A DNA stretch of 62,774 bases from Methanolacinia paynteri (GCF_000784355.1 NZ_KN360941.1:1-62774), one strand, 5' to 3'. Counted from the stretch's first letter, positions 1-62,774 are shown. A program made the numbers and translations. Notes: a model not told the origin generated them from the sequence alone.

Positions 1-173
1 AATGCGCAAAGCGTATGTTCCTTATCAAGAACGTGCTCAAGAACATCGGTCTCGACGACAACAGGATCCGTATGACATTCGTATCCGCATCGGAAGGTGC
101 AAAATGGGGTATGGTCATGGAAGATGTCGTCAAGACGGTTAAAGAACTGGGCCCGAGCCCGCTGAAGAGGTGA
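1..173 (+). CDS. mvhD: MvhD-type hydrogenase/heterodisulfide reductase delta subunit (3' end only)
   Basis: Only the last 56 codons are present (first full codon at 3, TGA at 171-173). The visible protein begins C-A-K-R-M and contains the stretch FVSASEGAKW, which resembles the C-terminal part of MvhD. MvhD is the small [2Fe-2S] protein that passes electrons from hydrogenase or formate dehydrogenase to heterodisulfide reductase HdrABC. The fwdD ribosome site GAGGTGA overlaps its stop codon, so it is probably co-transcribed with the fwd genes. This fits the idea that heterodisulfide reduction and CO2 reduction are coupled by electron bifurcation. Identification rests on a short fragment. Confidence 0.6.
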   Translation, partial: CAKRMFLIKNVLKNIGLDDNRIRMTFVSASEGAKWGMVMEDVVKTVKELGPSPLKR

Positions 174-179
174 ATCGCA

Positions 180-593
180 ATGGCTAAGCAGATATTATTG
201 AATATGATTACCCAGCGCGCTGTCGAAGAGGGTATCGCAATGGAGATCGGTAAAACATCTCCACAATACTTTGAGGCCTGTTCACTTATTGAGATGAACG
301 AGAGCGATATCGAGGATCTCGGTATCACACCCAACACCAATGTCAAAGTGACAAGCGAGAGCGGCGAAGTTATTGTAAAAGCCGTAATTGCACGCCAGAC
401 CTGCTACAAGGGTCTCTGTCATATCAGGCAGGGTGTCTGGGCAAATCAGGTCGTTCCCCCGAGGACACAGTCCACAGGAGAGCCCCAGTACAGCGGTTTC
501 CCTGTAATCGTGGAACCGGCCCCTAATGAGAAGATCAAGACTGCCCTTGAATGTGTTCAGGGAGCAGTCGGTCTCTGGATAGGTGATGAGTAA
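180..593 (+). CDS. fwdD: Formylmethanofuran dehydrogenase subunit D
   Basis: 137 aa, the usual length for free-standing FwdD. It is a molybdopterin-dinucleotide-binding double-psi barrel subunit that closes over the pterin cofactor of FwdB in the cytoplasmic tungsten or molybdenum formylmethanofuran dehydrogenase (CO2 + methanofuran to formylmethanofuran). Visible family-like stretches are SESGEVIVKAVIA and the C-terminal CVQGAVGLW. The start at 180 has GAGGTGA at 167-173 as ribosome site, overlapping the mvhD stop. The stop TAA is followed directly by the fwdB ATG. A diverged paralogous domain forms the N-terminus of the fusion gene at 40722. Confidence 0.92.
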   Translation: MAKQILLNMITQRAVEEGIAMEIGKTSPQYFEACSLIEMNESDIEDLGITPNTNVKVTSESGEVIVKAVIARQTCYKGLCHIRQGVWANQVVPPRTQSTGEPQYSGFPVIVEPAPNEKIKTALECVQGAVGLWIGDE

Positions 594-1931
594 ATGCCAA
601 AAGTAATCAAGAACGTCGGATGTCCGTACTGCGGCTGCTCATGCGATGATGTTGAGGTAACTGTTTCCGATGACGGAAAGCATGTTCTCGAAGTCAAGAA
701 CGTATGTGCAATCGGTACAGAGATCTTCATGCACGGCGGTGACCGCGAGGGCCGTATCAGGCTTCCGCGTATGCGCCAGGAAGACGGCACATTCAAGGAC
801 GTCAGCTTTGAAGAGGCAACAGACTTCATGGCAAAGACGCTCCTGAAGGCAAAGAAGCCTCTTATGTATGGTTTCGGATCAACAAACTGCGAAGGACAGG
901 CTGCAGCGGCCCGTGTCATGGAGAGGGCAGGCGGAATGCTCGACAACTGTGCATCAATCTGCCACGGAAGTTCATTCCTTGCAATCTTCGACAACGGTTA
1001 CCCGTCCTGTACACTCGGTGAAGTCAAGAACCGTGCAGACGTAATCGTGTACTGGGGATCAAACCCTGCACACGCACACCCGCGCCACATGTCACGTTAC
1101 TCGATCTTCCCGCGTGGATACTTCTCAGGAAAGGGACACAAGGGCAAGACCGTTATCGTCGTGGACCCGCGTTTCACAGACACTGCACGTGTCGCAGATC
1201 ATGTCCTCCAGGTAAGGCAGGGTCATGACTACGATCTGTTCTGTGCATTCCGTATGGTCCTTCACGGACACGCAGACGATATCCCCGATGTCGTTGCAAA
1301 CATCCCGAAGGAGAAGATCCTCGAGGTTGCAGAGATCCTGAAGAACGCACGTTTCGTAAACATCTTCTTCGGAATGGGTCTCTGCCACTCCGACGGAAGG
1401 AACCACAACATCGACATCGCCATCTCGATGACACGTGACATCAACCAGTTCACGAAGTGTACGATCATGGCAATGCGTGGACACTACAACATTGCAGGTC
1501 CCGGTCAGGTATGGTCCTGGGTCTTCGGATTCCCGTACTGTCTCGACCTGACGAAGAAGAACATGGCTCACATGAATCCCGGTGAGACAAGTTCGGTCGA
1601 CCTTGCAATGCGTGACGAAGTCGACGCATTCGTTAACATCGGTACGGATGCAGGTGCTCACTTCCCGATTCCGGCAGTCCAGCACTTAAAGAAGCACCCG
1701 TTCATCACAATCGACCCCAGCGTCAATATGGCAAGTGAGATCTCCGATCTTCACGTCCCGGTAAAGATCTGTGGTGTGGATGACGGCGGTATCGTATATC
1801 GTATGGATAACGTTCCTATTCAGTTCAGGCAGGTAGTAAACGCACCCGACGGTGTTCCCTCGGATGAGGAATTCCTCGACGGAGTTTATGAACGCATGGT
1901 AGAGCTTGAGGGGGAGAAGTTCGATGAGTGA
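594..1931 (+). CDS. fwdB: Formylmethanofuran dehydrogenase subunit B (catalytic, W/Mo)
   Basis: 445 aa, full length for FwdB. The N-terminus has a [4Fe-4S] motif with Cys10, Cys13, Cys17 and Cys38 (GCPYCGCSCDD, then VCAIG). The active-site segment DNCASICHG at about residues 117-125 holds the likely metal-ligand Cys (Cys123 in CHG), so this is a cysteine and not a selenocysteine form. VIVYWGSNPAHAHPRHMSRY and MRGHYNIAG are molybdopterin-oxidoreductase signatures. FwdB reduces CO2 to formate at the W/Mo-bis-pterin site and passes it through an internal channel to FwdA. Start ATG abuts the fwdD stop; the 3' end overlaps fwdA by 8 nt. Whether it takes W or Mo cannot be read from sequence. Confidence 0.94.
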   Translation: MPKVIKNVGCPYCGCSCDDVEVTVSDDGKHVLEVKNVCAIGTEIFMHGGDREGRIRLPRMRQEDGTFKDVSFEEATDFMAKTLLKAKKPLMYGFGSTNCEGQAAAARVMERAGGMLDNCASICHGSSFLAIFDNGYPSCTLGEVKNRADVIVYWGSNPAHAHPRHMSRYSIFPRGYFSGKGHKGKTVIVVDPRFTDTARVADHVLQVRQGHDYDLFCAFRMVLHGHADDIPDVVANIPKEKILEVAEILKNARFVNIFFGMGLCHSDGRNHNIDIAISMTRDINQFTKCTIMAMRGHYNIAGPGQVWSWVFGFPYCLDLTKKNMAHMNPGETSSVDLAMRDEVDAFVNIGTDAGAHFPIPAVQHLKKHPFITIDPSVNMASEISDLHVPVKICGVDDGGIVYRMDNVPIQFRQVVNAPDGVPSDEEFLDGVYERMVELEGEKFDE

Positions 1932-3636
1932 AATGATCATCAAAAACGGATTTGTTTTTGACCCTCTGGCAGGCATCAAAGGCGAGAAGAAGGACATCGG
2001 AATTAAAGATGGCAAGATCGTCGATGCCTCGGAAGTCAAAAAGGGCAAAGAGATCGATGCATCCGGCAAGACCGTAATGGCCGGCGGTGTGGATATCCAC
2101 ACGCACGTTGTCGGACCTAAGGTCAATGTCGGCCGCCTGATGCGTCCCGAGGACAAGCTCTTCAGGAGCAGGACCAAAGAGCGCAACACAAGGATGCAGA
2201 TGGGATTCGCCGTCCCGAGCACATATGCAACAGGGTATGCATACGCACGTATGGGATACGCATATGTGAACGAGGCAGCAATGCCGCCGCTCCACTCTCC
2301 TCACGTTCACGAGGAGATCCGCGATACACCTATCCTGGATATCTCGGCAATGCCTGTAATGGGCAACAACTGGTTCCAGATGGAGTACCTCAAGCAGGGC
2401 GAGATCGAGAACAACGCCGCATACACCGCATGGCTCCTCAGGGCCACGAAGGGTATCGGTATAAAGTGCGTCAACCCCGGCGGTACAGAGGCATGGGGAT
2501 GGGGTATGAACTGTCTTACAATTCACGACCCGGTCCCGTACTTCGACATCACCCCCGCGGAGATCGTCAAGGGACAGATCCAGACGAACGAGTTCCTCGG
2601 CCTTCCGCACTCGCTCCACGTTCACGGAAACAACCTCGGAAACCCGGGCAGTGCAGAGACGACACTCGACACGCTCAAACTTGCCGAGGGCATCACAACG
2701 AACAACAAGTTCGGTCGTGAACAGGTTCTCCACAACACTCACCTTCAGTTCCACTCATACGGCGGAACCGGCTGGGGAGACTTCGAGTCCGCATCACAGA
2801 AGATGATGGACTACGTGAACAAGCAGAAGAACATCTCATTCGATGTTGGTTTCGTCACACTCGACGAGACGACAACGATGACCGCAGACGGTCCGTTCGA
2901 GTACCACCTCAACCATCTCAACCACCTGAAATGGGCGAATGTTGATGTCGAACTCGAGACTGCAGCCGGTGTCGTTCCGTTTGTCTACGACAAGAACAGC
3001 AAAGTCTGTGACATCCAGTGGGCAATCGGTCTTGAGCTTGCGCTCCTCGCAAAGGACCACATGAAGTGCCACCTTACAACAGACCACCCGAACGCCGGTC
3101 CGTTCACACGCTACCCGCGTGTAATTAAGTGGCTCATGTCCAAGCAGGCACGTGACGAGCTCCTGCACTCCTTCAAGTATGCAGACAAGGTCATCGATGC
3201 AACGATCATCGAATCGATGGACCGTGAACTTGATCTCTACGAGATTGCACAGATGACCCGTGCAGGTACGGCAAAGTGTCTCGGTATCTCCAACATGTAT
3301 GGAGGACTCACACCCGGCATGAATGCAAACGTTGCAATCTACGATCTCAACCCCGAGGACATGCCTAAGGACCCGGAGATGATCGAGAGTGCATTCTCAC
3401 GTGCAGCATACATGATCAAGGACGGTGTAGTTGTTGTTGAGAACGGAGACGTTATTGCAACGACCCCGAGGAAGACTATCTGGACCGATGCAAAGTATCC
3501 GCTTAACGAACTTGTCGAGCGCGATATCCGCGAGAAGTTCCTGAAGTATTACACTGTTGAGCTTGAGAACTACATGGTCTTTGACGATCACGTGTACAAC
3601 ACGGTTCCGCTCGAGGTTGAATCCCCGGCAGCGTGA
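1924..3636 (+). CDS. fwdA: Formylmethanofuran dehydrogenase subunit A (amidohydrolase)
   Basis: 570 aa, as in the family. FwdA condenses formate with methanofuran at a binuclear zinc site. Zinc-binding features are GGVDIHTHVVG (His59, His61), the probable carboxylated lysine in GIGIKCVNPGG, the histidines in LHVHGNNLG and HNTHLQFHSYGG, and the Asp in TTDHPNAGPFTRYP. An upstream in-frame ATG at 1906 would give six extra residues, but the purine-rich ribosome site GAGGGGGAG at 1909-1917 serves the ATG at 1924 and lies inside that extension, so 1924 is chosen. It overlaps fwdB by 8 nt (ATGAGTGA), suggesting translational coupling. A paralogue is at 42440. Confidence 0.94.
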   Translation: MSEMIIKNGFVFDPLAGIKGEKKDIGIKDGKIVDASEVKKGKEIDASGKTVMAGGVDIHTHVVGPKVNVGRLMRPEDKLFRSRTKERNTRMQMGFAVPSTYATGYAYARMGYAYVNEAAMPPLHSPHVHEEIRDTPILDISAMPVMGNNWFQMEYLKQGEIENNAAYTAWLLRATKGIGIKCVNPGGTEAWGWGMNCLTIHDPVPYFDITPAEIVKGQIQTNEFLGLPHSLHVHGNNLGNPGSAETTLDTLKLAEGITTNNKFGREQVLHNTHLQFHSYGGTGWGDFESASQKMMDYVNKQKNISFDVGFVTLDETTTMTADGPFEYHLNHLNHLKWANVDVELETAAGVVPFVYDKNSKVCDIQWAIGLELALLAKDHMKCHLTTDHPNAGPFTRYPRVIKWLMSKQARDELLHSFKYADKVIDATIIESMDRELDLYEIAQMTRAGTAKCLGISNMYGGLTPGMNANVAIYDLNPEDMPKDPEMIESAFSRAAYMIKDGVVVVENGDVIATTPRKTIWTDAKYPLNELVERDIREKFLKYYTVELENYMVFDDHVYNTVPLEVESPAA

Positions 3637-3646
3637 GGTGAAAAAA

Positions 3647-4447
3647 ATGAGTACAGTTACAATTACATCAAAAGGCGCTCATGAACTTTACCTTGAGGCA
3701 TACAACGTAACCCCTGATGCATTTGCCGGAAAGACAGCTGCAGAGATTGCAGAGATCGAGTGCCACGAGGGTAACTACAAGGGAACCCTCGGGGAATACT
3801 TCGATATCGCAGGTTCAGCAGGTGCAACGGCAGAAGAGACCACGATCATCGTAAATGGCGACTGCAAAAAGATCAAGCGCATCGGCCAGAAGATGTCCGC
3901 GGGCAATGTCATCGTCGAGGGCGACTGCGATATGTACATCGGCGGCTGGATGCAGGGCGGAAAGCTCCTTGTCAAAGGCAACGTCGATTCGTTCTGCGGT
4001 ATTGCAATGGCCGGCGGAGAGCTTACCGTCGAGGGCAGTGCACAGAACCATGTCGGCTCCGCATACCGCGGGGACTGGCGTGGAATGACCGGCGGTGTTC
4101 TCCGCGTAAAGGGCAGCGTCGGAAACGATATCGGAACGTTCATCAACGGCGGAACAATCATCATTGAGGGCGACGCATTCATCCATGTCTCTACACACGG
4201 AGAAGGCGGAACCATCATCGTGAAAGGAAACGTCGAAGGCCGTGTCGGCGGTCAGATGGTCAAGGGCGACGTATACGTATACGGCGACATCAAATACATG
4301 ATGCCCGGATTCAAGTACGTCGACGAGGTCGAGGCTGAAGTCGACGGCGAGACTGCAAAATTCGCACACTATATCGGTGACCTGGGCGAGCGCCATCCCA
4401 AGAGGAAGGGCCAGATCGTCTACGGTAACATCTATAAAAAACTCTAA
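3647..4447 (+). CDS. fwdC: Formylmethanofuran dehydrogenase subunit C
   Basis: 266 aa. FwdC has the right-handed beta-helix fold shared with the C-terminal domain of glutamate synthase and helps assemble the FwdA-FwdB core. Repeated G-rich turns (MQGGKLLVKGN, MAGGELTVEGS, INGGTIIIEGD) are spaced about 19-20 residues apart across residues 75-215. The open frame extends upstream to 3557, but GAGGTGA at 3634-3640 just before ATG 3647 fixes the start and leaves a 10-nt gap after fwdA. It is the last gene of the fwd operon here; the polyferredoxin subunits FwdF and FwdG are not in the window. Confidence 0.92.
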   Translation: MSTVTITSKGAHELYLEAYNVTPDAFAGKTAAEIAEIECHEGNYKGTLGEYFDIAGSAGATAEETTIIVNGDCKKIKRIGQKMSAGNVIVEGDCDMYIGGWMQGGKLLVKGNVDSFCGIAMAGGELTVEGSAQNHVGSAYRGDWRGMTGGVLRVKGSVGNDIGTFINGGTIIIEGDAFIHVSTHGEGGTIIVKGNVEGRVGGQMVKGDVYVYGDIKYMMPGFKYVDEVEAEVDGETAKFAHYIGDLGERHPKRKGQIVYGNIYKKL

Positions 4448-4464
4448 AACAATTTTTTTGTTTT
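4446..4464 (+). terminator. Probable fwd operon terminator
   Basis: Immediately at the fwdC stop, AAAACAA faces TTGTTTT across a T-rich loop and gives a T7 tract. Archaeal intrinsic termination relies on such T-tracts. The next gene is convergent (stop at 4541). Confidence 0.45.
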
Positions 4465-4540
4465 CCCAGGTTTTGATGAAAGCCTGTGAATGATTTTGTT
4501 ATTGTAATTATTATCGTATGGTTCTAATGAAAATTTTATT

Positions 4541-5695
4541 TTAAATCTGCCACCAAACGACGAATGCGCCGATTATAACCAGAACGAACCCCATTACGAG
4601 CCTGAGTTTATTCCTGTATTTCACTCTTGCAAAATCGACGAACTTCGGTGAAAGCCCGAGAGCGACTGCGAATGTAATCAGAAGCAGGGGCATCACAAAG
4701 AACAGATTGTACAGGATAAGGTACGGGACTCCTTCATAGAATGTCATCTCCGATGAAAGCAGGCTGATTATTGCGAGATAGATCCCACCGGTACACGGGA
4801 GTTCGAACATTCCGACAATAATCCCGAGGAAGAACGATGAGGGAAGTGTCGCTTTGGCAACGAACCGTCCGATGACTCCTTTTGAGGAGGCCGGGATCGA
4901 TAAGGACGCCTCCGGGTTCTTTTGTAATGCGTCGGTAATATTGATCAGTCCGGCCGTTATCGCAACGATCCCGGCAAATATCGAGAAATAGAACGATAAT
5001 CCTGAAAAACCGACAATGCTCATTATCCCGAGTCCGGCCAGGACATAGAAGATGAATACTGCTGATGTGTAGAGCAGTCCTGAAATAAGGACTTTTTTCC
5101 CCGGGCCCGATGCCATTAGTGAGACCAGAAGAAAAACGAGAACTGCAAATGCACAGGGATTTATTCCGTCCAATAGTCCGGCAGCTGCGATGATCGAGAG
5201 ATCCGTCAGCATGTTCTCTCCCAGAGATTCATTCTGGTAATATTCTTCTTCCGTCAGCCACTTTTTTTCATAATCTGTGTCCGGAATGAGTCCTTTATTG
5301 AGAGAATCGAATACATCCCCGGCATTCTCCATAACCGGTGACATTCCGGGCAAAACAACGGTGTCCCCGGTAAAGAGGATCGGGTAAGATACGTAGTGCA
5401 CGTTGTAGCGGATTCCGAATTCGTACATGAGAGTCAGGTTTTCCGTGGAGTTGTAGATGTCATAACAGTGCACTTCAATTTCCGGATAACTCTCGGAGAG
5501 GTTTTCGATGAAGGGTATTACCCTGCTGCATGAACTGCAATGGCTACTGTAGAATACGGTTACAGTCGTATTTGCAACTGCAACTTTCTGGCCGTAATTT
5601 TGTGAAATATTTTGATCATCGTCATAGGCCTGAACAGCCTGCGTGAAAATGATTAAAATTATGAATAAGGCGACAATATATCTGGTTCTCTGCAT
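4541..5695 (-). CDS. Secreted thioredoxin fused to CcdA/DsbD-type membrane electron carrier (module I)
   Basis: 384 aa. Signal peptide or first membrane helix at residues 1-23 (cleavable after QAVQA). Residues about 40-145 look like a thioredoxin fold with the redox motif SHCSSC (Cys53, Cys56). Residues about 163-384 hold six or so membrane helices with the CcdA hallmarks GINPCAF (Cys181) and FELPCTGG. Such proteins carry reducing equivalents from the cytoplasm to an outside-facing thioredoxin domain. It lies 333 bp downstream of the sixth pilin gene of module I on the same strand and has a near twin at 11056. I infer that it reduces or isomerises disulfides in the adjacent pilins. Its sequence is far more conserved between the modules than the pilins are. 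Confidence 0.85.
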   Translation of the reverse strand: MQRTRYIVALFIILIIFTQAVQAYDDDQNISQNYGQKVAVANTTVTVFYSSHCSSCSRVIPFIENLSESYPEIEVHCYDIYNSTENLTLMYEFGIRYNVHYVSYPILFTGDTVVLPGMSPVMENAGDVFDSLNKGLIPDTDYEKKWLTEEEYYQNESLGENMLTDLSIIAAAGLLDGINPCAFAVLVFLLVSLMASGPGKKVLISGLLYTSAVFIFYVLAGLGIMSIVGFSGLSFYFSIFAGIVAITAGLINITDALQKNPEASLSIPASSKGVIGRFVAKATLPSSFFLGIIVGMFELPCTGGIYLAIISLLSSEMTFYEGVPYLILYNLFFVMPLLLITFAVALGLSPKFVDFARVKYRNKLRLVMGFVLVIIGAFVVWWQI

Positions 5696-5856
5696 TTGAG
5701 ATTTCCCATATTAACCGTATAATACAGTTTTATGTTTTCAGAATGGAAAGACACCGGTTTCCCCGGGAAAAAACCCGGAGAAAATTTGAATCTGGATCCA
5801 CAATTTTTTTTCTATGGTGCTTTTGTAGTGATTCTATGGTGAATTTGCGGTGTCTG

Positions 5857-5896
5857 TTATAAGACCGGATGCCCGAAAAGACATCCGGGCCTTATA
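5857..5896 (-). other. Conserved hairpin between pilin B3 and the thioredoxin-CcdA gene (module I)
   Basis: On the + strand, TTATAAG..CCGGATG pairs with CATCCGG..CCTTATA around a short A-rich loop. The equivalent position of module II (12395-12436) has the same outer arms with a different inner stem (GGATTT/AAATCC), so pairing is kept while sequence changes. On the minus strand the outer arm also reads as a TATA-like CTTATAAG, so it may instead be, or include, the promoter of the downstream gene. Confidence 0.5.
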
Positions 5897-5917
5897 CCCG
5901 CCACTGTCCCTGCCCCC
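5897..5917 (-). other. G-rich tract next to the hairpin (module I)
   Basis: The minus strand has runs of 5, 3, 2 and 3 guanines with short spacers (GGGGGCAGGGACAG then TGGCGGG). It is a weaker version of the perfect four-run tract at 12437-12458 in module II. Confidence 0.45.
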
Positions 5918-5947
5918 TTCTCATCTCCTGCTATTACTGCCTCGCAG

Positions 5948-6023
5948 TTTTACATGAAAATCACGCTGTGATTTACATGAAACAGTCCATGAATCCTTTG
6001 TTTCATAAACGTTTTTGATGAAA
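5948..6023 (+). repeat. Inverted element, copy 1 (left flank of the module I pilins)
   Basis: A 76-bp element whose reverse complement recurs at 10965-11027, with about six mismatches over the shared 63 positions and one ~12-nt insertion here. It contains the near-palindrome CATGAAAATCAC-GCT-GTGATTTACATG (5953-5979) and the arms ATGAAAC/GTTTCAT (5977-6006). The two copies face each other and enclose the six pilin genes of module I and their promoter region. Confidence 0.7.
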
Positions 6024-6028
6024 CTCCC

Positions 6029-6598
6029 TTAAGATGTGATCTTCACCTCAGAGGTCGAGATGAGATTCCCGCTCTTGTCGCTTGTCTTGAGTAAAAATAC
6101 CTTGCCTACGTTTTTGGAACTCTGATACTTGAGTGCGTTTACAGCGGCACCTCCACCACTTCGGTAGGTAGCATAGAGTCCCGGCTGGAGCATTTCCATA
6201 GAGCAATTTTCTGTTGAGATATACAGGGTGTCTCCCGGGTTGAAAGAGGATTTTCCACCGGTATTGATGGTAAGGAACACCTGGTTTCCGTCTTTATCGG
6301 TGATTATGCTTCTGTTCAGCACCTCGGAAAACTCCTCAAGATTCGGACCGAAACCCGGCCCGTGCTGGGTGATGAAGACAAGGTTGTCGAGAGGAATTGC
6401 ATCCCCCCCGTCATGGGTAAAGGTCATGCCTTCGGAGACACTGAACGTCGCGCTGACCTTTGCTTGTGGGGCTTTTGACTGACTGTCGACCATTCCCGAA
6501 CCGAATGCCGATACGACCGCCGCGATAATTATCGTGACTACGAGCATAAGCATGATCCCGATCACAGGTGAAACCGCATCGCTTTTTACTCCGGTCAT
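6029..6598 (-). CDS. Type IV pilin-like protein, short class B (B3, module I)
   Basis: 189 aa. Residues 8-30 are the archaeal pilin N-terminal segment (DAVSPVIGIMLMLVVTIII), a short leader followed by a long hydrophobic helix that would form the filament core or membrane anchor. The rest is a secreted beta-rich domain with the class B marks GDAIPLDNL, GPGFGPNLEE, FNPGDTLYIS, a Cys before MLQP, and the KNVGKVFLL tail. The second cysteine of other class B proteins of these modules is missing (ALKYQSSKN). ATG overlaps the upstream A3 stop by 4 nt, implying coupled translation. Last pilin of module I. Precise function unknown. Confidence 0.85.
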   Translation of the reverse strand: MTGVKSDAVSPVIGIMLMLVVTIIIAAVVSAFGSGMVDSQSKAPQAKVSATFSVSEGMTFTHDGGDAIPLDNLVFITQHGPGFGPNLEEFSEVLNRSIITDKDGNQVFLTINTGGKSSFNPGDTLYISTENCSMEMLQPGLYATYRSGGGAAVNALKYQSSKNVGKVFLLKTSDKSGNLISTSEVKITS

Positions 6599-7596
6599 GC
6601 GCTCACCACAACATCCTTATCTAAGATCGTCTTCCCGGTCGGGATGTAGACCAACTTTACGTTCACAGTATCGCCGCTTCGAAGGTTCTCCCACCCGCAG
6701 CCGAGAACGGCCTGTATGTTATCTACCTGCGAACCGTATCCTTTATCATCTGTCCAATCATCCGCAATGATATCCACAGGTACAGTCTCTTCACCGGTAT
6801 AAACAGTGTACACTTTTTTGCCACTATCGCTTTTGTACTGGTAATAATAGGTGTGGAAAGGCTTCTGCCATCCACTATCCACACCTGTTGTTTGACCGTA
6901 GCCCCCTGAATAAGCAGTTATAGCATTCCCATCATCATTCCAGGGATAACCCCCTGCCGTGGAGTCAGGATTTTGACAGGACCCAATCGGCTCTGCCGTC
7001 ATGACGGTACCCTGTTCCAGGATGTAATTCCCGAAATAAGCTGATTCTGGATAGGAGTTGTGCAATGTGGCAGGAACATTGCCCTCCACGCCGGCACCTG
7101 ACCCGAATGGAGCAACACCATCATCTTCGTATAAATGTCTCACCGTACTCGAGGTACCCCCAGTGCGAGTATTGTGAACCCCGGGCAGGACTTCGGCTCC
7201 TCCGTGATATACAGTACCAATATTCAGACCGAGAATGCAGCCAACGCCGGTGGTTTCATAATCGGGACTCATTTTTGGCGGGTTCCCTACAATATAGGTA
7301 TTAGTCTTAACGGTGGTAGTCCATGAAGTGATGAGTTTCAGGTCACTTGTATTGATAGGCTCGCTCACGCCTGTTACCAGTGCATGGAATCCGCTATCAT
7401 GGTATGTACCGGAGTTGGCTATGCTGACATCCATACTGAGAGTAGGTGTCTTCTGGCTGCCTCCGTCAATTAGTCCGCCTGCAAATCCGCTTACGACCGC
7501 GGCAATGATTATCGTCACGACAAGCATCAGCATAACGCCGACGACCGGAGATACAGCACAGTCGGATTCCTGGAATTTTAATAAATTTTTCATCAT
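6595..7596 (-). CDS. Type IV pilin-like protein, long class A (A3, module I)
   Basis: 333 aa, the longest pilin here. Residues about 14-36 are the pilin helix (CAVSPVVGVMLMLVVTIII). Class A marks follow: TLSMDVSIANSGTY, VTGVSEPINTSDLKLITSW, APFGSGAGVEG, YFGNYILEQG, and the C-terminal VLGCGWENLRSGDTVNVKL. Cys residues lie in GVGCILG, GSCQNP and LGCGWEN; all three recur in the module II counterpart at 13121. GGAGG precedes the tandem ATGs at 7596 and 7593. It starts 22 nt after B2 and overlaps B3 by 4 nt. The conserved FGNY position has Ile after Tyr, so no N-glycosylation sequon here. Confidence 0.85.
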   Translation of the reverse strand: MMKNLLKFQESDCAVSPVVGVMLMLVVTIIIAAVVSGFAGGLIDGGSQKTPTLSMDVSIANSGTYHDSGFHALVTGVSEPINTSDLKLITSWTTTVKTNTYIVGNPPKMSPDYETTGVGCILGLNIGTVYHGGAEVLPGVHNTRTGGTSSTVRHLYEDDGVAPFGSGAGVEGNVPATLHNSYPESAYFGNYILEQGTVMTAEPIGSCQNPDSTAGGYPWNDDGNAITAYSGGYGQTTGVDSGWQKPFHTYYYQYKSDSGKKVYTVYTGEETVPVDIIADDWTDDKGYGSQVDNIQAVLGCGWENLRSGDTVNVKLVYIPTGKTILDKDVVVSA

Positions 7597-7618
7597 TTAT
7601 CCTCCTTGAAAGATAATC

Positions 7619-8272
7619 TCATACAGTGATCAGTACATCACTCTTTGAGATCAGGTGACCCTCCATGTCACTCACCTCAAGTATGAAGCTCTTGCCTATA
7701 CTATCCTGGTTCCTGATGCAGTGTGCCCATGCTGCTACCTGGGTTCCGTTGTATGTGTAACCGTCAGCGGCGATATTGATGCCCTCAAAGTCGGTAGGCG
7801 CAACGTTCGGCTGAAGAATGTTGCATGTACAGTCATCCGGTTCGATAGTTACGGTGTCTCCAGGGTTGAACGAGACCATGTAGTATCCACCCCATGCTGC
7901 TTTCATCGGTTGTGGGCCATGGTCCGTAATTACACCATGCCTGTCGGTGGTAATTGTCCTCTCGCTTTCCACCATTATCGTGGACATATCAAGTGTCTGT
8001 GCTGTCGATGACTCGAGGTTCGGCCCGAATGTCGGCCCGTCGCGGATCGTGAATATCAGGTCTTTTGTCGCGAGAGAATCGCCGCCTGCATTGGTGATGG
8101 TCATGCCTTCGGATATGCTGAAAGTTCCTTTGACATTCGCCTGCGGAGCTTTAGTCTGACCGTCGATAAGACCGCCTGAAAAAGCGGATACAACTGCCGC
8201 TATGATGATTGTCACCACAAGCATCAGCATTACACCGACAACCGGGGAGACCGCAGAATTATTCCTTTTCAT
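7619..8272 (-). CDS. Type IV pilin-like protein, short class B (B2, module I)
   Basis: 217 aa. Leader MKRNNS, then AVSPVVGVMLMLVVTIII. Class B body: QANVKGTFSISEGMTI, GPTFGPNLESS, FNPGDTVTIEPDDCTC-NILQP, WAHCIRNQDSIGK, and the end SKSDVLITV. It has the class B cysteine pair (CTC before NILQP, and WAHC), plausibly disulfide-bonded outside the cell. It starts 3 nt after the A2 stop. The module II twin (14089) is nearly superimposable, but the middle region (about residues 100-130) carries an extra stretch here. No enzyme motif is seen. Confidence 0.85.
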   Translation of the reverse strand: MKRNNSAVSPVVGVMLMLVVTIIIAAVVSAFSGGLIDGQTKAPQANVKGTFSISEGMTITNAGGDSLATKDLIFTIRDGPTFGPNLESSTAQTLDMSTIMVESERTITTDRHGVITDHGPQPMKAAWGGYYMVSFNPGDTVTIEPDDCTCNILQPNVAPTDFEGINIAADGYTYNGTQVAAWAHCIRNQDSIGKSFILEVSDMEGHLISKSDVLITV

Positions 8273-8275
8273 ATC

Positions 8276-9001
8276 TCAGTCCCCCCTGACGGTGACATCT
8301 TTTGCAAAGATCGTTTTCCCGCTCGGCACGAAGATCACCTTTACCGAGACCGTATCGCCAGACCGGAGATCTTGCCACCCGTGTCCAAGCACGGCCTGCA
8401 TGGGATCCGTGTATGCATCATCGTCCATTTCATAATATTCATAAGAGTCTTCTATGCCGTAACCGCTCGTATAATTGCCTCCCGTTCCGTCATTCATGCC
8501 GCCGAAAGGCTGTGCGCTCATGCTCACGCCCGGCGCAAGTGAGTAATTACCGAACCAACGCTCGGGAGCGTTGTTCGGTCTCAGGGAACTTCCGTTAATC
8601 GCCGATTCTCCTGCTACGGTTGCCATTCCGAAACCATAAGGCGCGATGCTTGCCACATTCAGGCCGGCTGAAACAATCGATGGTTCATTGACATTCACCA
8701 CGTTTCCTACGGAAATATTGCCGCCTATAGAACCGTTCTTCTTCCATGATGTGACAATTTTAAGGTCGCTTGTCTGGATCGGATCGCTGACCCCGGTTAC
8801 AATCGCGGAAAAACCGCTGTTTGCCCAGGTCCCTGAATTAGTAATCTTGACATCCATGGCAAGGTCCGGAGACTTTTGGCTGCCTCCTGCAACAAGGCCG
8901 CCTGCAAACCCGCTGACAACAGTTGCGATGATTATCGTTACCACAAGCATCAGCATGACACCGACAACAGGGGACACAGCCTGATCATTCTTCATCGTCA
9001 T
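8276..9001 (-). CDS. Type IV pilin-like protein, long class A (A2, module I)
   Basis: 241 aa. Leader MTMKNDQ followed by AVSPVVGVMLMLVVTIIIA. Class A marks: LAMDVKITNSGTW, VTGVSDPIQTSDLKIVTSW, APYGFGMATVAGES, RWFGNYSLAPG (with an N-Y-S sequon) and VLGHGWQDLRSGDTVSVKV. No cysteine. It starts 16 nt after B1 and is followed 3 nt later by B2, the within-pair spacing seen in all A-B pairs of the window. Inferred role: structural subunit of a surface filament or coat, working with its B partner. Confidence 0.85.
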   Translation of the reverse strand: MTMKNDQAVSPVVGVMLMLVVTIIIATVVSGFAGGLVAGGSQKSPDLAMDVKITNSGTWANSGFSAIVTGVSDPIQTSDLKIVTSWKKNGSIGGNISVGNVVNVNEPSIVSAGLNVASIAPYGFGMATVAGESAINGSSLRPNNAPERWFGNYSLAPGVSMSAQPFGGMNDGTGGNYTSGYGIEDSYEYYEMDDDAYTDPMQAVLGHGWQDLRSGDTVSVKVIFVPSGKTIFAKDVTVRGD

Positions 9002-9017
9002 CCCTTCTCCCCCCTGA

Positions 9018-9632
9018 TCATGCAGTTATCGTGACCTTGCTTCTGCAGATGAGATTCCCGCTCTTGTCGCTTACATCAAGGTAGAAGGTGTTTCCGATAT
9101 TTTCGTTGTTCTTGAAGCAGAGTTTCCACTTTTCCTGGTAGTTGCCGGAATTGTTATAGCTAAATCTATCTGTTTCAAGATAATCAGCGTAATCGTCCGG
9201 GACGACTATCGGCTGGAGCAGATCGCATCTTATACTCGACGAGTTGATGTACAAGGTATCTCCGGCTTTAAACGATGTAACAGATGTGCTGCCATCTCCG
9301 GTATCCAGTGGTCTCTCCCGACTATCGATAATTAATTTCTTATCGATAATCTGCGCAGTAACCTGTTCGAGATTCGTGCCGAATACAGGACTGTTTCTGA
9401 CCGTAAATACAAGATCATTTGTCGCAAGAGCGTCTCCGCCCATATGAATGATCTCCATTCCCGAGCCAATGCTGAATGTCCCCTGGATCGTTGCCTGAGG
9501 TGCTACCTGCTGGCTGCCCACCGAACTACCTGCAAAGGCTGAAACTACCGCTGCTATGATAATTGTTACCACAAGCATCATCATAACACCGACAACCGGT
9601 GAAACTGCTTCGTTGTTTATCTTAATTTCCAT
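9018..9632 (-). CDS. Type IV pilin-like protein, short class B (B1, module I)
   Basis: 204 aa. Leader MEIKINNE, then AVSPVVGVMMMLVVTIII. Class B marks: GDALATNDLVFTVRNSPVFG, FKAGDTLYINSS, IRCDLLQP, WKLCFKNNENIGNTFYL and GNLICRSKVTITA. Three cysteines (RCDLLQP, KLCFKN, LICRSK), all at the same positions in the module II twin at 15463. It begins 2 nt after the A1 stop. The LQP cysteine and the one before FKNNENIGN are the conserved class B pair and are candidate substrates of the thioredoxin-CcdA protein. Confidence 0.85.
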   Translation of the reverse strand: MEIKINNEAVSPVVGVMMMLVVTIIIAAVVSAFAGSSVGSQQVAPQATIQGTFSIGSGMEIIHMGGDALATNDLVFTVRNSPVFGTNLEQVTAQIIDKKLIIDSRERPLDTGDGSTSVTSFKAGDTLYINSSSIRCDLLQPIVVPDDYADYLETDRFSYNNSGNYQEKWKLCFKNNENIGNTFYLDVSDKSGNLICRSKVTITA

Positions 9633-9634
9633 GT

Positions 9635-10420
9635 TTAGCCCTCCGTAACTGCAACATCCTTTTCGAAAATCACTTTTCCGGTCGGGATATGGATTACTTT
9701 AACATTCACCGTATCACCGCTCCGCAGTTTCTCCCAATCATCTCCTAATACTGCCGTCGCTGCGTCTACAGAAGCGTCGGTATAGGAGCCGCCTGGATTA
9801 TATTCGTAAGGGGTTACTACGCCGTAACCGCCGTCATCACTCTGCCCTGTAGAAGACCCGATTGCTTTTTCCGAGTTGCTGCCATATGCGAATGCAACAA
9901 GTCCTGTTCCCTGGATGAGGGAGTAGTTTCCGAACTGTTGATCAGGTTTGTCAAAAGGATTCGTCAGGGACTGTGCACCCGATGAAGAGTTCACACCCGG
10001 CCCGTACCCGTATGGCGCGTTGCTTTCGATAAGCGAGGTTATGGAACCACCGTTTCCGATTTCCGGGCTGTTGACATTGGCAACCAGTGGTGTCGAGGTC
10101 TCTCCTCCTGAAGTAATGTCTCCGGAATTACTATCAGTGACTCTCCAGGAGGTTGCGATTTTTATATCCTTTGTCTTGATAGGATCGCTGACACTCGTAA
10201 CAGTTGCCGAGAACCCACTTCCGACATAGGTTCCCGTGTTTGAAATCTTTACATCCATTGTAAGTAAGGGTGCATTTTGGCTTGTTCCCCCGACCAAGCC
10301 ACCGGCAAAACCGCTTACTACCGCTGCAATGATGATGGTGACAACCAGCATCAGCATTACGCCGACAACAGGAGACACAGCCGCTTCGCTATGCCCCGGT
10401 TCTTTCTTTAAAAAATTCAT
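9635..10420 (-). CDS. Type IV pilin-like protein, long class A (A1, module I)
   Basis: 261 aa from the ATG at 10420 (MNFLKKEPG), matching the start of its twin at 16842; the frame stays open to 10447, but GAGGAG lies just before 10420. Pilin helix AAVSPVVGVMLMLVVTIII. Class A marks: LTMDVKISNTGTYVGSGF, VTSVSDPIKTKDIKIATSW, APYGYGPGVNSSSG, QFGNYSLIQG (N-Y-S sequon) and KLRSGDTVNVKVIHIPTGK. No cysteine, unlike its twin, which has three. First gene of the module I pilin run, with about 540 bp of AT-rich DNA upstream that should hold the promoter. Confidence 0.85.
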   Translation of the reverse strand: MNFLKKEPGHSEAAVSPVVGVMLMLVVTIIIAAVVSGFAGGLVGGTSQNAPLLTMDVKISNTGTYVGSGFSATVTSVSDPIKTKDIKIATSWRVTDSNSGDITSGGETSTPLVANVNSPEIGNGGSITSLIESNAPYGYGPGVNSSSGAQSLTNPFDKPDQQFGNYSLIQGTGLVAFAYGSNSEKAIGSSTGQSDDGGYGVVTPYEYNPGGSYTDASVDAATAVLGDDWEKLRSGDTVNVKVIHIPTGKVIFEKDVAVTEG

Positions 10421-10558
10421 GTTAACTCCTCTGGCCATGAAGGCCAATTCACCAAAAGTGGCTCATAAAAATTACGTGAAACCACTCGCCATAAATGGAT
10501 TAATTAGCGCTTATACTTAAAATTGATCATAAATTAAGCATTATTTGTTAACCTAACC

Positions 10559-10575
10559 AAATTAATTAGATCGAC
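10559..10575 (-). promoter_or_regulatory. Shared upstream element of A1-type pilin operons (module I)
   Basis: + strand AAATTAATTAGATCGAC, 138 bp upstream of the A1 ATG. The same 17-mer with 2 differences lies at 16983-16999, 140 bp upstream of A1' in module II. The rest of the intergenic DNA is poorly conserved, so this may be a regulator or promoter site. Inferred from two copies only. Confidence 0.4.
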
Positions 10576-10868
10576 TTTAATGGGAAAATGACAAATACTT
10601 AAAATTTATTAAGTACGCAAATGCGCATAATTGTCCTGTCTCACTGGTGTCGGGAAAAATCTGGAACAGAAAATATATTTTTTCAAACTACACCCTGATT
10701 GTAAAGTAAAGCTTAAATAAGGCGAAAAATAGCGAAAAGCGTGATTTTTTACATCCACACAGAAGCCTCAGATTCCACGATCTCCTCCTTCTTCGATATA
10801 AACATCGTCTGAAAAAAAGAGGTCATTCTCATGCCGTTATTTCGATGCGATCCGGGCTTTAATCGTTT

Positions 10869-10953
10869 AAAAAACGGCAATTCTCCGGTTTTCAATCTAG
10901 TTCTCAATAAAGCCTGTTAAAAAGAGCAAAATGAGCTCAAATTGCCGTTTTTT
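10869..10953. other. 14-bp perfect inverted repeat in the inter-module gap
   Basis: AAAAAACGGCAATT (10869-10882) and AATTGCCGTTTTTT (10940-10953) are exact inverted copies 57 bp apart. Each arm ends in a T6 tract on one strand, so the structure could end transcripts from either side, in particular the thioredoxin-CcdA transcript that stops at 11056. The 608-bp gap 10448-11055 has no convincing gene. Confidence 0.5.
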
Positions 10954-10964
10954 GGCGACATTTA

Positions 10965-11027
10965 TTTCACGAAAACGTTCATGAAACAGAGGTTTCATGT
11001 AAGTCACAACGTGATTTGCATGTAAAA
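10965..11027 (-). repeat. Inverted element, copy 2 (right flank of the module I pilins)
   Basis: Reverse complement of the element at 5948-6023. It holds the perfect palindrome CATGAAAC-AGAG-GTTTCATG (10980-10999) and the near-palindrome CATGTAAGTCAC-AAC-GTGATTTGCATG (10996-11022). It lies 29 bp downstream of the stop codon of the module II thioredoxin-CcdA gene. Confidence 0.7.
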
Positions 11028-11055
11028 GGATCTAACATGAAAAAAAGATCGTTCG

Positions 11056-12237
11056 TTAAATCTGCCACCACACGACGAAAGCACCGATTATGATGAGAAC
11101 AATTCCCATTACGAGCCTGAGTTTATTCCTGTATTTTATTCTTGCAGAATCGACGAACTTCGGTGAAAGCCCGAGAGCGACTGCGAATGTAATCAGAAGC
11201 AGGGGCACTACGAAGAATAAATTGTACAGAATAAGGTATGGGACTCCTTCATAGAATGTCATCTCCGATGAAAGCAGGCTGATTATTGCGAGATAGATCC
11301 CCCCGGTACATGGGAGTTCGAACATTCCGACAATAATCCCGAGTAAAAACGAAGATGGAAGGGTAGCTTTGGCAACAAACCGGCCGATGACTCCTTTTGA
11401 AGAGGCAGGGATCGACAGGGATGCTTCCGGGTTCTTTTGGAGTGCGTCGGTAATATTGATCAGTCCGGCCGTTATCGCAACAATGCCGGCAAATATCGAG
11501 AAATATAAGGATAATCCTGAAAAACCGACAATGCTCATTATTCCAAGTCCGGCCAGGACATAGAAGATGAATACTGCTGATGTGTAGAGCAGTCCTGAAA
11601 TAATTACCTTTTTACCCGGGCCCGATGCCATGAGGGAGACCAAAAGAAAAACGAGGACTGCAAATGCACAGGGGTTAATTCCATCTAAGAGTCCGGCAGC
11701 TGCGATGATCGAGAGATCCGTCAGCATGTTCTCTCCCAGAGATTCATTCTGGTAATATTCTTCTTCCGTCAGCCACTGTTTTTCATATTCTGTGTCCGGA
11801 ATGAGTCCTTTATCAAGAGAGTAGAACACATCTCCGGCATTCTCCATAATCGGCGCCATTCCCGGAAGAACAACGGTGTTCCCGGTAAATAGGATCGGGT
11901 AAGATACGTAGTGCATGTTGTAGCGGATCCCGAATTCATACATGAGAGTCAGGTTTTCCGTGGAGTTGTAGATGTCATAATAGTGCACTTCGATTCCCGG
12001 ATAACTCTCCGAGAGGTTTTCGATGAAGGGTATTACCCTGTTGCACGAACTGCAATGACTGCTGTAAAAAACGGTTGCCGTGGTGTTTGCAGTTGAAATC
12101 AGTTGCCTGAACTGATCTTCCTGTGATACTCCCGTGTGGACATATGAAAAATTTGTTTCCCCTTCCCAGGCATAAACGGCCTGTGTGAAAAGGATTAAAA
12201 TTAAAAACAGGGCAATAGTGTACTTTGTCTTCAGCAT
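11056..12237 (-). CDS. Secreted thioredoxin fused to CcdA/DsbD-type membrane electron carrier (module II)
   Basis: 393 aa, twin of the protein at 4541. N-terminal signal segment (LFLILILFTQAVYAWEGE), a thioredoxin-like domain with SHCSSC, then a CcdA-like domain with GINPCAF and FELPCTGG. The membrane part is almost identical to the module I copy at protein level and also very similar in DNA, while the segment between signal peptide and thioredoxin domain differs and is longer by about nine residues. It follows the sixth pilin gene of module II by 266 bp on the same strand. Inferred role: thiol reductant or isomerase for secreted pilins of module II. Confidence 0.85.
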   Translation of the reverse strand: MLKTKYTIALFLILILFTQAVYAWEGETNFSYVHTGVSQEDQFRQLISTANTTATVFYSSHCSSCNRVIPFIENLSESYPGIEVHYYDIYNSTENLTLMYEFGIRYNMHYVSYPILFTGNTVVLPGMAPIMENAGDVFYSLDKGLIPDTEYEKQWLTEEEYYQNESLGENMLTDLSIIAAAGLLDGINPCAFAVLVFLLVSLMASGPGKKVIISGLLYTSAVFIFYVLAGLGIMSIVGFSGLSLYFSIFAGIVAITAGLINITDALQKNPEASLSIPASSKGVIGRFVAKATLPSSFLLGIIVGMFELPCTGGIYLAIISLLSSEMTFYEGVPYLILYNLFFVVPLLLITFAVALGLSPKFVDSARIKYRNKLRLVMGIVLIIIGAFVVWWQI

Positions 12238-12394
12238 TTGAGACTTCCCGTATCAATTCTGTTTAGTTTTCAGTTTTAAGAATGGAAAGACACCGGTTTC
12301 TCCGGGAAAGACCCGGAGAAGATTTGATTCTGGAGTTAACAATTAGTTAATCTATGATGCTTTTGGTGAATTTGTGGTGAATTTGCGGTGTCTC

Positions 12395-12436
12395 TTATAA
12401 GGCAGGATTTGCCTGTTCGTAAAATCCAGCCTTATA
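12395..12436 (-). other. Conserved hairpin between pilin B3' and the thioredoxin-CcdA gene (module II)
   Basis: TTATAAGGC.GGATTT pairs with AAATCC.GCCTTATA around a 12-nt loop, with a single A-A mismatch. Same place and outer arms as 5857-5896, different inner stem: compensatory change between paralogous loci. It may act in the RNA (processing, attenuation) or be a promoter (TATA-like CTTATAAG on the minus strand). Confidence 0.5.
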
Positions 12437-12458
12437 CCCGCCCCTGTCCCTGCCCCCC
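12437..12458 (-). other. Potential G-quadruplex tract (module II)
   Basis: The minus strand, which is the coding strand here, has four guanine runs of 6, 3, 4 and 3 with spacers of 1-2 nt, fitting the canonical G3+N1-7 quadruplex pattern. It lies 46 nt after the B3' stop and directly before the hairpin at 12395-12436. The module I copy keeps the tract in weaker form. Confidence 0.55.
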
Positions 12459-12481
12459 TCTCTCCATGTCCGCCGTTATCA

Positions 12482-12501
12482 GGCATTGTTCAAAGAATGC
12501 C
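12482..12501 (-). other. Small hairpin directly after the B3' stop codon
   Basis: GGCATT (12482-12487) and AATGCC (12496-12501) form a perfect 6-bp stem with an 8-nt loop, starting 2 nt after the last pilin stop codon of module II. It could protect the 3' end of the pilin message or pause transcription. Confidence 0.35.
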
Positions 12502-12503
12502 CG

Positions 12504-13124
12504 TTACGATGTGATCGTCACATCGCATGAAGAGATGATGTTTCCTGACCTGTCTCCTGCCTGAAAGATAAAGTTCTTTCCTACATTGTTGGGATTACGG
12601 TAGCAGAGATACCAGAGAGAGGCATAGCAGATATAGCCGCCGGATTTACACTTGTAATAAGTAGGGTTCTTTTCCCAGTCCCAGCCACGTATTGATGATC
12701 CCACATCTGGCTGAAGAATTGGTGCCGTACAGTTGTATGCCGAGATGTAGAGGGTGTCTCCGGGATTAAACGAGGACTTGCTGCCTGAAGTGTTCAGTAA
12801 CACTAAATCTCCTTCTTTATCTGTGATTATGCTCCTGTTGATCTCCTCTGTTGTGAGAGATTCTGTGTTCGGTCCGAAACCTTCCCCGTTCTGGGTGATA
12901 AAGACGAGGTCATTAAGAGGTATCGCGTCCCCGCCGTCATGTGTGATTGTCATGCCCTGCGAAACGCTGAACGTCGCGCTTATTTTTGCCTGCGGGGCCT
13001 TTGACTGGGTGTTTGCCAGACCTCCGGCAAATCCCGAGACTACCGCTGCTATTATAATCGTCACGACAAGCATGAGCATCACGCCGACAACTGGTGAAAC
13101 TGCATCTTTTTCTACTCTGTTCAT
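12504..13124 (-). CDS. Type IV pilin-like protein, short class B (B3', module II)
   Basis: 206 aa. Leader MNRVEKD, then AVSPVVGVMLMLVVTIII. Class B marks: FSVSQGMTITHDGGDAIPL, GEGFGPNTES, FNPGDTLYISAYNC-TAPILQP, LWYLCYRNPNNVGK. Five cysteines (NCTAP, YKCK, YICY, YLCY, SSCD), the most of any pilin here, against one in its module I counterpart B3. It overlaps A3' by 4 nt. The added Cys-bearing loop between LQP and the second conserved Cys is absent from B3, so this gene pair has diverged strongly since duplication. Confidence 0.85.
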   Translation of the reverse strand: MNRVEKDAVSPVVGVMLMLVVTIIIAAVVSGFAGGLANTQSKAPQAKISATFSVSQGMTITHDGGDAIPLNDLVFITQNGEGFGPNTESLTTEEINRSIITDKEGDLVLLNTSGSKSSFNPGDTLYISAYNCTAPILQPDVGSSIRGWDWEKNPTYYKCKSGGYICYASLWYLCYRNPNNVGKNFIFQAGDRSGNIISSCDVTITS

Positions 13125-14071
13125 GCGCTCACCGTCACATCCTTGTCAAAGATTGTCTTCCCGCTCGGTATGTAGACGACCTTGACATTAACAATGTCGC
13201 CGGTTCGCAGGTTCTCCCACCCGCATCCCAGCACTGCCTGGGTATTGTCGACCTGTCCGCCGTCGGCAATGATGCCAGCTGGAGTGGTCTCATTGCCGGT
13301 ATAGACACAATACACATACTTGCTATACGGGTCGTTGATTTTACCATCTGACTGATACTGGAATAAACTGGTAATTAACTGCCTGTCTTCAGACTGTACA
13401 TTTGTGCCGTAGCCGCCATAAAAAAATGCGCCTCCAAATTTACCTTTACCCGGATAACCCCCGACGACAGGATCGTTTGCCTTACATTCACCGACAGGTT
13501 CGGCTGTCATGACTGTCCCTTGTTCCAGGACGTAGTTCCCGAAATATGACGTTTTTTGATAGGAACTCCACTTTGTGACAGGAACCGATCCCTCAACGCC
13601 GGCACCTGATCCGAATGGCGCAACACCGCCTCCATTCGTGTAGGTCCTGTCAGTATGGGTGTTGGGGACACCCGGAAGTACCTCGGCACCTCCGTGATAG
13701 ACAGTTCCGAGCGCCAGTCCGGGAACGCATCCCGCTCCTTTAACTTCAACCCACTGCGTTGCGTCGTTCTTATCCAGCACGTCAATATATGTATTTGTCT
13801 TCACGGTGGTCGTCCATGAGGTGATGATTTTCAGGTCGCTTGTCGGGATCGGCTCGCTCACTCCTGTTACTTTTGCATGAAATCCGCTGTCCCTGTAAGT
13901 GCCGGAATTCGTTATGCTGATATCCATACTGAGAGTAGGAGCTCTCTGTTTGTCGCTGTCTATGAGTCCTCCTGCAAACCCGCTCACGACAGTTGCGATT
14001 ATAATTGTCACGACAAGCATGAGCATCACACCGATTACAGGAGAAACTGCGGAATAATTTTCATTTTTCAT
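13121..14071 (-). CDS. Type IV pilin-like protein, long class A (A3', module II)
   Basis: 316 aa from ATG 14071 (MKNENYS), preceded by GGAGGACTTAAA; an in-frame ATG at 14092 would overlap B2' and has no better ribosome site. Helix AVSPVIGVMLMLVVTIIIA. Class A marks: TLSMDISITNSGTYRDSGF, VTGVSEPIPTSDLKIITSW, APFGSGAGVEGSVPV, YFGNYVLEQG, VLGCGWENLRTGDIVNVKV. Four Cys (GAGCVPG, GECKAN, VYCVYTG, LGCGWEN), three shared with A3 of module I. It follows B2' by 17 nt and overlaps B3' by 4 nt. Confidence 0.85.
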   Translation of the reverse strand: MKNENYSAVSPVIGVMLMLVVTIIIATVVSGFAGGLIDSDKQRAPTLSMDISITNSGTYRDSGFHAKVTGVSEPIPTSDLKIITSWTTTVKTNTYIDVLDKNDATQWVEVKGAGCVPGLALGTVYHGGAEVLPGVPNTHTDRTYTNGGGVAPFGSGAGVEGSVPVTKWSSYQKTSYFGNYVLEQGTVMTAEPVGECKANDPVVGGYPGKGKFGGAFFYGGYGTNVQSEDRQLITSLFQYQSDGKINDPYSKYVYCVYTGNETTPAGIIADGGQVDNTQAVLGCGWENLRTGDIVNVKVVYIPSGKTIFDKDVTVSA

Positions 14072-14088
14072 TTTAAGTCCTCCATAGA

Positions 14089-14700
14089 TCATACAGTGAT
14101 CAGTACGTCACTCTTTGAGATCAGGTGTCCCTCCGTGTCACTCACTTCCAGGATGAAGCTCTTGCCGATACTGTCCTGGTTCCTTATGCAATGCGCCCAG
14201 GCTACGGTCTGTGTCCCGTTGTATGTGTACCCGTCATCTTCAACATTGTCCTCGAAATCCGTCGGGGCGACATTAGGCTGGGAAATATTGCATGTGCAGT
14301 ACTCCGGGTCAATGTTTATCGTGCTCCCCGGGTTGAAGGAGACCATGAAGTACGTCCCCTGTTCAGTTACCACAGGGCCGGTACCTCTTTCGGTAGTTAC
14401 GGTAGTCTTGGACAGATCCAGCGCCTGGGCTGTTGAAGACTCGAGATTCGGGCCAAATGTGGGCCCGTCCCTGATGGTGAATATAAGGTTCTTTGTAGGT
14501 AGAGGCTCCCCGCCTGCATGAGTGATAGTCATACCTTCGGATATACTGAAAGTCCCCTTGATGTTTGCCTGCGGGGCCTTGTTCTGCCCTTCTATAACTC
14601 CTCCTGAAAAGGCGGAAACGACCGCTGCAATTATGATGGTGATAACAAGCATCAGCATGACGCCGATAACCGGAGAGACCGCAGAATTATTGTTTCTCAT
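14089..14700 (-). CDS. Type IV pilin-like protein, short class B (B2', module II)
   Basis: 203 aa. MRNNNS then AVSPVIGVMLMLVITIII. Class B marks: NIKGTFSISEGMTI, GPTFGPNLESSTAQ, FNPGSTINIDPEYCTC before NISQP, WAHCIRNQDSIGKSFIL, SKSDVLITV. Cys pair conserved with B2 of module I (CTC and WAHC). It begins 3 nt after the A2' stop. Compared with B2 it lacks a stretch of roughly 14 residues in the middle; the last 70 residues are nearly the same. Confidence 0.85.
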   Translation of the reverse strand: MRNNNSAVSPVIGVMLMLVITIIIAAVVSAFSGGVIEGQNKAPQANIKGTFSISEGMTITHAGGEPLPTKNLIFTIRDGPTFGPNLESSTAQALDLSKTTVTTERGTGPVVTEQGTYFMVSFNPGSTINIDPEYCTCNISQPNVAPTDFEDNVEDDGYTYNGTQTVAWAHCIRNQDSIGKSFILEVSDTEGHLISKSDVLITV

Positions 14701-14703
14701 ATC

Positions 14704-15447
14704 TCAGCCCTCCAGGACGGATATATCCTTTGAGAAGATCGTCTTCCCGGTCGGCACGAAGATTACCTTCAATGAGACAGTATCTCCTGATCTGAGTTCT
14801 TCCCATCCGTAGCCGAGCAGGGCCTGCATCGGATCGGTGTAATCGTCGCTGTCGAACCCGGTATAGATATATTTTGATACCGCACCGTAGCCGCAAAGAT
14901 GGCCCTGTTCGTCAGTATAGCTGTCTCCTGTTCCGTCATTCCTGCCGCCGAACGGCTGTGCACTCATACTCACACCGGTTGATAGCGTGTAATTCCCGAA
15001 TTGGCGTTCCGGAGCTTTGTTCGGTGTCAGGGCGCTTCCTGAAATGCCGGATTCTCCCGGAATTGTCGCCATTCCGAAACCATAGGGTGCGGTGCTTGCC
15101 ACGTTAAGACCGGACGAAGTCACGGACGGCTCGATAACATTTACCACATTTCCTATGGACGTATTGCCGCCTATAACATCATTTTTCTTCCATGACGTGA
15201 CAATCTTGAGATCGCTTGTCCGGATTGGATCGCTCACTCCTGTCACAGTTGCAGAAAAACTGCTGCCTGTCCATGTCCCCGAATTGGTAATCTTAACATC
15301 CATGGCAAGGTTAGGAGATTTCTGGCTGCCTTCTGCAATCATGCCACCTGCAAACCCGCTCACGACAGTTGCGATTATTATCGTCACGACAAGCATGAGC
15401 ATGACGCCGACTACAGGGGATACAGCCTGATCATTTTTCTTTATCAT
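14704..15447 (-). CDS. Type IV pilin-like protein, long class A (A2', module II)
   Basis: 247 aa. MIKKNDQ then AVSPVVGVMLMLVVTIIIA. Class A marks: LAMDVKITNSGTWTGSSF, VTGVSDPIRTSDLKIVTSW, APYGFGMATIPGES, QFGNYTLSTG (N-Y-T sequon), LLGYGWEELRSGDTVSLKV. One Cys (GHLCGYG), absent from A2. It lies 15 nt after B1' and 3 nt before B2'. It is closest to A2 of module I, so the two modules are collinear gene for gene. Confidence 0.85.
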   Translation of the reverse strand: MIKKNDQAVSPVVGVMLMLVVTIIIATVVSGFAGGMIAEGSQKSPNLAMDVKITNSGTWTGSSFSATVTGVSDPIRTSDLKIVTSWKKNDVIGGNTSIGNVVNVIEPSVTSSGLNVASTAPYGFGMATIPGESGISGSALTPNKAPERQFGNYTLSTGVSMSAQPFGGRNDGTGDSYTDEQGHLCGYGAVSKYIYTGFDSDDYTDPMQALLGYGWEELRSGDTVSLKVIFVPTGKTIFSKDISVLEG

Positions 15448-15462
15448 TCTTCTTCCCCCTGA

Positions 15463-16083
15463 TCAGGCCGTTATCGTGACCTCGCTTCTGCAGATAAGGT
15501 TCCCGCTCTTGTCACTGATATCAAGGTAGAAGGTGTTTCCGATATTTTCGTTGTTTTTAAAGCACAAATTCCACCGGTTCTGATAGTCGCCGGTACTGTT
15601 ATAGCTATAGCCGTCGCTCCTGATATTATCGGAATCAGAATAATCCTCCGGGACGAGTATCGGCTGAAGCAGATCGCACCTGATATTTGATGAACTGATG
15701 TAGAGAGTGTCACCTGATTTGAATGAGGTAACATCTGTACTGCCGTCTCCGCAGTCAAGTGGTCTTTCCCTGCCGTCGGTTATCAGCTTTTTATCGATAA
15801 TCTGCGAAGTGGCCTGTTCAAGGTTCGGTCCGAATACAGGGCTGTTTCTTACAGTGAATACGAGATCATTGGTTGCGAGAGCATCTCCGCCCATGTGAAT
15901 GATCTCCATGCCTGTTCCTATGCTGAATTTCCCCTGGATAGTCGCCTGCGGGGCTTTCTGCTGGTTGTCCATCGAACTGCCTGCAAATGCGGAGACCACT
16001 GCTGCTATGATGATTGTCACAACAAGCATCATCATAACGCCGACTACCGGCGATACTGCATTGTTATCAGATTTAAATTCCAT
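15463..16083 (-). CDS. Type IV pilin-like protein, short class B (B1', module II)
   Basis: 206 aa. MEFKSDNN then AVSPVVGVMMMLVVTIII. Class B marks: GDALATNDLVFTVRNSPVFG, FKSGDTLYISSSN, IRCDLLQP, WNLCFKNNENIGNTFYL, GNLICRSEVTITA. All three cysteines match B1 of module I. Starts 3 nt after A1'. B1 and B1' share nearly all of their N-terminal 90 residues and differ mostly in the segment between LQP and the second Cys, which is where class B proteins vary in general. Confidence 0.85.
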   Translation of the reverse strand: MEFKSDNNAVSPVVGVMMMLVVTIIIAAVVSAFAGSSMDNQQKAPQATIQGKFSIGTGMEIIHMGGDALATNDLVFTVRNSPVFGPNLEQATSQIIDKKLITDGRERPLDCGDGSTDVTSFKSGDTLYISSSNIRCDLLQPILVPEDYSDSDNIRSDGYSYNSTGDYQNRWNLCFKNNENIGNTFYLDISDKSGNLICRSEVTITA

Positions 16084-16086
16084 GCT

Positions 16087-16842
16087 TTAGCCCTCCGTAA
16101 CCGAGACATCCTTTTCGAAGATCACTTTCCCGGTCGGGATGTGGATCACTTTGACGTTCACGGTATCTCCAAGTCTCAGTGATTCCCATCCGGTACCGAG
16201 CACGGCCTGCGCAGAATCATAATTGTTCCAGTATAAACCCCCGGGAGTGTATGAATAGTCATCAACGACGCCGTAACCACCTTCGTCACTCATACCGGTA
16301 GACGAGCCGATGGCATCGTCAGAACAACTGCCGTATGGGTACGCAACAAGCCCTGTTCCCTGTACAAGCGAGTAATTTCCAAAGTGCTGATCAGGGTTTT
16401 TGTAAGCACTTGTCAGGGACTGGCCACCCGAAGACGAGCTTACACCCGGGCCGTACCCGTACGGAGCACAGCTGTTGTTACTTCTGGGGCACCTTACGTT
16501 TAGAACAAGAGGTGTTGTGGTGCTCCCTCCGGAGGTCACGTCACCTGTGGCACTGTCTGTAACCTTCCAGGAAGTCGCGATCTTAATGTCCTTCGTTGAA
16601 ATAGGATCGCTGACACTCGTGACGGTTGCCGAAAATCCACTCCCTATATAGCTTCCAGTATTCGAAATCTTTACGTCCATTGTAAGCAGAGGCGCCTTTT
16701 GGCTCGTTCCTCCCACAAGGCCGCCTGCAAACCCGCTTACTACCGCTGCAATGATGATGGTGACAACCAGCATCAGCATTACACCGACAACGGGAGACAC
16801 AGCGTCTTCTCTATGCCCCGGTTTTACCTTTAGAAAATTCAT
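16087..16842 (-). CDS. Type IV pilin-like protein, long class A (A1', module II)
   Basis: 251 aa. MNFLKVKPGHRED then AVSPVVGVMLMLVVTIII. Class A marks: LTMDVKISNTGSYIGSGF, VTSVSDPISTKDIKIATSW, APYGYGPGVSSSSG, HFGNYSLVQG (N-Y-S sequon), SLRLGDTVNVKVIHIPTGK. Three cysteines (VRCPRS, NNSCAPYG, YGSCSDD) that A1 lacks. First gene of module II. A small inverted repeat (TGGCC/GGCC, about 16856-16869) sits just upstream of its start. The divergent gene at 17149 faces away across 306 bp. Confidence 0.85.
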   Translation of the reverse strand: MNFLKVKPGHREDAVSPVVGVMLMLVVTIIIAAVVSGFAGGLVGGTSQKAPLLTMDVKISNTGSYIGSGFSATVTSVSDPISTKDIKIATSWKVTDSATGDVTSGGSTTTPLVLNVRCPRSNNSCAPYGYGPGVSSSSGGQSLTSAYKNPDQHFGNYSLVQGTGLVAYPYGSCSDDAIGSSTGMSDEGGYGVVDDYSYTPGGLYWNNYDSAQAVLGTGWESLRLGDTVNVKVIHIPTGKVIFEKDVSVTEG

Positions 16843-16982
16843 GTTAATTCCCCGTGGCCGTAAGGCCGGTGTTCTAGAAGTGGGTCATAACAATCGTGTG
16901 AAACCACTTCCTTAAGTACGAGATCATGAAGTAATTGTATTTAACTGAGATCATTTGTATATTATTTTTTATTAACATTGTT

Positions 16983-16999
16983 AAATTAATGAGATCTAC
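16983..16999 (-). promoter_or_regulatory. Shared upstream element of A1-type pilin operons (module II)
   Basis: + strand AAATTAATGAGATCTAC, matching 10559-10575 at 15 of 17 positions and at nearly the same distance from the pilin start (140 versus 138 bp). Candidate promoter or regulator site of the module II pilin run. Confidence 0.4.
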
Positions 17000-17012
17000 A
17001 AAGCCTAAATAG

Positions 17013-17022
17013 TGATATATAT
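17013..17022 (+). promoter_or_regulatory. TATA-like box upstream of the winged-helix gene
   Basis: GATATATATA about 127 bp upstream of the ATG at 17149. It is a good archaeal TATA box; the leader would be about 100 nt long. Confidence 0.35.
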
Positions 17023-17148
17023 ATGAACATTGTGAGCCGTTGGTTGCGCACGAAATTTGATCTTTTTCGGCCGGAAAATTATTGTTCCAATGACAGATTT
17101 TATCTTAAGGTTTCAAATTCAAATTAAGTGTAAGCCGGGAGGAGTCTG

Positions 17149-17763
17149 ATGGAAAAAAATAATCCGGGAACAGATCGTTATGATGCCGGTAAACAAAATT
17201 TGCGGGAGTCTTCTTTCGATATCGATTCCGGATCATATATCGATCTTGATGAAATGCTTATCTCAGTACAAAAAGATCCTTTGAATCCCGTCAGGGTACC
17301 GTTTCCGCAGGCAAATGATCTTGATAAGATCCTTGATGTAGTAGTTTCTTTCAATGAAAACCGGAAAACGAGTGAGCAGATATCAAAGCATCTTAAATTT
17401 CACGGACGACAGGGCGACTATTATGCAAATGCCGCGGTATATCTTGGACTATTGGCAAGGGATCAGTATTCGGTCGGTTCATTCGTTTTGACAGGGCTTG
17501 GAAAAGAGATTAAACGCTGTCCGATCAGGATATGCAGGACCCGGATATTATTCGTTCAACTGCTGAAAAAACCGGTTTTTCGCTCGACGCTGATTCTGCT
17601 TAGAGATTATGATTACGATGTAAGTAAGATTTCAAAGGATGACATAGCTCATATCATAATGGAGAATTACATGGGCTATAGCCTGACAACAAGCAAAAGA
17701 AGGGCCTCTACAGTTATAAACTGGATGAACTGGGCCTGTCATAATTTTAAATTTAAGTCTTAA
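17149..17763 (+). CDS. Predicted winged-helix DNA-binding protein, restriction-accessory-like
   Basis: 204 aa. Residues about 58-135 look like a winged helix: LDKILDVVVSFNENRKTSEQ, then HGRQGDYYANAAVYLGLL and FVLTGLGKEI; residues about 180-195 have TSKRRASTVINWMNWAC. I recall this layout (RQ-x-YY, then RRAST-x-x-WxxW) from a domain found with type II restriction enzymes, but no nuclease or methylase gene is nearby. GGGAGG precedes the start. Divergent from pilin module II, so a regulator of those pilins is one reasonable inference. Function not established. Confidence 0.55.
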   Translation: MEKNNPGTDRYDAGKQNLRESSFDIDSGSYIDLDEMLISVQKDPLNPVRVPFPQANDLDKILDVVVSFNENRKTSEQISKHLKFHGRQGDYYANAAVYLGLLARDQYSVGSFVLTGLGKEIKRCPIRICRTRILFVQLLKKPVFRSTLILLRDYDYDVSKISKDDIAHIIMENYMGYSLTTSKRRASTVINWMNWACHNFKFKS

Positions 17764-17850
17764 TTATCTCCGGGCAATATTGCAGTTATAATCACGTTCA
17801 TTTAACTTTATGAGTTATTTGATCAATTGCCCAACATTTTATTGCATTTT

Positions 17851-18903
17851 ATGAGCGATCCCGAAAATAATGAGAGAATACTCCCGAATTACCGGTTAAG
17901 GTTTGTAGTCCTTGTTGCCGCAGTTTGTTTCTGTGCCCTTTTCTCGCTTGGAGTCGGGCGTTTTTCCATCAGCATGCCCGATGTTGTGATGATTCTTACT
18001 TCAAATATTCTCTCGATAATAAACGCATCTCCTATTGAAGAAACATGGGACTATGCGATGAATAGTGTCGTGATGAATATCCGCCTTCCGAGAATTCTTG
18101 CTGCATTACTTGTCGGTGCGGCTTTATCTACTGCAGGTGCGGCATACCAGGGAATGTTTCAGAATCCGTTGGTCTCCCCTGACATTCTCGGTGCATCGGC
18201 AGGAGCGGGTTTCGGGGCATCTCTTGCAATTTTTCTCTCCCTTGGAAGCGGTGCTGTAACCATGTTTGCTTTTACAGGCGCCATCACCGCGGTAGGTGTC
18301 GCATATTGCATAAGCCGGCTTACCAAAGGGTCCCCTATTTTAGGAATGGTTCTTGCAGGTATTCTTGTAGGAAGTCTTTTTTCGGCTTCGCTTTCCTATA
18401 TCAAGTTGATCGCCGATACCACCGAGCAGCTTCCGGCGATAACATACTGGCTCATGGGAAGTCTCTCGGCTTCGACGATGTCAGATGTTTTTTACGCCGG
18501 ACCGCTGATCATTGCCGGACTGATACCGCTTGTTCTCCTTAAATGGAGGCTGAACATCCTGACCCTCGGGGAGGACGAGGCGAAGAGCATGGGGGTGAAT
18601 ACCAGGCTCCTGCGTGTTGTCGTCATCGCATGTGCAACTCTCATCACTGCGGTTGCCGTGGCCATATCGGGGATAATCGGGTGGGTAGGCCTTGTAATTC
18701 CACATTTCTGCCGGATGGTCTTTGGGTATGACTACAGGCTGATCATTCCGGCGTCCATATTCATGGGCGGCGGTTTCCTCCTGCTGGTCGACGATTTTGC
18801 ACGGACGATGGCATCGATCGAGGTTCCACTGGGAATCCTTACCGCATTCGTCGGCGGGCCGATCTTTGCATACCTTTTGATTGTCAACGGGAGGCGATCA
18901 TGA
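17851..18903 (+). CDS. FecCD/BtuC-type ABC transporter permease
   Basis: 350 aa from the ATG at 17851; a TTG at 17827 would add eight residues and neither has a clear ribosome site. About ten membrane helices. Family marks: NIRLPRILAALLVGAALSTA, GAAYQGMFQNPLVSPDILG, GEDEAKSMGVN and IIGWVGLVIPHFCRM. Members import ferric siderophores, cobalamin, heme or, in some archaea, molybdate/tungstate. It overlaps the ATPase gene by 4 nt. No binding protein is adjacent; an orphan one of the right family is at 38173, so a partnership is possible but unproven. Confidence 0.9.
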   Translation: MSDPENNERILPNYRLRFVVLVAAVCFCALFSLGVGRFSISMPDVVMILTSNILSIINASPIEETWDYAMNSVVMNIRLPRILAALLVGAALSTAGAAYQGMFQNPLVSPDILGASAGAGFGASLAIFLSLGSGAVTMFAFTGAITAVGVAYCISRLTKGSPILGMVLAGILVGSLFSASLSYIKLIADTTEQLPAITYWLMGSLSASTMSDVFYAGPLIIAGLIPLVLLKWRLNILTLGEDEAKSMGVNTRLLRVVVIACATLITAVAVAISGIIGWVGLVIPHFCRMVFGYDYRLIIPASIFMGGGFLLLVDDFARTMASIEVPLGILTAFVGGPIFAYLLIVNGRRS

Positions 18904-19685
18904 CACTTGAGGTTGAAAATCTGACGTTTTCCTACGGGAAAAATCTCAGGGATGTGTTATGCGATGTCTCGTTTTCTGCAAAGGATGGGGATCTTCTTGC
19001 AGTTCTGGGACCTAACGGGGTCGGGAAGAGCACGATGTTTCGCTGCATTCTCGGGTTCCTGAGAAATTATTCGGGCTCTGTTTTCCTGGAAGGAGCCGAT
19101 ATAAAAACACTTGATCACAAGCAGATTGCAAAGAAGATTGCATATATTCCGCAGTCGACTTTTCCTGTGTTCAACTTCACTGTTCTGGATGTCGTCCTTA
19201 TGGGGCTTACAAACCAGATCAGTATCCTCTCCGAGCCGAAGCAGCAGCATGTCGACGAGGCGTACGAGGCGATGAAAAGTCTCGGAATCGCCCACCTGAA
19301 GAATGCAGGTTACGGGGAGATCTCCGGGGGGGAACGGCAGCTTGCACTTATTGCCCGTGCTCTTGTCCAGAAGGCAAAGATATTGATCATGGACGAGCCG
19401 ACCGCGAATCTGGACTACGGAAACCAGTGGAGGGTAATGAGGAGGATTGTGAATCTTGCAAAGGACGGGTATATCGTGATTCTTTCCACCCATAATCCTG
19501 ATCATGCATTTCTCTATGCAAATCGTGTTCTGATGATCCAGGGAGGGAAGGTGATTGCGGACGGTGCTCCCGAGGATGTAATGACCGCCGATCTGATCCA
19601 GAATGTATACGGGGTGAGCGTGTGCATCGAAGACTACGAGAATGTCCGGCGTACTCATAAGATCTGTATTCCGCGCGATGAGTAG
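18900..19685 (+). CDS. FecE/BtuD-type ABC transporter ATPase
   Basis: 261 aa. Walker A GPNGVGKST (about residues 37-45), Q-loop IPQSTFPVFNF, signature ISGGERQLALIARAL, Walker B ILIMDEPTANLD, H-loop LSTHNPDHAF. Partner of the permease just upstream (ATGA overlap). Together they form the energising part of a metal-chelate importer; the substrate cannot be read from these two subunits. Confidence 0.92.
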   Translation: MTLEVENLTFSYGKNLRDVLCDVSFSAKDGDLLAVLGPNGVGKSTMFRCILGFLRNYSGSVFLEGADIKTLDHKQIAKKIAYIPQSTFPVFNFTVLDVVLMGLTNQISILSEPKQQHVDEAYEAMKSLGIAHLKNAGYGEISGGERQLALIARALVQKAKILIMDEPTANLDYGNQWRVMRRIVNLAKDGYIVILSTHNPDHAFLYANRVLMIQGGKVIADGAPEDVMTADLIQNVYGVSVCIEDYENVRRTHKICIPRDE

Positions 19686-19815
19686 ATTTGGGGTGTTGGG
19701 ACCAGAAATTGAAAGATTTGCCGGTAAGATCGATCAGAGCTCATACATTGCCGGGATCGTTATGAAAAGACTCTTTTCAATAATTAAAATAAATTAGCTA
19801 TTGTCATATGATTAA

Positions 19816-19839
19816 TTAATGTAATTTAATTTATTTTAG
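19816..19839 (+). promoter_or_regulatory. 24-bp element shared by the + strand pilin operons (copy 1)
   Basis: An AT-rich 24-bp block exactly repeated at 29970-29993. It ends 74 bp before the pilin start at 19914; the second copy ends 73 bp before the pilin start at 30067. It contains the TATA-like TTTAATTTATTTT and so is a likely common promoter core. The leaders downstream also share ATGGTGCT and TATGGTGAATG. Confidence 0.5.
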
Positions 19840-19913
19840 TTGACGATTAAATACACATCTTTACAAACCTTTTCTGCATGGTGCTTTAGTGCATCATATC
19901 TATGGTGAATGGA

Positions 19914-20567
19914 ATGAAGAACGAAAATGCGGTTTCACCCGTTGTGGGCGTCATGCTAATGCTGGTTGTGACGATTATCATCGCAGCGGTAGTGAGCGGT
20001 TTTGCAGGTGGTCTTGTAGGGAATTCACAAAATGCCCCAACGGCCACAGCAGAGATCGACATAAAAAATGGAGGAGATTCTTCTAACTCCTACTTTTCGA
20101 TAAAGATACTTGGTGTCAGTGAACCAATCCACACGAAAAACCTGAAGATTGTGACATCATGGACTACAAAAGACAGGGATTCTGGTGAAACAATTAGTGG
20201 TGGAAATACAATTCTTGCAGGGTCCGTTAACGTCAGTGTGGGAGAATCCGGCTTGAATATAGCTTCGTATTCTGTTCCTACCGGTTATGGTGTTGGGATA
20301 GCTGAATGGGCGAACAGTACTTTTCATCCTCCCGGAGCTCAGTGGGGCAATTACACCTTAATGGCCGGTACAACATTACAGGACAGTCCGTCAGGCGATT
20401 ATTCAGACTATGAATATAATCATGCTTCTGACAGATATGATGCCATGCAGGAAATTCTTGGAGAGAATTGGTGTAATCTTGGAGCAGGTGACACCGTTAA
20501 TGTACGCATTATTCATGTTGCCTCAGGAAAGTCAATTATCAACAAGCAAGTCTCTGTGGAGGAGTAG
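19914..20567 (+). CDS. Type IV pilin-like protein, long class A (A4)
   Basis: 217 aa from ATG 19914, with GGTGA at 19905-19909 as ribosome site; the ATG at 19902 would place that site inside the gene, and the same arrangement occurs at 30067. MKNEN then AVSPVVGVMLMLVVTIII. Class A marks: AEIDIKNGGDSSNSYF, LGVSEPIHTKNLKIVTSW, GYGVGIAEWANS, QWGNYTLMAG (N-Y-T sequon), ILGENWCNLGAGDTVNVRI. One Cys. First of four pilin genes with A-B-A-B order and no thioredoxin-CcdA gene. More AT-rich than the fwd genes. Confidence 0.85.
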   Translation: MKNENAVSPVVGVMLMLVVTIIIAAVVSGFAGGLVGNSQNAPTATAEIDIKNGGDSSNSYFSIKILGVSEPIHTKNLKIVTSWTTKDRDSGETISGGNTILAGSVNVSVGESGLNIASYSVPTGYGVGIAEWANSTFHPPGAQWGNYTLMAGTTLQDSPSGDYSDYEYNHASDRYDAMQEILGENWCNLGAGDTVNVRIIHVASGKSIINKQVSVEE

Positions 20568-20569
20568 TT

Positions 20570-21142
20570 ATGCAGGGAAAAAGCTTTAATTCTGAATCTG
20601 GGGTATCTCCTGTTGTCGGTGTTATGCTGATGCTTGTTGTAACTCTGATTATTGCAGCGATTGTTTCCGGTTTTGCAGGTGGTTTAGTCGGTGAGACTTC
20701 AAAACTTCCTCAGGCAACAATTTCAGGAACATATAGCCAGTCGAACGGAATGACAATTTCTCATAACGGTGGAGATGCAATCCCTATCACCACTACAACA
20801 GTATATGTCCGTCCGACAAAATCATTCGGAGCGGATGCTGATAAATACGCCTGGGAAGTAAACAAAAGTATCATTGTAACTACGGGTGATGATAAGAAAG
20901 CATGGGCCAAAAATGCAGATTTGAGCCTCAATGTCACGAAGTCCTTTATTGCAGGAGATACTGTAAGAATATCTGCCGATAATCTTTCATATGTTCAGGA
21001 ACGGCCTGATGGAACTACTGATTATCTAGATCCTAATCTTGGATTTAAAAACTCCGAAAATATCGGTCTTTCATTTACTATTGAGCTTCAGGACTCAGGC
21101 GGAACAACAATTGCAGAGACTACAGTTTCAATATCAGGATAG
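20570..21142 (+). CDS. Type IV pilin-like protein, short class B (B4)
   Basis: 190 aa. MQGKSFNSES then GVSPVVGVMLMLVVTLIIAA; Gly replaces the usual Ala at the start of the pilin segment. Class B marks: ATISGTYSQSNGMTI, HNGGDAIPI, FIAGDTVRISADN, LGFKNSENIGLSFTIEL. No cysteine at all, and the LQP motif has become RPDGTTDYLDP. It starts 2 nt after A4, the constant A-B spacing. Confidence 0.83.
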   Translation: MQGKSFNSESGVSPVVGVMLMLVVTLIIAAIVSGFAGGLVGETSKLPQATISGTYSQSNGMTISHNGGDAIPITTTTVYVRPTKSFGADADKYAWEVNKSIIVTTGDDKKAWAKNADLSLNVTKSFIAGDTVRISADNLSYVQERPDGTTDYLDPNLGFKNSENIGLSFTIELQDSGGTTIAETTVSISG

Positions 21143-21151
21143 GTGTTTTGA

Positions 21152-22054
21152 ATGAAGAAAGAAAGATTATTGAAATTTATTGATGATTCAGCTGTATCCC
21201 CTGTTGTCGGCGTTATGCTGATGCTTGTTGTTACAATAATTATTGCAGCTGTTGTTAGTGGTTTTGCCGGGAATATGGGGGCAAATTCGGCTCAGGCTCC
21301 GCAGCTCTCAATGGACGTAAAGATCGTGAATTCGGGTTACTGGCAGTCCAGTTATTTTAAAGCTGTAGTTACCGGAGTTGACAAGCCGATAGACACAGCC
21401 GATCTTAAAATCGTAACATCGTGGGCGAAGGGGCTTATCAACGGAGATGCCGTCGAGGGTGGTACAGATATCGTGCCGGGTGAAAGAAATTTCAATGTTA
21501 CATATAGCATGAATCCATGGTCTAACTATGAGCTTTGGCAGTCTGTATGTCCTCAGGGATATGGGCCCGGAGTCGGGTTGAACGGAACAGAAAATGCCAA
21601 TTTCTGGCCTTATGAACGGACGGTGAATTCACCTGATTATTCTAAAAACGGTGATCCTAAAGCTACGATGGCTGAAATAGAATCTGGAAATTTGACCAAT
21701 TATTCCTGGTTTGGGAATTACAAACTGCAGGCGGGAACTATTATGTTTGCCAGGCCCTTTGGCGGTGATAAAGGAGGTCAGGCTACAGGAGGAGGCAGTT
21801 TTGATGTAGGATACGGCATAACTCCGCAGGATTCCGGAAATACAGGTGGCGGAAGATATTATTATGCCTACGGATATTCGGCGAGGACGGGCGGCACAAA
21901 AGCCACATTTGATGAAACGAGTGTTGATCAGATGATGGCTGTTCTTGGAGATGACTGGAATCTGCTCCGTGCGGGTGATACAGTTAATATGAAAGTCATT
22001 TACACGCCCACCGGTAGCGTGATCTGGCAGAAAAATATCCAGGTGGAGGGCTAA
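21152..22054 (+). CDS. Type IV pilin-like protein, long class A (A4b)
   Basis: 300 aa. MKKERLLKFIDDS then AVSPVVGVMLMLVVTIII. Class A marks: LSMDVKIVNSGYWQSSYF, VTGVDKPIDTADLKIVTSW, CPQGYGPGVGLNGTENANF, WFGNYKLQAG (no sequon at this position), VLGDDWNLLRAGDTVNMKV. One Cys. Contains Gly/Tyr-rich stretches (GGGRYYYAYGYSARTGG). It follows B4 by 9 nt and precedes B4b by 4 nt. Confidence 0.85.
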   Translation: MKKERLLKFIDDSAVSPVVGVMLMLVVTIIIAAVVSGFAGNMGANSAQAPQLSMDVKIVNSGYWQSSYFKAVVTGVDKPIDTADLKIVTSWAKGLINGDAVEGGTDIVPGERNFNVTYSMNPWSNYELWQSVCPQGYGPGVGLNGTENANFWPYERTVNSPDYSKNGDPKATMAEIESGNLTNYSWFGNYKLQAGTIMFARPFGGDKGGQATGGGSFDVGYGITPQDSGNTGGGRYYYAYGYSARTGGTKATFDETSVDQMMAVLGDDWNLLRAGDTVNMKVIYTPTGSVIWQKNIQVEG

Positions 22055-22058
22055 AGCA

Positions 22059-22598
22059 ATGGAATTTTCAGAGATAAATGAAACCGCTGTGTCCCCTGTT
22101 GTCGGGGTAATGCTTATGCTTGTAGTGACAATCATAATTGCTGCGGTGGTGAGCGGTTTTGCAGGGGGATTTAGTAGTTCAGACGATTCAACACCAAATG
22201 CAGTAATTTCAGGTGCATATTCTTTGTCTACAGATGTTCTTACGATAACCCACGAGGGCGGAGATCAACTTTCAACTCAAAAGATAACGATCAAACTTCA
22301 GCAGAACGATGATGACTTCGGAGGGTACCAGAGTTTGTTTTCCCAGTTGGGAACTACAGGAGCAGGACTAAATATGCTGAACAAATCTGAAATTACAAAT
22401 GTTGAAGGGACTGTCTGGCAAAATCCCATAACCGGTCAGTATACGGTTCCGGTCTTCAGGCCCGGAGAAACTATGTTTTATCCGGCTGGAATTTCCGGTC
22501 CATTAGGCAGTGATGCGGTTGGAAAATCATTAATACTTGAGGTTGATTCAACCGATGGCAAACTTATTTCAAAAAGTAAGGTGATGATTGATACATAG
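22059..22598 (+). CDS. Type IV pilin-like protein, short class B (B4b)
   Basis: 179 aa, the shortest pilin here. MEFSEINET then AVSPVVGVMLMLVVTIII. Class B marks in reduced form: AVISGAYSLSTDVLTI, HEGGDQLSTQKITI, FRPGETMFYPAG, GKSLILEVDSTDGKLI. No cysteine, and the region that carries the Cys pair in modules I and II is missing. Last gene of this four-gene operon; T-rich DNA follows. Confidence 0.83.
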   Translation: MEFSEINETAVSPVVGVMLMLVVTIIIAAVVSGFAGGFSSSDDSTPNAVISGAYSLSTDVLTITHEGGDQLSTQKITIKLQQNDDDFGGYQSLFSQLGTTGAGLNMLNKSEITNVEGTVWQNPITGQYTVPVFRPGETMFYPAGISGPLGSDAVGKSLILEVDSTDGKLISKSKVMIDT

Positions 22599-22693
22599 TT
22601 CCAAGTTGAAAGATCAAGCAGAAAAAACTCTATTTTTTTAATATGTAGCGTCCGCATGTTCAAAAAAACTAAAAAAAGAAGAGTTGTACCAAC

Positions 22694-23350
22694 ATGGATG
22701 AATCAGTAGACCCTTTCTGGAAGACAAAAGAAAAGGCTCTCGAGTATAATGAATTTGCAAAGAAAGTATTCTCAGGGATCTATCCTTTGATCGCGGAGCA
22801 GATGCTGGAGAGGACAAAGATCACGCAGGGAAAATGCCTTGACATCGGCTGCGGTCCTGCTTCCCTTTCGATAGCAGTTGCAAAGCAGTCGGACCTTCAG
22901 ATCTCGTCGCTTGATATTTCACCGGAGATGTATGAGATCGCCCTTGCAAACATCAGGGATGAATGTCTCTCGGACAGGATTATGCCTGTCACGGGTGATG
23001 TCCACAATATTCCTTTTGATGATCTGACATTTGATCTTGTAATCAGCAGGGGGTCATACCACTTCTGGGATGATTTCTCACTTGCGATAATGGAGATATG
23101 CAGGGTCTTGAGATCGGATGGAAAAGCCTACATTGGCGGTGGGTACGGAAGCTCTGAAATTCGTGACGAAGTCCTTGCGTCAAGAAAGGAAAGGGGAATA
23201 GTCGATGATCCGGTAAAGCCTGTGAGGCCAAGATTTAAAAAGTTCAGGCAGGGAGAGATCGAAGAATCAATCGAATCTGCAGGAATTAAGGATTATTCAA
23301 TAATAAATGATGATACCGGCTTTTGGATGCTTATTAGAAAAAACAGATGA
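22694..23350 (+). CDS. Class I SAM-dependent methyltransferase
   Basis: 218 aa. Motif I GKCLDIGCGPASLSIAVAK (about residues 48-66), acidic loop SLDISPEM, motif near DVHNIPFDDLTFDLVISRGS. The family methylates small molecules or cofactors using SAM; the substrate is not evident. It sits next to DUF364 and FmdE genes, a neighbourhood suggesting metal or cofactor handling. A second methyltransferase of a different subtype is at 24422. Ends at a strong bidirectional terminator. Confidence 0.85.
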   Translation: MDESVDPFWKTKEKALEYNEFAKKVFSGIYPLIAEQMLERTKITQGKCLDIGCGPASLSIAVAKQSDLQISSLDISPEMYEIALANIRDECLSDRIMPVTGDVHNIPFDDLTFDLVISRGSYHFWDDFSLAIMEICRVLRSDGKAYIGGGYGSSEIRDEVLASRKERGIVDDPVKPVRPRFKKFRQGEIEESIESAGIKDYSIINDDTGFWMLIRKNR

Positions 23351-23366
23351 CGTTAATCTGTTTTTT
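23338..23366. terminator. Bidirectional terminator between convergent genes
   Basis: AAAAAACAGAT, a 7-nt loop, then ATCTGTTTTTT: a perfect 11-bp inverted repeat ending in T-tracts on both strands. It overlaps the methyltransferase stop and lies 16 bp before the stop of the convergent DUF364 gene. Confidence 0.75.
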
Positions 23367-23382
23367 TAATGAACAGAAATTT

Positions 23383-24258
23383 TCAGATGCATCCGGTATT
23401 ATATTTCCTCTGGTGTTTTCTAAGCGCTGTTTCCATATCCGGGGCGTTTAAAACATCGTATTCAAATTTTTGAGGGTCGCTTATCGCAACCGACATCGCG
23501 ATGTCTACATTATTCTCAAAGAGAGCATCGGGAATCAGCTGGGCGCTGGAGCCGTATATTGCACGTAATCTTGCATTTTTAGCATATTCAAACACTTCTT
23601 CAAATGTACCGTTTACGAGTGTTGAGCCGGTAATTATTGCAATGTCGGCATTCTCCAAAACCTCTTTGTTTTCTTCGGCCGGGTGAACGGTAATTCCAAG
23701 AGGGCCTTCAATTACATCATTCCCGATTATGGTCGTCCGGAAAGTTTCAACAGGCCGCTGATCTGTGACATGCAGCTCCCTGCACCGCCCTGCATAACTT
23801 TTGACAAGGCCGCCGTATCCTACGATTACAAGATTGTCGTCAGGTCTTACCATGTCTTTCACTTCAAATCCGGTCTTGTACCCTTTGCCGTTAAGCATCT
23901 CATCAGTTACAAAAGGCTGGGATAACGCGTTGAGAGCCGCGAGAGCAACCGAGTGGCGGCTTAGGCGGCTTTCGCGGATGTTCTCATCTGCAAACTCAAA
24001 AAGGGACCGGCCTACACATGATTTAAGGTATTTGAGGTCCTGGTACGTCTGGTCATCCCCATATTGCGGGTTGTTGTCCTGAAAACTCATCGCAACTCCG
24101 CAGCAGCCCTGTGTTCCGATGACTGCATTCCATCCCGGATTGATTCCAAAATATTTGACAACCGGTTCAGGCATATTCAGCCGCCGGTATTCATCTTTTA
24201 ACTTTATATAGCCCTTTTTTAGTATTGAGTGTGATTTTGTCCCGTCCATAATATCCAT
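23383..24258 (-). CDS. DUF364/DUF4213-type protein, putative heavy-metal chelation family
   Basis: 291 aa. The N-terminal part (about 35-130, with INPGWNAVIGTQGCCGVAMS and SVALAALNALSQPF) resembles DUF4213, and the C-terminal part (about 145-275, with DNLVIVGYGGLVKSYAGRC, NADIAIITGSTLVNGTFEEV) resembles DUF364, a Rossmann-like domain named for putative metal chelation. Cys-Cys at GCCG and a C-terminal Cys are present. Actual role unknown. A shorter relative is at 36188 in the GTPase/ABC cluster, so this family is used twice in the window. Confidence 0.75.
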   Translation of the reverse strand: MDIMDGTKSHSILKKGYIKLKDEYRRLNMPEPVVKYFGINPGWNAVIGTQGCCGVAMSFQDNNPQYGDDQTYQDLKYLKSCVGRSLFEFADENIRESRLSRHSVALAALNALSQPFVTDEMLNGKGYKTGFEVKDMVRPDDNLVIVGYGGLVKSYAGRCRELHVTDQRPVETFRTTIIGNDVIEGPLGITVHPAEENKEVLENADIAIITGSTLVNGTFEEVFEYAKNARLRAIYGSSAQLIPDALFENNVDIAMSVAISDPQKFEYDVLNAPDMETALRKHQRKYNTGCI

Positions 24259-24361
24259 CTCGTATTTTATTCCTTTTCGGTCAGGTAGTTCTGAGAAGAA
24301 ATCATAATTTCTTTGTCATCTGCGTTGCACAAATAATGAACATTTTAAATTTGTTAAATTG

Positions 24362-24373
24362 AATATATATTCT
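24362..24373 (+). promoter_or_regulatory. TATA-like box of the second methyltransferase
   Basis: AATATATATTCT about 50 bp upstream of the chosen TTG start at 24422. The open frame runs through this box, so starts upstream of about 24390 are unlikely to be used. Confidence 0.45.
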
Positions 24374-24421
24374 GATTCATTTCTTCAGAATGATATCCGT
24401 TTTATATACATTGGTGAAAAA

Positions 24422-25270
24422 TTGTCAGCGATTAATGTCTGCGATATCGACTGGAATGAGGCCTGGGGCAATCCTGATCCCGATCATAGAGGGAATACGG
24501 TAACCTGCATTGACAGATGGTCTGATTTGCACAGGTGCCGGAAATTTGACAAATCTGCAAAAGAGGATAATTACAGGAAATCACGGGCAAGAATACGGGC
24601 AATGGATATCAGTCCTGGTTCAAGGATCCTGGACATAGGTGCAGGGCCCGGGACACTGGCAGTGCCTCTGTCAAGAATCACCCGTGAAGTAACTGCTATT
24701 GAGCCGTCTCCCGGAATGCTCACATGCCTTGGAGAGAATATTCTGGAGTTCGGGATTAGTAATCTCAAAGTTATCGAGAAAAAGTGGGAGGATGTTGATC
24801 TGTCAGCAGACCTTTCAGCGCCATATGATATTGTAGTCGCATCATACTCGCTTGGTGTGCCCGATCTTAAGGAGGCGTTATTAAAAATGAATGACGCTTC
24901 CTGCAGGTATGTTTACATTTTCTGGTTTGCTGATATGCAGTCCCCCTGGCGGAGAAATTATGCTGATATCTGGGAAGACCTGTTCGGTGTTCCTGCACGC
25001 GAAAGACGGCCCCCTAATATTATCTTTAATCTCCTAAATCAAATGGGAATTTATGCCAGTGTTGAGGTTGAAAAGGAGGAGAACTACTCTTATTTTCAAA
25101 GCATTGACGAGGCGGTAGCCGACCAGTCATCAGGATTAAAACTTAAAAGCGGTGAGCAGGTTGAGATTCTCCGGGAATACCTGAGTGAAAAACTTGTACA
25201 CGAAAAAAACCGCTATGTCCTGAAGGGCATTTCATACCAGGCAAAAATATGGTGGGAAAAAGATATTTGA
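24422..25270 (+). CDS. Class I SAM-dependent methyltransferase
   Basis: 282 aa if it starts at TTG 24422 behind a GGTGA ribosome site; the frame is open from 24359, but a TATA-like box occupies that region. Motif I SRILDIGAGPGTLAVPLS, then VTAIEPSPGM and DIVVASYSLGVPDLKEAL. The N-terminal DWNEAWGN and late FWFADMQSPW suggest a methanogen-type subgroup found near FmdE or metal genes, from memory. Divergent from the DUF364 gene and convergent with fmdE. Substrate unknown. Confidence 0.8.
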   Translation: MSAINVCDIDWNEAWGNPDPDHRGNTVTCIDRWSDLHRCRKFDKSAKEDNYRKSRARIRAMDISPGSRILDIGAGPGTLAVPLSRITREVTAIEPSPGMLTCLGENILEFGISNLKVIEKKWEDVDLSADLSAPYDIVVASYSLGVPDLKEALLKMNDASCRYVYIFWFADMQSPWRRNYADIWEDLFGVPARERRPPNIIFNLLNQMGIYASVEVEKEENYSYFQSIDEAVADQSSGLKLKSGEQVEILREYLSEKLVHEKNRYVLKGISYQAKIWWEKDI

Positions 25271-25280
25271 ATCTCTAATT

Positions 25281-25859
25281 TTATGAATCAATTCCGGAAT
25301 AATAAGAACCCTGTGCACAGTTTGCACAGAGTACCTCCCCGTCAATAATTACTTCCTTGTCGTCAACGATCATTTCCCGGCACCTTGTGCAGCGGGTCCT
25401 GTTAATTGGGAGTCCGGGCATATCTCCTTTGGGAATATCCACGTGCACTTTTGTAAACCTGAAGAGATCTTCTTCTGGTGCTTCAAGCAGTATTCTTGAA
25501 GCCTCTTTCATCGCATCAGCTCCTGTTTTTTCTGTCCGCTTCTTTTCCAATACCTGAACCCTTACTCCTTCACCTGTCCTGTCATCAATATATGTAGCTG
25601 CAAATTTACCGTATGGCTTGTATTTCAGGGTTCTGTGCCCCAGTGAACAGCCTGTAATTGCCTGAATGGCATCTGCAAGGCATCTGTCTATTTCAACGTA
25701 AACGATAAGGTGCTTATTTCTCTCCATCGGATTCATACCCAGTTCACGCATTCCAATCATTGTCAGGCGGGTTCCAAGGACAATTCCTGCACATAAGCCG
25801 CCATGAAACGTTTGCGCTTTTTCAAGCAAAATCTTAAATTCCGATTTATCTTCTGCCAT
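25281..25859 (-). CDS. fmdE: FmdE-family protein
   Basis: 192 aa. Residues about 10-120 match the FmdE domain (FHGGLCAGIVLGTRLTMIGM, DRCLADAIQAITGCSLGHRT, KYGKFAATYID-like). The C-terminus has a TraR-like zinc finger, CTRCREM and CANC. FmdE genes occur with molybdenum formylmethanofuran dehydrogenase operons, but it is not a proven subunit; suggested roles are metal or cofactor handling. It stands alone here, about 15 kb from the Fmd genes. An 8-bp hairpin lies 32-52 bp upstream. Confidence 0.88.
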   Translation of the reverse strand: MAEDKSEFKILLEKAQTFHGGLCAGIVLGTRLTMIGMRELGMNPMERNKHLIVYVEIDRCLADAIQAITGCSLGHRTLKYKPYGKFAATYIDDRTGEGVRVQVLEKKRTEKTGADAMKEASRILLEAPEEDLFRFTKVHVDIPKGDMPGLPINRTRCTRCREMIVDDKEVIIDGEVLCANCAQGSYYSGIDS

Positions 25860-25890
25860 ATTATCACGTTTTTGATGTCTCTGGAATTCT

Positions 25891-25911
25891 CATAACCGGA
25901 AAACGGTTATG
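25891..25911 (-). promoter_or_regulatory. Perfect inverted repeat upstream of fmdE
   Basis: CATAACCG-GAAAA-CGGTTATG, 32 to 52 bp upstream of the fmdE start: a candidate operator or 5' leader hairpin. The 210-bp gap to 26071 is otherwise AT-rich and holds the promoter of the membrane-protein operon. Confidence 0.4.
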
Positions 25912-26070
25912 ACTGGTCTCTGGATCAGCAAAGTAAGCATGTTAACATAATCAACTAACTATTATGCGATTATTAAATAATAATGCTTATTTGTATTTGT
26001 GAGTACATCTTATTAAAATCGCACGTAATTTTTGAAATGTGGATTGGAAAATATGGATTGAGGACATCTA

Positions 26071-26889
26071 ATGACTGAAAACAATTCTAATCAGTGTTTG
26101 ATGGAGAAGGTCAGGAATTATTTTACATTAAGAGATATTGAGATAATTCTTGCGCTTGGAGTGGTCGCCTTTCTTACAAGCAGGTATGGACTTTCATATA
26201 TGTTGCCCGGCGGAACGGCACCTTCTTTTGTTCACGGATTTTTAAAGCTCCCGGGACCCGGTGCCGGAATATTCATAAGCAGCGCATTTATCTGTATCTG
26301 GCTTGTACTTGGCGTTCTTCTTGTGAAAAAACCAGGTGCGGCTTTAGGTGTCGGTGTTGTGACCTATATCCTGATGCTGTTAGGCTCGGTTATTCTTGGA
26401 ACAGGAAGAATGGACTGGCTTGTCGTCATGGTTGCAATTATTATTGAAATATTCGGGCTCCTTGCTATAGAAAAAAAGCCGTGGAGTTACATATTCCCTG
26501 CTTTCATAGGGATCATGGGTCTTATTACCCTGGCTTTAATGGCGACAGGGAATGCAAAAATGGGAGAGAGCGGTGCTGCGGCAACCGTATTCCCGCTTGG
26601 ATATGCAGTGACCGGAATTATTGCCATTTGTATCGCTGTGTTATGCTACATGTACCCGATGAAGTATGTATTCGGGGCAGGCGCAGCTGAGATATTTTAT
26701 ATCGTTTTCTGCTGGCTGTTTAATGGCAAGAGCGGTTTTGCAACGTGGGTTCCTGTAGCACCTGCGATTCCTGCATTGTTATCATTCGCACTTGTATGCG
26801 GGTCTTCTATGGCTCTGATTGCATATGGAATCAATGCTCTTTGGAACAGTTATAATAAAGTTCCACTGCCTGATACCGAAACAAACTGA
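26071..26889 (+). CDS. Polytopic membrane protein, unrecognised (paralogue of the next gene)
   Basis: 272 aa, about eight predicted membrane helices after a polar N-terminus of some 25 residues. Marks are LPGGTAPSFVHGFLKLPGPG and GIFISSAFICIWLVLGVLLV, with KKP turns after helices. The PGPGAGIF motif recalls substrate-binding (S) components of ECF transporters, but I cannot assign a family. The next gene shares the same plan (LP-G-T, L-LPG-GAG-I, KKPW). Ribosome site GAGG at 26062. First gene of a likely operon ending with a radical SAM enzyme. Confidence 0.7.
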   Translation: MTENNSNQCLMEKVRNYFTLRDIEIILALGVVAFLTSRYGLSYMLPGGTAPSFVHGFLKLPGPGAGIFISSAFICIWLVLGVLLVKKPGAALGVGVVTYILMLLGSVILGTGRMDWLVVMVAIIIEIFGLLAIEKKPWSYIFPAFIGIMGLITLALMATGNAKMGESGAAATVFPLGYAVTGIIAICIAVLCYMYPMKYVFGAGAAEIFYIVFCWLFNGKSGFATWVPVAPAIPALLSFALVCGSSMALIAYGINALWNSYNKVPLPDTETN

Positions 26890-26911
26890 TCTTTTTTTAT
26901 TTTGATTAATT

Positions 26912-27685
26912 ATGGCATATACAACAGGAAGTCCAGGTAATTCTACTGTCTATTTCTCTTTTAAAGAATTGGGAGTAGTGTTTCTGCTTGCCATTTTTGC
27001 AGTTGCATCTGAAGAGTATCTGCCGGCACTTATTCTTCCGACCGGGACGATCAACGGATTCGTATCCGATTACCTGATGCTTCCGGGAGGTGCCGGTGTA
27101 ATTATATTCGGGACTGTTCCCTGTTTTTTTATGATACTGGCCATGCTTCTGATAAAAAAGCCCTGGACGGGAATTTTGACCTCATTTTTAATAATTGCAG
27201 TCATCCTTCTCACATCAGGTTATGCGGCCATTCACCTGGTTGATGTATATCTGATTGCGGCAATTATCATTGAATTTGCATTTATGATTGATGAGAACAA
27301 CAGATTATGGAAAGATCTGGTTCCTGCAGTTCTCGTATTGTTAAGCTTCCTGACACTGGCCTTTTGTGCATTTGCTGCTCCTGAAGGTATTGTCCCGCTG
27401 TATTACGTAATCATTGCAGCTGCAGGTCTTGTTTGTGCTTTATTGTGCAGATTTTATCCGTATAGGTATGTTATTGCCGGTGGTATTGCAAATCTCTACT
27501 TCCTTTTTCATTATTTCATATTCTGGGGTCCCGGCGGACTGTTCTCGGCGCTGCCGTCCCCTTATTCACTTCCTGTATTGCTTCTTCTGGCGCTTTCAGG
27601 TGGTCTCCTTGCCGGACTGATAGCATATTTTGTTAAATATATTCTGAAAAATTTCATTTGGAGGACGAAAAATGGCAGCGTATGA
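26912..27685 (+). CDS. Polytopic membrane protein, unrecognised (paralogue of the previous gene)
   Basis: 257 aa, about eight membrane helices. Shares with the upstream protein the pattern LPTGTINGFVSDYLMLPGG-AGVIIFG and LLIKKPWTGI. It ends in a short basic tail. The 22-nt gap and common orientation suggest one transcript. The two could form a heterodimeric membrane complex. A tiny ORF begins inside its last codons. Confidence 0.7.
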   Translation: MAYTTGSPGNSTVYFSFKELGVVFLLAIFAVASEEYLPALILPTGTINGFVSDYLMLPGGAGVIIFGTVPCFFMILAMLLIKKPWTGILTSFLIIAVILLTSGYAAIHLVDVYLIAAIIIEFAFMIDENNRLWKDLVPAVLVLLSFLTLAFCAFAAPEGIVPLYYVIIAAAGLVCALLCRFYPYRYVIAGGIANLYFLFHYFIFWGPGGLFSALPSPYSLPVLLLLALSGGLLAGLIAYFVKYILKNFIWRTKNGSV

Positions 27686-27755
27686 GATAAACAAGTTAGA
27701 TTTATTATTCGAAAAAATTAAGTTATTTTGTAGAATTTACGGAGGTGATCATTGA
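27672..27755 (+). CDS. Possible 27-aa micro-ORF
   Basis: ATG at 27672 inside the end of the membrane-protein gene, encoding MAAYEINKLDLLFEKIKLFC followed by RIYGGDH, with its TGA overlapping the next ATG by 1 nt. Its codons 3' to the membrane gene contain the strong ribosome site of the following gene. It may be a leader that couples translation, a real micropeptide, or chance. No ribosome site of its own is obvious. Confidence 0.3.
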   Translation: MAAYEINKLDLLFEKIKLFCRIYGGDH

Positions 27756-27949
27756 TGTGTGTTCCAATCATTTTGTCCGATGCAGCTATGGGCCTGTTTA
27801 CAGCTCATGTTATCGGAATAGGCATTTTGGCAGGAGTTATGATATTTAACTCTAACAATGTCCGCAATGAAGCAAAGTCAGTTCTTGGTATAAATGATGG
27901 AATAATCGGCAGTGTCTGCAGACAGTTTTCTTCAATTAAATCAAGATAA
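27755..27949 (+). CDS. Small membrane peptide with a very strong ribosome site
   Basis: 64 aa: N-terminal MCVPIILSDAAMG, one hydrophobic segment (LFTAHVIGIGILAGVMIF), then a polar tail with one Cys (GSVCRQF). GGAGGTGATC at 27741-27750 fits the expected 16S rRNA 3' end over all ten positions, the best ribosome site I noticed in the window, so it is probably highly translated. The radical SAM gene follows after 12 nt. It could be a precursor peptide or a small membrane partner. No family recognised. Confidence 0.65.
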   Translation: MCVPIILSDAAMGLFTAHVIGIGILAGVMIFNSNNVRNEAKSVLGINDGIIGSVCRQFSSIKSR

Positions 27950-27961
27950 GGTGAATGTAAG

Positions 27962-28795
27962 ATGTCAGTGGCAGATTATGCTTATCCTCCGATACTTCAT
28001 CTGGAGCCGACAACTGCGTGTAATCTGAAATGCAGTTTTTGCCCGCGTGAGTCTCTTTGCAGTTCGGATGAATACATAAAATTTGAAGCGTTTAAACAGA
28101 TACTTGATGCTTCAAAATGCCGGTACCTTACATTACATGGATGGGGAGAACCTCTTATGCACGAGGATCTCCCCTCCATGATAGAATACGCCTCGGCAAA
28201 GAGGAAATTGTCTGTCAATTTTACAACCAATGCAACTCTTCTTAACAGGTATGGCCCGGAACTACTGGGCAGCGGTCTTGATGCAATAGCATTCAGCATG
28301 CCGACCCTGGAAAATTTTACATCACTGATTGAAAATAACATCCGGGATTTTATCACAGAAAAGGAAACGTCAGGAGATAATCTGGGCCTTAAGACTTATG
28401 TCAACATAGCCCTGATGCCTGAAAATTATGGTGAGATCTCTGAAATGATCCGGCTTGCGAAGGATATAGGGGTCGATTTTGTAAGTTTTGAGCGTTCTTT
28501 TCCGTGTGATAAAGAGATGTATAAGATGGAAAAGCCTGTAATTGCGCAGATAAAGAGAACTGCCCGTGAAATCGGGTGTGAGGTAAAACTTCCTCCTTCC
28601 CATACGACACCGTGTTGCCTGTTCAAAAACACGATGTTTGTCAGGACCAATGGTGATGTTGCACCGTGCTGTTACCGGACTGATGTAAAACTTGGAAATG
28701 TTTTTTCTGACAGTTTTTTTAAAATTATGAAAAACCGCGTGATGTTCTCAAAAAAGATGTCGAGAGATGAGATCTGTAAAAATTGTATGATTTAA
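27962..28795 (+). CDS. Radical SAM protein with SPASM-like C-terminus
   Basis: 277 aa. Residues about 17-27 have the radical SAM motif CNLKCSFC binding the [4Fe-4S] cluster; TLHGWGEPLMHEDLPSM follows as the SAM-contact region. The C-terminal third has a Cys-rich zone (TTPCCLF, GDVAPCCYRTD, EICKNCMI) like the auxiliary-cluster SPASM/twitch domain. Enzymes of this build often modify peptides or act in cofactor synthesis. It directly follows a 64-aa peptide gene and two membrane proteins, the layout of a peptide-modification locus. Substrate unknown. Confidence 0.85.
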   Translation: MSVADYAYPPILHLEPTTACNLKCSFCPRESLCSSDEYIKFEAFKQILDASKCRYLTLHGWGEPLMHEDLPSMIEYASAKRKLSVNFTTNATLLNRYGPELLGSGLDAIAFSMPTLENFTSLIENNIRDFITEKETSGDNLGLKTYVNIALMPENYGEISEMIRLAKDIGVDFVSFERSFPCDKEMYKMEKPVIAQIKRTAREIGCEVKLPPSHTTPCCLFKNTMFVRTNGDVAPCCYRTDVKLGNVFSDSFFKIMKNRVMFSKKMSRDEICKNCMI

Positions 28796-28831
28796 ATCTA
28801 GTGACACATTTTTAGTAATATTGAGTTTTTT

Positions 28832-28876
28832 ATTACAGGGTGTCTATTGATATCATATGATCTCTATCCCGCGCGA
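28832..28876 (+). repeat. 45-bp direct repeat, left copy
   Basis: Matches 29786-29830 at 39 of 45 positions. Both hold ATCATATGATCT and CCGCGCGA, and the right copy contains the perfect palindrome TGTCAATTGACA. The pair brackets the MNT/HepT locus. The 265-bp gap 28796-29060 has no convincing gene. Confidence 0.65.
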
Positions 28877-29060
28877 CGAATGGACAGCGATAATTTCAAT
28901 ATAGCAGGGTGCATCCCTGATTGGTTAGTCTCATATTTTTTTTCATACCAGGCATTGGCAAATGTTGATCCTGTCCCTGCGGAGGATAAACCAAGAACTG
29001 ATTTCCATAGTAAACCTCATTACCTCGTCTGGATATGTTATTCATAAACCGGGGATTTTT

Positions 29061-29372
29061 ATGGCAGGTAATTATAAAAGCATAAGGGAGGAGATTTTAA
29101 AGAAACTTGATGCAAATCTGCCTTATATTCAACAGAGTTTTGGGATTGAATCTATCGGCATATTTGGTTCTGTCAGCAGGGGAGAGGACACCGCAGATAG
29201 TGATATCGATGTATTAATTTCATTTTCGGCCGGTCAGGCTACTCTTTCAAATCTGGTTAATCTGGGAGATTATTTGGAAGAACTATTCGGTCGAAAAGTA
29301 GATCTGGTTACCGAACGTGCTTTGAGTTCTTATATTCGTCAGGATGTTATGTCCGAGATAATCCGCGTATGA
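29061..29372 (+). CDS. mntA: MntA-type minimal nucleotidyltransferase (antitoxin)
   Basis: 103 aa from ATG 29061; the frame is open from 28962, but that extension is not family-like. Nucleotidyltransferase motif GIFGSVSRGEDTADSDIDVL (about residues 32-51) with the G-S and D-x-D catalytic residues intact. In MntA/HepT modules this enzyme adds AMP to the HepT RNase toxin and so blocks it. The stop overlaps the hepT ATG (ATGA). Confidence 0.85.
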   Translation: MAGNYKSIREEILKKLDANLPYIQQSFGIESIGIFGSVSRGEDTADSDIDVLISFSAGQATLSNLVNLGDYLEELFGRKVDLVTERALSSYIRQDVMSEIIRV

Positions 29373-29709
29373 ACCACGACAGGATGTTTATCTGTCATAT
29401 ACGTGATGAAATAGAGTTTCTTTGGATGCTACTGAATCTTTGACATATGAAAAACTGGATGCCGATAAAATAATGCAGCATGTCGTTCAGAAATCACTGG
29501 AAATTATTGGCGAGGCTGCAAAGAATGTATCTCCTGAGTTGAAAGCAGAATATCCTGAAATACACTGGTCGGTTATTGGAAAAATGGGGGACCGTCTGAC
29601 GCATGGTTATTTTGATGTCAGCTGGGATATTGTGTGGAATGTTTTAAATGACGACATTCCTTCCTTAAAATCCGGGATTTCAGCAATAATATCTGATAAT
29701 GAATGGTGA
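29369..29709 (+). pseudogene. hepT: HepT-type toxin, frameshifted
   Basis: ATG 29369 opens a frame reading MNHDRMFICHIRDEIEFLW, which looks like a HepT (DUF86) start. At 29425 one G appears to be missing (TGGATGCT where TGGGATGCT would keep frame); the original frame stops at TGA a few codons on, and the rest (DATESLTYEKLDADK to the end at 29709) continues in another frame. The usual R-x4-H RNase motif reads G-D-R-L-T-H here, so its first Arg is Gly. The toxin is probably dead unless the base is a sequencing error or TTG 29422 starts a truncated protein. Confidence 0.75.
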
Positions 29710-29785
29710 CGCACTCATATTGTCTGAGTAATTATTTTATCTCATTTTTTACGCTGTTTTTACAATTTTTAGCAATTCATCCGGG

Positions 29786-29830
29786 ATTACAGAGTGTCAA
29801 TTGACATCATATGATCTGCATACCGCGCGA
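29786..29830 (+). repeat. 45-bp direct repeat, right copy
   Basis: Second copy of 28832-28876. It lies 77 bp after the hepT remnant, in a 357-bp gap that also holds the pilin promoter element at 29970-29993. Confidence 0.65.
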
Positions 29831-29969
29831 GGGGTAGATCTTTGCATATATATCCTATAGGCGGGTGAAAAAAATTCAGGTGATCCACCGGGGGCTGTTT
29901 TGGACTTTTAAGTACCTGAAAGCTCACTGGCGGATAATTAAAGGATTCAATCCATTATTACTTAACTTA

Positions 29970-29993
29970 TTAATGTAATTTAATTTATTTTAG
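29970..29993 (+). promoter_or_regulatory. 24-bp element shared by the + strand pilin operons (copy 2)
   Basis: Exact copy of 19816-19839 at the same distance from a pilin start. Downstream, 30031-30064 matches 19877-19910 in ATGGTGCT, AGTGCATCATAT and TATGGTGAATG, so the 5' leaders are homologous too. Confidence 0.5.
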
Positions 29994-30066
29994 CCGAATA
30001 TTAAGTATCAGTCCTTACAAACTTCGTGATCATGGTGCTGTAGTGCATCATATGTATGGTGAATGT

Positions 30067-30867
30067 ATGAAAAACGAAGATGCGGTCTCACCCGTCGTGG
30101 GCGTCATGCTGATGCTTGTTGTGACGATAATCATCGCGGCGGTTGTGAGCGGTTTTGCAGGAGGGCTTATCGGATCTCAGGAAAAGTCCCCTACGCTTTC
30201 TATGGATGTTACAATCGCAAACACGGGAAGTTATGTTGGAAGTGGATTTACGGCATCTGTATTTGGTGTAAGTGAACCTATAAGTACTTCAGACCTGAAG
30301 GTTGTTACCTCATGGTCGACGACTATGAAGGATAATACCGATCCCGGTCTTACAGAGCAGCAAAAAACAATATCGAATGGTGATATTTTTACAGGTGGAA
30401 ACACGAGTCTTCCAAACAGTGCCAATGTGATCTGTTATGTGGGTATGAGGACAAATGAAGTAACAAACTGGTCGTCGGCACCGTATGGAATGGGGGCAGG
30501 AATCGACCAGACAAACCCGACTGACCCCTTTGGAAGCGACGCTGATGCAGACCAGAAAACCGGATGGTTTGGGCAGTACACATTAAGAGAAGGCGTGAAC
30601 ATTTTTGCGTATCCGTATGGATCTAATTCGGGTGAGGCAATAGGAGGAAAACTGTCAACACCGGCAGAAAGTGGTTATAATGGTGCAACACCGTATGCCT
30701 ATAAGTGCGTCTCGGGCGGTTATGAAGAAGGACAGGCCGATCCCACACAGGCAGTACTGGGATACGGCTGGGAACAGCTTCGTGCAGGAGACACTGTCAG
30801 CTTAAAGGTAATTTATACACCGACAGGTGCTGCAATTTACAGCGCTAATATTGCTGTGGAGGACTGA
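30067..30867 (+). CDS. Type IV pilin-like protein, long class A (A5)
   Basis: 266 aa from ATG 30067 (MKNED) behind GGTGA; upstream in-frame ATGs at 30043 and 30052 lie in the conserved leader. AVSPVVGVMLMLVVTIII helix. Class A marks: LSMDVTIANTGSYVGSGF, VFGVSEPISTSDLKVVTSW, APYGMGAGIDQ, WFGQYTLREG (Gln in place of the sequon Asn), VLGYGWEQLRAGDTVSLKV. Cys in VICYVG and YKCVSGG. First gene of the ninth A-B pair, with aglB downstream. Confidence 0.85.
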   Translation: MKNEDAVSPVVGVMLMLVVTIIIAAVVSGFAGGLIGSQEKSPTLSMDVTIANTGSYVGSGFTASVFGVSEPISTSDLKVVTSWSTTMKDNTDPGLTEQQKTISNGDIFTGGNTSLPNSANVICYVGMRTNEVTNWSSAPYGMGAGIDQTNPTDPFGSDADADQKTGWFGQYTLREGVNIFAYPYGSNSGEAIGGKLSTPAESGYNGATPYAYKCVSGGYEEGQADPTQAVLGYGWEQLRAGDTVSLKVIYTPTGAAIYSANIAVED

Positions 30868-30869
30868 TT

Positions 30870-31520
30870 ATGATAAAAAATAACGATTCAGCGGTATCTC
30901 CCGTCGTCGGTGTCATGTTGATGCTTGTAGTGACAATCATTATCGCGGCGGTTGTGAGCGGATTTGCAGGCGGATTTGCAGAAGGGCAGACAAAAGCACC
31001 GCAGGCGACTATTCAGGGAGAGTTCAGTGTAACTTCTGGTCTTAAAATTGTCCATGCCGGTGGAGAAGCAATTCCTACGGCTGATATGTTGATAACAGTT
31101 AAGAACGGGCCCACATTCGGTCCGAATCTTGAGGCTATGTCAACGAACGCACTAAACCTTGCGACTGTTATTAATTCAGATGGTGTGGCTGTAATGTCCT
31201 ATGATTCGACCAATGGCGGTTTTGAAGGTTATGGCATTTCCTCGTTTAATCCGGGAGATACACTCTATGTTAATATTTCAAACTGTAATCCGACAATACT
31301 TCAGCCGACAGTTGCATTGAGTTCTAGAAAAGGAGATTATAGTTATAATGGCTATCACTGGATATTCACGGATAAGAATGGTATTGTTAATCCGGATAAT
31401 GCTTTCTGGGCACTGAACTTTGTAAACCAGAAGAATATCGGCAAATCATTCTACCTTGATGTGAATGACAAGGCCAGTGGAACGCTGATCTCACGTGCAG
31501 TTGTAACGATCAAGGGCTAA
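30870..31520 (+). CDS. Type IV pilin-like protein, short class B (B5)
   Basis: 216 aa. MIKNNDS then AVSPVVGVMLMLVVTIII. Class B marks: ATIQGEFSVTSGLKI, HAGGEAIPTADMLI, NGPTFGPNLEAMS, FNPGDTLYVNISNC before NPTILQP, NFVNQKNIGKSFYLDV. It keeps the LQP cysteine but has Phe (ALNFVNQ) where modules I and II have the second Cys. Starts 2 nt after A5. A T7 tract (31535-31541) follows and probably ends the transcript. Confidence 0.84.
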   Translation: MIKNNDSAVSPVVGVMLMLVVTIIIAAVVSGFAGGFAEGQTKAPQATIQGEFSVTSGLKIVHAGGEAIPTADMLITVKNGPTFGPNLEAMSTNALNLATVINSDGVAVMSYDSTNGGFEGYGISSFNPGDTLYVNISNCNPTILQPTVALSSRKGDYSYNGYHWIFTDKNGIVNPDNAFWALNFVNQKNIGKSFYLDVNDKASGTLISRAVVTIKG

Positions 31521-31723
31521 AAATAGATTTTTCATTTTTTTAGAAGACCTGATGCCAGAAAACCAGTACAACCCTAAACCTCTCTTTTATTCAGAAGGCA
31601 AACTCATTTCCGGTCTTCTTTTCTTTCCGTCAAAATAAAACTGACAGATAATTGGAACTCTTGAAAATTCAGAGGAGAACAGGGGTAAAATTATTTGTTT
31701 ATCCGGCTGAAATACTATCTGAT

Positions 31724-34192
31724 ATGTTTGATTTCACCAAAAAAAGCATAAATGTTGTAATAATTTTATTCATATTTGCTCTTCTTGCATTTATGCTGAG
31801 AATCATTCCTCTGTTTCTCCTTCCTGATACAGGGTATATCCACGTGCTAAGGGGTGATGCGGAGTACAACCTCAGGCAGATAGAGGTTATGGCCCATAAC
31901 TTCCTGCAGTATGACTGGTTCGATCCGATGACAGCATACCCCGACGGGAAGAATATCGGGTGGGGGCCTCTGTTCCCGATGATAGCAGGTGCCTTCGTAA
32001 TTATAACAGGTGCATCAGGCCAGGCCGCGATCGTAAACGCCGCATCATTCGTCCCCCCTCTAATGGCGGCTGTAATGGTTCCGGTCGTCTATTTCATCAC
32101 GGAATCCGTTAGTAAAAGCAGGTTTGCCGGGATTATCGCGGCTGCGCTGATATCCGTCAGTTCTCTCTTCTTCCTGAACTATACATCATACGGGTATGTC
32201 GATCATCATGCGGCGGAGATTCTCTTTTCAGCAATATTCTGTATGTTCTATATCTTTGCAGTCCGGGACTCTGCCGGTGAATTCAAACCGGATATCAAAG
32301 ACAAAGAATTTTTGAAGGTCTTTGCGTACTCCGTTCTTGCAGGTGTATTTTACAGCGCCTGTTACTTCACGTCTCCGACAACTGTCCTCTTCCTTGTATT
32401 AATATCGATATTTACATTGATCTCCTGCATAATTACTCACAATTCAGGGAATATTCCGTATAAGTTGGGCTTTATAAACACTGTCGCAATGATAATCCCG
32501 GCTATCCTGGCATTGTTATTCGGAATAAAATATGACGGCTTTGCGATCTCGTCGTATACGGCGGTTCATGTAATAATTCCGGTTCTGGTAATAGTTGCAA
32601 CATGGGTCCTGGTCCTGATATCATTCGGGCTTCGAAAAACAAATCTTAAGGATAATAAAATTGCATATCCGTCCGTTCTTATTCTGGCAGGTGTTATTGC
32701 CCTGTTTGCATCCGCAATAGTTGTGCCTGATATTTTTTCGTCCCTCTTCTCGTCTGCAAACCTTGTTTTCGGTTTTGGAAATGTTGCGATTGCAGAGATG
32801 CAGCCGATGACCCTCGATTTTATCCTGCAAAGTTATCAGATCGGCCTGGTTCTGGGTGCAGGGGGGGTAATAGTCGCGTTATACAAATTGTATTCGACAA
32901 AAGAGAACGGCTACCTGTTTGTTCTTCTCTGGATGCTCATGACGGTATATGTGTCGATAAAACACATGAGGTTTGATTATTTCGTTGCAGCGCCCTTTGC
33001 ACTCCTTTCTGCATTGTGTATATATTATGTATATTCCCGGTATTACGGCGACTTTCTGTCATACATAGGGAAAGAGAAAAAGCCTGCTGAAGGAAAATCA
33101 AAGAAAAAAAGTGTGAAGGCCAAAGACGATCACCTGACCGGAACTGCAATATTTTTAGTTATTACAGGAATTACAGTCGTTTTCTTTGCTGCATCCATTA
33201 TAAACGACGTCCAGTTCACTGAAGAGTATGCCGGAGTCAGTTTTGAGAAGGACAAATGGCTGGAGGCAATGGAATGGATGAACGAAAATACTCCTGATCC
33301 GGGTGTAGATTATTACGGGGAATATTCTTCGTATTCGTTCGTATATCCTGAAGATTCGTATGGTGTAATGTCCTGGTGGGATTTCGGTCATATAATCACG
33401 CTTGCAGGGAAAAGAATCCCGGTTTCAAACCCGTTCCAGGATAATGTCCAGGGAGATACGGGATGTGCATATTTCCTAATCTCGGGATCGGAGGAAGAGG
33501 CCGACCGGATAATAGATAACGCCGGAGCACGATTTGTCGTCACAAACTCGGAGCTTACTACCCCGGAGAAAGGAATCATGACTATTCTTTCGTGGGTCGA
33601 TCCCACGGATATAACGGTCGATTATATGATAAGTCTCTATAACTCTGATGATTATAGTGATAACGGGTATTCGAGGGTGTATACCTCGAATTATTATAAT
33701 GCAACTGTTGTAAGGCTCCAAAACCTGGACGGAACTTATATCGAGCCTGAAGAGGTTGATGTAATTACGACCGTCACAAGTGGCGGCGTAAGATCCATCA
33801 CCGGTTATCAGACCATGGACTATGACACTGCAGTTTCGGAAACGACTTCCGATGACATCCTGGTAAGCGAAGACCCGTATACGCCCTGCTGCACAGTTCA
33901 GGCGCTTAAGAACTACAGGCTTGTTTTTGAATCGTCCGATCCCGATGACAACGTCAAAGTCTTCGAATACGTAGATGGTTATGAAGTTCCGGGAGAAGGC
34001 ACGGTGGAACTTAATCTTAAAACCAATACCGGGAGGGAATTCGTATACACCCAAAAGAGCGAAGATGGCAAATTTGTACTCCCGTATTCAACAATAGGCA
34101 ACCCGTATAATGTAACTGCAACAGGCCGGTACCATATCATTGAGACCGATGAATACTTCGATGTCTACGAGGAAGATATCGGTACTAAATAA
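31724..34192 (+). CDS. aglB: AglB/STT3-type oligosaccharyltransferase
   Basis: 822 aa from ATG 31724; the frame is open from TTG 31652 and GAGGAGAA lies at 31671-31678, so the start is uncertain. About 13 N-terminal membrane helices with the first-loop motif RGDAEYNLRQIE, then an outside globular domain with the STT3 catalytic motif WWDFGH (WWDYG in relatives; GVMSWWDFGHIITLAGKRIP). It transfers a lipid-linked glycan to Asn in N-x-S/T sequons of secreted proteins. Its place 200 bp after a pilin pair, and sequons at a shared site in five class A pilins, make pilins likely substrates. Confidence 0.93.
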   Translation: MFDFTKKSINVVIILFIFALLAFMLRIIPLFLLPDTGYIHVLRGDAEYNLRQIEVMAHNFLQYDWFDPMTAYPDGKNIGWGPLFPMIAGAFVIITGASGQAAIVNAASFVPPLMAAVMVPVVYFITESVSKSRFAGIIAAALISVSSLFFLNYTSYGYVDHHAAEILFSAIFCMFYIFAVRDSAGEFKPDIKDKEFLKVFAYSVLAGVFYSACYFTSPTTVLFLVLISIFTLISCIITHNSGNIPYKLGFINTVAMIIPAILALLFGIKYDGFAISSYTAVHVIIPVLVIVATWVLVLISFGLRKTNLKDNKIAYPSVLILAGVIALFASAIVVPDIFSSLFSSANLVFGFGNVAIAEMQPMTLDFILQSYQIGLVLGAGGVIVALYKLYSTKENGYLFVLLWMLMTVYVSIKHMRFDYFVAAPFALLSALCIYYVYSRYYGDFLSYIGKEKKPAEGKSKKKSVKAKDDHLTGTAIFLVITGITVVFFAASIINDVQFTEEYAGVSFEKDKWLEAMEWMNENTPDPGVDYYGEYSSYSFVYPEDSYGVMSWWDFGHIITLAGKRIPVSNPFQDNVQGDTGCAYFLISGSEEEADRIIDNAGARFVVTNSELTTPEKGIMTILSWVDPTDITVDYMISLYNSDDYSDNGYSRVYTSNYYNATVVRLQNLDGTYIEPEEVDVITTVTSGGVRSITGYQTMDYDTAVSETTSDDILVSEDPYTPCCTVQALKNYRLVFESSDPDDNVKVFEYVDGYEVPGEGTVELNLKTNTGREFVYTQKSEDGKFVLPYSTIGNPYNVTATGRYHIIETDEYFDVYEEDIGTK

Positions 34193-34245
34193 TAAATTAA
34201 GATCTTACATCCAATTTTTGAAATCCAGATGCCGGTAATGATATA

Positions 34246-34268
34246 GATCCTCCCCGGAAGCGGGGATC
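34246..34268 (+). terminator. Hairpin downstream of aglB
   Basis: GATCCTCCCCG-GAAG... CGGGGATC: an 8-bp stem with a small bulge, 53 nt after the aglB stop. No strong T-tract follows directly, so termination is only one option. A second small stem (AAAAGG-CGCA-CCTTTT, 34360-34375) precedes the next gene. Confidence 0.4.
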
Positions 34269-34385
34269 ATGCTTGTATTCCTTGTAGGGTGATATTTTTG
34301 AGATATGTTAAACATTTTACATTTATTAATCAGCACTATTTAGCAATTATTATGAACAAAAAAGGCGCACCTTTTACTAACATCC

Positions 34386-35075
34386 ATGAAGATGATAACA
34401 GTTGCCGGACCGCCGTCTTCCGGCAAGACTTCGGTAATTCTTAAAACAATTGCCACGCTCGGCCTTCCGGAAGGGAGCGTTGGTGTTGTCAAATTCGACT
34501 CCCTCACATCATTTGATCACATAAGGTACAACGAGAGCAATATCCCCGTTCAGACGGGATTTGCGGGAAAGATCTGCCCTGATCATTTCTTCGTCAGCAA
34601 TATCGAGGACGCCGTCTCATGGGGTAAGAGAAAGGGCTTCTCAGTTCTGATCACAGAAAGCGCCGGACTATGCAACCGCTGTTCGCCGTATATCAAGGGC
34701 ATACTCTCTGTATGCGTAATCGACAACCTCTCGGGCGTCAACACACCCCGAAAGATAGGGCCGATGCTCAAGTATGCCGATATCGTGGTCGTGACGAAGG
34801 GAGATATCGTATCGCAGGCCGAACGCGAGGTATTTTCCTTCAACATAAAGGAGGTCAATTCGAACGCGAAGGTGATCTTCGTCAACGGGATTACCGGGCA
34901 GGGGACATTCATGCTTGCCAAATACTTCAGCGAGGCGACCGAGATCGATACCCTGAAGGACAGAACCCTGAGGTTTACGATGCCGGCGGCAATCTGCTCC
35001 TACTGTACGGGGGAGACGAGGATCGGCGATTTCTACCAGATGGGGATGCTTAAAAGGATGGAGTTCGAGGAATGA
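34386..35075 (+). CDS. HypB/UreG/CobW-like GTPase, putative metallochaperone
   Basis: 229 aa. P-loop GPPSSGKTS (about residues 8-16), a switch-like TESAGLCNRCSPY comparable to the GNLVCP region of HypB, and TKGD in place of NKxD. Cys residues in LCNRC and the C-terminal CSYCTG could bind metal. Members of this class use GTP to load nickel or cobalt into enzymes. The stop overlaps the next start by 4 nt. With the ABC ATPase and DUF364 genes it forms a metal-handling cluster by context; the target is unknown. Confidence 0.75.
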   Translation: MKMITVAGPPSSGKTSVILKTIATLGLPEGSVGVVKFDSLTSFDHIRYNESNIPVQTGFAGKICPDHFFVSNIEDAVSWGKRKGFSVLITESAGLCNRCSPYIKGILSVCVIDNLSGVNTPRKIGPMLKYADIVVVTKGDIVSQAEREVFSFNIKEVNSNAKVIFVNGITGQGTFMLAKYFSEATEIDTLKDRTLRFTMPAAICSYCTGETRIGDFYQMGMLKRMEFEE

Positions 35076-36130
35076 GTTCTTACGACTTCTATGAAGAGAT
35101 CGCCGAAACGCCTGTCTGCGTTATACTGGAGCGCTATCCCCTTGCCGTCGACTACCTTGCAAATCACAGGCTTGGTGGAATAGATTCATCCAAAACTCTT
35201 CCCGCTGCCCTCCTCGATGTCGATCCGGAGATGCTCGAGGAGTTCGGGCTCGACAATGAAAGCATAATCGATCACTTCTGCACGTTTCTCGAGGCATTTC
35301 GTTCTGACCCAGACGACCGGCCGGATGCAATCTCATCTATTACGATCATCGGGGGACGGAACAAGTCCGGAGAATCCGAGAATGAGGAGCTGACGGTCAG
35401 GCCGGGCGAAATAATCAGCATCGTCGGTCCCACCGGTTCCGGAAAGAGCAGGCTCCTTGAGGATATCGAGTGCATGGCCCAGAAGGACACGCCGACACTG
35501 AGGCAGATCCTGATCAACGGAACTGTTCCCGACGAGATGCGACGGTTCGATACCGGCGGGAAACTCGTGGCACAGCTATCCCAGACGATGAACTTCGTAA
35601 TGGACCTGACAGTCCGGGAGTTTTTGGAGATGCATGCGAAGAGCAGGATGGTATCCGATGTCGAAGACGTTGTCGAGCGGTGCTTTGAATGTGCGAATTC
35701 CCTTGCGGGAGAGAAGTTTTCGCCCGATACAAAGGTTACACAGCTCTCCGGAGGCCAGTCAAGGGCTCTTATGATCGCCGACACTGCATTGATGAGTGCC
35801 TCTCCGATAGTTCTGATAGACGAGATCGAGAACGCGGGAATAGATCGTAAGGAGGCAATCCGGCTACTTGCCGGCAATGAAAAGATAATCCTGATGTCCA
35901 CGCATGACCCACTCCTCGCCCTGAGGGCAGATAAGAGGATAGTAATCAAAAACGGGGGTATCGCAAAGGTTCTCACTACGACGGCAAACGAGAGGAAGAA
36001 TCTTGTAAAGATCGAAAAGGTCGACAACATTCTTTTAGGCCTGCGCAACAGCCTGAGGAAGGGGGAGGTCATCGACGACGGCGTTGTTGAGGAATTTATG
36101 GATGAATGGTTCTGGTCTTTTCTGAGATAA
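35072..36130 (+). CDS. Single ABC-type ATPase with helical N-terminal domain
   Basis: 352 aa. Residues 1-85 are a helical acidic region (VILERYPLAVDYLANHR, LDVDPEMLEEFGLD) resembling DUF1858-like or ScdA N-terminal domains. Residues about 87-320 form an ABC domain: Walker A GPTGSGKSR, signature LSGGQSRALMIADTAL, Walker B IVLIDEIENAG, H-loop MSTHDPLL. No membrane partner is encoded nearby, so it may be a soluble ATPase that works with the upstream GTPase and not a transporter subunit. Confidence 0.75.
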   Translation: MSSYDFYEEIAETPVCVILERYPLAVDYLANHRLGGIDSSKTLPAALLDVDPEMLEEFGLDNESIIDHFCTFLEAFRSDPDDRPDAISSITIIGGRNKSGESENEELTVRPGEIISIVGPTGSGKSRLLEDIECMAQKDTPTLRQILINGTVPDEMRRFDTGGKLVAQLSQTMNFVMDLTVREFLEMHAKSRMVSDVEDVVERCFECANSLAGEKFSPDTKVTQLSGGQSRALMIADTALMSASPIVLIDEIENAGIDRKEAIRLLAGNEKIILMSTHDPLLALRADKRIVIKNGGIAKVLTTTANERKNLVKIEKVDNILLGLRNSLRKGEVIDDGVVEEFMDEWFWSFLR

Positions 36131-36187
36131 GAGGTGTATGGTGGAAGAAAGAATGAAGGTTAACATTCGGATTGTGAGGTATGAATA

Positions 36188-36961
36188 ATGAGTACGTGGG
36201 ATATTTATGACGCACTGATCGAAGGGATTCCCGATGACGTCATCGTCGGGGATGTGGTGATCGGGGCTGAACTGACATATGTTCAGATAGATGGTGGCGG
36301 GGGTGTAGCACCCTACAGGCCATATTGGCAGCGTGCACCGCAGTATAACGGGAACAAGATAGGCAAACCGCTGAAGGAAATAGCGGAACTGGTAAAATCA
36401 TGGAATTTTATCGAGGCATCCGTCGGTAATGCCGCGATTGTTGCGTGGTACAACCACCCTGAAAACGCACAAAAGAACGGAGTTGAAATTCCCAAACAGG
36501 GACGTGTCGAGGGAAGGCTCAAAGATCCGTTCATCAACTCTCAGAACGAGATCCGCGGCAAAAAGGTTTGCGTTGTTGGCCATTTCCCGTTTATTGAAGG
36601 CCTATTCGAGCCGGTATGCGACCTAAGCGTCGTCGAGTGGGACCCCGGCCCCGGCGATTATCCGTATAATGCATGCGATTTCCTGCTCCCTGAGTGTGAT
36701 TTCGCATTTATAACATGTGCGGCCATAGGGGACAAGAGCCTTCCGAGGCTCCTGGAGTTATCGGGAAACGCAGAAAAAGTCGCGATAGTGGGGCCGGGGA
36801 CGCCTCTTGCACCGCAGTTCTTTGATTTCGGTGTTGGAGACCTTTCAGGTTTTGTTATAAACGATCCTGAAATGGCAAGGAGAATTGCATCGGGGGCTGA
36901 GTTCCAGAGGATCTATGCGGCAGGAACTAAGGTGAATTTCCTCGCATCCTCGTCAAAATGA
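36188..36961 (+). CDS. DUF364/DUF4213-type protein, putative heavy-metal chelation family
   Basis: 257 aa. N-terminal VVIGAELTYVQIDGGGGVAP and VGNAAIVAWYNHPENAQ, then the Rossmann-like NEIRGKKVCVVGHFPFIEGL and CDFAFITCAAIGDKSL typical of DUF364. GAGGTATGAATA gives the ribosome site. Third gene of the GTPase-ABC-DUF364 run. Related to but clearly different from the protein at 23383. Enzymatic role unknown. Confidence 0.75.
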   Translation: MSTWDIYDALIEGIPDDVIVGDVVIGAELTYVQIDGGGGVAPYRPYWQRAPQYNGNKIGKPLKEIAELVKSWNFIEASVGNAAIVAWYNHPENAQKNGVEIPKQGRVEGRLKDPFINSQNEIRGKKVCVVGHFPFIEGLFEPVCDLSVVEWDPGPGDYPYNACDFLLPECDFAFITCAAIGDKSLPRLLELSGNAEKVAIVGPGTPLAPQFFDFGVGDLSGFVINDPEMARRIASGAEFQRIYAAGTKVNFLASSSK

Positions 36962-36978
36962 TGAATTGTGGTGAAAAA

Positions 36979-38055
36979 ATGCAGATTAACTTCTCAGGCT
37001 TGAGTTTTATCTTTGGATTATTGTTTTTTTGCGGGGTATGCATTGCCCCGTCATGTGCAGCGACCGAATATATCCTGTCCCAGGATACGCAGGAGATGTA
37101 CAAAAACGGGATCAATCATACCGGTTCGGATGAGGCCGTTATAATCGTCAGGGACGATTTCACGATATCTGCTGTAAACTGCTCCGGGATAGAGTCGGAA
37201 GGTCCCATAACAATAAAAAGCGATTCGGGGAATGTCCTGACAATCACGGTTTCCGGCAGCGGCAAAACAACATACGGTATTAAAGGATCTTCTGTGGATA
37301 TCACGGGTGGAAATATCGATGTCAGGGCCGGAGGGGAGAGCACGGATATCACGTGTGGAATTTATTCTTCGGAGGGGCAGATCTCAATCTCCGGCGGAAC
37401 TGTAAGCGCGACTGCCGACAGCAGCACGAGCCATAAGAACAAGGCTCTCTACGCGATCGGGTCAGTAATCATCTCAGGCGGCAGCGTAACCGCTTCGGCT
37501 GCCGGAGGTGCAAACAGTTTCGGAATAGATGGTGACGGCGATAATGGCGAAGGCGGCGTCCTGATCTCCGGCGGAGTGGTAGAAGTATCTGCCACAGGCG
37601 GAGGAACGAGAAACTTCGGTGTCGACAGCAGGTTTGGAAAAGTTGTATTCTCGGGGAATTCTGTAACTACGATCTATGAGGATGAGAGCGGGGAGAACCA
37701 GAACTACGTATTCAATTCAAATGTAACCTCGATCACGGGAGACGAAGCGGTTGTATTCGCCGGTGAAGGCTCCGCTTATAAACTACAAAAGGATGCAGTA
37801 CTGGCGCGGGACTTCGCCCTTATTCCCGGAAAGACCTTTGAGATTCCCCAAGGTCTGACCCTTGCAGTAGAAAAGGGAGTTGACTTTTCAGCCGATGGTG
37901 CCGAACTCCTGTATGAAACCAAATACACCAATAAGAAGGGGCAGACTGTATATACCTCAGCACCTGTGGACCCTAATTCTGTTGCAACGCCACTCTCCGT
38001 ATTCGGGATTTTTGCAGGAATCATGGCTGCGTTTGGAATTGCCCGGAGGAAATAA
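36979..38055 (+). CDS. Secreted Gly/Ser-rich repeat protein with C-terminal anchor-like tail
   Basis: 358 aa from ATG 36979, which has GGTGA just upstream; the frame opens at 36958. Signal peptide at 1-28 (FIFGLLFFCGVCIAPSCAA). Residues about 85-215 contain repeated beta-strand units (VDITGGNIDVRAGG, ISISGGTVSATADS, VIISGGSVTASAAGG, VLISGGVVEVSATGG) like beta-helix or carbohydrate-binding secreted proteins. The end PLSVFGIFAGIMAAFGIARRK is a hydrophobic stretch with basic tail, like PGF-CTERM archaeosortase signals without the PGF triplet. Function unknown. Confidence 0.7.
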   Translation: MQINFSGLSFIFGLLFFCGVCIAPSCAATEYILSQDTQEMYKNGINHTGSDEAVIIVRDDFTISAVNCSGIESEGPITIKSDSGNVLTITVSGSGKTTYGIKGSSVDITGGNIDVRAGGESTDITCGIYSSEGQISISGGTVSATADSSTSHKNKALYAIGSVIISGGSVTASAAGGANSFGIDGDGDNGEGGVLISGGVVEVSATGGGTRNFGVDSRFGKVVFSGNSVTTIYEDESGENQNYVFNSNVTSITGDEAVVFAGEGSAYKLQKDAVLARDFALIPGKTFEIPQGLTLAVEKGVDFSADGAELLYETKYTNKKGQTVYTSAPVDPNSVATPLSVFGIFAGIMAAFGIARRK

Positions 38056-38061
38056 TTTTTT

Positions 38062-38094
38062 TTCCGGCTGAAACCGGAACAGCTGTCTTTTTTT
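38062..38094 (+). terminator. Hairpin and T-tract after the repeat protein
   Basis: TTCCGG-CTGAAA-CCGGAA is a perfect 6-bp stem followed by CAGCTG and a run of seven T, a classic terminator layout. Confidence 0.65.
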
Positions 38095-38172
38095 GCCATT
38101 CCTGTTTAAGTTGACAAGGTTAACATTTAAAGCCTAACAAAATCTAAAAATAAAGCATTATATGTTAAAAGG

Positions 38173-39402
38173 ATGAACACTTTTTTCATGAGAACTCATT
38201 TTGGTTATCATATTTTTATTGTGCTGTGTGTTTTCCTGGCGTTCTTTTCCGGAATTGCTGCCGCAGAGGAGACCAGGACATTTGTTGATGATGTGGGAAG
38301 AGAGCTGATACTCCCGGTAAATATCACTGCAGTATCTCCATCCGGTCCGCTGGCCCAGATTGTGCTCTATTCAGTCGATCCTGATCTCTTCGTGAGTATT
38401 TCGAGTAAATACAGCGACGCACAGCTGAAGTATATAGATCCGCGTGTTGCCGCACTGCCTGTCACTGGCCAGTTCTACGGGGCGAAATCTACCATGAATC
38501 CTGAAGAGATCATGGAGATGAACAAGCAGCTCGGAATTGATCTCGTGCTTGATATCGGTGAGGCGAAGAGCACGATGAAAGAGGATCTTGACAAGATACA
38601 GGCGCAGACAGGTGTAAATTTTGCATTTGTAACGCAGAACAACCTGTCGGACATTCCGGGATCGTATCTTACCCTGGGTGAGCTCCTTTCCGAGGAAGAA
38701 CAGTGTGAGAAGCTTTCTACATATACCTCAGATCTTCTGTCAGAGTTTGCTTCGGGAATGAACGAGATCGGCGACAACAAAAAGAGCATGATCTACGTCG
38801 TCAGTATCGACGGGAATTCGGTATATCTCATAGGTTCGGGCGAGAACTCCTATCATGGCGAGGTAATCAACTATATCAGCGACAATCTCGCAAATGAAGC
38901 CGTTACATCAAGCGGCATGGGAGACGAGTATACGATGGAGGACATTCTCCAGATGAATCCCGACTATATCATCGTCGCCTATAATGCTGATCATGAATAT
39001 TATGACACGATCATGAACAGCGCCGACTGGCAATCGCTCCGGGCGGTCCAGGACGGAAATGTCTATGAAGCACCATACGGCCCTTACAGCTGGATGGGAA
39101 GCCCGCCATCTGTAAACCGCCTTTTATCGATGATATGGCTCGGGAACCTCTACTACCCTGATGTATTCGACTATAACGTCGACGACCGCGTAAAGGAGTA
39201 TTACTCGTTGTTCTATCACTATGACCTGACCGATGACGACCTGTCCGAATTAATGGAATACGCAAAGCCGGCCGGCTCATCATCCCTGGGTTCAGCAACA
39301 TCGACAGGGACTTCCGCCTATGCAAACCAGTCGCCGGCACCGCTGTTCGCACTGATGGCAGGGCTCGGGCTTGCGGTTTTGATCAAAAGACGCAACCATT
39401 AA
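38173..39402 (+). CDS. FecB/BtuF-type ABC substrate-binding protein with C-terminal anchor-like tail
   Basis: 409 aa. Signal peptide (FIVLCVFLAFFSGIAAAEE), then TFVDDVGRELILPVNITAV typical of periplasmic-binding family PF01497, and DYIIVAYNADHEYYDTIMN, VYEAPYGPYSWMGSPPSVNR. The last 25 residues (APLFALMAGLGLAVLIKRR) form a membrane anchor like PGF-CTERM tails. It binds a metal chelate or oxyanion at the cell surface. No permease is adjacent; the FecCD-type pair at 17851-19685 lacks a binding protein, so they may pair in trans. The location among metal-cofactor genes hints at a metal ligand. Confidence 0.82.
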   Translation: MNTFFMRTHFGYHIFIVLCVFLAFFSGIAAAEETRTFVDDVGRELILPVNITAVSPSGPLAQIVLYSVDPDLFVSISSKYSDAQLKYIDPRVAALPVTGQFYGAKSTMNPEEIMEMNKQLGIDLVLDIGEAKSTMKEDLDKIQAQTGVNFAFVTQNNLSDIPGSYLTLGELLSEEEQCEKLSTYTSDLLSEFASGMNEIGDNKKSMIYVVSIDGNSVYLIGSGENSYHGEVINYISDNLANEAVTSSGMGDEYTMEDILQMNPDYIIVAYNADHEYYDTIMNSADWQSLRAVQDGNVYEAPYGPYSWMGSPPSVNRLLSMIWLGNLYYPDVFDYNVDDRVKEYYSLFYHYDLTDDDLSELMEYAKPAGSSSLGSATSTGTSAYANQSPAPLFALMAGLGLAVLIKRRNH

Positions 39403-39558
39403 ATCTTTTTTTTGAATAGTTCCATGGCTGGTGTCATGGAAATCGGTAGTCATGTGCCATGTATCACGTGAATCCTGATTTTATTGTTGATGTTTTTATT
39501 TGCGGCATTATGTACGACTATGTCATCTAAATATGGAGATAAGATAAATATTACAAAT

Positions 39559-40437
39559 ATGGATGACAACAATCGGGAAGGGTATATCTCGACGGAAAAC
39601 GGGCGGATCTGGTTCAGAATTGTCGGAGCAGACGGCAAAAAGACACCACTCCTTCTGCTGCACGGAGGGCCGGGTGCTTCTCATGACTATTTCGAATCCC
39701 TGTCGGTGCTCTCTGATGAAAGACCGGTGATATTCTATGATCAACTCGGCTGCGGAAACTCGGACAAGCCTGAAGATCTTTCAATTTATACAGTTGAAAA
39801 CTACGTGAAAGAATTAGGCGAAGTTCGTAATGCTCTCGGGCTTGACGAAGTTCATATTCTCGGGCAGTCGTGGGGCGGCGGGCTTGCGGCTGCGTACTAT
39901 CTCGACGGAAATCCAAAAGGAGTGAAGGGCCTGATCTTATCTTCCCCTCTTCTCGATACGGGAAGATGGATCTCAGACCAGAAGGCGTACCTGTCGGAGA
40001 TGCCTGAAGAGATACAGGAGCATGTCAGGTACACGGAGGAGACCGGGAATTATGATTCAAAGGAATACCAGGACGCGATGAACTATTATTATTCGGTTCA
40101 TCTATGCAGGCTCGATCCATGGCCGCCTGTTTTGGTTAAAACGTTTGAAAAGATGTCGATTCCTGTTTATATGCATATGTGGGGGCCGAGCGAGTTCACA
40201 TGTACAGGAATCCTGAAATCGTTTAACCTGACCCCAAATTTGTCCGAAATAGATGTGCCTGTCCTTTTCATCTGTGGGGAGTATGATGAGGCGGCGCCCG
40301 GCTCAATGAAATACTTCAGCAGTCTTGTAAGTAACCCGGAACTTCTTATCATCGAAGATGCGTCACACGAGAATCATCTGGAGAAAGAAGAGGAATACAC
40401 AGCAGCCGTAAGGAAATTCCTGAATGCGGCGGATTAA
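39559..40437 (+). CDS. Proline iminopeptidase-family alpha/beta hydrolase
   Basis: 292 aa from ATG 39559; the frame is open from 39484 and the exact start is uncertain. Oxyanion motif LLHGGPGASHDYF, FYDQLGCGNSDKP, nucleophile elbow GQSWGGGLA (Ser), Asp in FICGEYDEAAPG, His in EDASHENHLEKEE: an intact catalytic triad of the PIP family. Likely cleaves N-terminal proline or a related amide in the cytoplasm. No obvious tie to its neighbours. Confidence 0.85.
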   Translation: MDDNNREGYISTENGRIWFRIVGADGKKTPLLLLHGGPGASHDYFESLSVLSDERPVIFYDQLGCGNSDKPEDLSIYTVENYVKELGEVRNALGLDEVHILGQSWGGGLAAAYYLDGNPKGVKGLILSSPLLDTGRWISDQKAYLSEMPEEIQEHVRYTEETGNYDSKEYQDAMNYYYSVHLCRLDPWPPVLVKTFEKMSIPVYMHMWGPSEFTCTGILKSFNLTPNLSEIDVPVLFICGEYDEAAPGSMKYFSSLVSNPELLIIEDASHENHLEKEEEYTAAVRKFLNAAD

Positions 40438-40660
40438 AGATCAAATTGGATTTGTCCCCCGGTATATATATGATGTGCTCGAAGTTTGACAGATCTATTT
40501 TCTTTTGTTTCAATGTTCAGATGATATGGTTGATTTATGAAATTTATGAGATATAAAGCGGGATTGTGTAAAAAAAGAAACATTTATTCAGTTTGATGTC
40601 CGACAGATGATTAACTGATGTACTCCGGATTATATTCCCGCGTATTCATTCCTGAACAGC

Positions 40661-40669
40661 TTTTATACG
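40661..40669 (+). promoter_or_regulatory. TATA-like box of the fmd operon
   Basis: TTTTATACG 53 bp before the TTG start at 40722. Transcription would begin near 40690, at or inside the hairpin at 40686-40716. Confidence 0.4.
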
Positions 40670-40685
40670 ATAAGAACAAGGTTCT

Positions 40686-40716
40686 AACCTGCTTTCCGGG
40701 GCCTTTGTCGGAGGTT
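40686..40716 (+). promoter_or_regulatory. Hairpin that could hide the fmdDB ribosome site
   Basis: AACC (40686-40689) and TCCG (40695-40698) can pair with GGTT (40713-40716) and CGGA (40709-40712). The 3' arm contains the ribosome site GGAGGT (40710-40715) of the next gene, so folding would block translation. Whether the whole 5' arm is transcribed depends on the start site. Confidence 0.35.
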
Positions 40717-40721
40717 GCCCT

Positions 40722-42443
40722 TTGAAATTAGTGATGACCAGTGGCAGAACGATACGGCAGGGCGAACAGCTTTATTATAAGGATCATCCTGAGTATACTG
40801 CCCAGACTTCTTTATGCTATATCAACCCCCTGGATCTCCTCGGGATCGGGGTGGACGACGGTCAGAAAGTAAAAATTTCCAGCGAAGCGGGAGAAACCAT
40901 TTTTAAAGCAGTATCCTGTGCGGATATTTTACAGGGGATGGTTTTCATTCCCGTCGGCCCGCATGCGAATTATATCCTGCATTCAAAGACCCACGGGACA
41001 GGTGCCCCGGATTACAAATGGGTGAACGTCGACGTTGTCCCTGCCGGCGAAGATGAGGAAATTCTCACGGCATGGGAGATTCTCGAGCATGAGGGCGGCT
41101 GCCGTTTTGATATCGGAGATCCTGTCTGCGTGACGAAGTCTCCCTGCGGGGACTGTGTAATCGACGATGTCGTCTGCCCCCTTTGCGGTTGCCTCTGCGA
41201 CGACATCCGGATAACGATTAAGGACAACCAGATTACGGGCGTCGATAACGGGTGCAGTTTGAGCAACGGCAAGTTCACTGCACGGGGGAGGCTGAAAGAG
41301 CCTATAATGAGAGAGGGCTCCGGCTGGAAAAATATCTCCTATGACGAGGCGATCGACTACACCGCCAATATGCTCCTTGATGCCGACAGGCCGCTTCTCT
41401 TCGGGTTCTCGGGGACTTACGGCGAGGCCCAGTGCATGGGGATATCGATCGCAGAGATGTGCGGTGCGGTGATCGACAACTGCTCGTCGATCTGCCACGG
41501 TCCGTCCATAATGGCCATCCAGGAAGTAGGGCATCCCGGCTGTACGCTTGGCCAGATCAAGAACAGGGCCGATGTCATAGTATACTGGGGATCGAACCCG
41601 ATAGAATCCCACCCGCGTCATATGAGCCGTTATTCCACATACGCCGACGGCTTCTTCCTGAACAACGCCTTCCGCGAGAGGAAACTTATCGTAGTCGACA
41701 TCAGGGAGACCGATGTCGCGAAGAATGCCGATGAGTTCATCCAGATAAAACCGGGTGGGGATTATGCGGTGTTCTCCGCCCTGAGGGCTATTGTCAGGGG
41801 AAAGAGAGATGTAATTCCCCCCATGGTCGCCGGTGTAAAGCGGGAGCAGCTCTTCAGGGTTGTAGACATGCTTCTTGAGGCCAAGTTCGGAGTTTTTTTC
41901 ACAGGGATAGGCCTGACCGAATCGCCCGGGAAATACAAAAACGTCCGAAACGGAGTAGAACTCGTCGACGAGCTTTCGAGGCATACCAAATTCACGCTGA
42001 CTCCGATGAGGGGGCACTGGAACGTATACGGGACAAACCAGACATTCGCTTATCTGGGCGGTTACCCGTATGCAATCGATTACTCGCGTGGCACTGCATT
42101 CTATAATCCCGGAGAAACCTCGGCTGTCGATCTTCTCAGGAGAAAGGAGGCCGACGCGTGTATTATTATCGGCAGTGATCCCGGGGCGCATTTCCCGAGA
42201 GAGTGTGTCAAACGTCTTTCCGAGATCCCGTGCGTCGTTATAGATCCCTTTGTCGCACTCAGCACGGCAGTCGCCAATGTGCATATTCCTGTTGCCGCAT
42301 GCGGAATCGATGCCGAAGGGACCGGCTACCGCCTGGACGCCCTGCCTCTCTGGGTGAAAAAAGTCCTTGAACCCACCATGCCTAACGATCTCGATGTTCT
42401 CACCCGGATATACAATATAATAAAGGAGGCGAAGGGATTATGA
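40722..42443 (+). CDS. fmdB: Fused formylmethanofuran dehydrogenase subunits D and B
   Basis: 573 aa. Residues about 1-125 are FmdD/FwdD-like (INPLDLLGIGVDDGQKVKIS, VFIPVGPHANYI). A Cys-containing linker (about 126-148: CRFD, PVCV, PCGDC) joins to an FmdB/FwdB-like part with [4Fe-4S] Cys152, 155, 159 and 178 (VCPLCGCLCDD), active-site DNCSSICHGPS, and VIVYWGSNPIESHPRHMSRY. Start TTG 40722 is favoured because GGAGGT lies 6 nt upstream. It does in one chain what fwdD and fwdB do in two. Overlaps fmdA by 4 nt. Neighbouring molybdenum genes suggest the Mo isoenzyme, by context only. Confidence 0.9.
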   Translation: MKLVMTSGRTIRQGEQLYYKDHPEYTAQTSLCYINPLDLLGIGVDDGQKVKISSEAGETIFKAVSCADILQGMVFIPVGPHANYILHSKTHGTGAPDYKWVNVDVVPAGEDEEILTAWEILEHEGGCRFDIGDPVCVTKSPCGDCVIDDVVCPLCGCLCDDIRITIKDNQITGVDNGCSLSNGKFTARGRLKEPIMREGSGWKNISYDEAIDYTANMLLDADRPLLFGFSGTYGEAQCMGISIAEMCGAVIDNCSSICHGPSIMAIQEVGHPGCTLGQIKNRADVIVYWGSNPIESHPRHMSRYSTYADGFFLNNAFRERKLIVVDIRETDVAKNADEFIQIKPGGDYAVFSALRAIVRGKRDVIPPMVAGVKREQLFRVVDMLLEAKFGVFFTGIGLTESPGKYKNVRNGVELVDELSRHTKFTLTPMRGHWNVYGTNQTFAYLGGYPYAIDYSRGTAFYNPGETSAVDLLRRKEADACIIIGSDPGAHFPRECVKRLSEIPCVVIDPFVALSTAVANVHIPVAACGIDAEGTGYRLDALPLWVKKVLEPTMPNDLDVLTRIYNIIKEAKGL

Positions 42444-44140
42444 GCGAATATCTCATCAAAAACGGCTGGGTCATCGATCCCCTGAACAATATATACGGCG
42501 AGGTAATGGATATCGCCGTTAGGGACGGAAAGATCGTCGAGTCTGTCGGAAGCTCCGCCGAGGTGATCGATGCGGGCGGAAACCTGACTATGCCGGGCGG
42601 TGTGGATTCCCATACACATATCTGCGGAACGAAGGTGAACTTCGGCAGGTACATGAGCCCCGAGGATATGCGTGCAGGAAGGGGGCGTGCCCGCCGGAAT
42701 ATGCATCCTGTCTCGGGATACAGCGTCCCGACGGTTTATGCGAATACCTACCGCTACAGTGCCATGGGGTATACGACAGTTCTCGAAGGTGCGATGGCTC
42801 CGTTCGAAGCCCGGCACACTCACGAGGAGTTCGCCCATACAACCCTCCAGGATACGATGGCCAATACGCTTTTCGACGGCAACTGGTCGGCGATGGAGGC
42901 GATCCATGACGGCGACCTTAAGAAGACCGCCGCCGTCGTAGCATGGTACCTGACTGCGGCAAAAGGATTTGGGTTAAAGCTTACAAATCCCGGCGGGACC
43001 GAGGCATGGGGATATGGTAAGGACGTAAACTGTATCCATGAAAGGGTACCGTATTTCGATGTGACGCCTGCAGAGATCATAGACTACATGATACGGGCGA
43101 ACGAGTTCCTGAAGCTACCGCATTCGGTCCACCTTCACTGCAACAACCTAGGAAAGCCGGGCAACTACAAGTGCACTCTTGAGACGATGAACAGGACGCC
43201 GGACTTAAACGACAAGAGGCAGACCCTTTACCTCACGCACGTCCAGTTCCATTCTTACGGCGGATCTTCCTGGCATGATTTCTGCTCGAAGTCAGACGAT
43301 GTCGCGTGGATGGTGAACAGAAAATCACAGGTTGCAATCGATATGGGTCAGGTGATGTTCGGGAGGACGACCACGATGACGGCAGACGGTCCGATGGAGT
43401 TTAATCTCTTCCGTCTCTACAACAACAAGTGGAGCAACCATGATGTCGAGCTTGAGACCGGGTCAGGAGTTATTCCGGTATTTTACAGCAGGAAGAATCT
43501 CGTCAATTCAATAATGTGGGCGATAGGGCTTGAACTCGCCCTACAGGTGAAAGACCCGTGGCGCTGCATGCTTACGACCGACAACCCCAACGGAGCTCCG
43601 TTTGTAAAGTATCCCGAGATTGCCGCCCTTTTGATGAGCAAAAAGTACCGTGATCTCGAGATGGAGACCGTTCATCCGGATATCTATAAACGTGTTCTGC
43701 TTCAGACTCTTGACCGCGAACTCGACTGGAACGAGATCGCGATAATGACCCGGGCGGCGCAGGCGAAGGCTCTCGGAATAGTAGATCTCGGAAAGGGTCA
43801 TCTTGGAGTCGGTGCAGATGCGGATATCGCCATATACCCGTTAAAACCGTACGAGATCGATCCTACGGTCGAGTATGAGAAGGTGATAGCAGGTCTTTCG
43901 TGTACCGAGCATACGATAAAAAGGGGAAGGCCGGTCTCAAGGAAGGGCGCATGCCTTGTTCACGGGAGTAATACTACGTTCTGGGTAAAACCGGAGGTTC
44001 CAGAGGAGTATGACATCAGCCGTGACCCGGAGTTCATAAAGAAGTTCGAGAGGTATTATACAGTCAGGATGAGCAATTATCCTGTCCGCGAGGAGTACCT
44101 GCACAGGAATTACTGTATCGAGACGAAACCCGATTTTTAA
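42440..44140 (+). CDS. fmdA: Formylmethanofuran dehydrogenase subunit A, second copy
   Basis: 566 aa, full length. Zinc-site features match FwdA: GGVDSHTHICG, AKGFGLKLTNPGG (probable carboxylated Lys), VHLHCNNLGKPG, THVQFHSYGGSSW, TTDNPNGAPFVKYP. The last replaces the His of TTDHPN in the first copy with Asn, next to the conserved Asp. ATGA overlap with the D-B fusion gene. The matching C subunit is not next door but at 58006. Confidence 0.92.
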   Translation: MSEYLIKNGWVIDPLNNIYGEVMDIAVRDGKIVESVGSSAEVIDAGGNLTMPGGVDSHTHICGTKVNFGRYMSPEDMRAGRGRARRNMHPVSGYSVPTVYANTYRYSAMGYTTVLEGAMAPFEARHTHEEFAHTTLQDTMANTLFDGNWSAMEAIHDGDLKKTAAVVAWYLTAAKGFGLKLTNPGGTEAWGYGKDVNCIHERVPYFDVTPAEIIDYMIRANEFLKLPHSVHLHCNNLGKPGNYKCTLETMNRTPDLNDKRQTLYLTHVQFHSYGGSSWHDFCSKSDDVAWMVNRKSQVAIDMGQVMFGRTTTMTADGPMEFNLFRLYNNKWSNHDVELETGSGVIPVFYSRKNLVNSIMWAIGLELALQVKDPWRCMLTTDNPNGAPFVKYPEIAALLMSKKYRDLEMETVHPDIYKRVLLQTLDRELDWNEIAIMTRAAQAKALGIVDLGKGHLGVGADADIAIYPLKPYEIDPTVEYEKVIAGLSCTEHTIKRGRPVSRKGACLVHGSNTTFWVKPEVPEEYDISRDPEFIKKFERYYTVRMSNYPVREEYLHRNYCIETKPDF

Positions 44141-44197
44141 TTTTCAATATCTTTCCTGAGTACTCATTTATATAATCTCCATTCAAAAGAGATCCAT

Positions 44198-44791
44198 ATG
44201 TCAGAGATAGAGCTATTTAAGGATTTTAAGCCGGTGACGCGGTTTAAAAAATATAATCTTATCGTGGTCTCTCTGGTAGTAATTATCCTGTGGCTTTGTA
44301 TTGCGTGGATCATACCTGTTTTTGAGAACACTCTTCTGAATATTATAGTCGTTGCTCTGTTGATTATCTCCCTCCTGGTTACTGTAGTATGGAATTCACT
44401 TTATTACAAATCGATCGTCTATCACCTGAACGAAACCGAGATGACATGGAAGAGAGGGGTCTGGTTCAGGCAGACTGGAATTGTTCCGTACAACAGGATT
44501 ACCAATGTCGATATCGTGCAGGGGCCCCTGATGAGAATTTTCGGAATATCGAATCTCAGGATCCAGACTGCCGGGTACTCTGCGCAAAATGTTGCGGAGA
44601 TCAGGATAACTGGTATTGAGGAGCCCGAACCTCTTCGCGAAATGATAATGGGCTTCGTGAGGAGCAGGGGGGCGGTCGCGGCAGCAACGGGCGGTGATGA
44701 TAGTGAGAGTCCCGGTCAGGTTTCATCCGGAGAGATCCTTGACGAACTGCGGGAAATCAGGAAAATACTGAATAAAATAGCTGAAAAATAA
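44198..44791 (+). CDS. Membrane protein with bacterial PH-like domain (DUF304/bPH2)
   Basis: 197 aa. Two membrane helices (about residues 22-40 and 47-65), then a PH-like domain: YHLNETEMTWKRGVWFRQTG, VPYNRITNVDIVQGPLMRIFG, LRIQTAGYSAQNVAEIRI. A C-terminal coiled tail (EILDELREIRKILNKIAEK) could drive oligomerisation. Family function is poorly known. It stands between fmdA and the moeA genes without a clear link. Confidence 0.8.
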   Translation: MSEIELFKDFKPVTRFKKYNLIVVSLVVIILWLCIAWIIPVFENTLLNIIVVALLIISLLVTVVWNSLYYKSIVYHLNETEMTWKRGVWFRQTGIVPYNRITNVDIVQGPLMRIFGISNLRIQTAGYSAQNVAEIRITGIEEPEPLREMIMGFVRSRGAVAAATGGDDSESPGQVSSGEILDELREIRKILNKIAEK

Positions 44792-44853
44792 TCCTTTTTT
44801 TTGTGTATATAACATTAGGTAAACTCTAATTTATTGTAAAGCAATGATCATAT

Positions 44854-45039
44854 ATGGATGATGAGTATAAGGCCAGACTCGCCGGAATATTCCGTGAGAA
44901 GGGGATAGAGAAGGTGATGACATGCCCCCAGGCGATGGAGATAAACAAAGAATATGGCATCCCTCTGGCAGATATTGGTAAATACTGCAATACAAGCCAG
45001 ATAAAGATCCGCGGATGCCAGCTCGGCTGCTTCAGATAA
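44854..45039 (+). CDS. Small conserved Cys protein ending CQLGCF
   Basis: 61 aa. Helical N-terminal part with TCPQAMEINKEYGIPLADIG, like a small helix-turn-helix, then YCNTSQIKIRGCQLGCFR with Cys-x3-Cys. I recall similar 60-aa proteins in methanogens and some anaerobes, often near molybdenum-cofactor genes. A role as a metal sensor or carrier is only inferred. The moeA gene starts 29 nt later. Confidence 0.7.
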   Translation: MDDEYKARLAGIFREKGIEKVMTCPQAMEINKEYGIPLADIGKYCNTSQIKIRGCQLGCFR

Positions 45040-45068
45040 ACATTTTTTGGGACAATTCAGGGTTAATT

Positions 45069-46280
45069 ATGAAATCGTCTTTTTTGAGCCTGATTAGAGT
45101 AGACGAAGCAGTAGATCTTGCAAAATCCATTGCACCCGCGATGCCTCCGGAGAAGGTTCTCCTCGATGATGCCCTCGGGAGGGTTCTTTCAGAGGATGTC
45201 ATGTCCGATATCGATATCCCGGGCTTTGACCGGTCATGGAAGGATGGCTATGCGGTCTTTGCCGCAGATACGACAAATGCGACCGATTCGATCCCTTCTA
45301 TGTTGAAACTGAAGGGAAGGATCGATATGGGTGCGGGGGAGAAAATGTCGCTTTCAAGGGGGGAGTGCTTCAATATCCCTACCGGCGGCCAGATGCCTGA
45401 AGGAGCAGATGCAGTCGTAATGGTCGAGTACACCGATGAGGTAGGCGGCGATATTCTTGTCAAACGGCCGGTTGCAGTCGGTGAGAACGTTGTAAAGAAA
45501 GGCGAAGATTTTCCTGAAGGCGGCGTTGTTTTCGGAAGAGGTGAGGTTCTTTCTGCATCCGATCTCGGTGCCCTGGCTGCGATAGGCTACTATGAAGTGC
45601 CGGTCATGAAGAAACCGGTCGTAGGAATAATCTCTACAGGAATCGAGATCGTCCCTGTCGACAAAAAACCGGAGATAGGAGAGGTCAGGGATGTAAACAG
45701 CTACCTCTGTTCCGCGTTCGTCAGGAAACAGGGGGGAATCCCGCTGCATCTGGGAATTGTCAGGGATAATGACGAGGAGATGATCTCCCTTATCCGGAGC
45801 GGCGTGGACAAGTGCGATCTGATCCTGATATCCGGCGGGAGTTCGAAGGATATACGTGATATTACCGCCCGTGTTCTCTATGCAGAAGGCGAGGTGCTTG
45901 CACACGGCGTAATGCTTGCACCGGGCAAGCCGACGATTATCGCAAAGGTTAGGGATACGCCTGTAATCGGAATTCCCGGTCACCCTGCCGCGACATATAT
46001 GGTTCTCTCGGTAATTGTCCGTCATCTCCTCGCAGCAATGGCCGGTTTTTCAGATACCATGAAATCCGTCAGGAAGGCGAAGCTTGTCACAAACATATCC
46101 TCGGAGAAGGGCCGCGAGGAGTATGTGCGTGTAAAACTGGTCGCAGAAGACGAAGCCATGCCTCTTTTCGGGAAGTCGGGTCTCCTGAATACGATCGTGG
46201 AAAGCGACGGCGTAATTAAGATCCCGGCCGGCCGCGAGGGCTTTGAGGCCGGTGAGGAAGTGGAGGTATTCCTTTGGTAA
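45069..46280 (+). CDS. moeA: MoeA-type molybdopterin molybdotransferase
   Basis: 403 aa from ATG 45069; the open frame extends to 45015 over the previous gene. Marks: IDIPGFDRSWKDGYAV, GECFNIPTGGQMPEGADAVV, KKGEDFPEGGVVFGRGEVLS, ISTGIEIVPVDKKPEIGEVRD, ISGGSSKDIRDIT, HGVMLAPGKPTIIAKV, IPGHPAAT. MoeA inserts molybdate or tungstate into pterin-AMP to finish the metal cofactor. In the methanogen it supplies formylmethanofuran dehydrogenase. A second MoeA with an added domain follows with overlap, so the two may prefer different metals or steps. Confidence 0.92.
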   Translation: MKSSFLSLIRVDEAVDLAKSIAPAMPPEKVLLDDALGRVLSEDVMSDIDIPGFDRSWKDGYAVFAADTTNATDSIPSMLKLKGRIDMGAGEKMSLSRGECFNIPTGGQMPEGADAVVMVEYTDEVGGDILVKRPVAVGENVVKKGEDFPEGGVVFGRGEVLSASDLGALAAIGYYEVPVMKKPVVGIISTGIEIVPVDKKPEIGEVRDVNSYLCSAFVRKQGGIPLHLGIVRDNDEEMISLIRSGVDKCDLILISGGSSKDIRDITARVLYAEGEVLAHGVMLAPGKPTIIAKVRDTPVIGIPGHPAATYMVLSVIVRHLLAAMAGFSDTMKSVRKAKLVTNISSEKGREEYVRVKLVAEDEAMPLFGKSGLLNTIVESDGVIKIPAGREGFEAGEEVEVFLW

Positions 46281-48136
46281 AGAGATATCTCTCCCAGATA
46301 ACCCTCGATGAGGCTGTTGAGAAGGTGCTGGAACTTTTCGGGGGCCTTAAATCCTCAGGGACGGTTCCTCTTGCAGAATCTGCGGGGAGAATTACAGCCT
46401 CCCCCGTATATGCGGGATACAGTGTTCCTGTGACCAATGTCTCCGCGATGGACGGGGTCGCACTGAAGAGCAGCGATACATTCGCGGCGAGCGAGCAAAA
46501 CCCGGTTTCGGTCAGGGATTTTCTCAGGGTAAATACGGGGAACGCAGTGCCGCTTACATACGATGCGGTCGTCATGATAGAGGATGTGTGGTTCGAAGAG
46601 GAAGGCGAAGGGATTACCATCCGGAAGAGTGCAAGACCCTGGCAGAATGTCAGGGCTGCAGGCGAGGACATAAAGCAGGGAGAGCTCATTGTTCCGAAGA
46701 ACTACAGGATCAGGCCGTTTGATATCGGGGCGCTCGGGACATACGGGGTAACCGATCCGGTGGTTAAAAAGCTCAGGGCCGGCCTAATCCCAACCGGCAG
46801 CGAACTTGTTCCGATCGGAACGAAACCGGGACCCGGACAGGTCGTCGAGAGCAATATCACGATGGCGGCGGCGTGGCTTGGAGAGCGGAACGTCGATACG
46901 ATCTGCTATCCCCCGACACCCGATGATCCCGAAATGATAAGGGACGTGATCTCTGAGGCGGTTCTTGAAAACGATATTATAATTGTCTCCGCAGGGTCGT
47001 CCGCCGGAACAAGGGATTTCACGGCAGGAGCGATCGGGGAGCTGGGGAGACTTGTGTTCCACGGGATCGCGATGATGCCGGGCAAGCCGATGATCCTCGG
47101 GGAGATCGAAGGCAAACCTGTAATCGGCCTCCCGGGCTATCCGATATCGGCCCAGGTTGTACTCAGGGAGGTGCTCGGCCCCCTGCTTGACACTCTCGGT
47201 TTCAGGGGTCCGCCTTCGGAAAAACTTGAGGTCTCTCTTGCCGGCGACCTTACTTCAAATGTAGGTTATGACGAGTTCGTCCTCCTTTCCGTTGCGAAGC
47301 ACGGCGATCATTATATCGCGTCGCAACAGTCGAGAGGTGCGGGAGTGCAGATGGCATCCATACGATCAAATGCCTACCTCAGGCTTCCTGCCCCGATAGA
47401 GGGCTATGCCGAAGGGGAGAGGGTTATAGTGAATATGACCCGGAGCATCGGCCATGCCGACAGGTCTCTGCTCGTGACCGGTATCATGGAACCGCCGATA
47501 GGCTGGCTCTCGAACATCCTGAGCGAAGAGGAGATCTGGCTGCATAACGGCAATACCGGAAATATCAGCGGGATTATCGCCATGAAAAAAGACATCTGCC
47601 ATGCGGCGGCTCTTCATGCACTCTCGGTCGAAGGAGGATATAATACCGAATATATCAGGCAGTACATGCCGGGCGAAGAGATCCACATGACCGGCATTGC
47701 AGGAATTATTCTCGGCATCGCATCAAAGACTGGTATAGGAATCGACGAACTGCCCGGCTCATCCATAGTCAACCAGCCGGCAGGATCGGAGTGCAGGATA
47801 GTCCTTGACAGGCTTTTTTCCGGAAGATCAATCGATCCCGAATCCGTGAACGGGTATTTCCGGGTCGTAAACAACCCGCTCTCAGCTGCAATAGCCGTTG
47901 CAGGCGGAAACTGCGATGCGGCGCTTACGTCGTATTCGATAGCGAAGACCTACGGCCTTGAATTCGAGCCTGTTGCAGTCGAACAGTACGAACTCGCAGT
48001 ACGGGCGGAGCACATGCAGGACGAGAGAGTTCTAAGGCTAATCGATGCAATATCCTCGGAAGAATTCATACGGGTTCTGGATGATGCCGGCAGTTATGAT
48101 TCCGGTATTACAGGAAAGCGAAGAATAATCCAATAA
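46274..48136 (+). CDS. MoeA fused to a periplasmic-binding-like domain
   Basis: 620 aa. Residues about 1-395 are MoeA-like (VTNVSAMDGVALKS, LIPTGSELVPIGTKPGPGQV, SAGSSAGTRDFTAG, HGIAMMPGKPMILGEI, LPGYPISAQV). Residues about 405-610 form a PBP-like domain (HNGNTGNISGIIAMKKDICH, GSSIVNQPAGSECRIVLDRL, NCDAALTSYSIAKTYGLEF) known fused to MoeA in archaea and some bacteria; it may bind oxyanion or cofactor. Start TTG 46274 has GGAGGT at 46262-46267 and overlaps the first moeA by 7 nt. Confidence 0.9.
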   Translation: MVKRYLSQITLDEAVEKVLELFGGLKSSGTVPLAESAGRITASPVYAGYSVPVTNVSAMDGVALKSSDTFAASEQNPVSVRDFLRVNTGNAVPLTYDAVVMIEDVWFEEEGEGITIRKSARPWQNVRAAGEDIKQGELIVPKNYRIRPFDIGALGTYGVTDPVVKKLRAGLIPTGSELVPIGTKPGPGQVVESNITMAAAWLGERNVDTICYPPTPDDPEMIRDVISEAVLENDIIIVSAGSSAGTRDFTAGAIGELGRLVFHGIAMMPGKPMILGEIEGKPVIGLPGYPISAQVVLREVLGPLLDTLGFRGPPSEKLEVSLAGDLTSNVGYDEFVLLSVAKHGDHYIASQQSRGAGVQMASIRSNAYLRLPAPIEGYAEGERVIVNMTRSIGHADRSLLVTGIMEPPIGWLSNILSEEEIWLHNGNTGNISGIIAMKKDICHAAALHALSVEGGYNTEYIRQYMPGEEIHMTGIAGIILGIASKTGIGIDELPGSSIVNQPAGSECRIVLDRLFSGRSIDPESVNGYFRVVNNPLSAAIAVAGGNCDAALTSYSIAKTYGLEFEPVAVEQYELAVRAEHMQDERVLRLIDAISSEEFIRVLDDAGSYDSGITGKRRIIQ

Positions 48137-48220
48137 TTGAAAAACTGAATTCTGATTATAGCTGATTGAATTGTCTGCTGTAATCTGGATAAAAAGAAAA
48201 TATTCAGAATATTATTATTT

Positions 48221-49657
48221 TTAAGTGCTCTGCTCAGACTCAGTTTTATCTTTTTGCCTCAGGTCCCAGCCGGATTTTTTGTATCTGCTGATGAACAGCG
48301 GCCATGTTCCGAGAAGCAATATGCCTGCGAGGAGAATTCCTGCATAGACAAGGGGATTCAAATTCGCCCCGGCAGGCTGGAAGAATCCGATGACGAATGC
48401 AAGGACGCTGGCAATGAGGCCGAGAGACGCAACAACGCCCATCGCAGGGACACGGAAGCCTCTCTTTTTATCCGGCTCCGTTTTCCTGAGCCGCATTGCG
48501 GAGAGGAACATCATTACGTACATGATGAGATATAGCTGGACGCACATTGCCGATAGTATCCAGAACGCCTCCTGCACCGAGGGGATAAATGCAAAGAACA
48601 ATGCCAGAACCGTTACGGCAATTCCCTGTACCAGCAATATATTCTCCTGCATTCCGTTTTTGTTGATCTTCTGGAACCACGGCGGGAGATAACCCTCCTG
48701 TCCGACCAGGAGAAGTCCTTTGCTCGGGCCGGGAATCCAGATAACGACAGATGCCAAAATTCCAATAACGATTAGAGCTGCCATGACGTGCGTTCCCCAC
48801 GCGATTCCGACATAAGAGAACATGACATCGAATGCCTGGAGGACACCTGTCGTCAGGTTGATGCCGGATGCAGGGAGACACACCGATATTGCCAGGGTTC
48901 CGGGAATGAACACCAGGAGAATAAGGATGCAGGCAAGAAGCATCGCTTTCGGGAATGTCTTCTCCGGGTTGTGCATATCCGTTACGTGCACCGCGTTCAT
49001 CTCCATTCCGGCGTAAGAGAGGAAGTTGCTTATGATAAGTACTATACTTGCAAACCCTGCCCATACAGGAATGAAACTTGCCTCGGACCCGGTTATATAT
49101 GACTTTCCTCCGGTCGATATGAAAACGACCGCCAGTACTACGAGTACCAGGACGGGAATCAGAGTGCCTACGATTAACCCCTTGCTTCCAACCTGCGAGA
49201 ACGTCTCTACGCCTCTTAATGCCAGGTGGTTGGCAATCCAGTAGACCGCAATTATGACAATTCCCACGAACAAACCGTTGTTTGCCAGCCCCGGATCGAA
49301 TATATAAGCGAGGGCCGCAGCAAAGAAGGCGAGCTGGGCGGGAAACCACACAACGTTCTGTACCCACTGCTGCCATATGGCAAACATTCCTGCGTTTCCG
49401 CCGTATGCTGCGTTGACCCACCCGAACACTCCCCCTTCCCAGCCGCTTGCAAGTTCTGCGGACACGAGGGCCGTCGGAACAAGGAAGACAACCGCAGGGA
49501 TCACGTAAAGGAGAATTGATGCCAGCCCGTAGGGAGCCATAGCCGGCAGGCCGCGTATGCTTGCGACCGCGACGGTGGTCAGGAGGGCCATCGTTATCCA
49601 GTTGATTGCCTTTGGGGGAGTTGGTGCTGTTTTGTTTTTGTCGCTATTATCTTTCAA
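48221..49657 (-). CDS. APC-family amino acid antiporter, GadC-like
   Basis: 478 aa, about 12 membrane helices. Marks: NWITMALLTTVAVASIRGLP, SAELASGWEGGVFGWVNAAY (APC helix 3 region), FLSYAGMEMNAVHVTDMHNP, GPSKGLLLVGQEGYLPPWFQ. Similar to glutamate/GABA antiporters. It lies 216 bp downstream of a close paralogue that follows glutamate decarboxylase. It probably exchanges glutamate with GABA or a related pair across the membrane; the amino acid is inferred from context. Confidence 0.85.
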   Translation of the reverse strand: MKDNSDKNKTAPTPPKAINWITMALLTTVAVASIRGLPAMAPYGLASILLYVIPAVVFLVPTALVSAELASGWEGGVFGWVNAAYGGNAGMFAIWQQWVQNVVWFPAQLAFFAAALAYIFDPGLANNGLFVGIVIIAVYWIANHLALRGVETFSQVGSKGLIVGTLIPVLVLVVLAVVFISTGGKSYITGSEASFIPVWAGFASIVLIISNFLSYAGMEMNAVHVTDMHNPEKTFPKAMLLACILILLVFIPGTLAISVCLPASGINLTTGVLQAFDVMFSYVGIAWGTHVMAALIVIGILASVVIWIPGPSKGLLLVGQEGYLPPWFQKINKNGMQENILLVQGIAVTVLALFFAFIPSVQEAFWILSAMCVQLYLIMYVMMFLSAMRLRKTEPDKKRGFRVPAMGVVASLGLIASVLAFVIGFFQPAGANLNPLVYAGILLAGILLLGTWPLFISRYKKSGWDLRQKDKTESEQST

Positions 49658-49873
49658 TTCAGCTCACCTGCTGTTTATCTATGTAATTTTATGTTCCGGC
49701 TTCCCGTCATATGACATAAGTGGGAAACCGTTTCTCTGCTATGTGAACTTATTTTGATATATATCGTCATTTTTCTGAGATTAGTATAAATGCGTTGTCA
49801 TTGGGCCGCTATGATATGGAATTCTGAAATATTCAGTTCCTGAACTTAAAAAAATGAAGAAGATATTGTATCT

Positions 49874-51310
49874 TCAGTTTTCCTGCTTTGAGTCGTTATT
49901 GCCTTTTGGCCTGAGATCCCATTCGGGTTTTTTGAATTCATGCAGGATGAACGGACCCGAACCCAGGATGATGATGCCTATGAGAAGTATTCCTGCATAG
50001 AAAAACGGATTCAGGTTTTCTCCTGCTGGCTGTATGAAGCCGATAAGGAATGCGGCAACGCTCGCTATCACACCGACCGAGGCTACAAACTTCATCGCAG
50101 GGACACGGAATCCGCGTTTTACATCCGGTGCGGTCTTACGGAGGCGCATTGCAGTCAGGAACATCATTACATACATTATAAGATATAGCTGAACCGCCAT
50201 CGCCGACAGTATCCAGAAGGCTTCGCCGACAGAAGGTATGAGTGCATAGAATAGTGCGAGTGCAGTGACGATCAGACCCTGTACTGCCATTATGTTCTCC
50301 TGCATTCCTGCCTTGTTGGTCTTCTGGAACCATGGCGGAAGATAGCCTTCCTTTCCGACGAGGAGCAGGCCCCTGCTTGGACCGGGAATCCATGTTACGA
50401 CAGATGCAAGTATGCCGATGACGATGAGGACTGCCATCAGTGTAGCTCCCCATGTAATTCCTATATGAGCAAAAAGGGTCTCAAATGCAACGAATACACC
50501 TGTTGTCAGATCGATCTGTGATGCAGGAAGGCAGGTTGCAATAGCCAGCGTTCCGGGGATGAAGATAAGAAGTATAAGGATCGATGCCAGGAGGATCGAT
50601 TTGTGGAAGTTCTTCCCGGGGTCGTGCATATCGGTTACATGGACCGCGTTCATCTCCATGCCTGCAAATGACAGGAAATTGCTTATTATAAGGACAACTC
50701 CGGCAAAGCCCGCCCATGCGGGGATGAAACCGGAGGCCGAGACACTCATCTGCGGCTGTCCCCCGGTCCCGACGAATATTATTGCAAGGACCACAAGGGC
50801 AAGTACCGGTATAAGTGTACCTATAATGAGCCCTTTGCTTCCGATCTCCGAGAATGTCTTAACACCTCTCAATGCCAGGAGAGTAGCTATCCAGTATACA
50901 ACTATGATGACGGCCCCGATGAAGACCCCGCTTCCTGCCAGCCCGGGGTTGAAGATATATGCAAGTGCGGATGCGAAGAAGGCGAGCTGTACAGGGAACC
51001 AGACGACATTCTGGATCCACTGCTGCCATATGGCGACCATGCCGGCCCTGCCGCCGTATGCCGCATAGACCCAGCCGAATATACCGCCTTCCCATCCGCT
51101 CGCGAGTTCGGCTGCCACGAGTGCCGTAGGGATAAGAAAAACGGCGGCGGGAATCACATAGAGGATGATGGAGCCCAGTCCGTATGGTGCCATCGCCGGA
51201 AGGCCGCGTATGCTCGCGACCGCGACGGTGGTCAGGAGGGCCATCGTTATCCAGTTGATGGTCTTTGTCTGTTTTACTTCAGCCGGTCCGGCCTTATCTT
51301 CATTTGTCAT
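49874..51310 (-). CDS. gadC: APC-family glutamate/GABA antiporter, GadC-like
   Basis: 478 aa, exactly the length of the paralogue at 48221, and similar throughout (INWITMALLTTVAVASIRGL identical). Marks: AAELASGWEGGIFGWVYAAY, FLSFAGMEMNAVHVTDMHDP, GPSRGLLLVGKEGYLPPWFQ. It starts 12 nt after the glutamate decarboxylase stop, so it is the direct operon partner. Known GadB-GadC pairs use up protons by exporting GABA in exchange for glutamate. The long C-terminal plug of E. coli GadC is not evident. Confidence 0.87.
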   Translation of the reverse strand: MTNEDKAGPAEVKQTKTINWITMALLTTVAVASIRGLPAMAPYGLGSIILYVIPAAVFLIPTALVAAELASGWEGGIFGWVYAAYGGRAGMVAIWQQWIQNVVWFPVQLAFFASALAYIFNPGLAGSGVFIGAVIIVVYWIATLLALRGVKTFSEIGSKGLIIGTLIPVLALVVLAIIFVGTGGQPQMSVSASGFIPAWAGFAGVVLIISNFLSFAGMEMNAVHVTDMHDPGKNFHKSILLASILILLIFIPGTLAIATCLPASQIDLTTGVFVAFETLFAHIGITWGATLMAVLIVIGILASVVTWIPGPSRGLLLVGKEGYLPPWFQKTNKAGMQENIMAVQGLIVTALALFYALIPSVGEAFWILSAMAVQLYLIMYVMMFLTAMRLRKTAPDVKRGFRVPAMKFVASVGVIASVAAFLIGFIQPAGENLNPFFYAGILLIGIIILGSGPFILHEFKKPEWDLRPKGNNDSKQEN

Positions 51311-51322
51311 GATCTGACCTCT

Positions 51323-52717
51323 TCAGTGATGGAATCCGGACCCTGACTTCTCGTCGTGAACCGGTTCCGGCTGGCTCTCAAGTGTCGGAAGCTGGCGCTT
51401 TAAATCGTCGAGGAAAAGGTCTGCCAGGTCGTGTGAAAGGCCTCTCCTGACCACTATACGAAGTGCAGCGAGATCGGTCCTGTTAGCCGGGAACGTGTAT
51501 GCAGGGATGAGCCACCCGCGTTCCCGCATCTTGTTCGATACGTCGAAGACAGAGAAATTTTTCACATTGTCTTTGAGTTTGAACGCGAATACGGGGAGTT
51601 CATCGCCTCTTGTAATAAGCTCGAACGGTCCGAGCTTTTCGATCTCTTTCGAGAGATACAGGGCCACCTCGCGTGCATAACCCTGTACTTTCGTATAGCC
51701 GTCAAAGCCGAGACGGAGGAAGTTGTAGTACTGGAGTATTATCTGCGAACCGGGTCTTGAGAAGTTGAGAGCAAATGTCGGCATGTTCGATCCCAGGTAG
51801 TTGACGTAGAATATCAGGTCTTCGGGGAGCATCTTTGCATCTCTCCAAACGACCCACCCGACACCTGGGTATACAAGCCCGTATTTGTGCCCGGATGTGT
51901 TGATCGATGCGACCCTCGGGAGGCGGAAGTCCCAGATTAAGTCCTGGTCGAGGAATGGTGCGATCATACCGCCGGACGCGGCATCGACATGGACGGGGAT
52001 GTCGATCCCTGTTTTCTCCTGGAACTTGTCCAGTGCATCACAGATCTCCTTTACCGGCTCATATGATCCGTCGAATGTGGAACCAAGTATTGCAATGACT
52101 CCTATGGTATTTTCGTCGCAAAGTTTTATGGCCTCCTCTGCCGAGAGGTGGAAGCGGTTTCCTTCCATCGGGACGAGGCGCATCTCGACGTCCCAGTAGT
52201 TCGCAAACTTCTCCCAGCAGACCTGAACATTGATCCCCATAACGATGTTGGGTTTGTCGACAGGTTTTCCTCCGGCCTTTCTCTTGTGCTGCCATCTCCT
52301 CTTCATCGCAAGGCCCCCGAGCATAGCGGCCTCGCTCGATCCTGTAGTCGAGCACCCGGTCGAATTGTCGGGATCTGGTGAATTCCAGAGGTGGCTGAGG
52401 ATGCTTACACACCGCATCTCGAGTTCGGCGGTCTGCGGGTATTCGTCCTTGTCGATCATGTTCTTGTCGAATGTCTCGGACGCGAGTTTCTGTGCTTGGG
52501 GCTCCATCCAGGTGCCGACAAATGTAGCGAGGTTCAGCCTTGCATTTCCGTCCAGCATCAGTTCGTCGTGAACAATCTGGTAGGCTAGGTCCGGGCTCAT
52601 CTCCTTTTTGGGCATTGTGCACCTGGGAATACTCTCGAAGCCTTCCTGTGCGAAAACCGGATCGATTCTTATCTCTTTTGCATTATGTTTAGGTCCTTTC
52701 GGATGTTTTAGTCCCAT
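51323..52717 (-). CDS. gadB: Glutamate decarboxylase, GadB type
   Basis: 464 aa, close to E. coli GadB (466). PLP features: STTGSSEAAMLGGLAMKRRW, HVDAASGGMIAPF (cofactor Asp), and NTSGHKYGLVYPGVGW with the Schiff-base Lys. The N-terminal PKGPKHNAKEI and C-terminal KSGSGFHH resemble the GadB ends involved in pH-dependent activity. It converts glutamate to GABA and CO2, using a proton. Methanogens more often carry the short MfnA tyrosine/aspartate decarboxylase; this is the long Gad type. GGAGGA precedes the ATG. Confidence 0.92.
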   Translation of the reverse strand: MGLKHPKGPKHNAKEIRIDPVFAQEGFESIPRCTMPKKEMSPDLAYQIVHDELMLDGNARLNLATFVGTWMEPQAQKLASETFDKNMIDKDEYPQTAELEMRCVSILSHLWNSPDPDNSTGCSTTGSSEAAMLGGLAMKRRWQHKRKAGGKPVDKPNIVMGINVQVCWEKFANYWDVEMRLVPMEGNRFHLSAEEAIKLCDENTIGVIAILGSTFDGSYEPVKEICDALDKFQEKTGIDIPVHVDAASGGMIAPFLDQDLIWDFRLPRVASINTSGHKYGLVYPGVGWVVWRDAKMLPEDLIFYVNYLGSNMPTFALNFSRPGSQIILQYYNFLRLGFDGYTKVQGYAREVALYLSKEIEKLGPFELITRGDELPVFAFKLKDNVKNFSVFDVSNKMRERGWLIPAYTFPANRTDLAALRIVVRRGLSHDLADLFLDDLKRQLPTLESQPEPVHDEKSGSGFHH

Positions 52718-52841
52718 TTTTCATTCCTCCAACAAAAAAAATGAATCAGGTATTCCGAAGCAAATGATTCGAAGGATCCCGGGTGCCTGATTCGTTCGAA
52801 ATTTTCTGTTCAGCAGACAGTATGAAATTCTGGTATTTAAA

Positions 52842-52850
52842 TGTTCTTTT
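52842..52850 (-). promoter_or_regulatory. TATA-like box of the gad operon
   Basis: Minus-strand ACATTTAAATACC, about 125 bp upstream of the gadB ATG. The rest of the 321-bp gap 52718-53038 is AT-rich with no gene; a perfect small palindrome AACCAT-ATTT-ATGGTT (52985-53000) precedes trmO. Confidence 0.35.
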
Positions 52851-53038
52851 TGGATTGTGGTTTCTTCTCAATTAAAGGTCTCAAAATTAAGATTGCAATG
52901 TAAAAAAAGAAGTTTTTACTTATCATAGTTCTCAATATTTAACAGGACTTAAAAGTTAGCAATAATGTCTTTACAACCTGATATAACCATATTTATGGTT
53001 CCGGGAAGATTTAGCAGAAGATATATGAAGTGATGTTT

Positions 53039-53584
53039 ATGGCAACTGAAGATACTGTAAATTACTGGAAAGGAAGGGAAATTGTCTACAGGCCGATAGG
53101 CGTGATACATTCCGAGCACACCGAGCAGGAGAATACACCGATCCAGGGGATATTCAATCCGTCTGTGGGTGAGATAGAACTCTACCCCGAATATGAAAAA
53201 GGGCTGAAGGATATAGACAAATTTTCACATCTCATTCTGTTGTACCATTTCGATCGCTCCACAGGCCCGAAGCTGATCCAGGAGCCTTTCCTGGACGGTG
53301 AGAGCCCGAAGGGAATCTTTGCGATCCGTCATTTCAACAGGCCCAATCCGATCGGCTTCTCGATTGTCGATCTCCTCGGTGTGAAGGGAAACAGGCTGAA
53401 GATAGGTTCGGTCGATATCCTGGACGGAACACCGCTGCTTGACATCAAGCCGTATGTATACAGGTTCGATCACCGCGATGAGGTAAAGAGCGGCTGGGTT
53501 GATGAAAAGCACCTTGACGATATCGAAGAGTGGAATGCCACCCCGAAAGAATTGAGAGACCGGGAAAGAACCAAGTTTGAATGA
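53039..53584 (+). CDS. trmO: TrmO/TsaA-type tRNA methyltransferase-like protein (UPF0066)
   Basis: 181 aa from ATG 53039; in-frame GTG 53030 and ATG 53033 also possible. Single UPF0066 beta-barrel: YRPIGVIHSEHTEQENTPIQ, FSHLILLYHFDRS, GIFAIRHFNRPNPIGFSIVD, GTPLLDIKPYVYRFD, the usual SAM-binding loops. Bacterial TrmO methylates tRNA t6A37. In archaea the gene often sits by molybdate transport genes, as here, so another role is possible. Confidence 0.87.
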   Translation: MATEDTVNYWKGREIVYRPIGVIHSEHTEQENTPIQGIFNPSVGEIELYPEYEKGLKDIDKFSHLILLYHFDRSTGPKLIQEPFLDGESPKGIFAIRHFNRPNPIGFSIVDLLGVKGNRLKIGSVDILDGTPLLDIKPYVYRFDHRDEVKSGWVDEKHLDDIEEWNATPKELRDRERTKFE

Positions 53585-53690
53585 TATTGGAAATAAATTC
53601 CTCATCATTCAAATCATCAGGAAAAATTGTTTTTCTATCAATGAATCAAATGAAATTGTTTAATATGCCTCAAAAGTAAAACTGAACCAT

Positions 53691-54518
53691 ATGGTTAAAA
53701 AATTATTGGCTGCAACAGTCGGCCTTCTGCTGGTTTTTTCCGTATTACTGTGCGGATGTACCGGATCAGGCGATTCGGGCACCGTTCAGGCTGACAATGC
53801 ATCCGGCGAAGAGAGCCTGCTGGTATACTGCGGCGCAGGAATGAAAGCCCCGATGCAGATCATCGGTGATAAGTTTACTGAAGAGACGGGAATTCCGGTA
53901 ACATACAATTATGCAGGGTGCGGTCAGCTCCTTGCCCAGATGGAGCTTACACAGATGGGGGATGTCTTCATGCCGGGAGCAACACTTGAGTTTAATAATG
54001 CTAAGAAAAAGGGAATTGTAGGGAATGAATCCCTTGTGGCATATCATATCCCGGTCATCGGTGTGCCTTTGGGAAATCCCGCAAACATAACGTCGCTTGA
54101 AGATCTCACGAAAGGGGGAGTAAAGGTCTCCATGGGTGAACCTGACAGCATGGCTCTCGGAACGATTGCAAAGAACATTTTCAACAAGAGCGGCATCCTT
54201 GACGAGGTAATGGATAATGTCGTTGTCCAGAGGGCGACAGTAAACGAGATTGTAACAGATATAACTCTCGGCAATGCCGATGCAGCGATTATCTGGTCGG
54301 ATCTCTACAATCCTGAAACAATGGAGATAATTGAGATACCGCGTTCGCAGAACCTGATAAAGATTATTCCGATTGGAACTCTGACATTCTCCGATCAACC
54401 GGAGACAGCCCAGAAGTTCGTAGATTTCGTTGCCTCGGATTCAGGCGGCAAAGCCATATTCGAGGAATACGGATTTATCGTGTATCCTAATTCGGAATAT
54501 GCGGACATCACTCCCTAA
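53691..54518 (+). CDS. modA: Molybdate/tungstate-binding lipoprotein
   Basis: 275 aa. Lipoprotein signal with lipobox-like LLCGCTGSG (Cys about residue 21). Binding-fold marks: LLVYCGAGMKAPMQIIGDKF, YNYAGCGQLLAQMELTQMGD, MPGATLEFNNAKKKG, GEPDSMALGTIAKNI, NADAAIIWSDLY. It captures molybdate or tungstate outside the membrane for ModBC. Whether it prefers Mo or W cannot be told from sequence. First gene of modABC, although 163 bp separate it from modB. Confidence 0.9.
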   Translation: MVKKLLAATVGLLLVFSVLLCGCTGSGDSGTVQADNASGEESLLVYCGAGMKAPMQIIGDKFTEETGIPVTYNYAGCGQLLAQMELTQMGDVFMPGATLEFNNAKKKGIVGNESLVAYHIPVIGVPLGNPANITSLEDLTKGGVKVSMGEPDSMALGTIAKNIFNKSGILDEVMDNVVVQRATVNEIVTDITLGNADAAIIWSDLYNPETMEIIEIPRSQNLIKIIPIGTLTFSDQPETAQKFVDFVASDSGGKAIFEEYGFIVYPNSEYADITP

Positions 54519-54681
54519 TTTTTTTATTTATGAAGTCTGCAGTTTTTGTGTTTTCAGGAATCTGTTCTTTTGGCAATATTTCTGCAGGAATAACCGGCAT
54601 AACAGATTAAGAGGAAATTTATGTATATATCTGTAAATGGAGGGTTCAGGATTTTATTGCCCGGAAAGGTGAGTGGAATAA

Positions 54682-55476
54682 GTGAGTGATATCAGGCATT
54701 CCCGGCTCAAAAGGTTTTCAATAGGCGTCGGGGTATTCGTTACTGCTTTCATACTGGTTGTGCTCCTCCTGATTGTTTCATATTCCGGGCCGGAGGCGTT
54801 GGTCTCATCGATATTCTCTGATGAGATGATGTTTGCGATCTACCTGTCTATCGTTACATCTGTGACTTCGACCGGGCTTTGCATACTTTTTGCCATTCCG
54901 GTTTCTTATGCACTCGCAAGATATGAATTCCCCTTCAAGAACCTAATCAACACGTCAATCGATCTCCCGCTCGCACTTCCTCCCCTTGTGGCAGGTGTCG
55001 GCCTTCTTCTTCTCTTTGGGCAGACGGCTCTCGGGAAAGGTCTTGCAGCGGCTGGAATAGAATTCATATTCACACCTCTCGGGATAATCGTGGCGCAGTT
55101 CTTTGTAAATCTCCCTTTTATGGTGAGAATTCTCAGATCTACATTCCAGTCGGTAAGCCCGAGGTATGAATATGTCGCGAGAACCCTCGGGTGCAGTGAG
55201 CTTCAGGCATTTATAAAGGTCACACTTCCGATGGCAAAGAACGGGTTTTTTGCAGGGACCGTGATTACATGGTCGAGGGCTATTGGAGAATTCGGAGCGG
55301 CTTTAATGGTCGCAGGTGCAACGAGAATGAAAACCGAGTCGCTTCCTGTTGCGGTGTTTTTGAACATGTCGACAGGGGATCTCGATATGGCAACGGCCGC
55401 CGCGACCATCCTGATAATTATTGCAATCATCTCATTGTACGTGTTTGAAAGATACGGGGGAACCACTCAGATCTAA
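54682..55476 (+). CDS. modB: Molybdate/tungstate ABC transporter permease
   Basis: 264 aa, about six membrane helices. The binding-protein-dependent permease signature is RTLGCSELQAFIKVTLPMAKNGFFAG with EFGAALMVAGATRMKTESLP. IDLPLALPPLVAGVGLL matches ModB/WtpB. Starts with GTG at 54682 after GGAAAGGTGAG. modC follows after 11 nt. Confidence 0.92.
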   Translation: MSDIRHSRLKRFSIGVGVFVTAFILVVLLLIVSYSGPEALVSSIFSDEMMFAIYLSIVTSVTSTGLCILFAIPVSYALARYEFPFKNLINTSIDLPLALPPLVAGVGLLLLFGQTALGKGLAAAGIEFIFTPLGIIVAQFFVNLPFMVRILRSTFQSVSPRYEYVARTLGCSELQAFIKVTLPMAKNGFFAGTVITWSRAIGEFGAALMVAGATRMKTESLPVAVFLNMSTGDLDMATAAATILIIIAIISLYVFERYGGTTQI

Positions 55477-55487
55477 CGGTGTAGCCT

Positions 55488-56537
55488 ATGCTGGAATTAA
55501 AAGATATTTCTATTAAACTGGGTGAATTCTCCCTTGAGAAGATAAATCTCTGTGTTGATAAGGGTGAATACATGGTCATCCTCGGACCGACCGGAGCCGG
55601 AAAGACTATAGTACTCGAAACGATTGCAGGGATATATCCACCTGATTCAGGGAGCATAGAATTGAACGGAGAGGATATCACGTTTGCCGACCCGAAGGAC
55701 AGGAACATCTCGATGGTCTACCAGGATTATATGCTCTTCCCGCACCTTTCCGTGTATGAAAACATCGCCTTCGGCCTCTCGGTGAAGAAGACACCGGCAG
55801 ACGAGATTGAAAAAAAGGTGTCCGAGGTTGCGGAGATCCTCGGGATCTCGCATCTCCTCCACCGGTCCGTTATAAATCTAAGCGGCGGGGAGAAGCAGAG
55901 GACTGCAATATCGCGGGCGATCGTGATGGAGCCCCATGTCCTTCTTCTCGACGAACCTCTCAGCGCACTTGATGTAAGAACCCGTGAAAGGTTGAGGAAA
56001 GAGCTTAAGAGACTTCATACGAGGTTTAAGACTACCGTTCTCCATGTCACCCACAACTTCGAGGAGGTCTTCTCCCTTGCGGATCGCGTTGCGGTCCTCA
56101 ACCAGGGAAAGATAATACAGATCGGTGTCCCCGACCAGGTGTTCTCGCAGCCCGAGTCGAAGTTCATTGCCGAGTTCGTGGGCACGGAGAACATATTCCG
56201 CGGTGATATAACATCCGGTTCAGGCTGTTCTGTTATTACAGTTGATGGTCTTGAAATTGTTTCCACCGCAACGGGAATTGAGGGAAATGTCTATGCCTCA
56301 GTCCGGCCGGAAGACATAATGCTCTCAAGAGAACCTTTGAAGACTCCTGCAAGGAATTCGTTCGAAGGTGTTGTAGAGAGTATCACCAATAACGGAACGA
56401 TGGTCGAGATCCGGGTAGACGCAGGAATCCCGTTTGTTACTGTTCTTACGAGAAGAGGATTCAGCGATATCGGGATAAAAGAGGGAGATTCGGTTTTCCT
56501 GACCTTCAAGGCGGCGGCTGTTCACGTATTTTCGTGA
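55488..56537 (+). CDS. modC: Molybdate/tungstate ABC transporter ATPase with TOBE domain
   Basis: 349 aa. Walker A GPTGAGKTI, signature LSGGEKQRTAISRAI, Walker B VLLLDEPLSALD, H-loop HVTHNFEEVF. Residues about 230-345 form TOBE-type regulatory strands (IFRGDITSGSG, VYASVRPEDIMLS, FEGVVESITNNGTMVEIRVD) that may bind the oxyanion and inhibit uptake. Ends 4 bp from the stop of the convergent mobB-like gene. Confidence 0.93.
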   Translation: MLELKDISIKLGEFSLEKINLCVDKGEYMVILGPTGAGKTIVLETIAGIYPPDSGSIELNGEDITFADPKDRNISMVYQDYMLFPHLSVYENIAFGLSVKKTPADEIEKKVSEVAEILGISHLLHRSVINLSGGEKQRTAISRAIVMEPHVLLLDEPLSALDVRTRERLRKELKRLHTRFKTTVLHVTHNFEEVFSLADRVAVLNQGKIIQIGVPDQVFSQPESKFIAEFVGTENIFRGDITSGSGCSVITVDGLEIVSTATGIEGNVYASVRPEDIMLSREPLKTPARNSFEGVVESITNNGTMVEIRVDAGIPFVTVLTRRGFSDIGIKEGDSVFLTFKAAAVHVFS

Positions 56538-56541
56538 TCTT

Positions 56542-57225
56542 TCAGCTCTTCATGCCGCCCAGGTCAGATACTGCTCTGTCTATTGCATTGCAGGCAGACC
56601 GTGTGTCGACGGAGGCGACACCGATCATCACTTTTTTTCTGTTTACTAATATTTTCACGGAGATTATGCCTTCGTGCTCCCCGATCTTCCCGGCGATCTT
56701 TCCGTAATCCATAGGAATATTCTCTAAAACACCGGAGAAAGTTACAATTGAGGCACCTGCAGGAGCTCTTTCATCCTCCTCCAGTTCTTTGACAAGCCCG
56801 CCAAGAGTATAATAATCATCGAATGCATCGAGCGATTCGATTACGTCATCGACTGTAGGATCTCTGAGCAGGCATTCACCGGATTCCAGCTCTCCCTTGA
56901 CGATCTTTTTGAATCCGTACTCCTTGAATCCCTCGATTATTGCATACTTCATCCCCAGGTCACAGAGAATTTCAAGAGATCTGTCAAGGTCGTCATCCCT
57001 TACTGTAAGAACGGTCTTTTCCGCGTCCACCCCTGCAACGCATTCGGCACCGTGCTCGTAATGCGTAGTCGTATCCTTTCCTTCCGCGAGCTCAAAGATG
57101 TGGTGGCCCATGTGCTTGATGACTCCTACCTTTCCCGGAAACATTACTGTCATTCTTTCGAGAAGGCGGTGTATAAAATAGGTTTTGCCGGAATTCGACC
57201 TTCCTACTACCTGAATTACTTTCAT
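56542..57225 (-). CDS. mobB: MobB fused to a degenerate MoaE-like domain
   Basis: 227 aa. Residues 1-140 are MobB-like: P-loop VVGRSNSGKTYFI, KVGVIKHMGHH, ECVAGVDAEKTVLTV, YAIIEGFKEYGFKKIV. After YTLGGLVKELEEDE, residues about 145-227 align with the MoaE-like half of the protein at 58833, but the end (ASVDTRSACNAIDRAVSDLG) lacks the lysine-rich catalytic tail of MoaE. MobB assists guanine-nucleotide attachment to the pterin cofactor. It follows a coiled-coil protein gene by 13 nt. Confidence 0.8.
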   Translation of the reverse strand: MKVIQVVGRSNSGKTYFIHRLLERMTVMFPGKVGVIKHMGHHIFELAEGKDTTTHYEHGAECVAGVDAEKTVLTVRDDDLDRSLEILCDLGMKYAIIEGFKEYGFKKIVKGELESGECLLRDPTVDDVIESLDAFDDYYTLGGLVKELEEDERAPAGASIVTFSGVLENIPMDYGKIAGKIGEHEGIISVKILVNRKKVMIGVASVDTRSACNAIDRAVSDLGGMKS

Positions 57226-57238
57226 CCTGAAGCAGTCC

Positions 57239-57829
57239 CTATCGTGTGCTCACTGAATGAACCGGGAAGGGAACATTCCCTGATTCCATCTCTTCAAGGA
57301 CTTCGTCTATATGGATTATCTCGCTGTAATCCGAGCCTGCGAGGCAGTACCCCGATTTATCTATGGCCCATACGGGGTATTTTATCGCAGCATCCGGAAT
57401 ATCGATCGTGGGGAGTTTCCTGAAATTAAGGAGGTCGTGCGGATTTCTCTTAAGATTTCCGGCGATCTCATCAAGCTCTTCAACCCACCGCTTCAGCTCT
57501 CTCACATCAACCTTGTTCCATCTGAGTATCTGGTTAATCTTCATGTACGCATCTCGTTCGAGAAGAACGACATTGACGGATGATTCGTTGCCGAGATAGA
57601 ATTCAAAGAAATCGGCTACATCATCAAGTCTTTTTGACAGAAAATCCAGTGAACTGCCAACCCCGCTGATTCCGGATTTGATCTCTTTTTCATCTAGGAA
57701 TTTCAGATTCCTGAGATCCTTTTTAAGTTCCTGGAGGGTTTTAGTAATATCTTTTATTTCATTTACATTGTTCCTGAATTTTTCATGAATCTCCGTCAGG
57801 AAGAATGCGGCTTCTTCTTCTGCACCCAT
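57239..57829 (-). CDS. Uncharacterised coiled-coil protein
   Basis: 196 aa. Residues about 10-85 are strongly helical and heptad-like (KDITKTLQELKKDLRNLKFL, SLDFLSKRLDDVADFFEF). The second half ends in a small domain with KYPVWAIDKSGYCLAGSDY. No family recognised. It is 13 nt upstream of the mobB-moaE-like gene on the same strand, so it may belong to cofactor synthesis, but nothing in its own sequence says so. Confidence 0.65.
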   Translation of the reverse strand: MGAEEEAAFFLTEIHEKFRNNVNEIKDITKTLQELKKDLRNLKFLDEKEIKSGISGVGSSLDFLSKRLDDVADFFEFYLGNESSVNVVLLERDAYMKINQILRWNKVDVRELKRWVEELDEIAGNLKRNPHDLLNFRKLPTIDIPDAAIKYPVWAIDKSGYCLAGSDYSEIIHIDEVLEEMESGNVPFPVHSVSTR

Positions 57830-57961
57830 TGGATATTAGTATGGAAAGACAGGGATATAATCGTTTCAACATCGGCAGGTTAGAGGGTTTTTACTTTAAT
57901 GGCCGTATTGTTGCTTGAAATGAAACCTTTTTCTAATTAACTGGTAAAAAATAATTAGATC

Positions 57962-57983
57962 TACATATATGCTGCAGCTGCAG
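57962..57983 (+). promoter_or_regulatory. TATA-like box and adjacent perfect palindrome upstream of fmdC
   Basis: TACATATATG (57962-57971) is followed directly by the 12-bp palindrome CTGCAGCTGCAG (57972-57983), 22 bp before the fmdC ATG. A protein bound there would cover the transcription start region: a candidate operator. Confidence 0.4.
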
Positions 57984-58005
57984 TTGCCATTCCCGGAGAA
58001 TAGTT

Positions 58006-58779
58006 ATGAGAGTTGTAAAACTTACACCAAAACCACGAAAAAATCCCAATCTTCCCGTAGAAGCAGAATCAATAATCCCCGAGCATTTTATGGATGAATC
58101 ATTCCGCGACCTCAGTGTATGGGAGGGGAACAAGGAGAAAAGCTTCTGTGATTTCTTCGATATAGAAATTGCCGGCGAAGCCGCTTCCCCCGACGATATC
58201 GTACTTGTGCTTGCTGGCGAAACCAGGACATTAAAGCGTATCGGCGAATATATGACCGCAGGAAAGATCACTGTCGAAGGCGATATCGGAATGCACTGCG
58301 GGAATTTCATGAGCAGCGGAACAATCGAGATCATGGGTGATGCGGACGGGTGGCTCGGCCGCGAAATGAGGGGCGGAAGGATTCTGTGTCACGGGAATGC
58401 GGGCCATTACTGCGGTTCGGGATATCGTGGAGAGAAGAGAGGAATGCGTGGAGGTGTCCTCGAGGTGATGGGAGATACCGGTGATTTCTGTGGCGAATTC
58501 CTTGCAGGCGGGGAGATCATAATTCATGGAAACTGCGGCGATATGACAGGTGTCGATATGAGAGACGGCATCCTGAAGGTCTACGGCGAATGCAGAAGAG
58601 CCTGCGGGAACATGAAGGGCGGCACTGCATATTTCTTCGGGAAAGTGAATGCAATGCACCCGACATTCAGGGATGAAGGGGAGACGAACGTTGACGGAAA
58701 AATAATGCATCATTTCGCTGGTGATGTGGCAAACAGGGGGAAGGGATCACTTTACGTAAAAGAATATGAATACTATTAA
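58006..58779 (+). CDS. fmdC: Formylmethanofuran dehydrogenase subunit C, second copy
   Basis: 257 aa. Beta-helix repeats as in FwdC: MTAGKITVEGDIG, MSSGTIEIMGDAD, MRGGRILCHGNAG, GMRGGVLEVMGDTG, LAGGEIIIHGNCG. The first 65 residues differ from FwdC. It is the missing C subunit for the D-B fusion and fmdA at 40722-44140, displaced by about 14 kb of cofactor and transport genes. It has its own promoter. Confidence 0.9.
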   Translation: MRVVKLTPKPRKNPNLPVEAESIIPEHFMDESFRDLSVWEGNKEKSFCDFFDIEIAGEAASPDDIVLVLAGETRTLKRIGEYMTAGKITVEGDIGMHCGNFMSSGTIEIMGDADGWLGREMRGGRILCHGNAGHYCGSGYRGEKRGMRGGVLEVMGDTGDFCGEFLAGGEIIIHGNCGDMTGVDMRDGILKVYGECRRACGNMKGGTAYFFGKVNAMHPTFRDEGETNVDGKIMHHFAGDVANRGKGSLYVKEYEYY

Positions 58780-58832
58780 TTTGAGTTTTTAAGCCTGAAA
58801 ATTTATTATTTTTTTGAATAATTTCATTTCCT

Positions 58833-59570
58833 TTATTTTTTATTGTGAAGATCGGCCTTCAGCCTGTCGATCGCATCCATCACGGCTTTGAATGCCTCCT
58901 GCCTGTGCGATGCTGCGACAGCGATATAAGTCACGTCATCGCCGGCATACAATCTTCCCTTGCTGTGGTAGAAGCGGACCCCGAGGATTCCGGGCACCTT
59001 CTCCATATCCTTCCTGATTTCGGCAATTATCTTGTCAATATAATCATAGTCGGAAAAGTCCATGTATTCGGTTCTCTCTTCTCCAGTGATCTCCCTGACA
59101 ATTCCGTTGAAGTGGAGGTAGCACCCTGTTCTAGGGATATCGACTTCTTCCTTGAGCTCTTTTACAAGACCCTGCATGGTGTAATGATCGTCAAATTTGT
59201 CGAGTGCTTCAATTATTTCATCCGCAGATGGATCTTTAAGGATGCAGTTCTCAGCATCAAGATCCCCGAATATTGCCTTTTTGTAATTTAATCCTTCAAA
59301 TCCGAGGATTATCGCATAAAAGATCCCGGAATCGGAAAAAAGATCGAGTGTGCCTGAGAGATCTGCATCCTTTATTGCAACGATCGTCCCTGCATTATGA
59401 ACCTTTGCGGAATATGGAGCAAGACATTTCGATTCCGGCGGTTTTTCTGGTCCAAAATTGCAGATAACACCGGTTTTTCCCGGATTGAGAACTGAAAGTT
59501 TTTCAATAAATTCTGCAGTAGCAGTGTTATTTTCGGGATGGGATTCTCCTGTTATGTGGATGATCTTCAT
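58833..59570 (-). CDS. MobB-MoaE fusion protein
   Basis: 245 aa. Residues 1-125 are MobB-like but with a weak P-loop (HITGESHPENNTATAEF lacks GKS/T), so nucleotide binding is doubtful. Residues about 130-245 are MoaE-like, the large subunit of molybdopterin synthase: CYLHFNGIVREITGEERTEY, GRLYAGDDVTYIAVAASHRQ, DAIDRLKADLHNKK with the C-terminal lysines expected at the active site. The domain losses are the reverse of the paralogue at 56542 (good P-loop, degraded MoaE), so the two may share the work. Confidence 0.8.
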   Translation of the reverse strand: MKIIHITGESHPENNTATAEFIEKLSVLNPGKTGVICNFGPEKPPESKCLAPYSAKVHNAGTIVAIKDADLSGTLDLFSDSGIFYAIILGFEGLNYKKAIFGDLDAENCILKDPSADEIIEALDKFDDHYTMQGLVKELKEEVDIPRTGCYLHFNGIVREITGEERTEYMDFSDYDYIDKIIAEIRKDMEKVPGILGVRFYHSKGRLYAGDDVTYIAVAASHRQEAFKAVMDAIDRLKADLHNKK

Positions 59571-60172
59571 ATAACCAGATCTGCACGATTAATATTTTCT
59601 ATTTTCTGTTGATTCCCGGGGAGATAATCCAGGTCTCATACCTGCAGTAGATATGCCGGTTGAATAATGATCGAACCATCCGGGTAGTGGTATCTGCCTG
59701 AAACAATGTCGGGTTGTTATGCGTGTATCTTTTTTTCTTAATTTTCTCATGAAGAAGACAGGAAATCCGGCTCGCATAATCCCCCTTTTCTTATGTTCTG
59801 TGAATTTTGTTCCCGGGATCCATTTGTTTTTCCTAAAAAATCCCGGGAATCGATTTTTTCAGGGCGCACAATGTGATCACGATTTATCATCAATTATTGC
59901 CATAAAGAGTATTACTAAATAGTTCTTCATGTATTACGAACGGCCAAATAATATCAATATTGCGGTTTTTGTCGAAATTCATTCGACATTTGCCTTCTAT
60001 TTTATTAGTATTATATTTGTCTTTATTAGGAATGCTTATATTCTGAGATATGATATTGTACCTTTGTCCCATGCGGGGACGTGCAGTAGTGATTAACATC
60101 GATAGCGACAGCATCCGCTGTCAGAGTTCAGTGAAAGTAAGGCATTGCACAAAGGGTATAGGAGGAAAATAA
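59571..60172 (+). promoter_or_regulatory. mcr operon upstream region
   Basis: 602 bp without a convincing gene. CTTATATT at 60035-60042 is a TATA-like box; transcription would begin near 60066, leaving a leader of about 105 nt. The leader holds a 6-bp hairpin GACAGC-ATCC-GCTGTC (60107-60122) and the ribosome site GGAGG at 60161-60165. Small open frames on both strands here show no family resemblance. Confidence 0.45.
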
Positions 60173-61477
60173 ATGGCAAAATATTCCGAAACAATTGATC
60201 TCTATTCAGATGACGGAAAAGTCCTGAAGAGCAACGTAAACCTCGGTGCTATCAGTCCGCTTGTAAACCCGGCAACACTTAAGCTCATCGACTTAACCAA
60301 GAGGAGCATTGCAGTTAACCTTGGTGGAATCGAGGCAGCACTTAAGACCGGAAAGCTTGGAAAAGGCGGAATGATCATGGGCCGTGAACTTGACCTTCCG
60401 ATTATGGCAAACAAAGACGCCATCGTCGCAAAGATCAAAGACATGCTCGATGTTGAAGGCGAAGGAACAGTTATAAACGAGTACAAGGGTGGAAACCTCC
60501 TTCTTGTAGAGGCTCCAAAGGCCCGTCTCGCAGCAGCATCTACATACGATGCAGCATTTACAGCAGTTGCAGCAGCAACAACCTACGCAATCGTCGACCA
60601 GTTCGACATTGATGCATTCAATGCATCGACCGTAAAGGCGGCAACATTCGGTGGATATCCGCACACGATGGACCCCGAAGGAGCACTTGTAACATCAGTC
60701 CTGAGCAACCCACAGAACAACGAGGGTCTCGGATATGCTCTTCGTAACATTGGTGTCAACCACTTTGTTATGATGACCGGCAGGAATGCAATGCAGGGTG
60801 CAGCACTTGCATCCACACTTGAGACTGCAGGAGAGTTCGAGATGGGCGGTGCAATCGGCCCGTTCGAGCGTCACATGCTTCTCCAGTATGTATACCAGGG
60901 TCTTAACGCAAACAACATGGTCTATGACCTCGTTAAGGAGAACGGTAAGACAGGAACTGTCGGTACAGTAGTACAGTCACTTGTTGAGAAGGCAATCGAG
61001 GACAAGGTAATCGTCCCCGGAAAGAAGGGCGGATACTTCCAGTTCTACGACACGAAGGACCCGATGATGTGGAACGCATATGCAGCAGCAGGAACAATGG
61101 CCGCAACAATGGTCAACTGTGGTGCAGGACGTTTCGCACAGGCAGTTTCATCGACACTGCTCTACTTCAACGACCTTCTTGAGCACGAGACCGGTCTCCC
61201 GTCAACCGACTTTGGTCGTGTAATGGGAACAGCAGTCGGATTCTCGTTCTTCAGCCACTCGATCTATGGTGGAGGCGGTCCAGGTATCTTCAACGGAAAC
61301 CACGTAGTTACACGCCACGCAAACGGCTGTGCAATTCCGTGTGTGGTTGCTGCATGTGCACTTGATGCAGGTACACAGATGTTCACACCTGAGGGAACAT
61401 CAGCAGTTATGGGAGAGACCTACGGTCAGATCCCAGAGTTCAACAAGCCGATCCAGCAGATCGCAAACGGAGTCTGA
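60173..61477 (+). CDS. mcrB: Methyl-coenzyme M reductase beta subunit
   Basis: 434 aa, full length. Marks: [72 protein letters not shown] (active-site Tyr) and [11 protein letters not shown]. McrB with McrA and McrG forms the nickel-F430 enzyme that releases methane from methyl-CoM and CoB. First gene of the mcrBDCG(A) operon. Codon use is strongly biased to a few codons (for example GCA for Ala), as expected for one of the most abundant proteins. Confidence 0.98.
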
Positions 61478-61500
61478 ATAAACCAGATTGACAGATTGAA

Positions 61501-61980
61501 ATGACGGAAAGCCACAAAAACTATCCCCAGTGCAAAATAGTCCCTATAAGGATGCTCTCTCCGGAAACAGCCGAGAAATTCCTTAACCTTATTGTCAGGG
61601 TAAAAGGGATCAGGAGGTTCGTAATAAACGGACCTTCTCTTCCGAAAACCGTACCTTACGGTCCTGCAAGAGGTAAACCCAATGCCAATTCAAACAGGAG
61701 GGTTATACAAATAGGGGATACAGAGACGGAGCTTAGAGTTCAGGTCGGGGTTATCATACTCGAGGTTGAAGAAAGGTCCGTTATTGATGAGATCCGAAAG
61801 GTCACATCAGAATTCTTTGAAGGCAAATTTTCCTGCCAGGTACTGGAAGGAAAGTTCATGAAGACAGAGCCTACCACGAGTGATTATGCAAAATACGGCC
61901 CCAATGCGGATGAGATGATCCTGGGATTGGTAGATCCGCGTAAGAAAGAGGGTCCGGTTATCATACAGGGTTTGAAATAA
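61501..61980 (+). CDS. mcrD: Methyl-coenzyme M reductase operon protein D
   Basis: 159 aa, the usual size. Marks: CKIVPIRMLSPETAEKFLN, RRFVINGPSLPKTVPYGPAR, EVEERSVIDEIRKV. McrD is not part of the final enzyme; it binds McrA during maturation or activation. Starts 23 nt after mcrB and ends 2 nt before mcrC. Confidence 0.96.
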   Translation: MTESHKNYPQCKIVPIRMLSPETAEKFLNLIVRVKGIRRFVINGPSLPKTVPYGPARGKPNANSNRRVIQIGDTETELRVQVGVIILEVEERSVIDEIRKVTSEFFEGKFSCQVLEGKFMKTEPTTSDYAKYGPNADEMILGLVDPRKKEGPVIIQGLK

Positions 61981-61982
61981 AT

Positions 61983-62603
61983 ATGCCGATTGGCCGGGTC
62001 ACACAGGTTGTAGACTGCCGCGAAAGTATGGGTATGGGAAAAGGCGGAGGCCTTGCCCAGAGAGGCACTATTTCGGAGTGCCGCTACCCTGATATAATAG
62101 TCGTCGGTATGTCTCCCGGCAGGAGGCATGTAACCAAACCCGTATGCGATATCACATCGGGTCTCAGGAGAGAGGGAGTTGAGTTTTCCGTAAGCACTCT
62201 TGTCCTCAATGCAGGAAGCGGAGTGCCGGCGGACGCTCCCGGAATCGCAGGTTCAGTTCTAGGGGCCTATTTCGGCCTCAATGCAAAAGAGATCTCACAG
62301 ATTGAACAGCACAGGGTTGCGATACTTCATCACGGGAACGTAAGATCCCATGTTGTTGAGAAAGTTCGCTTTATCCTTCAGCATTGTGAAATCAACGCGA
62401 TTCTTGTTTCCCAGGCGCCTGTAGACTATGAAGACCTTGCAAAGGTCGGAGTAAAGACGGCATACGTCATGCCTGATGAGAAAAATATTCGCACTAAGGG
62501 AAAAGTTGTTGCGATTGTAAGCGGGGTTACCCGTGGCCAGACGCCGACAAGAGAAAATCTGGCAGAAGTGATTTCAGCTGTTATGAAAACGATTAAAGAA
62601 TAA
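61983..62603 (+). CDS. mcrC: Methyl-coenzyme M reductase operon protein C
   Basis: 206 aa. Marks: GRVTQVVDCRESMGMGKGGG, RRHVTKPVCDITSGLRREGV, FSVSTLVLNAGSGVPADAPG, SQAPVDYEDLAKVGVKTAYV. McrC is a component of the ATP-dependent MCR activation complex. Cys residues at DCRES and VCDIT are conserved-looking. Its ATG is 2 nt after the mcrD stop. Confidence 0.96.
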   Translation: MPIGRVTQVVDCRESMGMGKGGGLAQRGTISECRYPDIIVVGMSPGRRHVTKPVCDITSGLRREGVEFSVSTLVLNAGSGVPADAPGIAGSVLGAYFGLNAKEISQIEQHRVAILHHGNVRSHVVEKVRFILQHCEINAILVSQAPVDYEDLAKVGVKTAYVMPDEKNIRTKGKVVAIVSGVTRGQTPTRENLAEVISAVMKTIKE

Positions 62604-62620
62604 TTTGAGGTGAAATGAAA

Positions 62621-62774
62621 ATGGCATACACACCACAGTATGGACCAGGTACATCCAATGTAGCCGCAAACAGGCGCAAACAGATGAACCCTGCAGTCCA
62701 GTTAGACAAGGTTCGTGACGTAACCGATGAGGACGTCGTTCTTATTCTCGGTCACCGTGCACCAGGTTCTGCAT
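62621..62774 (+). CDS. mcrG: Methyl-coenzyme M reductase gamma subunit (5' end only)
   Basis: The first 51 codons are present: MAYTPQYGPGTSNVAANRRK, then DVTDEDVVLILGHRAPGSA, typical of McrG. GAGGTGA at 62607-62613 lies 7 nt before ATG 62621; the ATG at 62615 is too close to it. The gene runs off the window end, and mcrA is expected next. Confidence 0.96.
   Translation, partial: MAYTPQYGPGTSNVAANRRKQMNPAVQLDKVRDVTDEDVVLILGHRAPGSA

Follow-up and report, generated by a model that had tools for sequence, protein, structure and literature searches.

Paired pilin genes and a thioredoxin-CcdA fusion gene form a duplicated, mosaic module in Methanolacinia paynteri and related archaea

CcdA and DsbD proteins take electrons from cytoplasmic thioredoxin and hand them to an outer thioredoxin-like partner. 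Thiol chemistry of this kind has been tied to pili in F-type conjugation, where TrbB, a CxxC enzyme with a thioredoxin fold, is encoded with the pilus genes and is required for normal pilus production (PMC10939261); going by the title of reference 57 of that paper, the redox state of TrbB depends on DsbD. Archaeal type IV pilins of the PilA family, according to the accessible part of the census by Makarova et al. (2016, PMC4858521), are often encoded outside the assembly operon, are prone to tandem duplication and have the ATPase and TadC provided in trans; the sole mention of ‘thioredoxin’ in that part refers to a KaiB-like regulator. Heteropolymeric filaments, composed of related but distinct subunits, are described in the accessible sections on the M. 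villosus archaellum (PMC8821640) and on a bacterial type 4 pilus (PMC10628169).

The window analysed here is a complete contig (C42; 62,774 nucleotides) of the Methanolacinia paynteri genome, which comprises 2.79 Mb in 46 contigs. It carries two collinear minus-strand modules, M2 (16842-11056) and M1 (10420-4541), each with the transcription order A1, B1, A2, B2, A3, B3 and T, where A and B are two types of pilin gene and T encodes a thioredoxin-CcdA fusion (Table 1). A preliminary description of the sequence had given the same two blocks, and all 14 minus-strand ORFs were found where it placed them. The M1 and M2 copies are in register at an offset of ∼6.4-6.5 kb, with nucleotide identities of 60-92%.

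Table 1. Positions of the genes and hairpins discussed in the text, counted from the first nucleotide of the window.
Feature	Coordinates	Strand	Description	Evidence
M2 pilin A1	16087..16842	-	251 aa, 3 Cys	ORF, PF07790, tree
M2 pilin B1	15463..16083	-	206 aa, 4 Cys	ORF, PF07790, tree
M2 pilin A2	14704..15447	-	247 aa	ORF, PF07790, tree
M2 pilin B2	14089..14700	-	203 aa, CxC and a third Cys	ORF, PF07790, tree
M2 pilin A3	13121..14092	-	323 aa, 4 Cys; 4-nt overlap with B2	ORF, Pfam, tree
M2 pilin B3	12504..13124	-	206 aa, 5 Cys; 4-nt overlap with A3	ORF, Pfam, tree
M2 T	11056..12237	-	thioredoxin-CcdA fusion, predicted exported, 393 aa	Pfam, alignment, profiles
M1 pilin A1	9635..10420	-	261 aa, no Cys	ORF, Pfam, tree
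M1 pilin B1	9018..9632	-	204 aa, 3 Cys	ORF, Pfam, tree
M1 pilin A2	8276..9001	-	241 aa, no Cys	ORF, Pfam, tree
M1 pilin B2	7619..8272	-	217 aa, 3 Cys	ORF, Pfam, tree
M1 pilin A3	6595..7596	-	333 aa, 3 conserved Cys past cleavage motif	ORF, Pfam, tree
M1 pilin B3	6029..6598	-	189 aa, 1 Cys	ORF, Pfam, tree
M1 T	4541..5695	-	thioredoxin-CcdA fusion, predicted exported, 384 aa	Pfam, alignment, profiles
DUF7226 gene	17149..17763	+	upstream edge of the array	between sister species as divergent as the swapped pilins
FecCD-type permease and ABC ATPase	17827..19685	+	conserved upstream flank, recurrent A-B pilin neighbour	neighbourhood comparison
T-less A-B-A-B pilin array	19902..22598	+	both subfamilies as in the modules	ORF, PF07790
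T-less A-B pilin pair	30064..31520	+	oligosaccharyltransferase-like gene next, at 31652-34192	ORF, PF07790
Leader hairpin (AAGTGG...CCACTT)	16877..16910	-	5' of M2 A1	conserved in six of six doubled-module copies
Leader hairpin	10455..10487	-	5' of M1 A1	conserved in six of six doubled-module copies
Hairpin, M2 B3-T gap	12396..12436	-	other Methanolacinia copies pair through different bases	
Hairpin, M1 B3-T gap	5858..5896	-		

The doubled module is also present in Methanolacinia petrolearia, where the second T is broken, and in G009, which belongs to another genus of the same family. An A-pilin profile was searched against 232 genomes of the class. One complete seven-gene module lies in a genome of another family, G117 (L218:6214-12464, on a 2.0 Mb contig); its T falls in the clade of module T proteins (support 94/93), and a full T was not found in the three other genomes of that genus searched (G094, G095 and G102). 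A third family is represented by G182 and G183, in which six pilins stand in the same order with their cysteines kept; the stretch read contains no T, and T is found elsewhere in the genome. Phylogenetic trees resolve A1, A2, A3, B1, B2 and B3 as six separate supported clades, each made up of one position of every module, and each position is still one supported clade when G117, G182 and G183 are added. Duplication of the module as a whole, proposed earlier together with two checks, is borne out by both: the seven-gene order recurs, doubled in M. petrolearia and G009 and single in G117, and trees of the A, B and CcdA proteins pair A1 with A1', B1 with B1' and so forth by position, with the copies collinear.

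The wider claims of the preliminary description fared less well. The association of pilins with CcdA recurs in G009 and G117 but is not general: no Pilin_N gene occurs in the stretch around 79 of 80 Trx-CcdA loci of public genomes, in a scan from which the genomes bearing the module were absent, and none was seen beside T in the stretches read from other Methanomicrobiales, modules and C35-type clusters excepted. Ten further T loci in pilin-bearing relatives are not near pilins. Nor is the cassette ‘self-contained’, as had been suggested, since C42 carries no match to the T2SSE assembly ATPase, which has seven matches elsewhere in the genome, and the only archaeal prepilin peptidase match of the genome (PF06847) is on C32. 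What stands of the earlier interpretation is whole-module duplication and recurrence.

T and T' are each one whole gene, encoding a thioredoxin domain with a membrane domain C-terminal to it. The thioredoxin domain has a CxxC motif (C53/C56) and the membrane domain shows two conserved cysteines, as CcdA/DsbD thiol transporters do; these are C181 and C301, one in each half, within the motifs NPC and ELPCTGG, and all four residues of the relay are invariant in 16 homologues. Single-sequence Pfam scores of the window T are under the curated cut-offs (Thioredoxin 2e-4, SfLAP 7e-6), so it is assigned to CcdA from the family alignment together with the pattern of cysteines. Among the 16 members of that alignment, DsbD_TM matches three (2.6e-6) and DsbD_2 one (1e-7), the window T matching SfLAP instead; the T profile matches solved thioredoxins at 3e-7. 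Identity with TrbB, the pilin-assembly isomerase (TIGR02738), was rejected at 20.7 bits against a cut-off of 132, the TrbB profile giving a weak, sub-threshold match (2.5e-4) to the thioredoxin half. VKOR was not found. C44 holds a further T, whose surroundings are those typical of the family, and a second T lineage adjoins another A-B-A-B array, on C35.

The module pilins carry the Pilin_N domain (PF07790) that marks archaeal type IV pilins: all eight run through Pfam score 61.8-85.6 bits (cut-off 25.2), and a PF07790 search of the genome places all 12 above the cut-off, among about 50 Pilin_N genes in total. The window holds six further pilins of the A and B types, and the two types are paired in most arrays across Methanomicrobiales. 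The B-pilin profile matches the solved archaeal pilins 8fj5 and 8gi2. Structure models of the pilins consist of a helix and strands, at low-confidence pLDDT values of 71 and 60 that are too low to judge Cys-Cys distances; fold searches returned, for the B model, nothing but immunoglobulin-type matches (TM about 0.3) and, for the A model, a single weak archaeal filament match (8rey, E 8e-4). In all six doubled-module copies, B1, B2 and A3 each keep three cysteines at conserved positions, and the pilins of the G117 module have, in order, 0, 3, 0, 3, 4 and 6. Within the family, B pilins average 3.5 cysteines in T-linked arrays and 1.0 in others (clade-level p 0.004), a post hoc comparison picked once the data were seen. 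Restriction of the cysteine pair to T-adjacent arrays is ruled out, as some T-less B pilins of another family have it.

Adjacent pilin genes abut or overlap; the spacing between B3 and T in the modules is roughly 270-330 nt and contains hairpins, which counts against taking co-transcription of the pilins and T for granted. The B3-T hairpin is present in all four Methanolacinia copies, its stem kept despite base changes on both sides. For the leader hairpin, the fold of the six copies includes only two pairs changed on both sides, which is weak evidence. An Rfam scan of 4400-32000 with E up to 1 returned nothing; neither hairpin therefore matches a known RNA family. Attenuation or processing between the pilins and T is a guess at their role.

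The ancestry of the modules is mosaic. The tree of A2-B2-A3-B3 sorts the family's six modules into three pairs, all supported at 100/100: the upstream modules of M. petrolearia and G009; M2 and the downstream module of G009; and M1 and the downstream module of M. petrolearia. Three module lineages are thereby distributed two per genome. The AU test rejects grouping by genome and also grouping by upstream position, and for A2-B3 it excludes the reading that each genome simply duplicated its module recently (p 5e-96 for the two window modules, 0.003 for the two G009 modules). Between the window and M. petrolearia, dS is 0.08-0.36 for flanking core genes, 0.93 to saturated for the upstream-module pilins and 0.33 for the upstream-module T. 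Between M2 and the downstream module of G009 it is 0.50-1.03 for A2-B3, compared with 1.19-2.55 in the core genes and 2.27 in T, and an identity scan places a switch of ancestry near 12500, at the B3/T junction. The T genes are homogenised within genomes, copies in one genome differing by dS of 0.37 and 0.45. The simplest reading is that A2-B3 of M2 would have been exchanged between genera while T stayed native. The tree and the gene order fit an ancestor with three modules in an array, of which each genome lost one; the synonymous divergences fit inter-genus exchange better, and the two readings are compatible.

These observations are consistent with a model in which the module would be an operon-like set of genes for archaeal type IV pilins. 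The three A-B Pilin_N pairs would probably be built jointly into heteromeric filaments, with the ATPase, platform and peptidase proteins supplied by genes outside the module. Given the predicted export topology, the CcdA half of T would move electrons across the membrane to its extracellular thioredoxin half, and this half may reduce or isomerise disulfides of B1, B2, B3 and A3 during extracellular folding. The doubled copies of Methanolacinia and of the related genus would recombine, so that pilin segments swap between modules and genera and T is kept and homogenised. Three pilin pairs of heteromeric filaments, assembled in trans and served by a T dedicated to their cysteines, is the account towards which we lean, by a modest degree. 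Points in its favour are the collinear duplicate with gene-by-gene orthology, recurrence in M. petrolearia, G009 and G117, the place of the G117 T in the module-T clade though the searched congeners yielded no full T, a whole T with an intact four-cysteine relay, pilin cysteines conserved by position, the higher cysteine count of T-linked B pilins, the A-B pairing of most arrays, the B-profile match to solved pilins and the mosaic ancestry. Points against it are the six-pilin arrays of G182 and G183, which have the cysteines and no adjacent T, the broken second T of M. petrolearia, the cysteine pair of some T-less B pilins, the post hoc choice of the cysteine comparison, the hairpin-bearing gap between B3 and T, and the negative search for VKOR as a source of disulfides. 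An extended version, a mobile operon whose heteromeric pili are matured by their own thioredoxin-CcdA enzyme, with pilins swapped between genera, the enzyme fixed and a tie to metal or cofactor importers, is tentative and on the whole doubtful.

T might instead be a general extracytoplasmic reductant, copied from its usual locus to a place beside the pilins and serving many exported proteins. Its homologues are widespread, mostly far from pilins and next to housekeeping genes; the T on C44 retains the usual context, six-pilin arrays exist without T, and one module copy is broken. That T was kept in place through the duplication of the module, with two intact copies retained in two genomes, is harder to reconcile with such a passenger, as are the return of the association in a second family whose searched congeners have no full T and the second T lineage beside the C35 array; we regard this account as rather unlikely. 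A link to metal uptake is suggested by the neighbourhood. Four genomes have 31 FecCD permeases between them, and at least 14 of these have a pilin gene no more than 5 kb away, where random placement predicts 1.5; FecCD genes also adjoin A-B pairs in other families and are rare at pilin-free T loci. Genes for BtuF-like, DUF364, FmdE-like and methyltransferase proteins are repeated A-B pilin neighbours in several families, and T lies near BtuF-like genes in another family. The A-B pilins or their thiols could then capture a metal or chelate for a FecCD/BtuF-type importer, with T keeping the thiols reduced. Many A-B pilins are devoid of cysteine, however, the importers have no known substrate, and shared regulation or a recombination hotspot may account for the adjacency; this function seems improbable.

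The modules could also be a reservoir of variation, recombination among copies and relatives altering the exposed pilus surface, for instance against viruses, with T incidental. The three lineages at two per genome, the inter-genus exchange of A2-B3 and the mosaic breakpoints would suit this, as would the high divergence of A3 and B3, the greatest observed, and that of DUF7226, which matches the swapped pilins. Against it, dN/dS is 0.05-0.25, which indicates no whole-gene positive selection, and, in contrast to silent pilin cassettes, every module looks complete and carries a leader of its own. We consider this the least probable of the accounts, and very unlikely.

If filaments matured by a dedicated T are the correct reading, archaeal type IV pili would gain a redox maturation step of their own, resembling that of TrbB but merged with its electron supply. 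In addition, the locus provides a natural example of the movement of pilin segments between genera beside a conserved anchor gene, and the proximity of A-B pairs to FecCD-type importers can be examined across Methanomicrobiales. The mosaic pilin segments and the clustering of A-B pilins near FecCD-type importers are new observations; the literature searched held no report of the importer link, and the open-access literature yielded no paper in which archaeal pilins and CcdA are connected.

Like PilA-family pili, the module pilins have Pilin_N (PF07790); the six-gene A-B alternation and a thioredoxin-CcdA gene among pilins are absent from the accessible part of the PilA census (PMC4858521). The paired A-B model resembles the M. 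villosus archaellum and the bacterial heteropolymer, with the difference that the A-B pilins are known here from genes alone and that the accessible sections on those two filaments make no mention of a thiol enzyme (PMC8821640, PMC10628169), whereas the module includes T. With CcdA/DsbD thiol transporters, T shares the two membrane-domain cysteines and a fused thioredoxin domain, and it differs from them in its single-sequence Pfam scores, below the cut-off, and in its position inside a pilin module. As with TrbB, a thioredoxin-type CxxC protein is encoded with pilin genes; the pilus class is another one, and the functions that TrbB and DsbD hold as separate proteins are combined in T in a single chain.

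The hairpin between B3 and T, the predicted exported thioredoxin-CcdA fusion that ends each of the two collinear modules (M1 and M2), keeps its stem pairing through differing bases across four Methanolacinia copies; neither hairpin of the window had an Rfam match in a search of positions 4400-32000 (E up to 1). A 36-nt inverted pair, its arms 92% complementary and both partly self-palindromic, has one arm between B3 and T of M1, the other lying immediately upstream of that module.

Coordinates of the features
Feature	Location
B3-T hairpin, M1	window:5858-5896
B3-T hairpin, M2	window:12396-12436
36-nt inverted pair	window:5948-5983 (gap arm), 10992-11027 (upstream arm)
DUF7226 gene	window:17149-17763
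FecCD/BtuF-type transport, DUF364, FmdE-like, CobW-like and methyltransferase genes	window:17827-19685, 22694-25859, 34386-39402
Broken second T, M. petrolearia	L071:807-1278
Second T lineage with pilin array, contig C35	L062:2350-8030

Outside the window, the second T of M. petrolearia is broken into two short frames with the middle absent, and contig C35 carries a second T lineage that is convergent with an A-B-A-B pilin array, a methyltransferase gene sitting between them. Between M. paynteri and M. petrolearia, the DUF7226 gene is 56% identical (dS 1.10), whereas the adjoining FecCD gene is 97% identical (dS 0.36). The window also holds FecCD/BtuF-type transport, DUF364, FmdE-like, CobW-like and methyltransferase genes, several of which repeatedly adjoin A-B pilin pairs across Methanomicrobiales.
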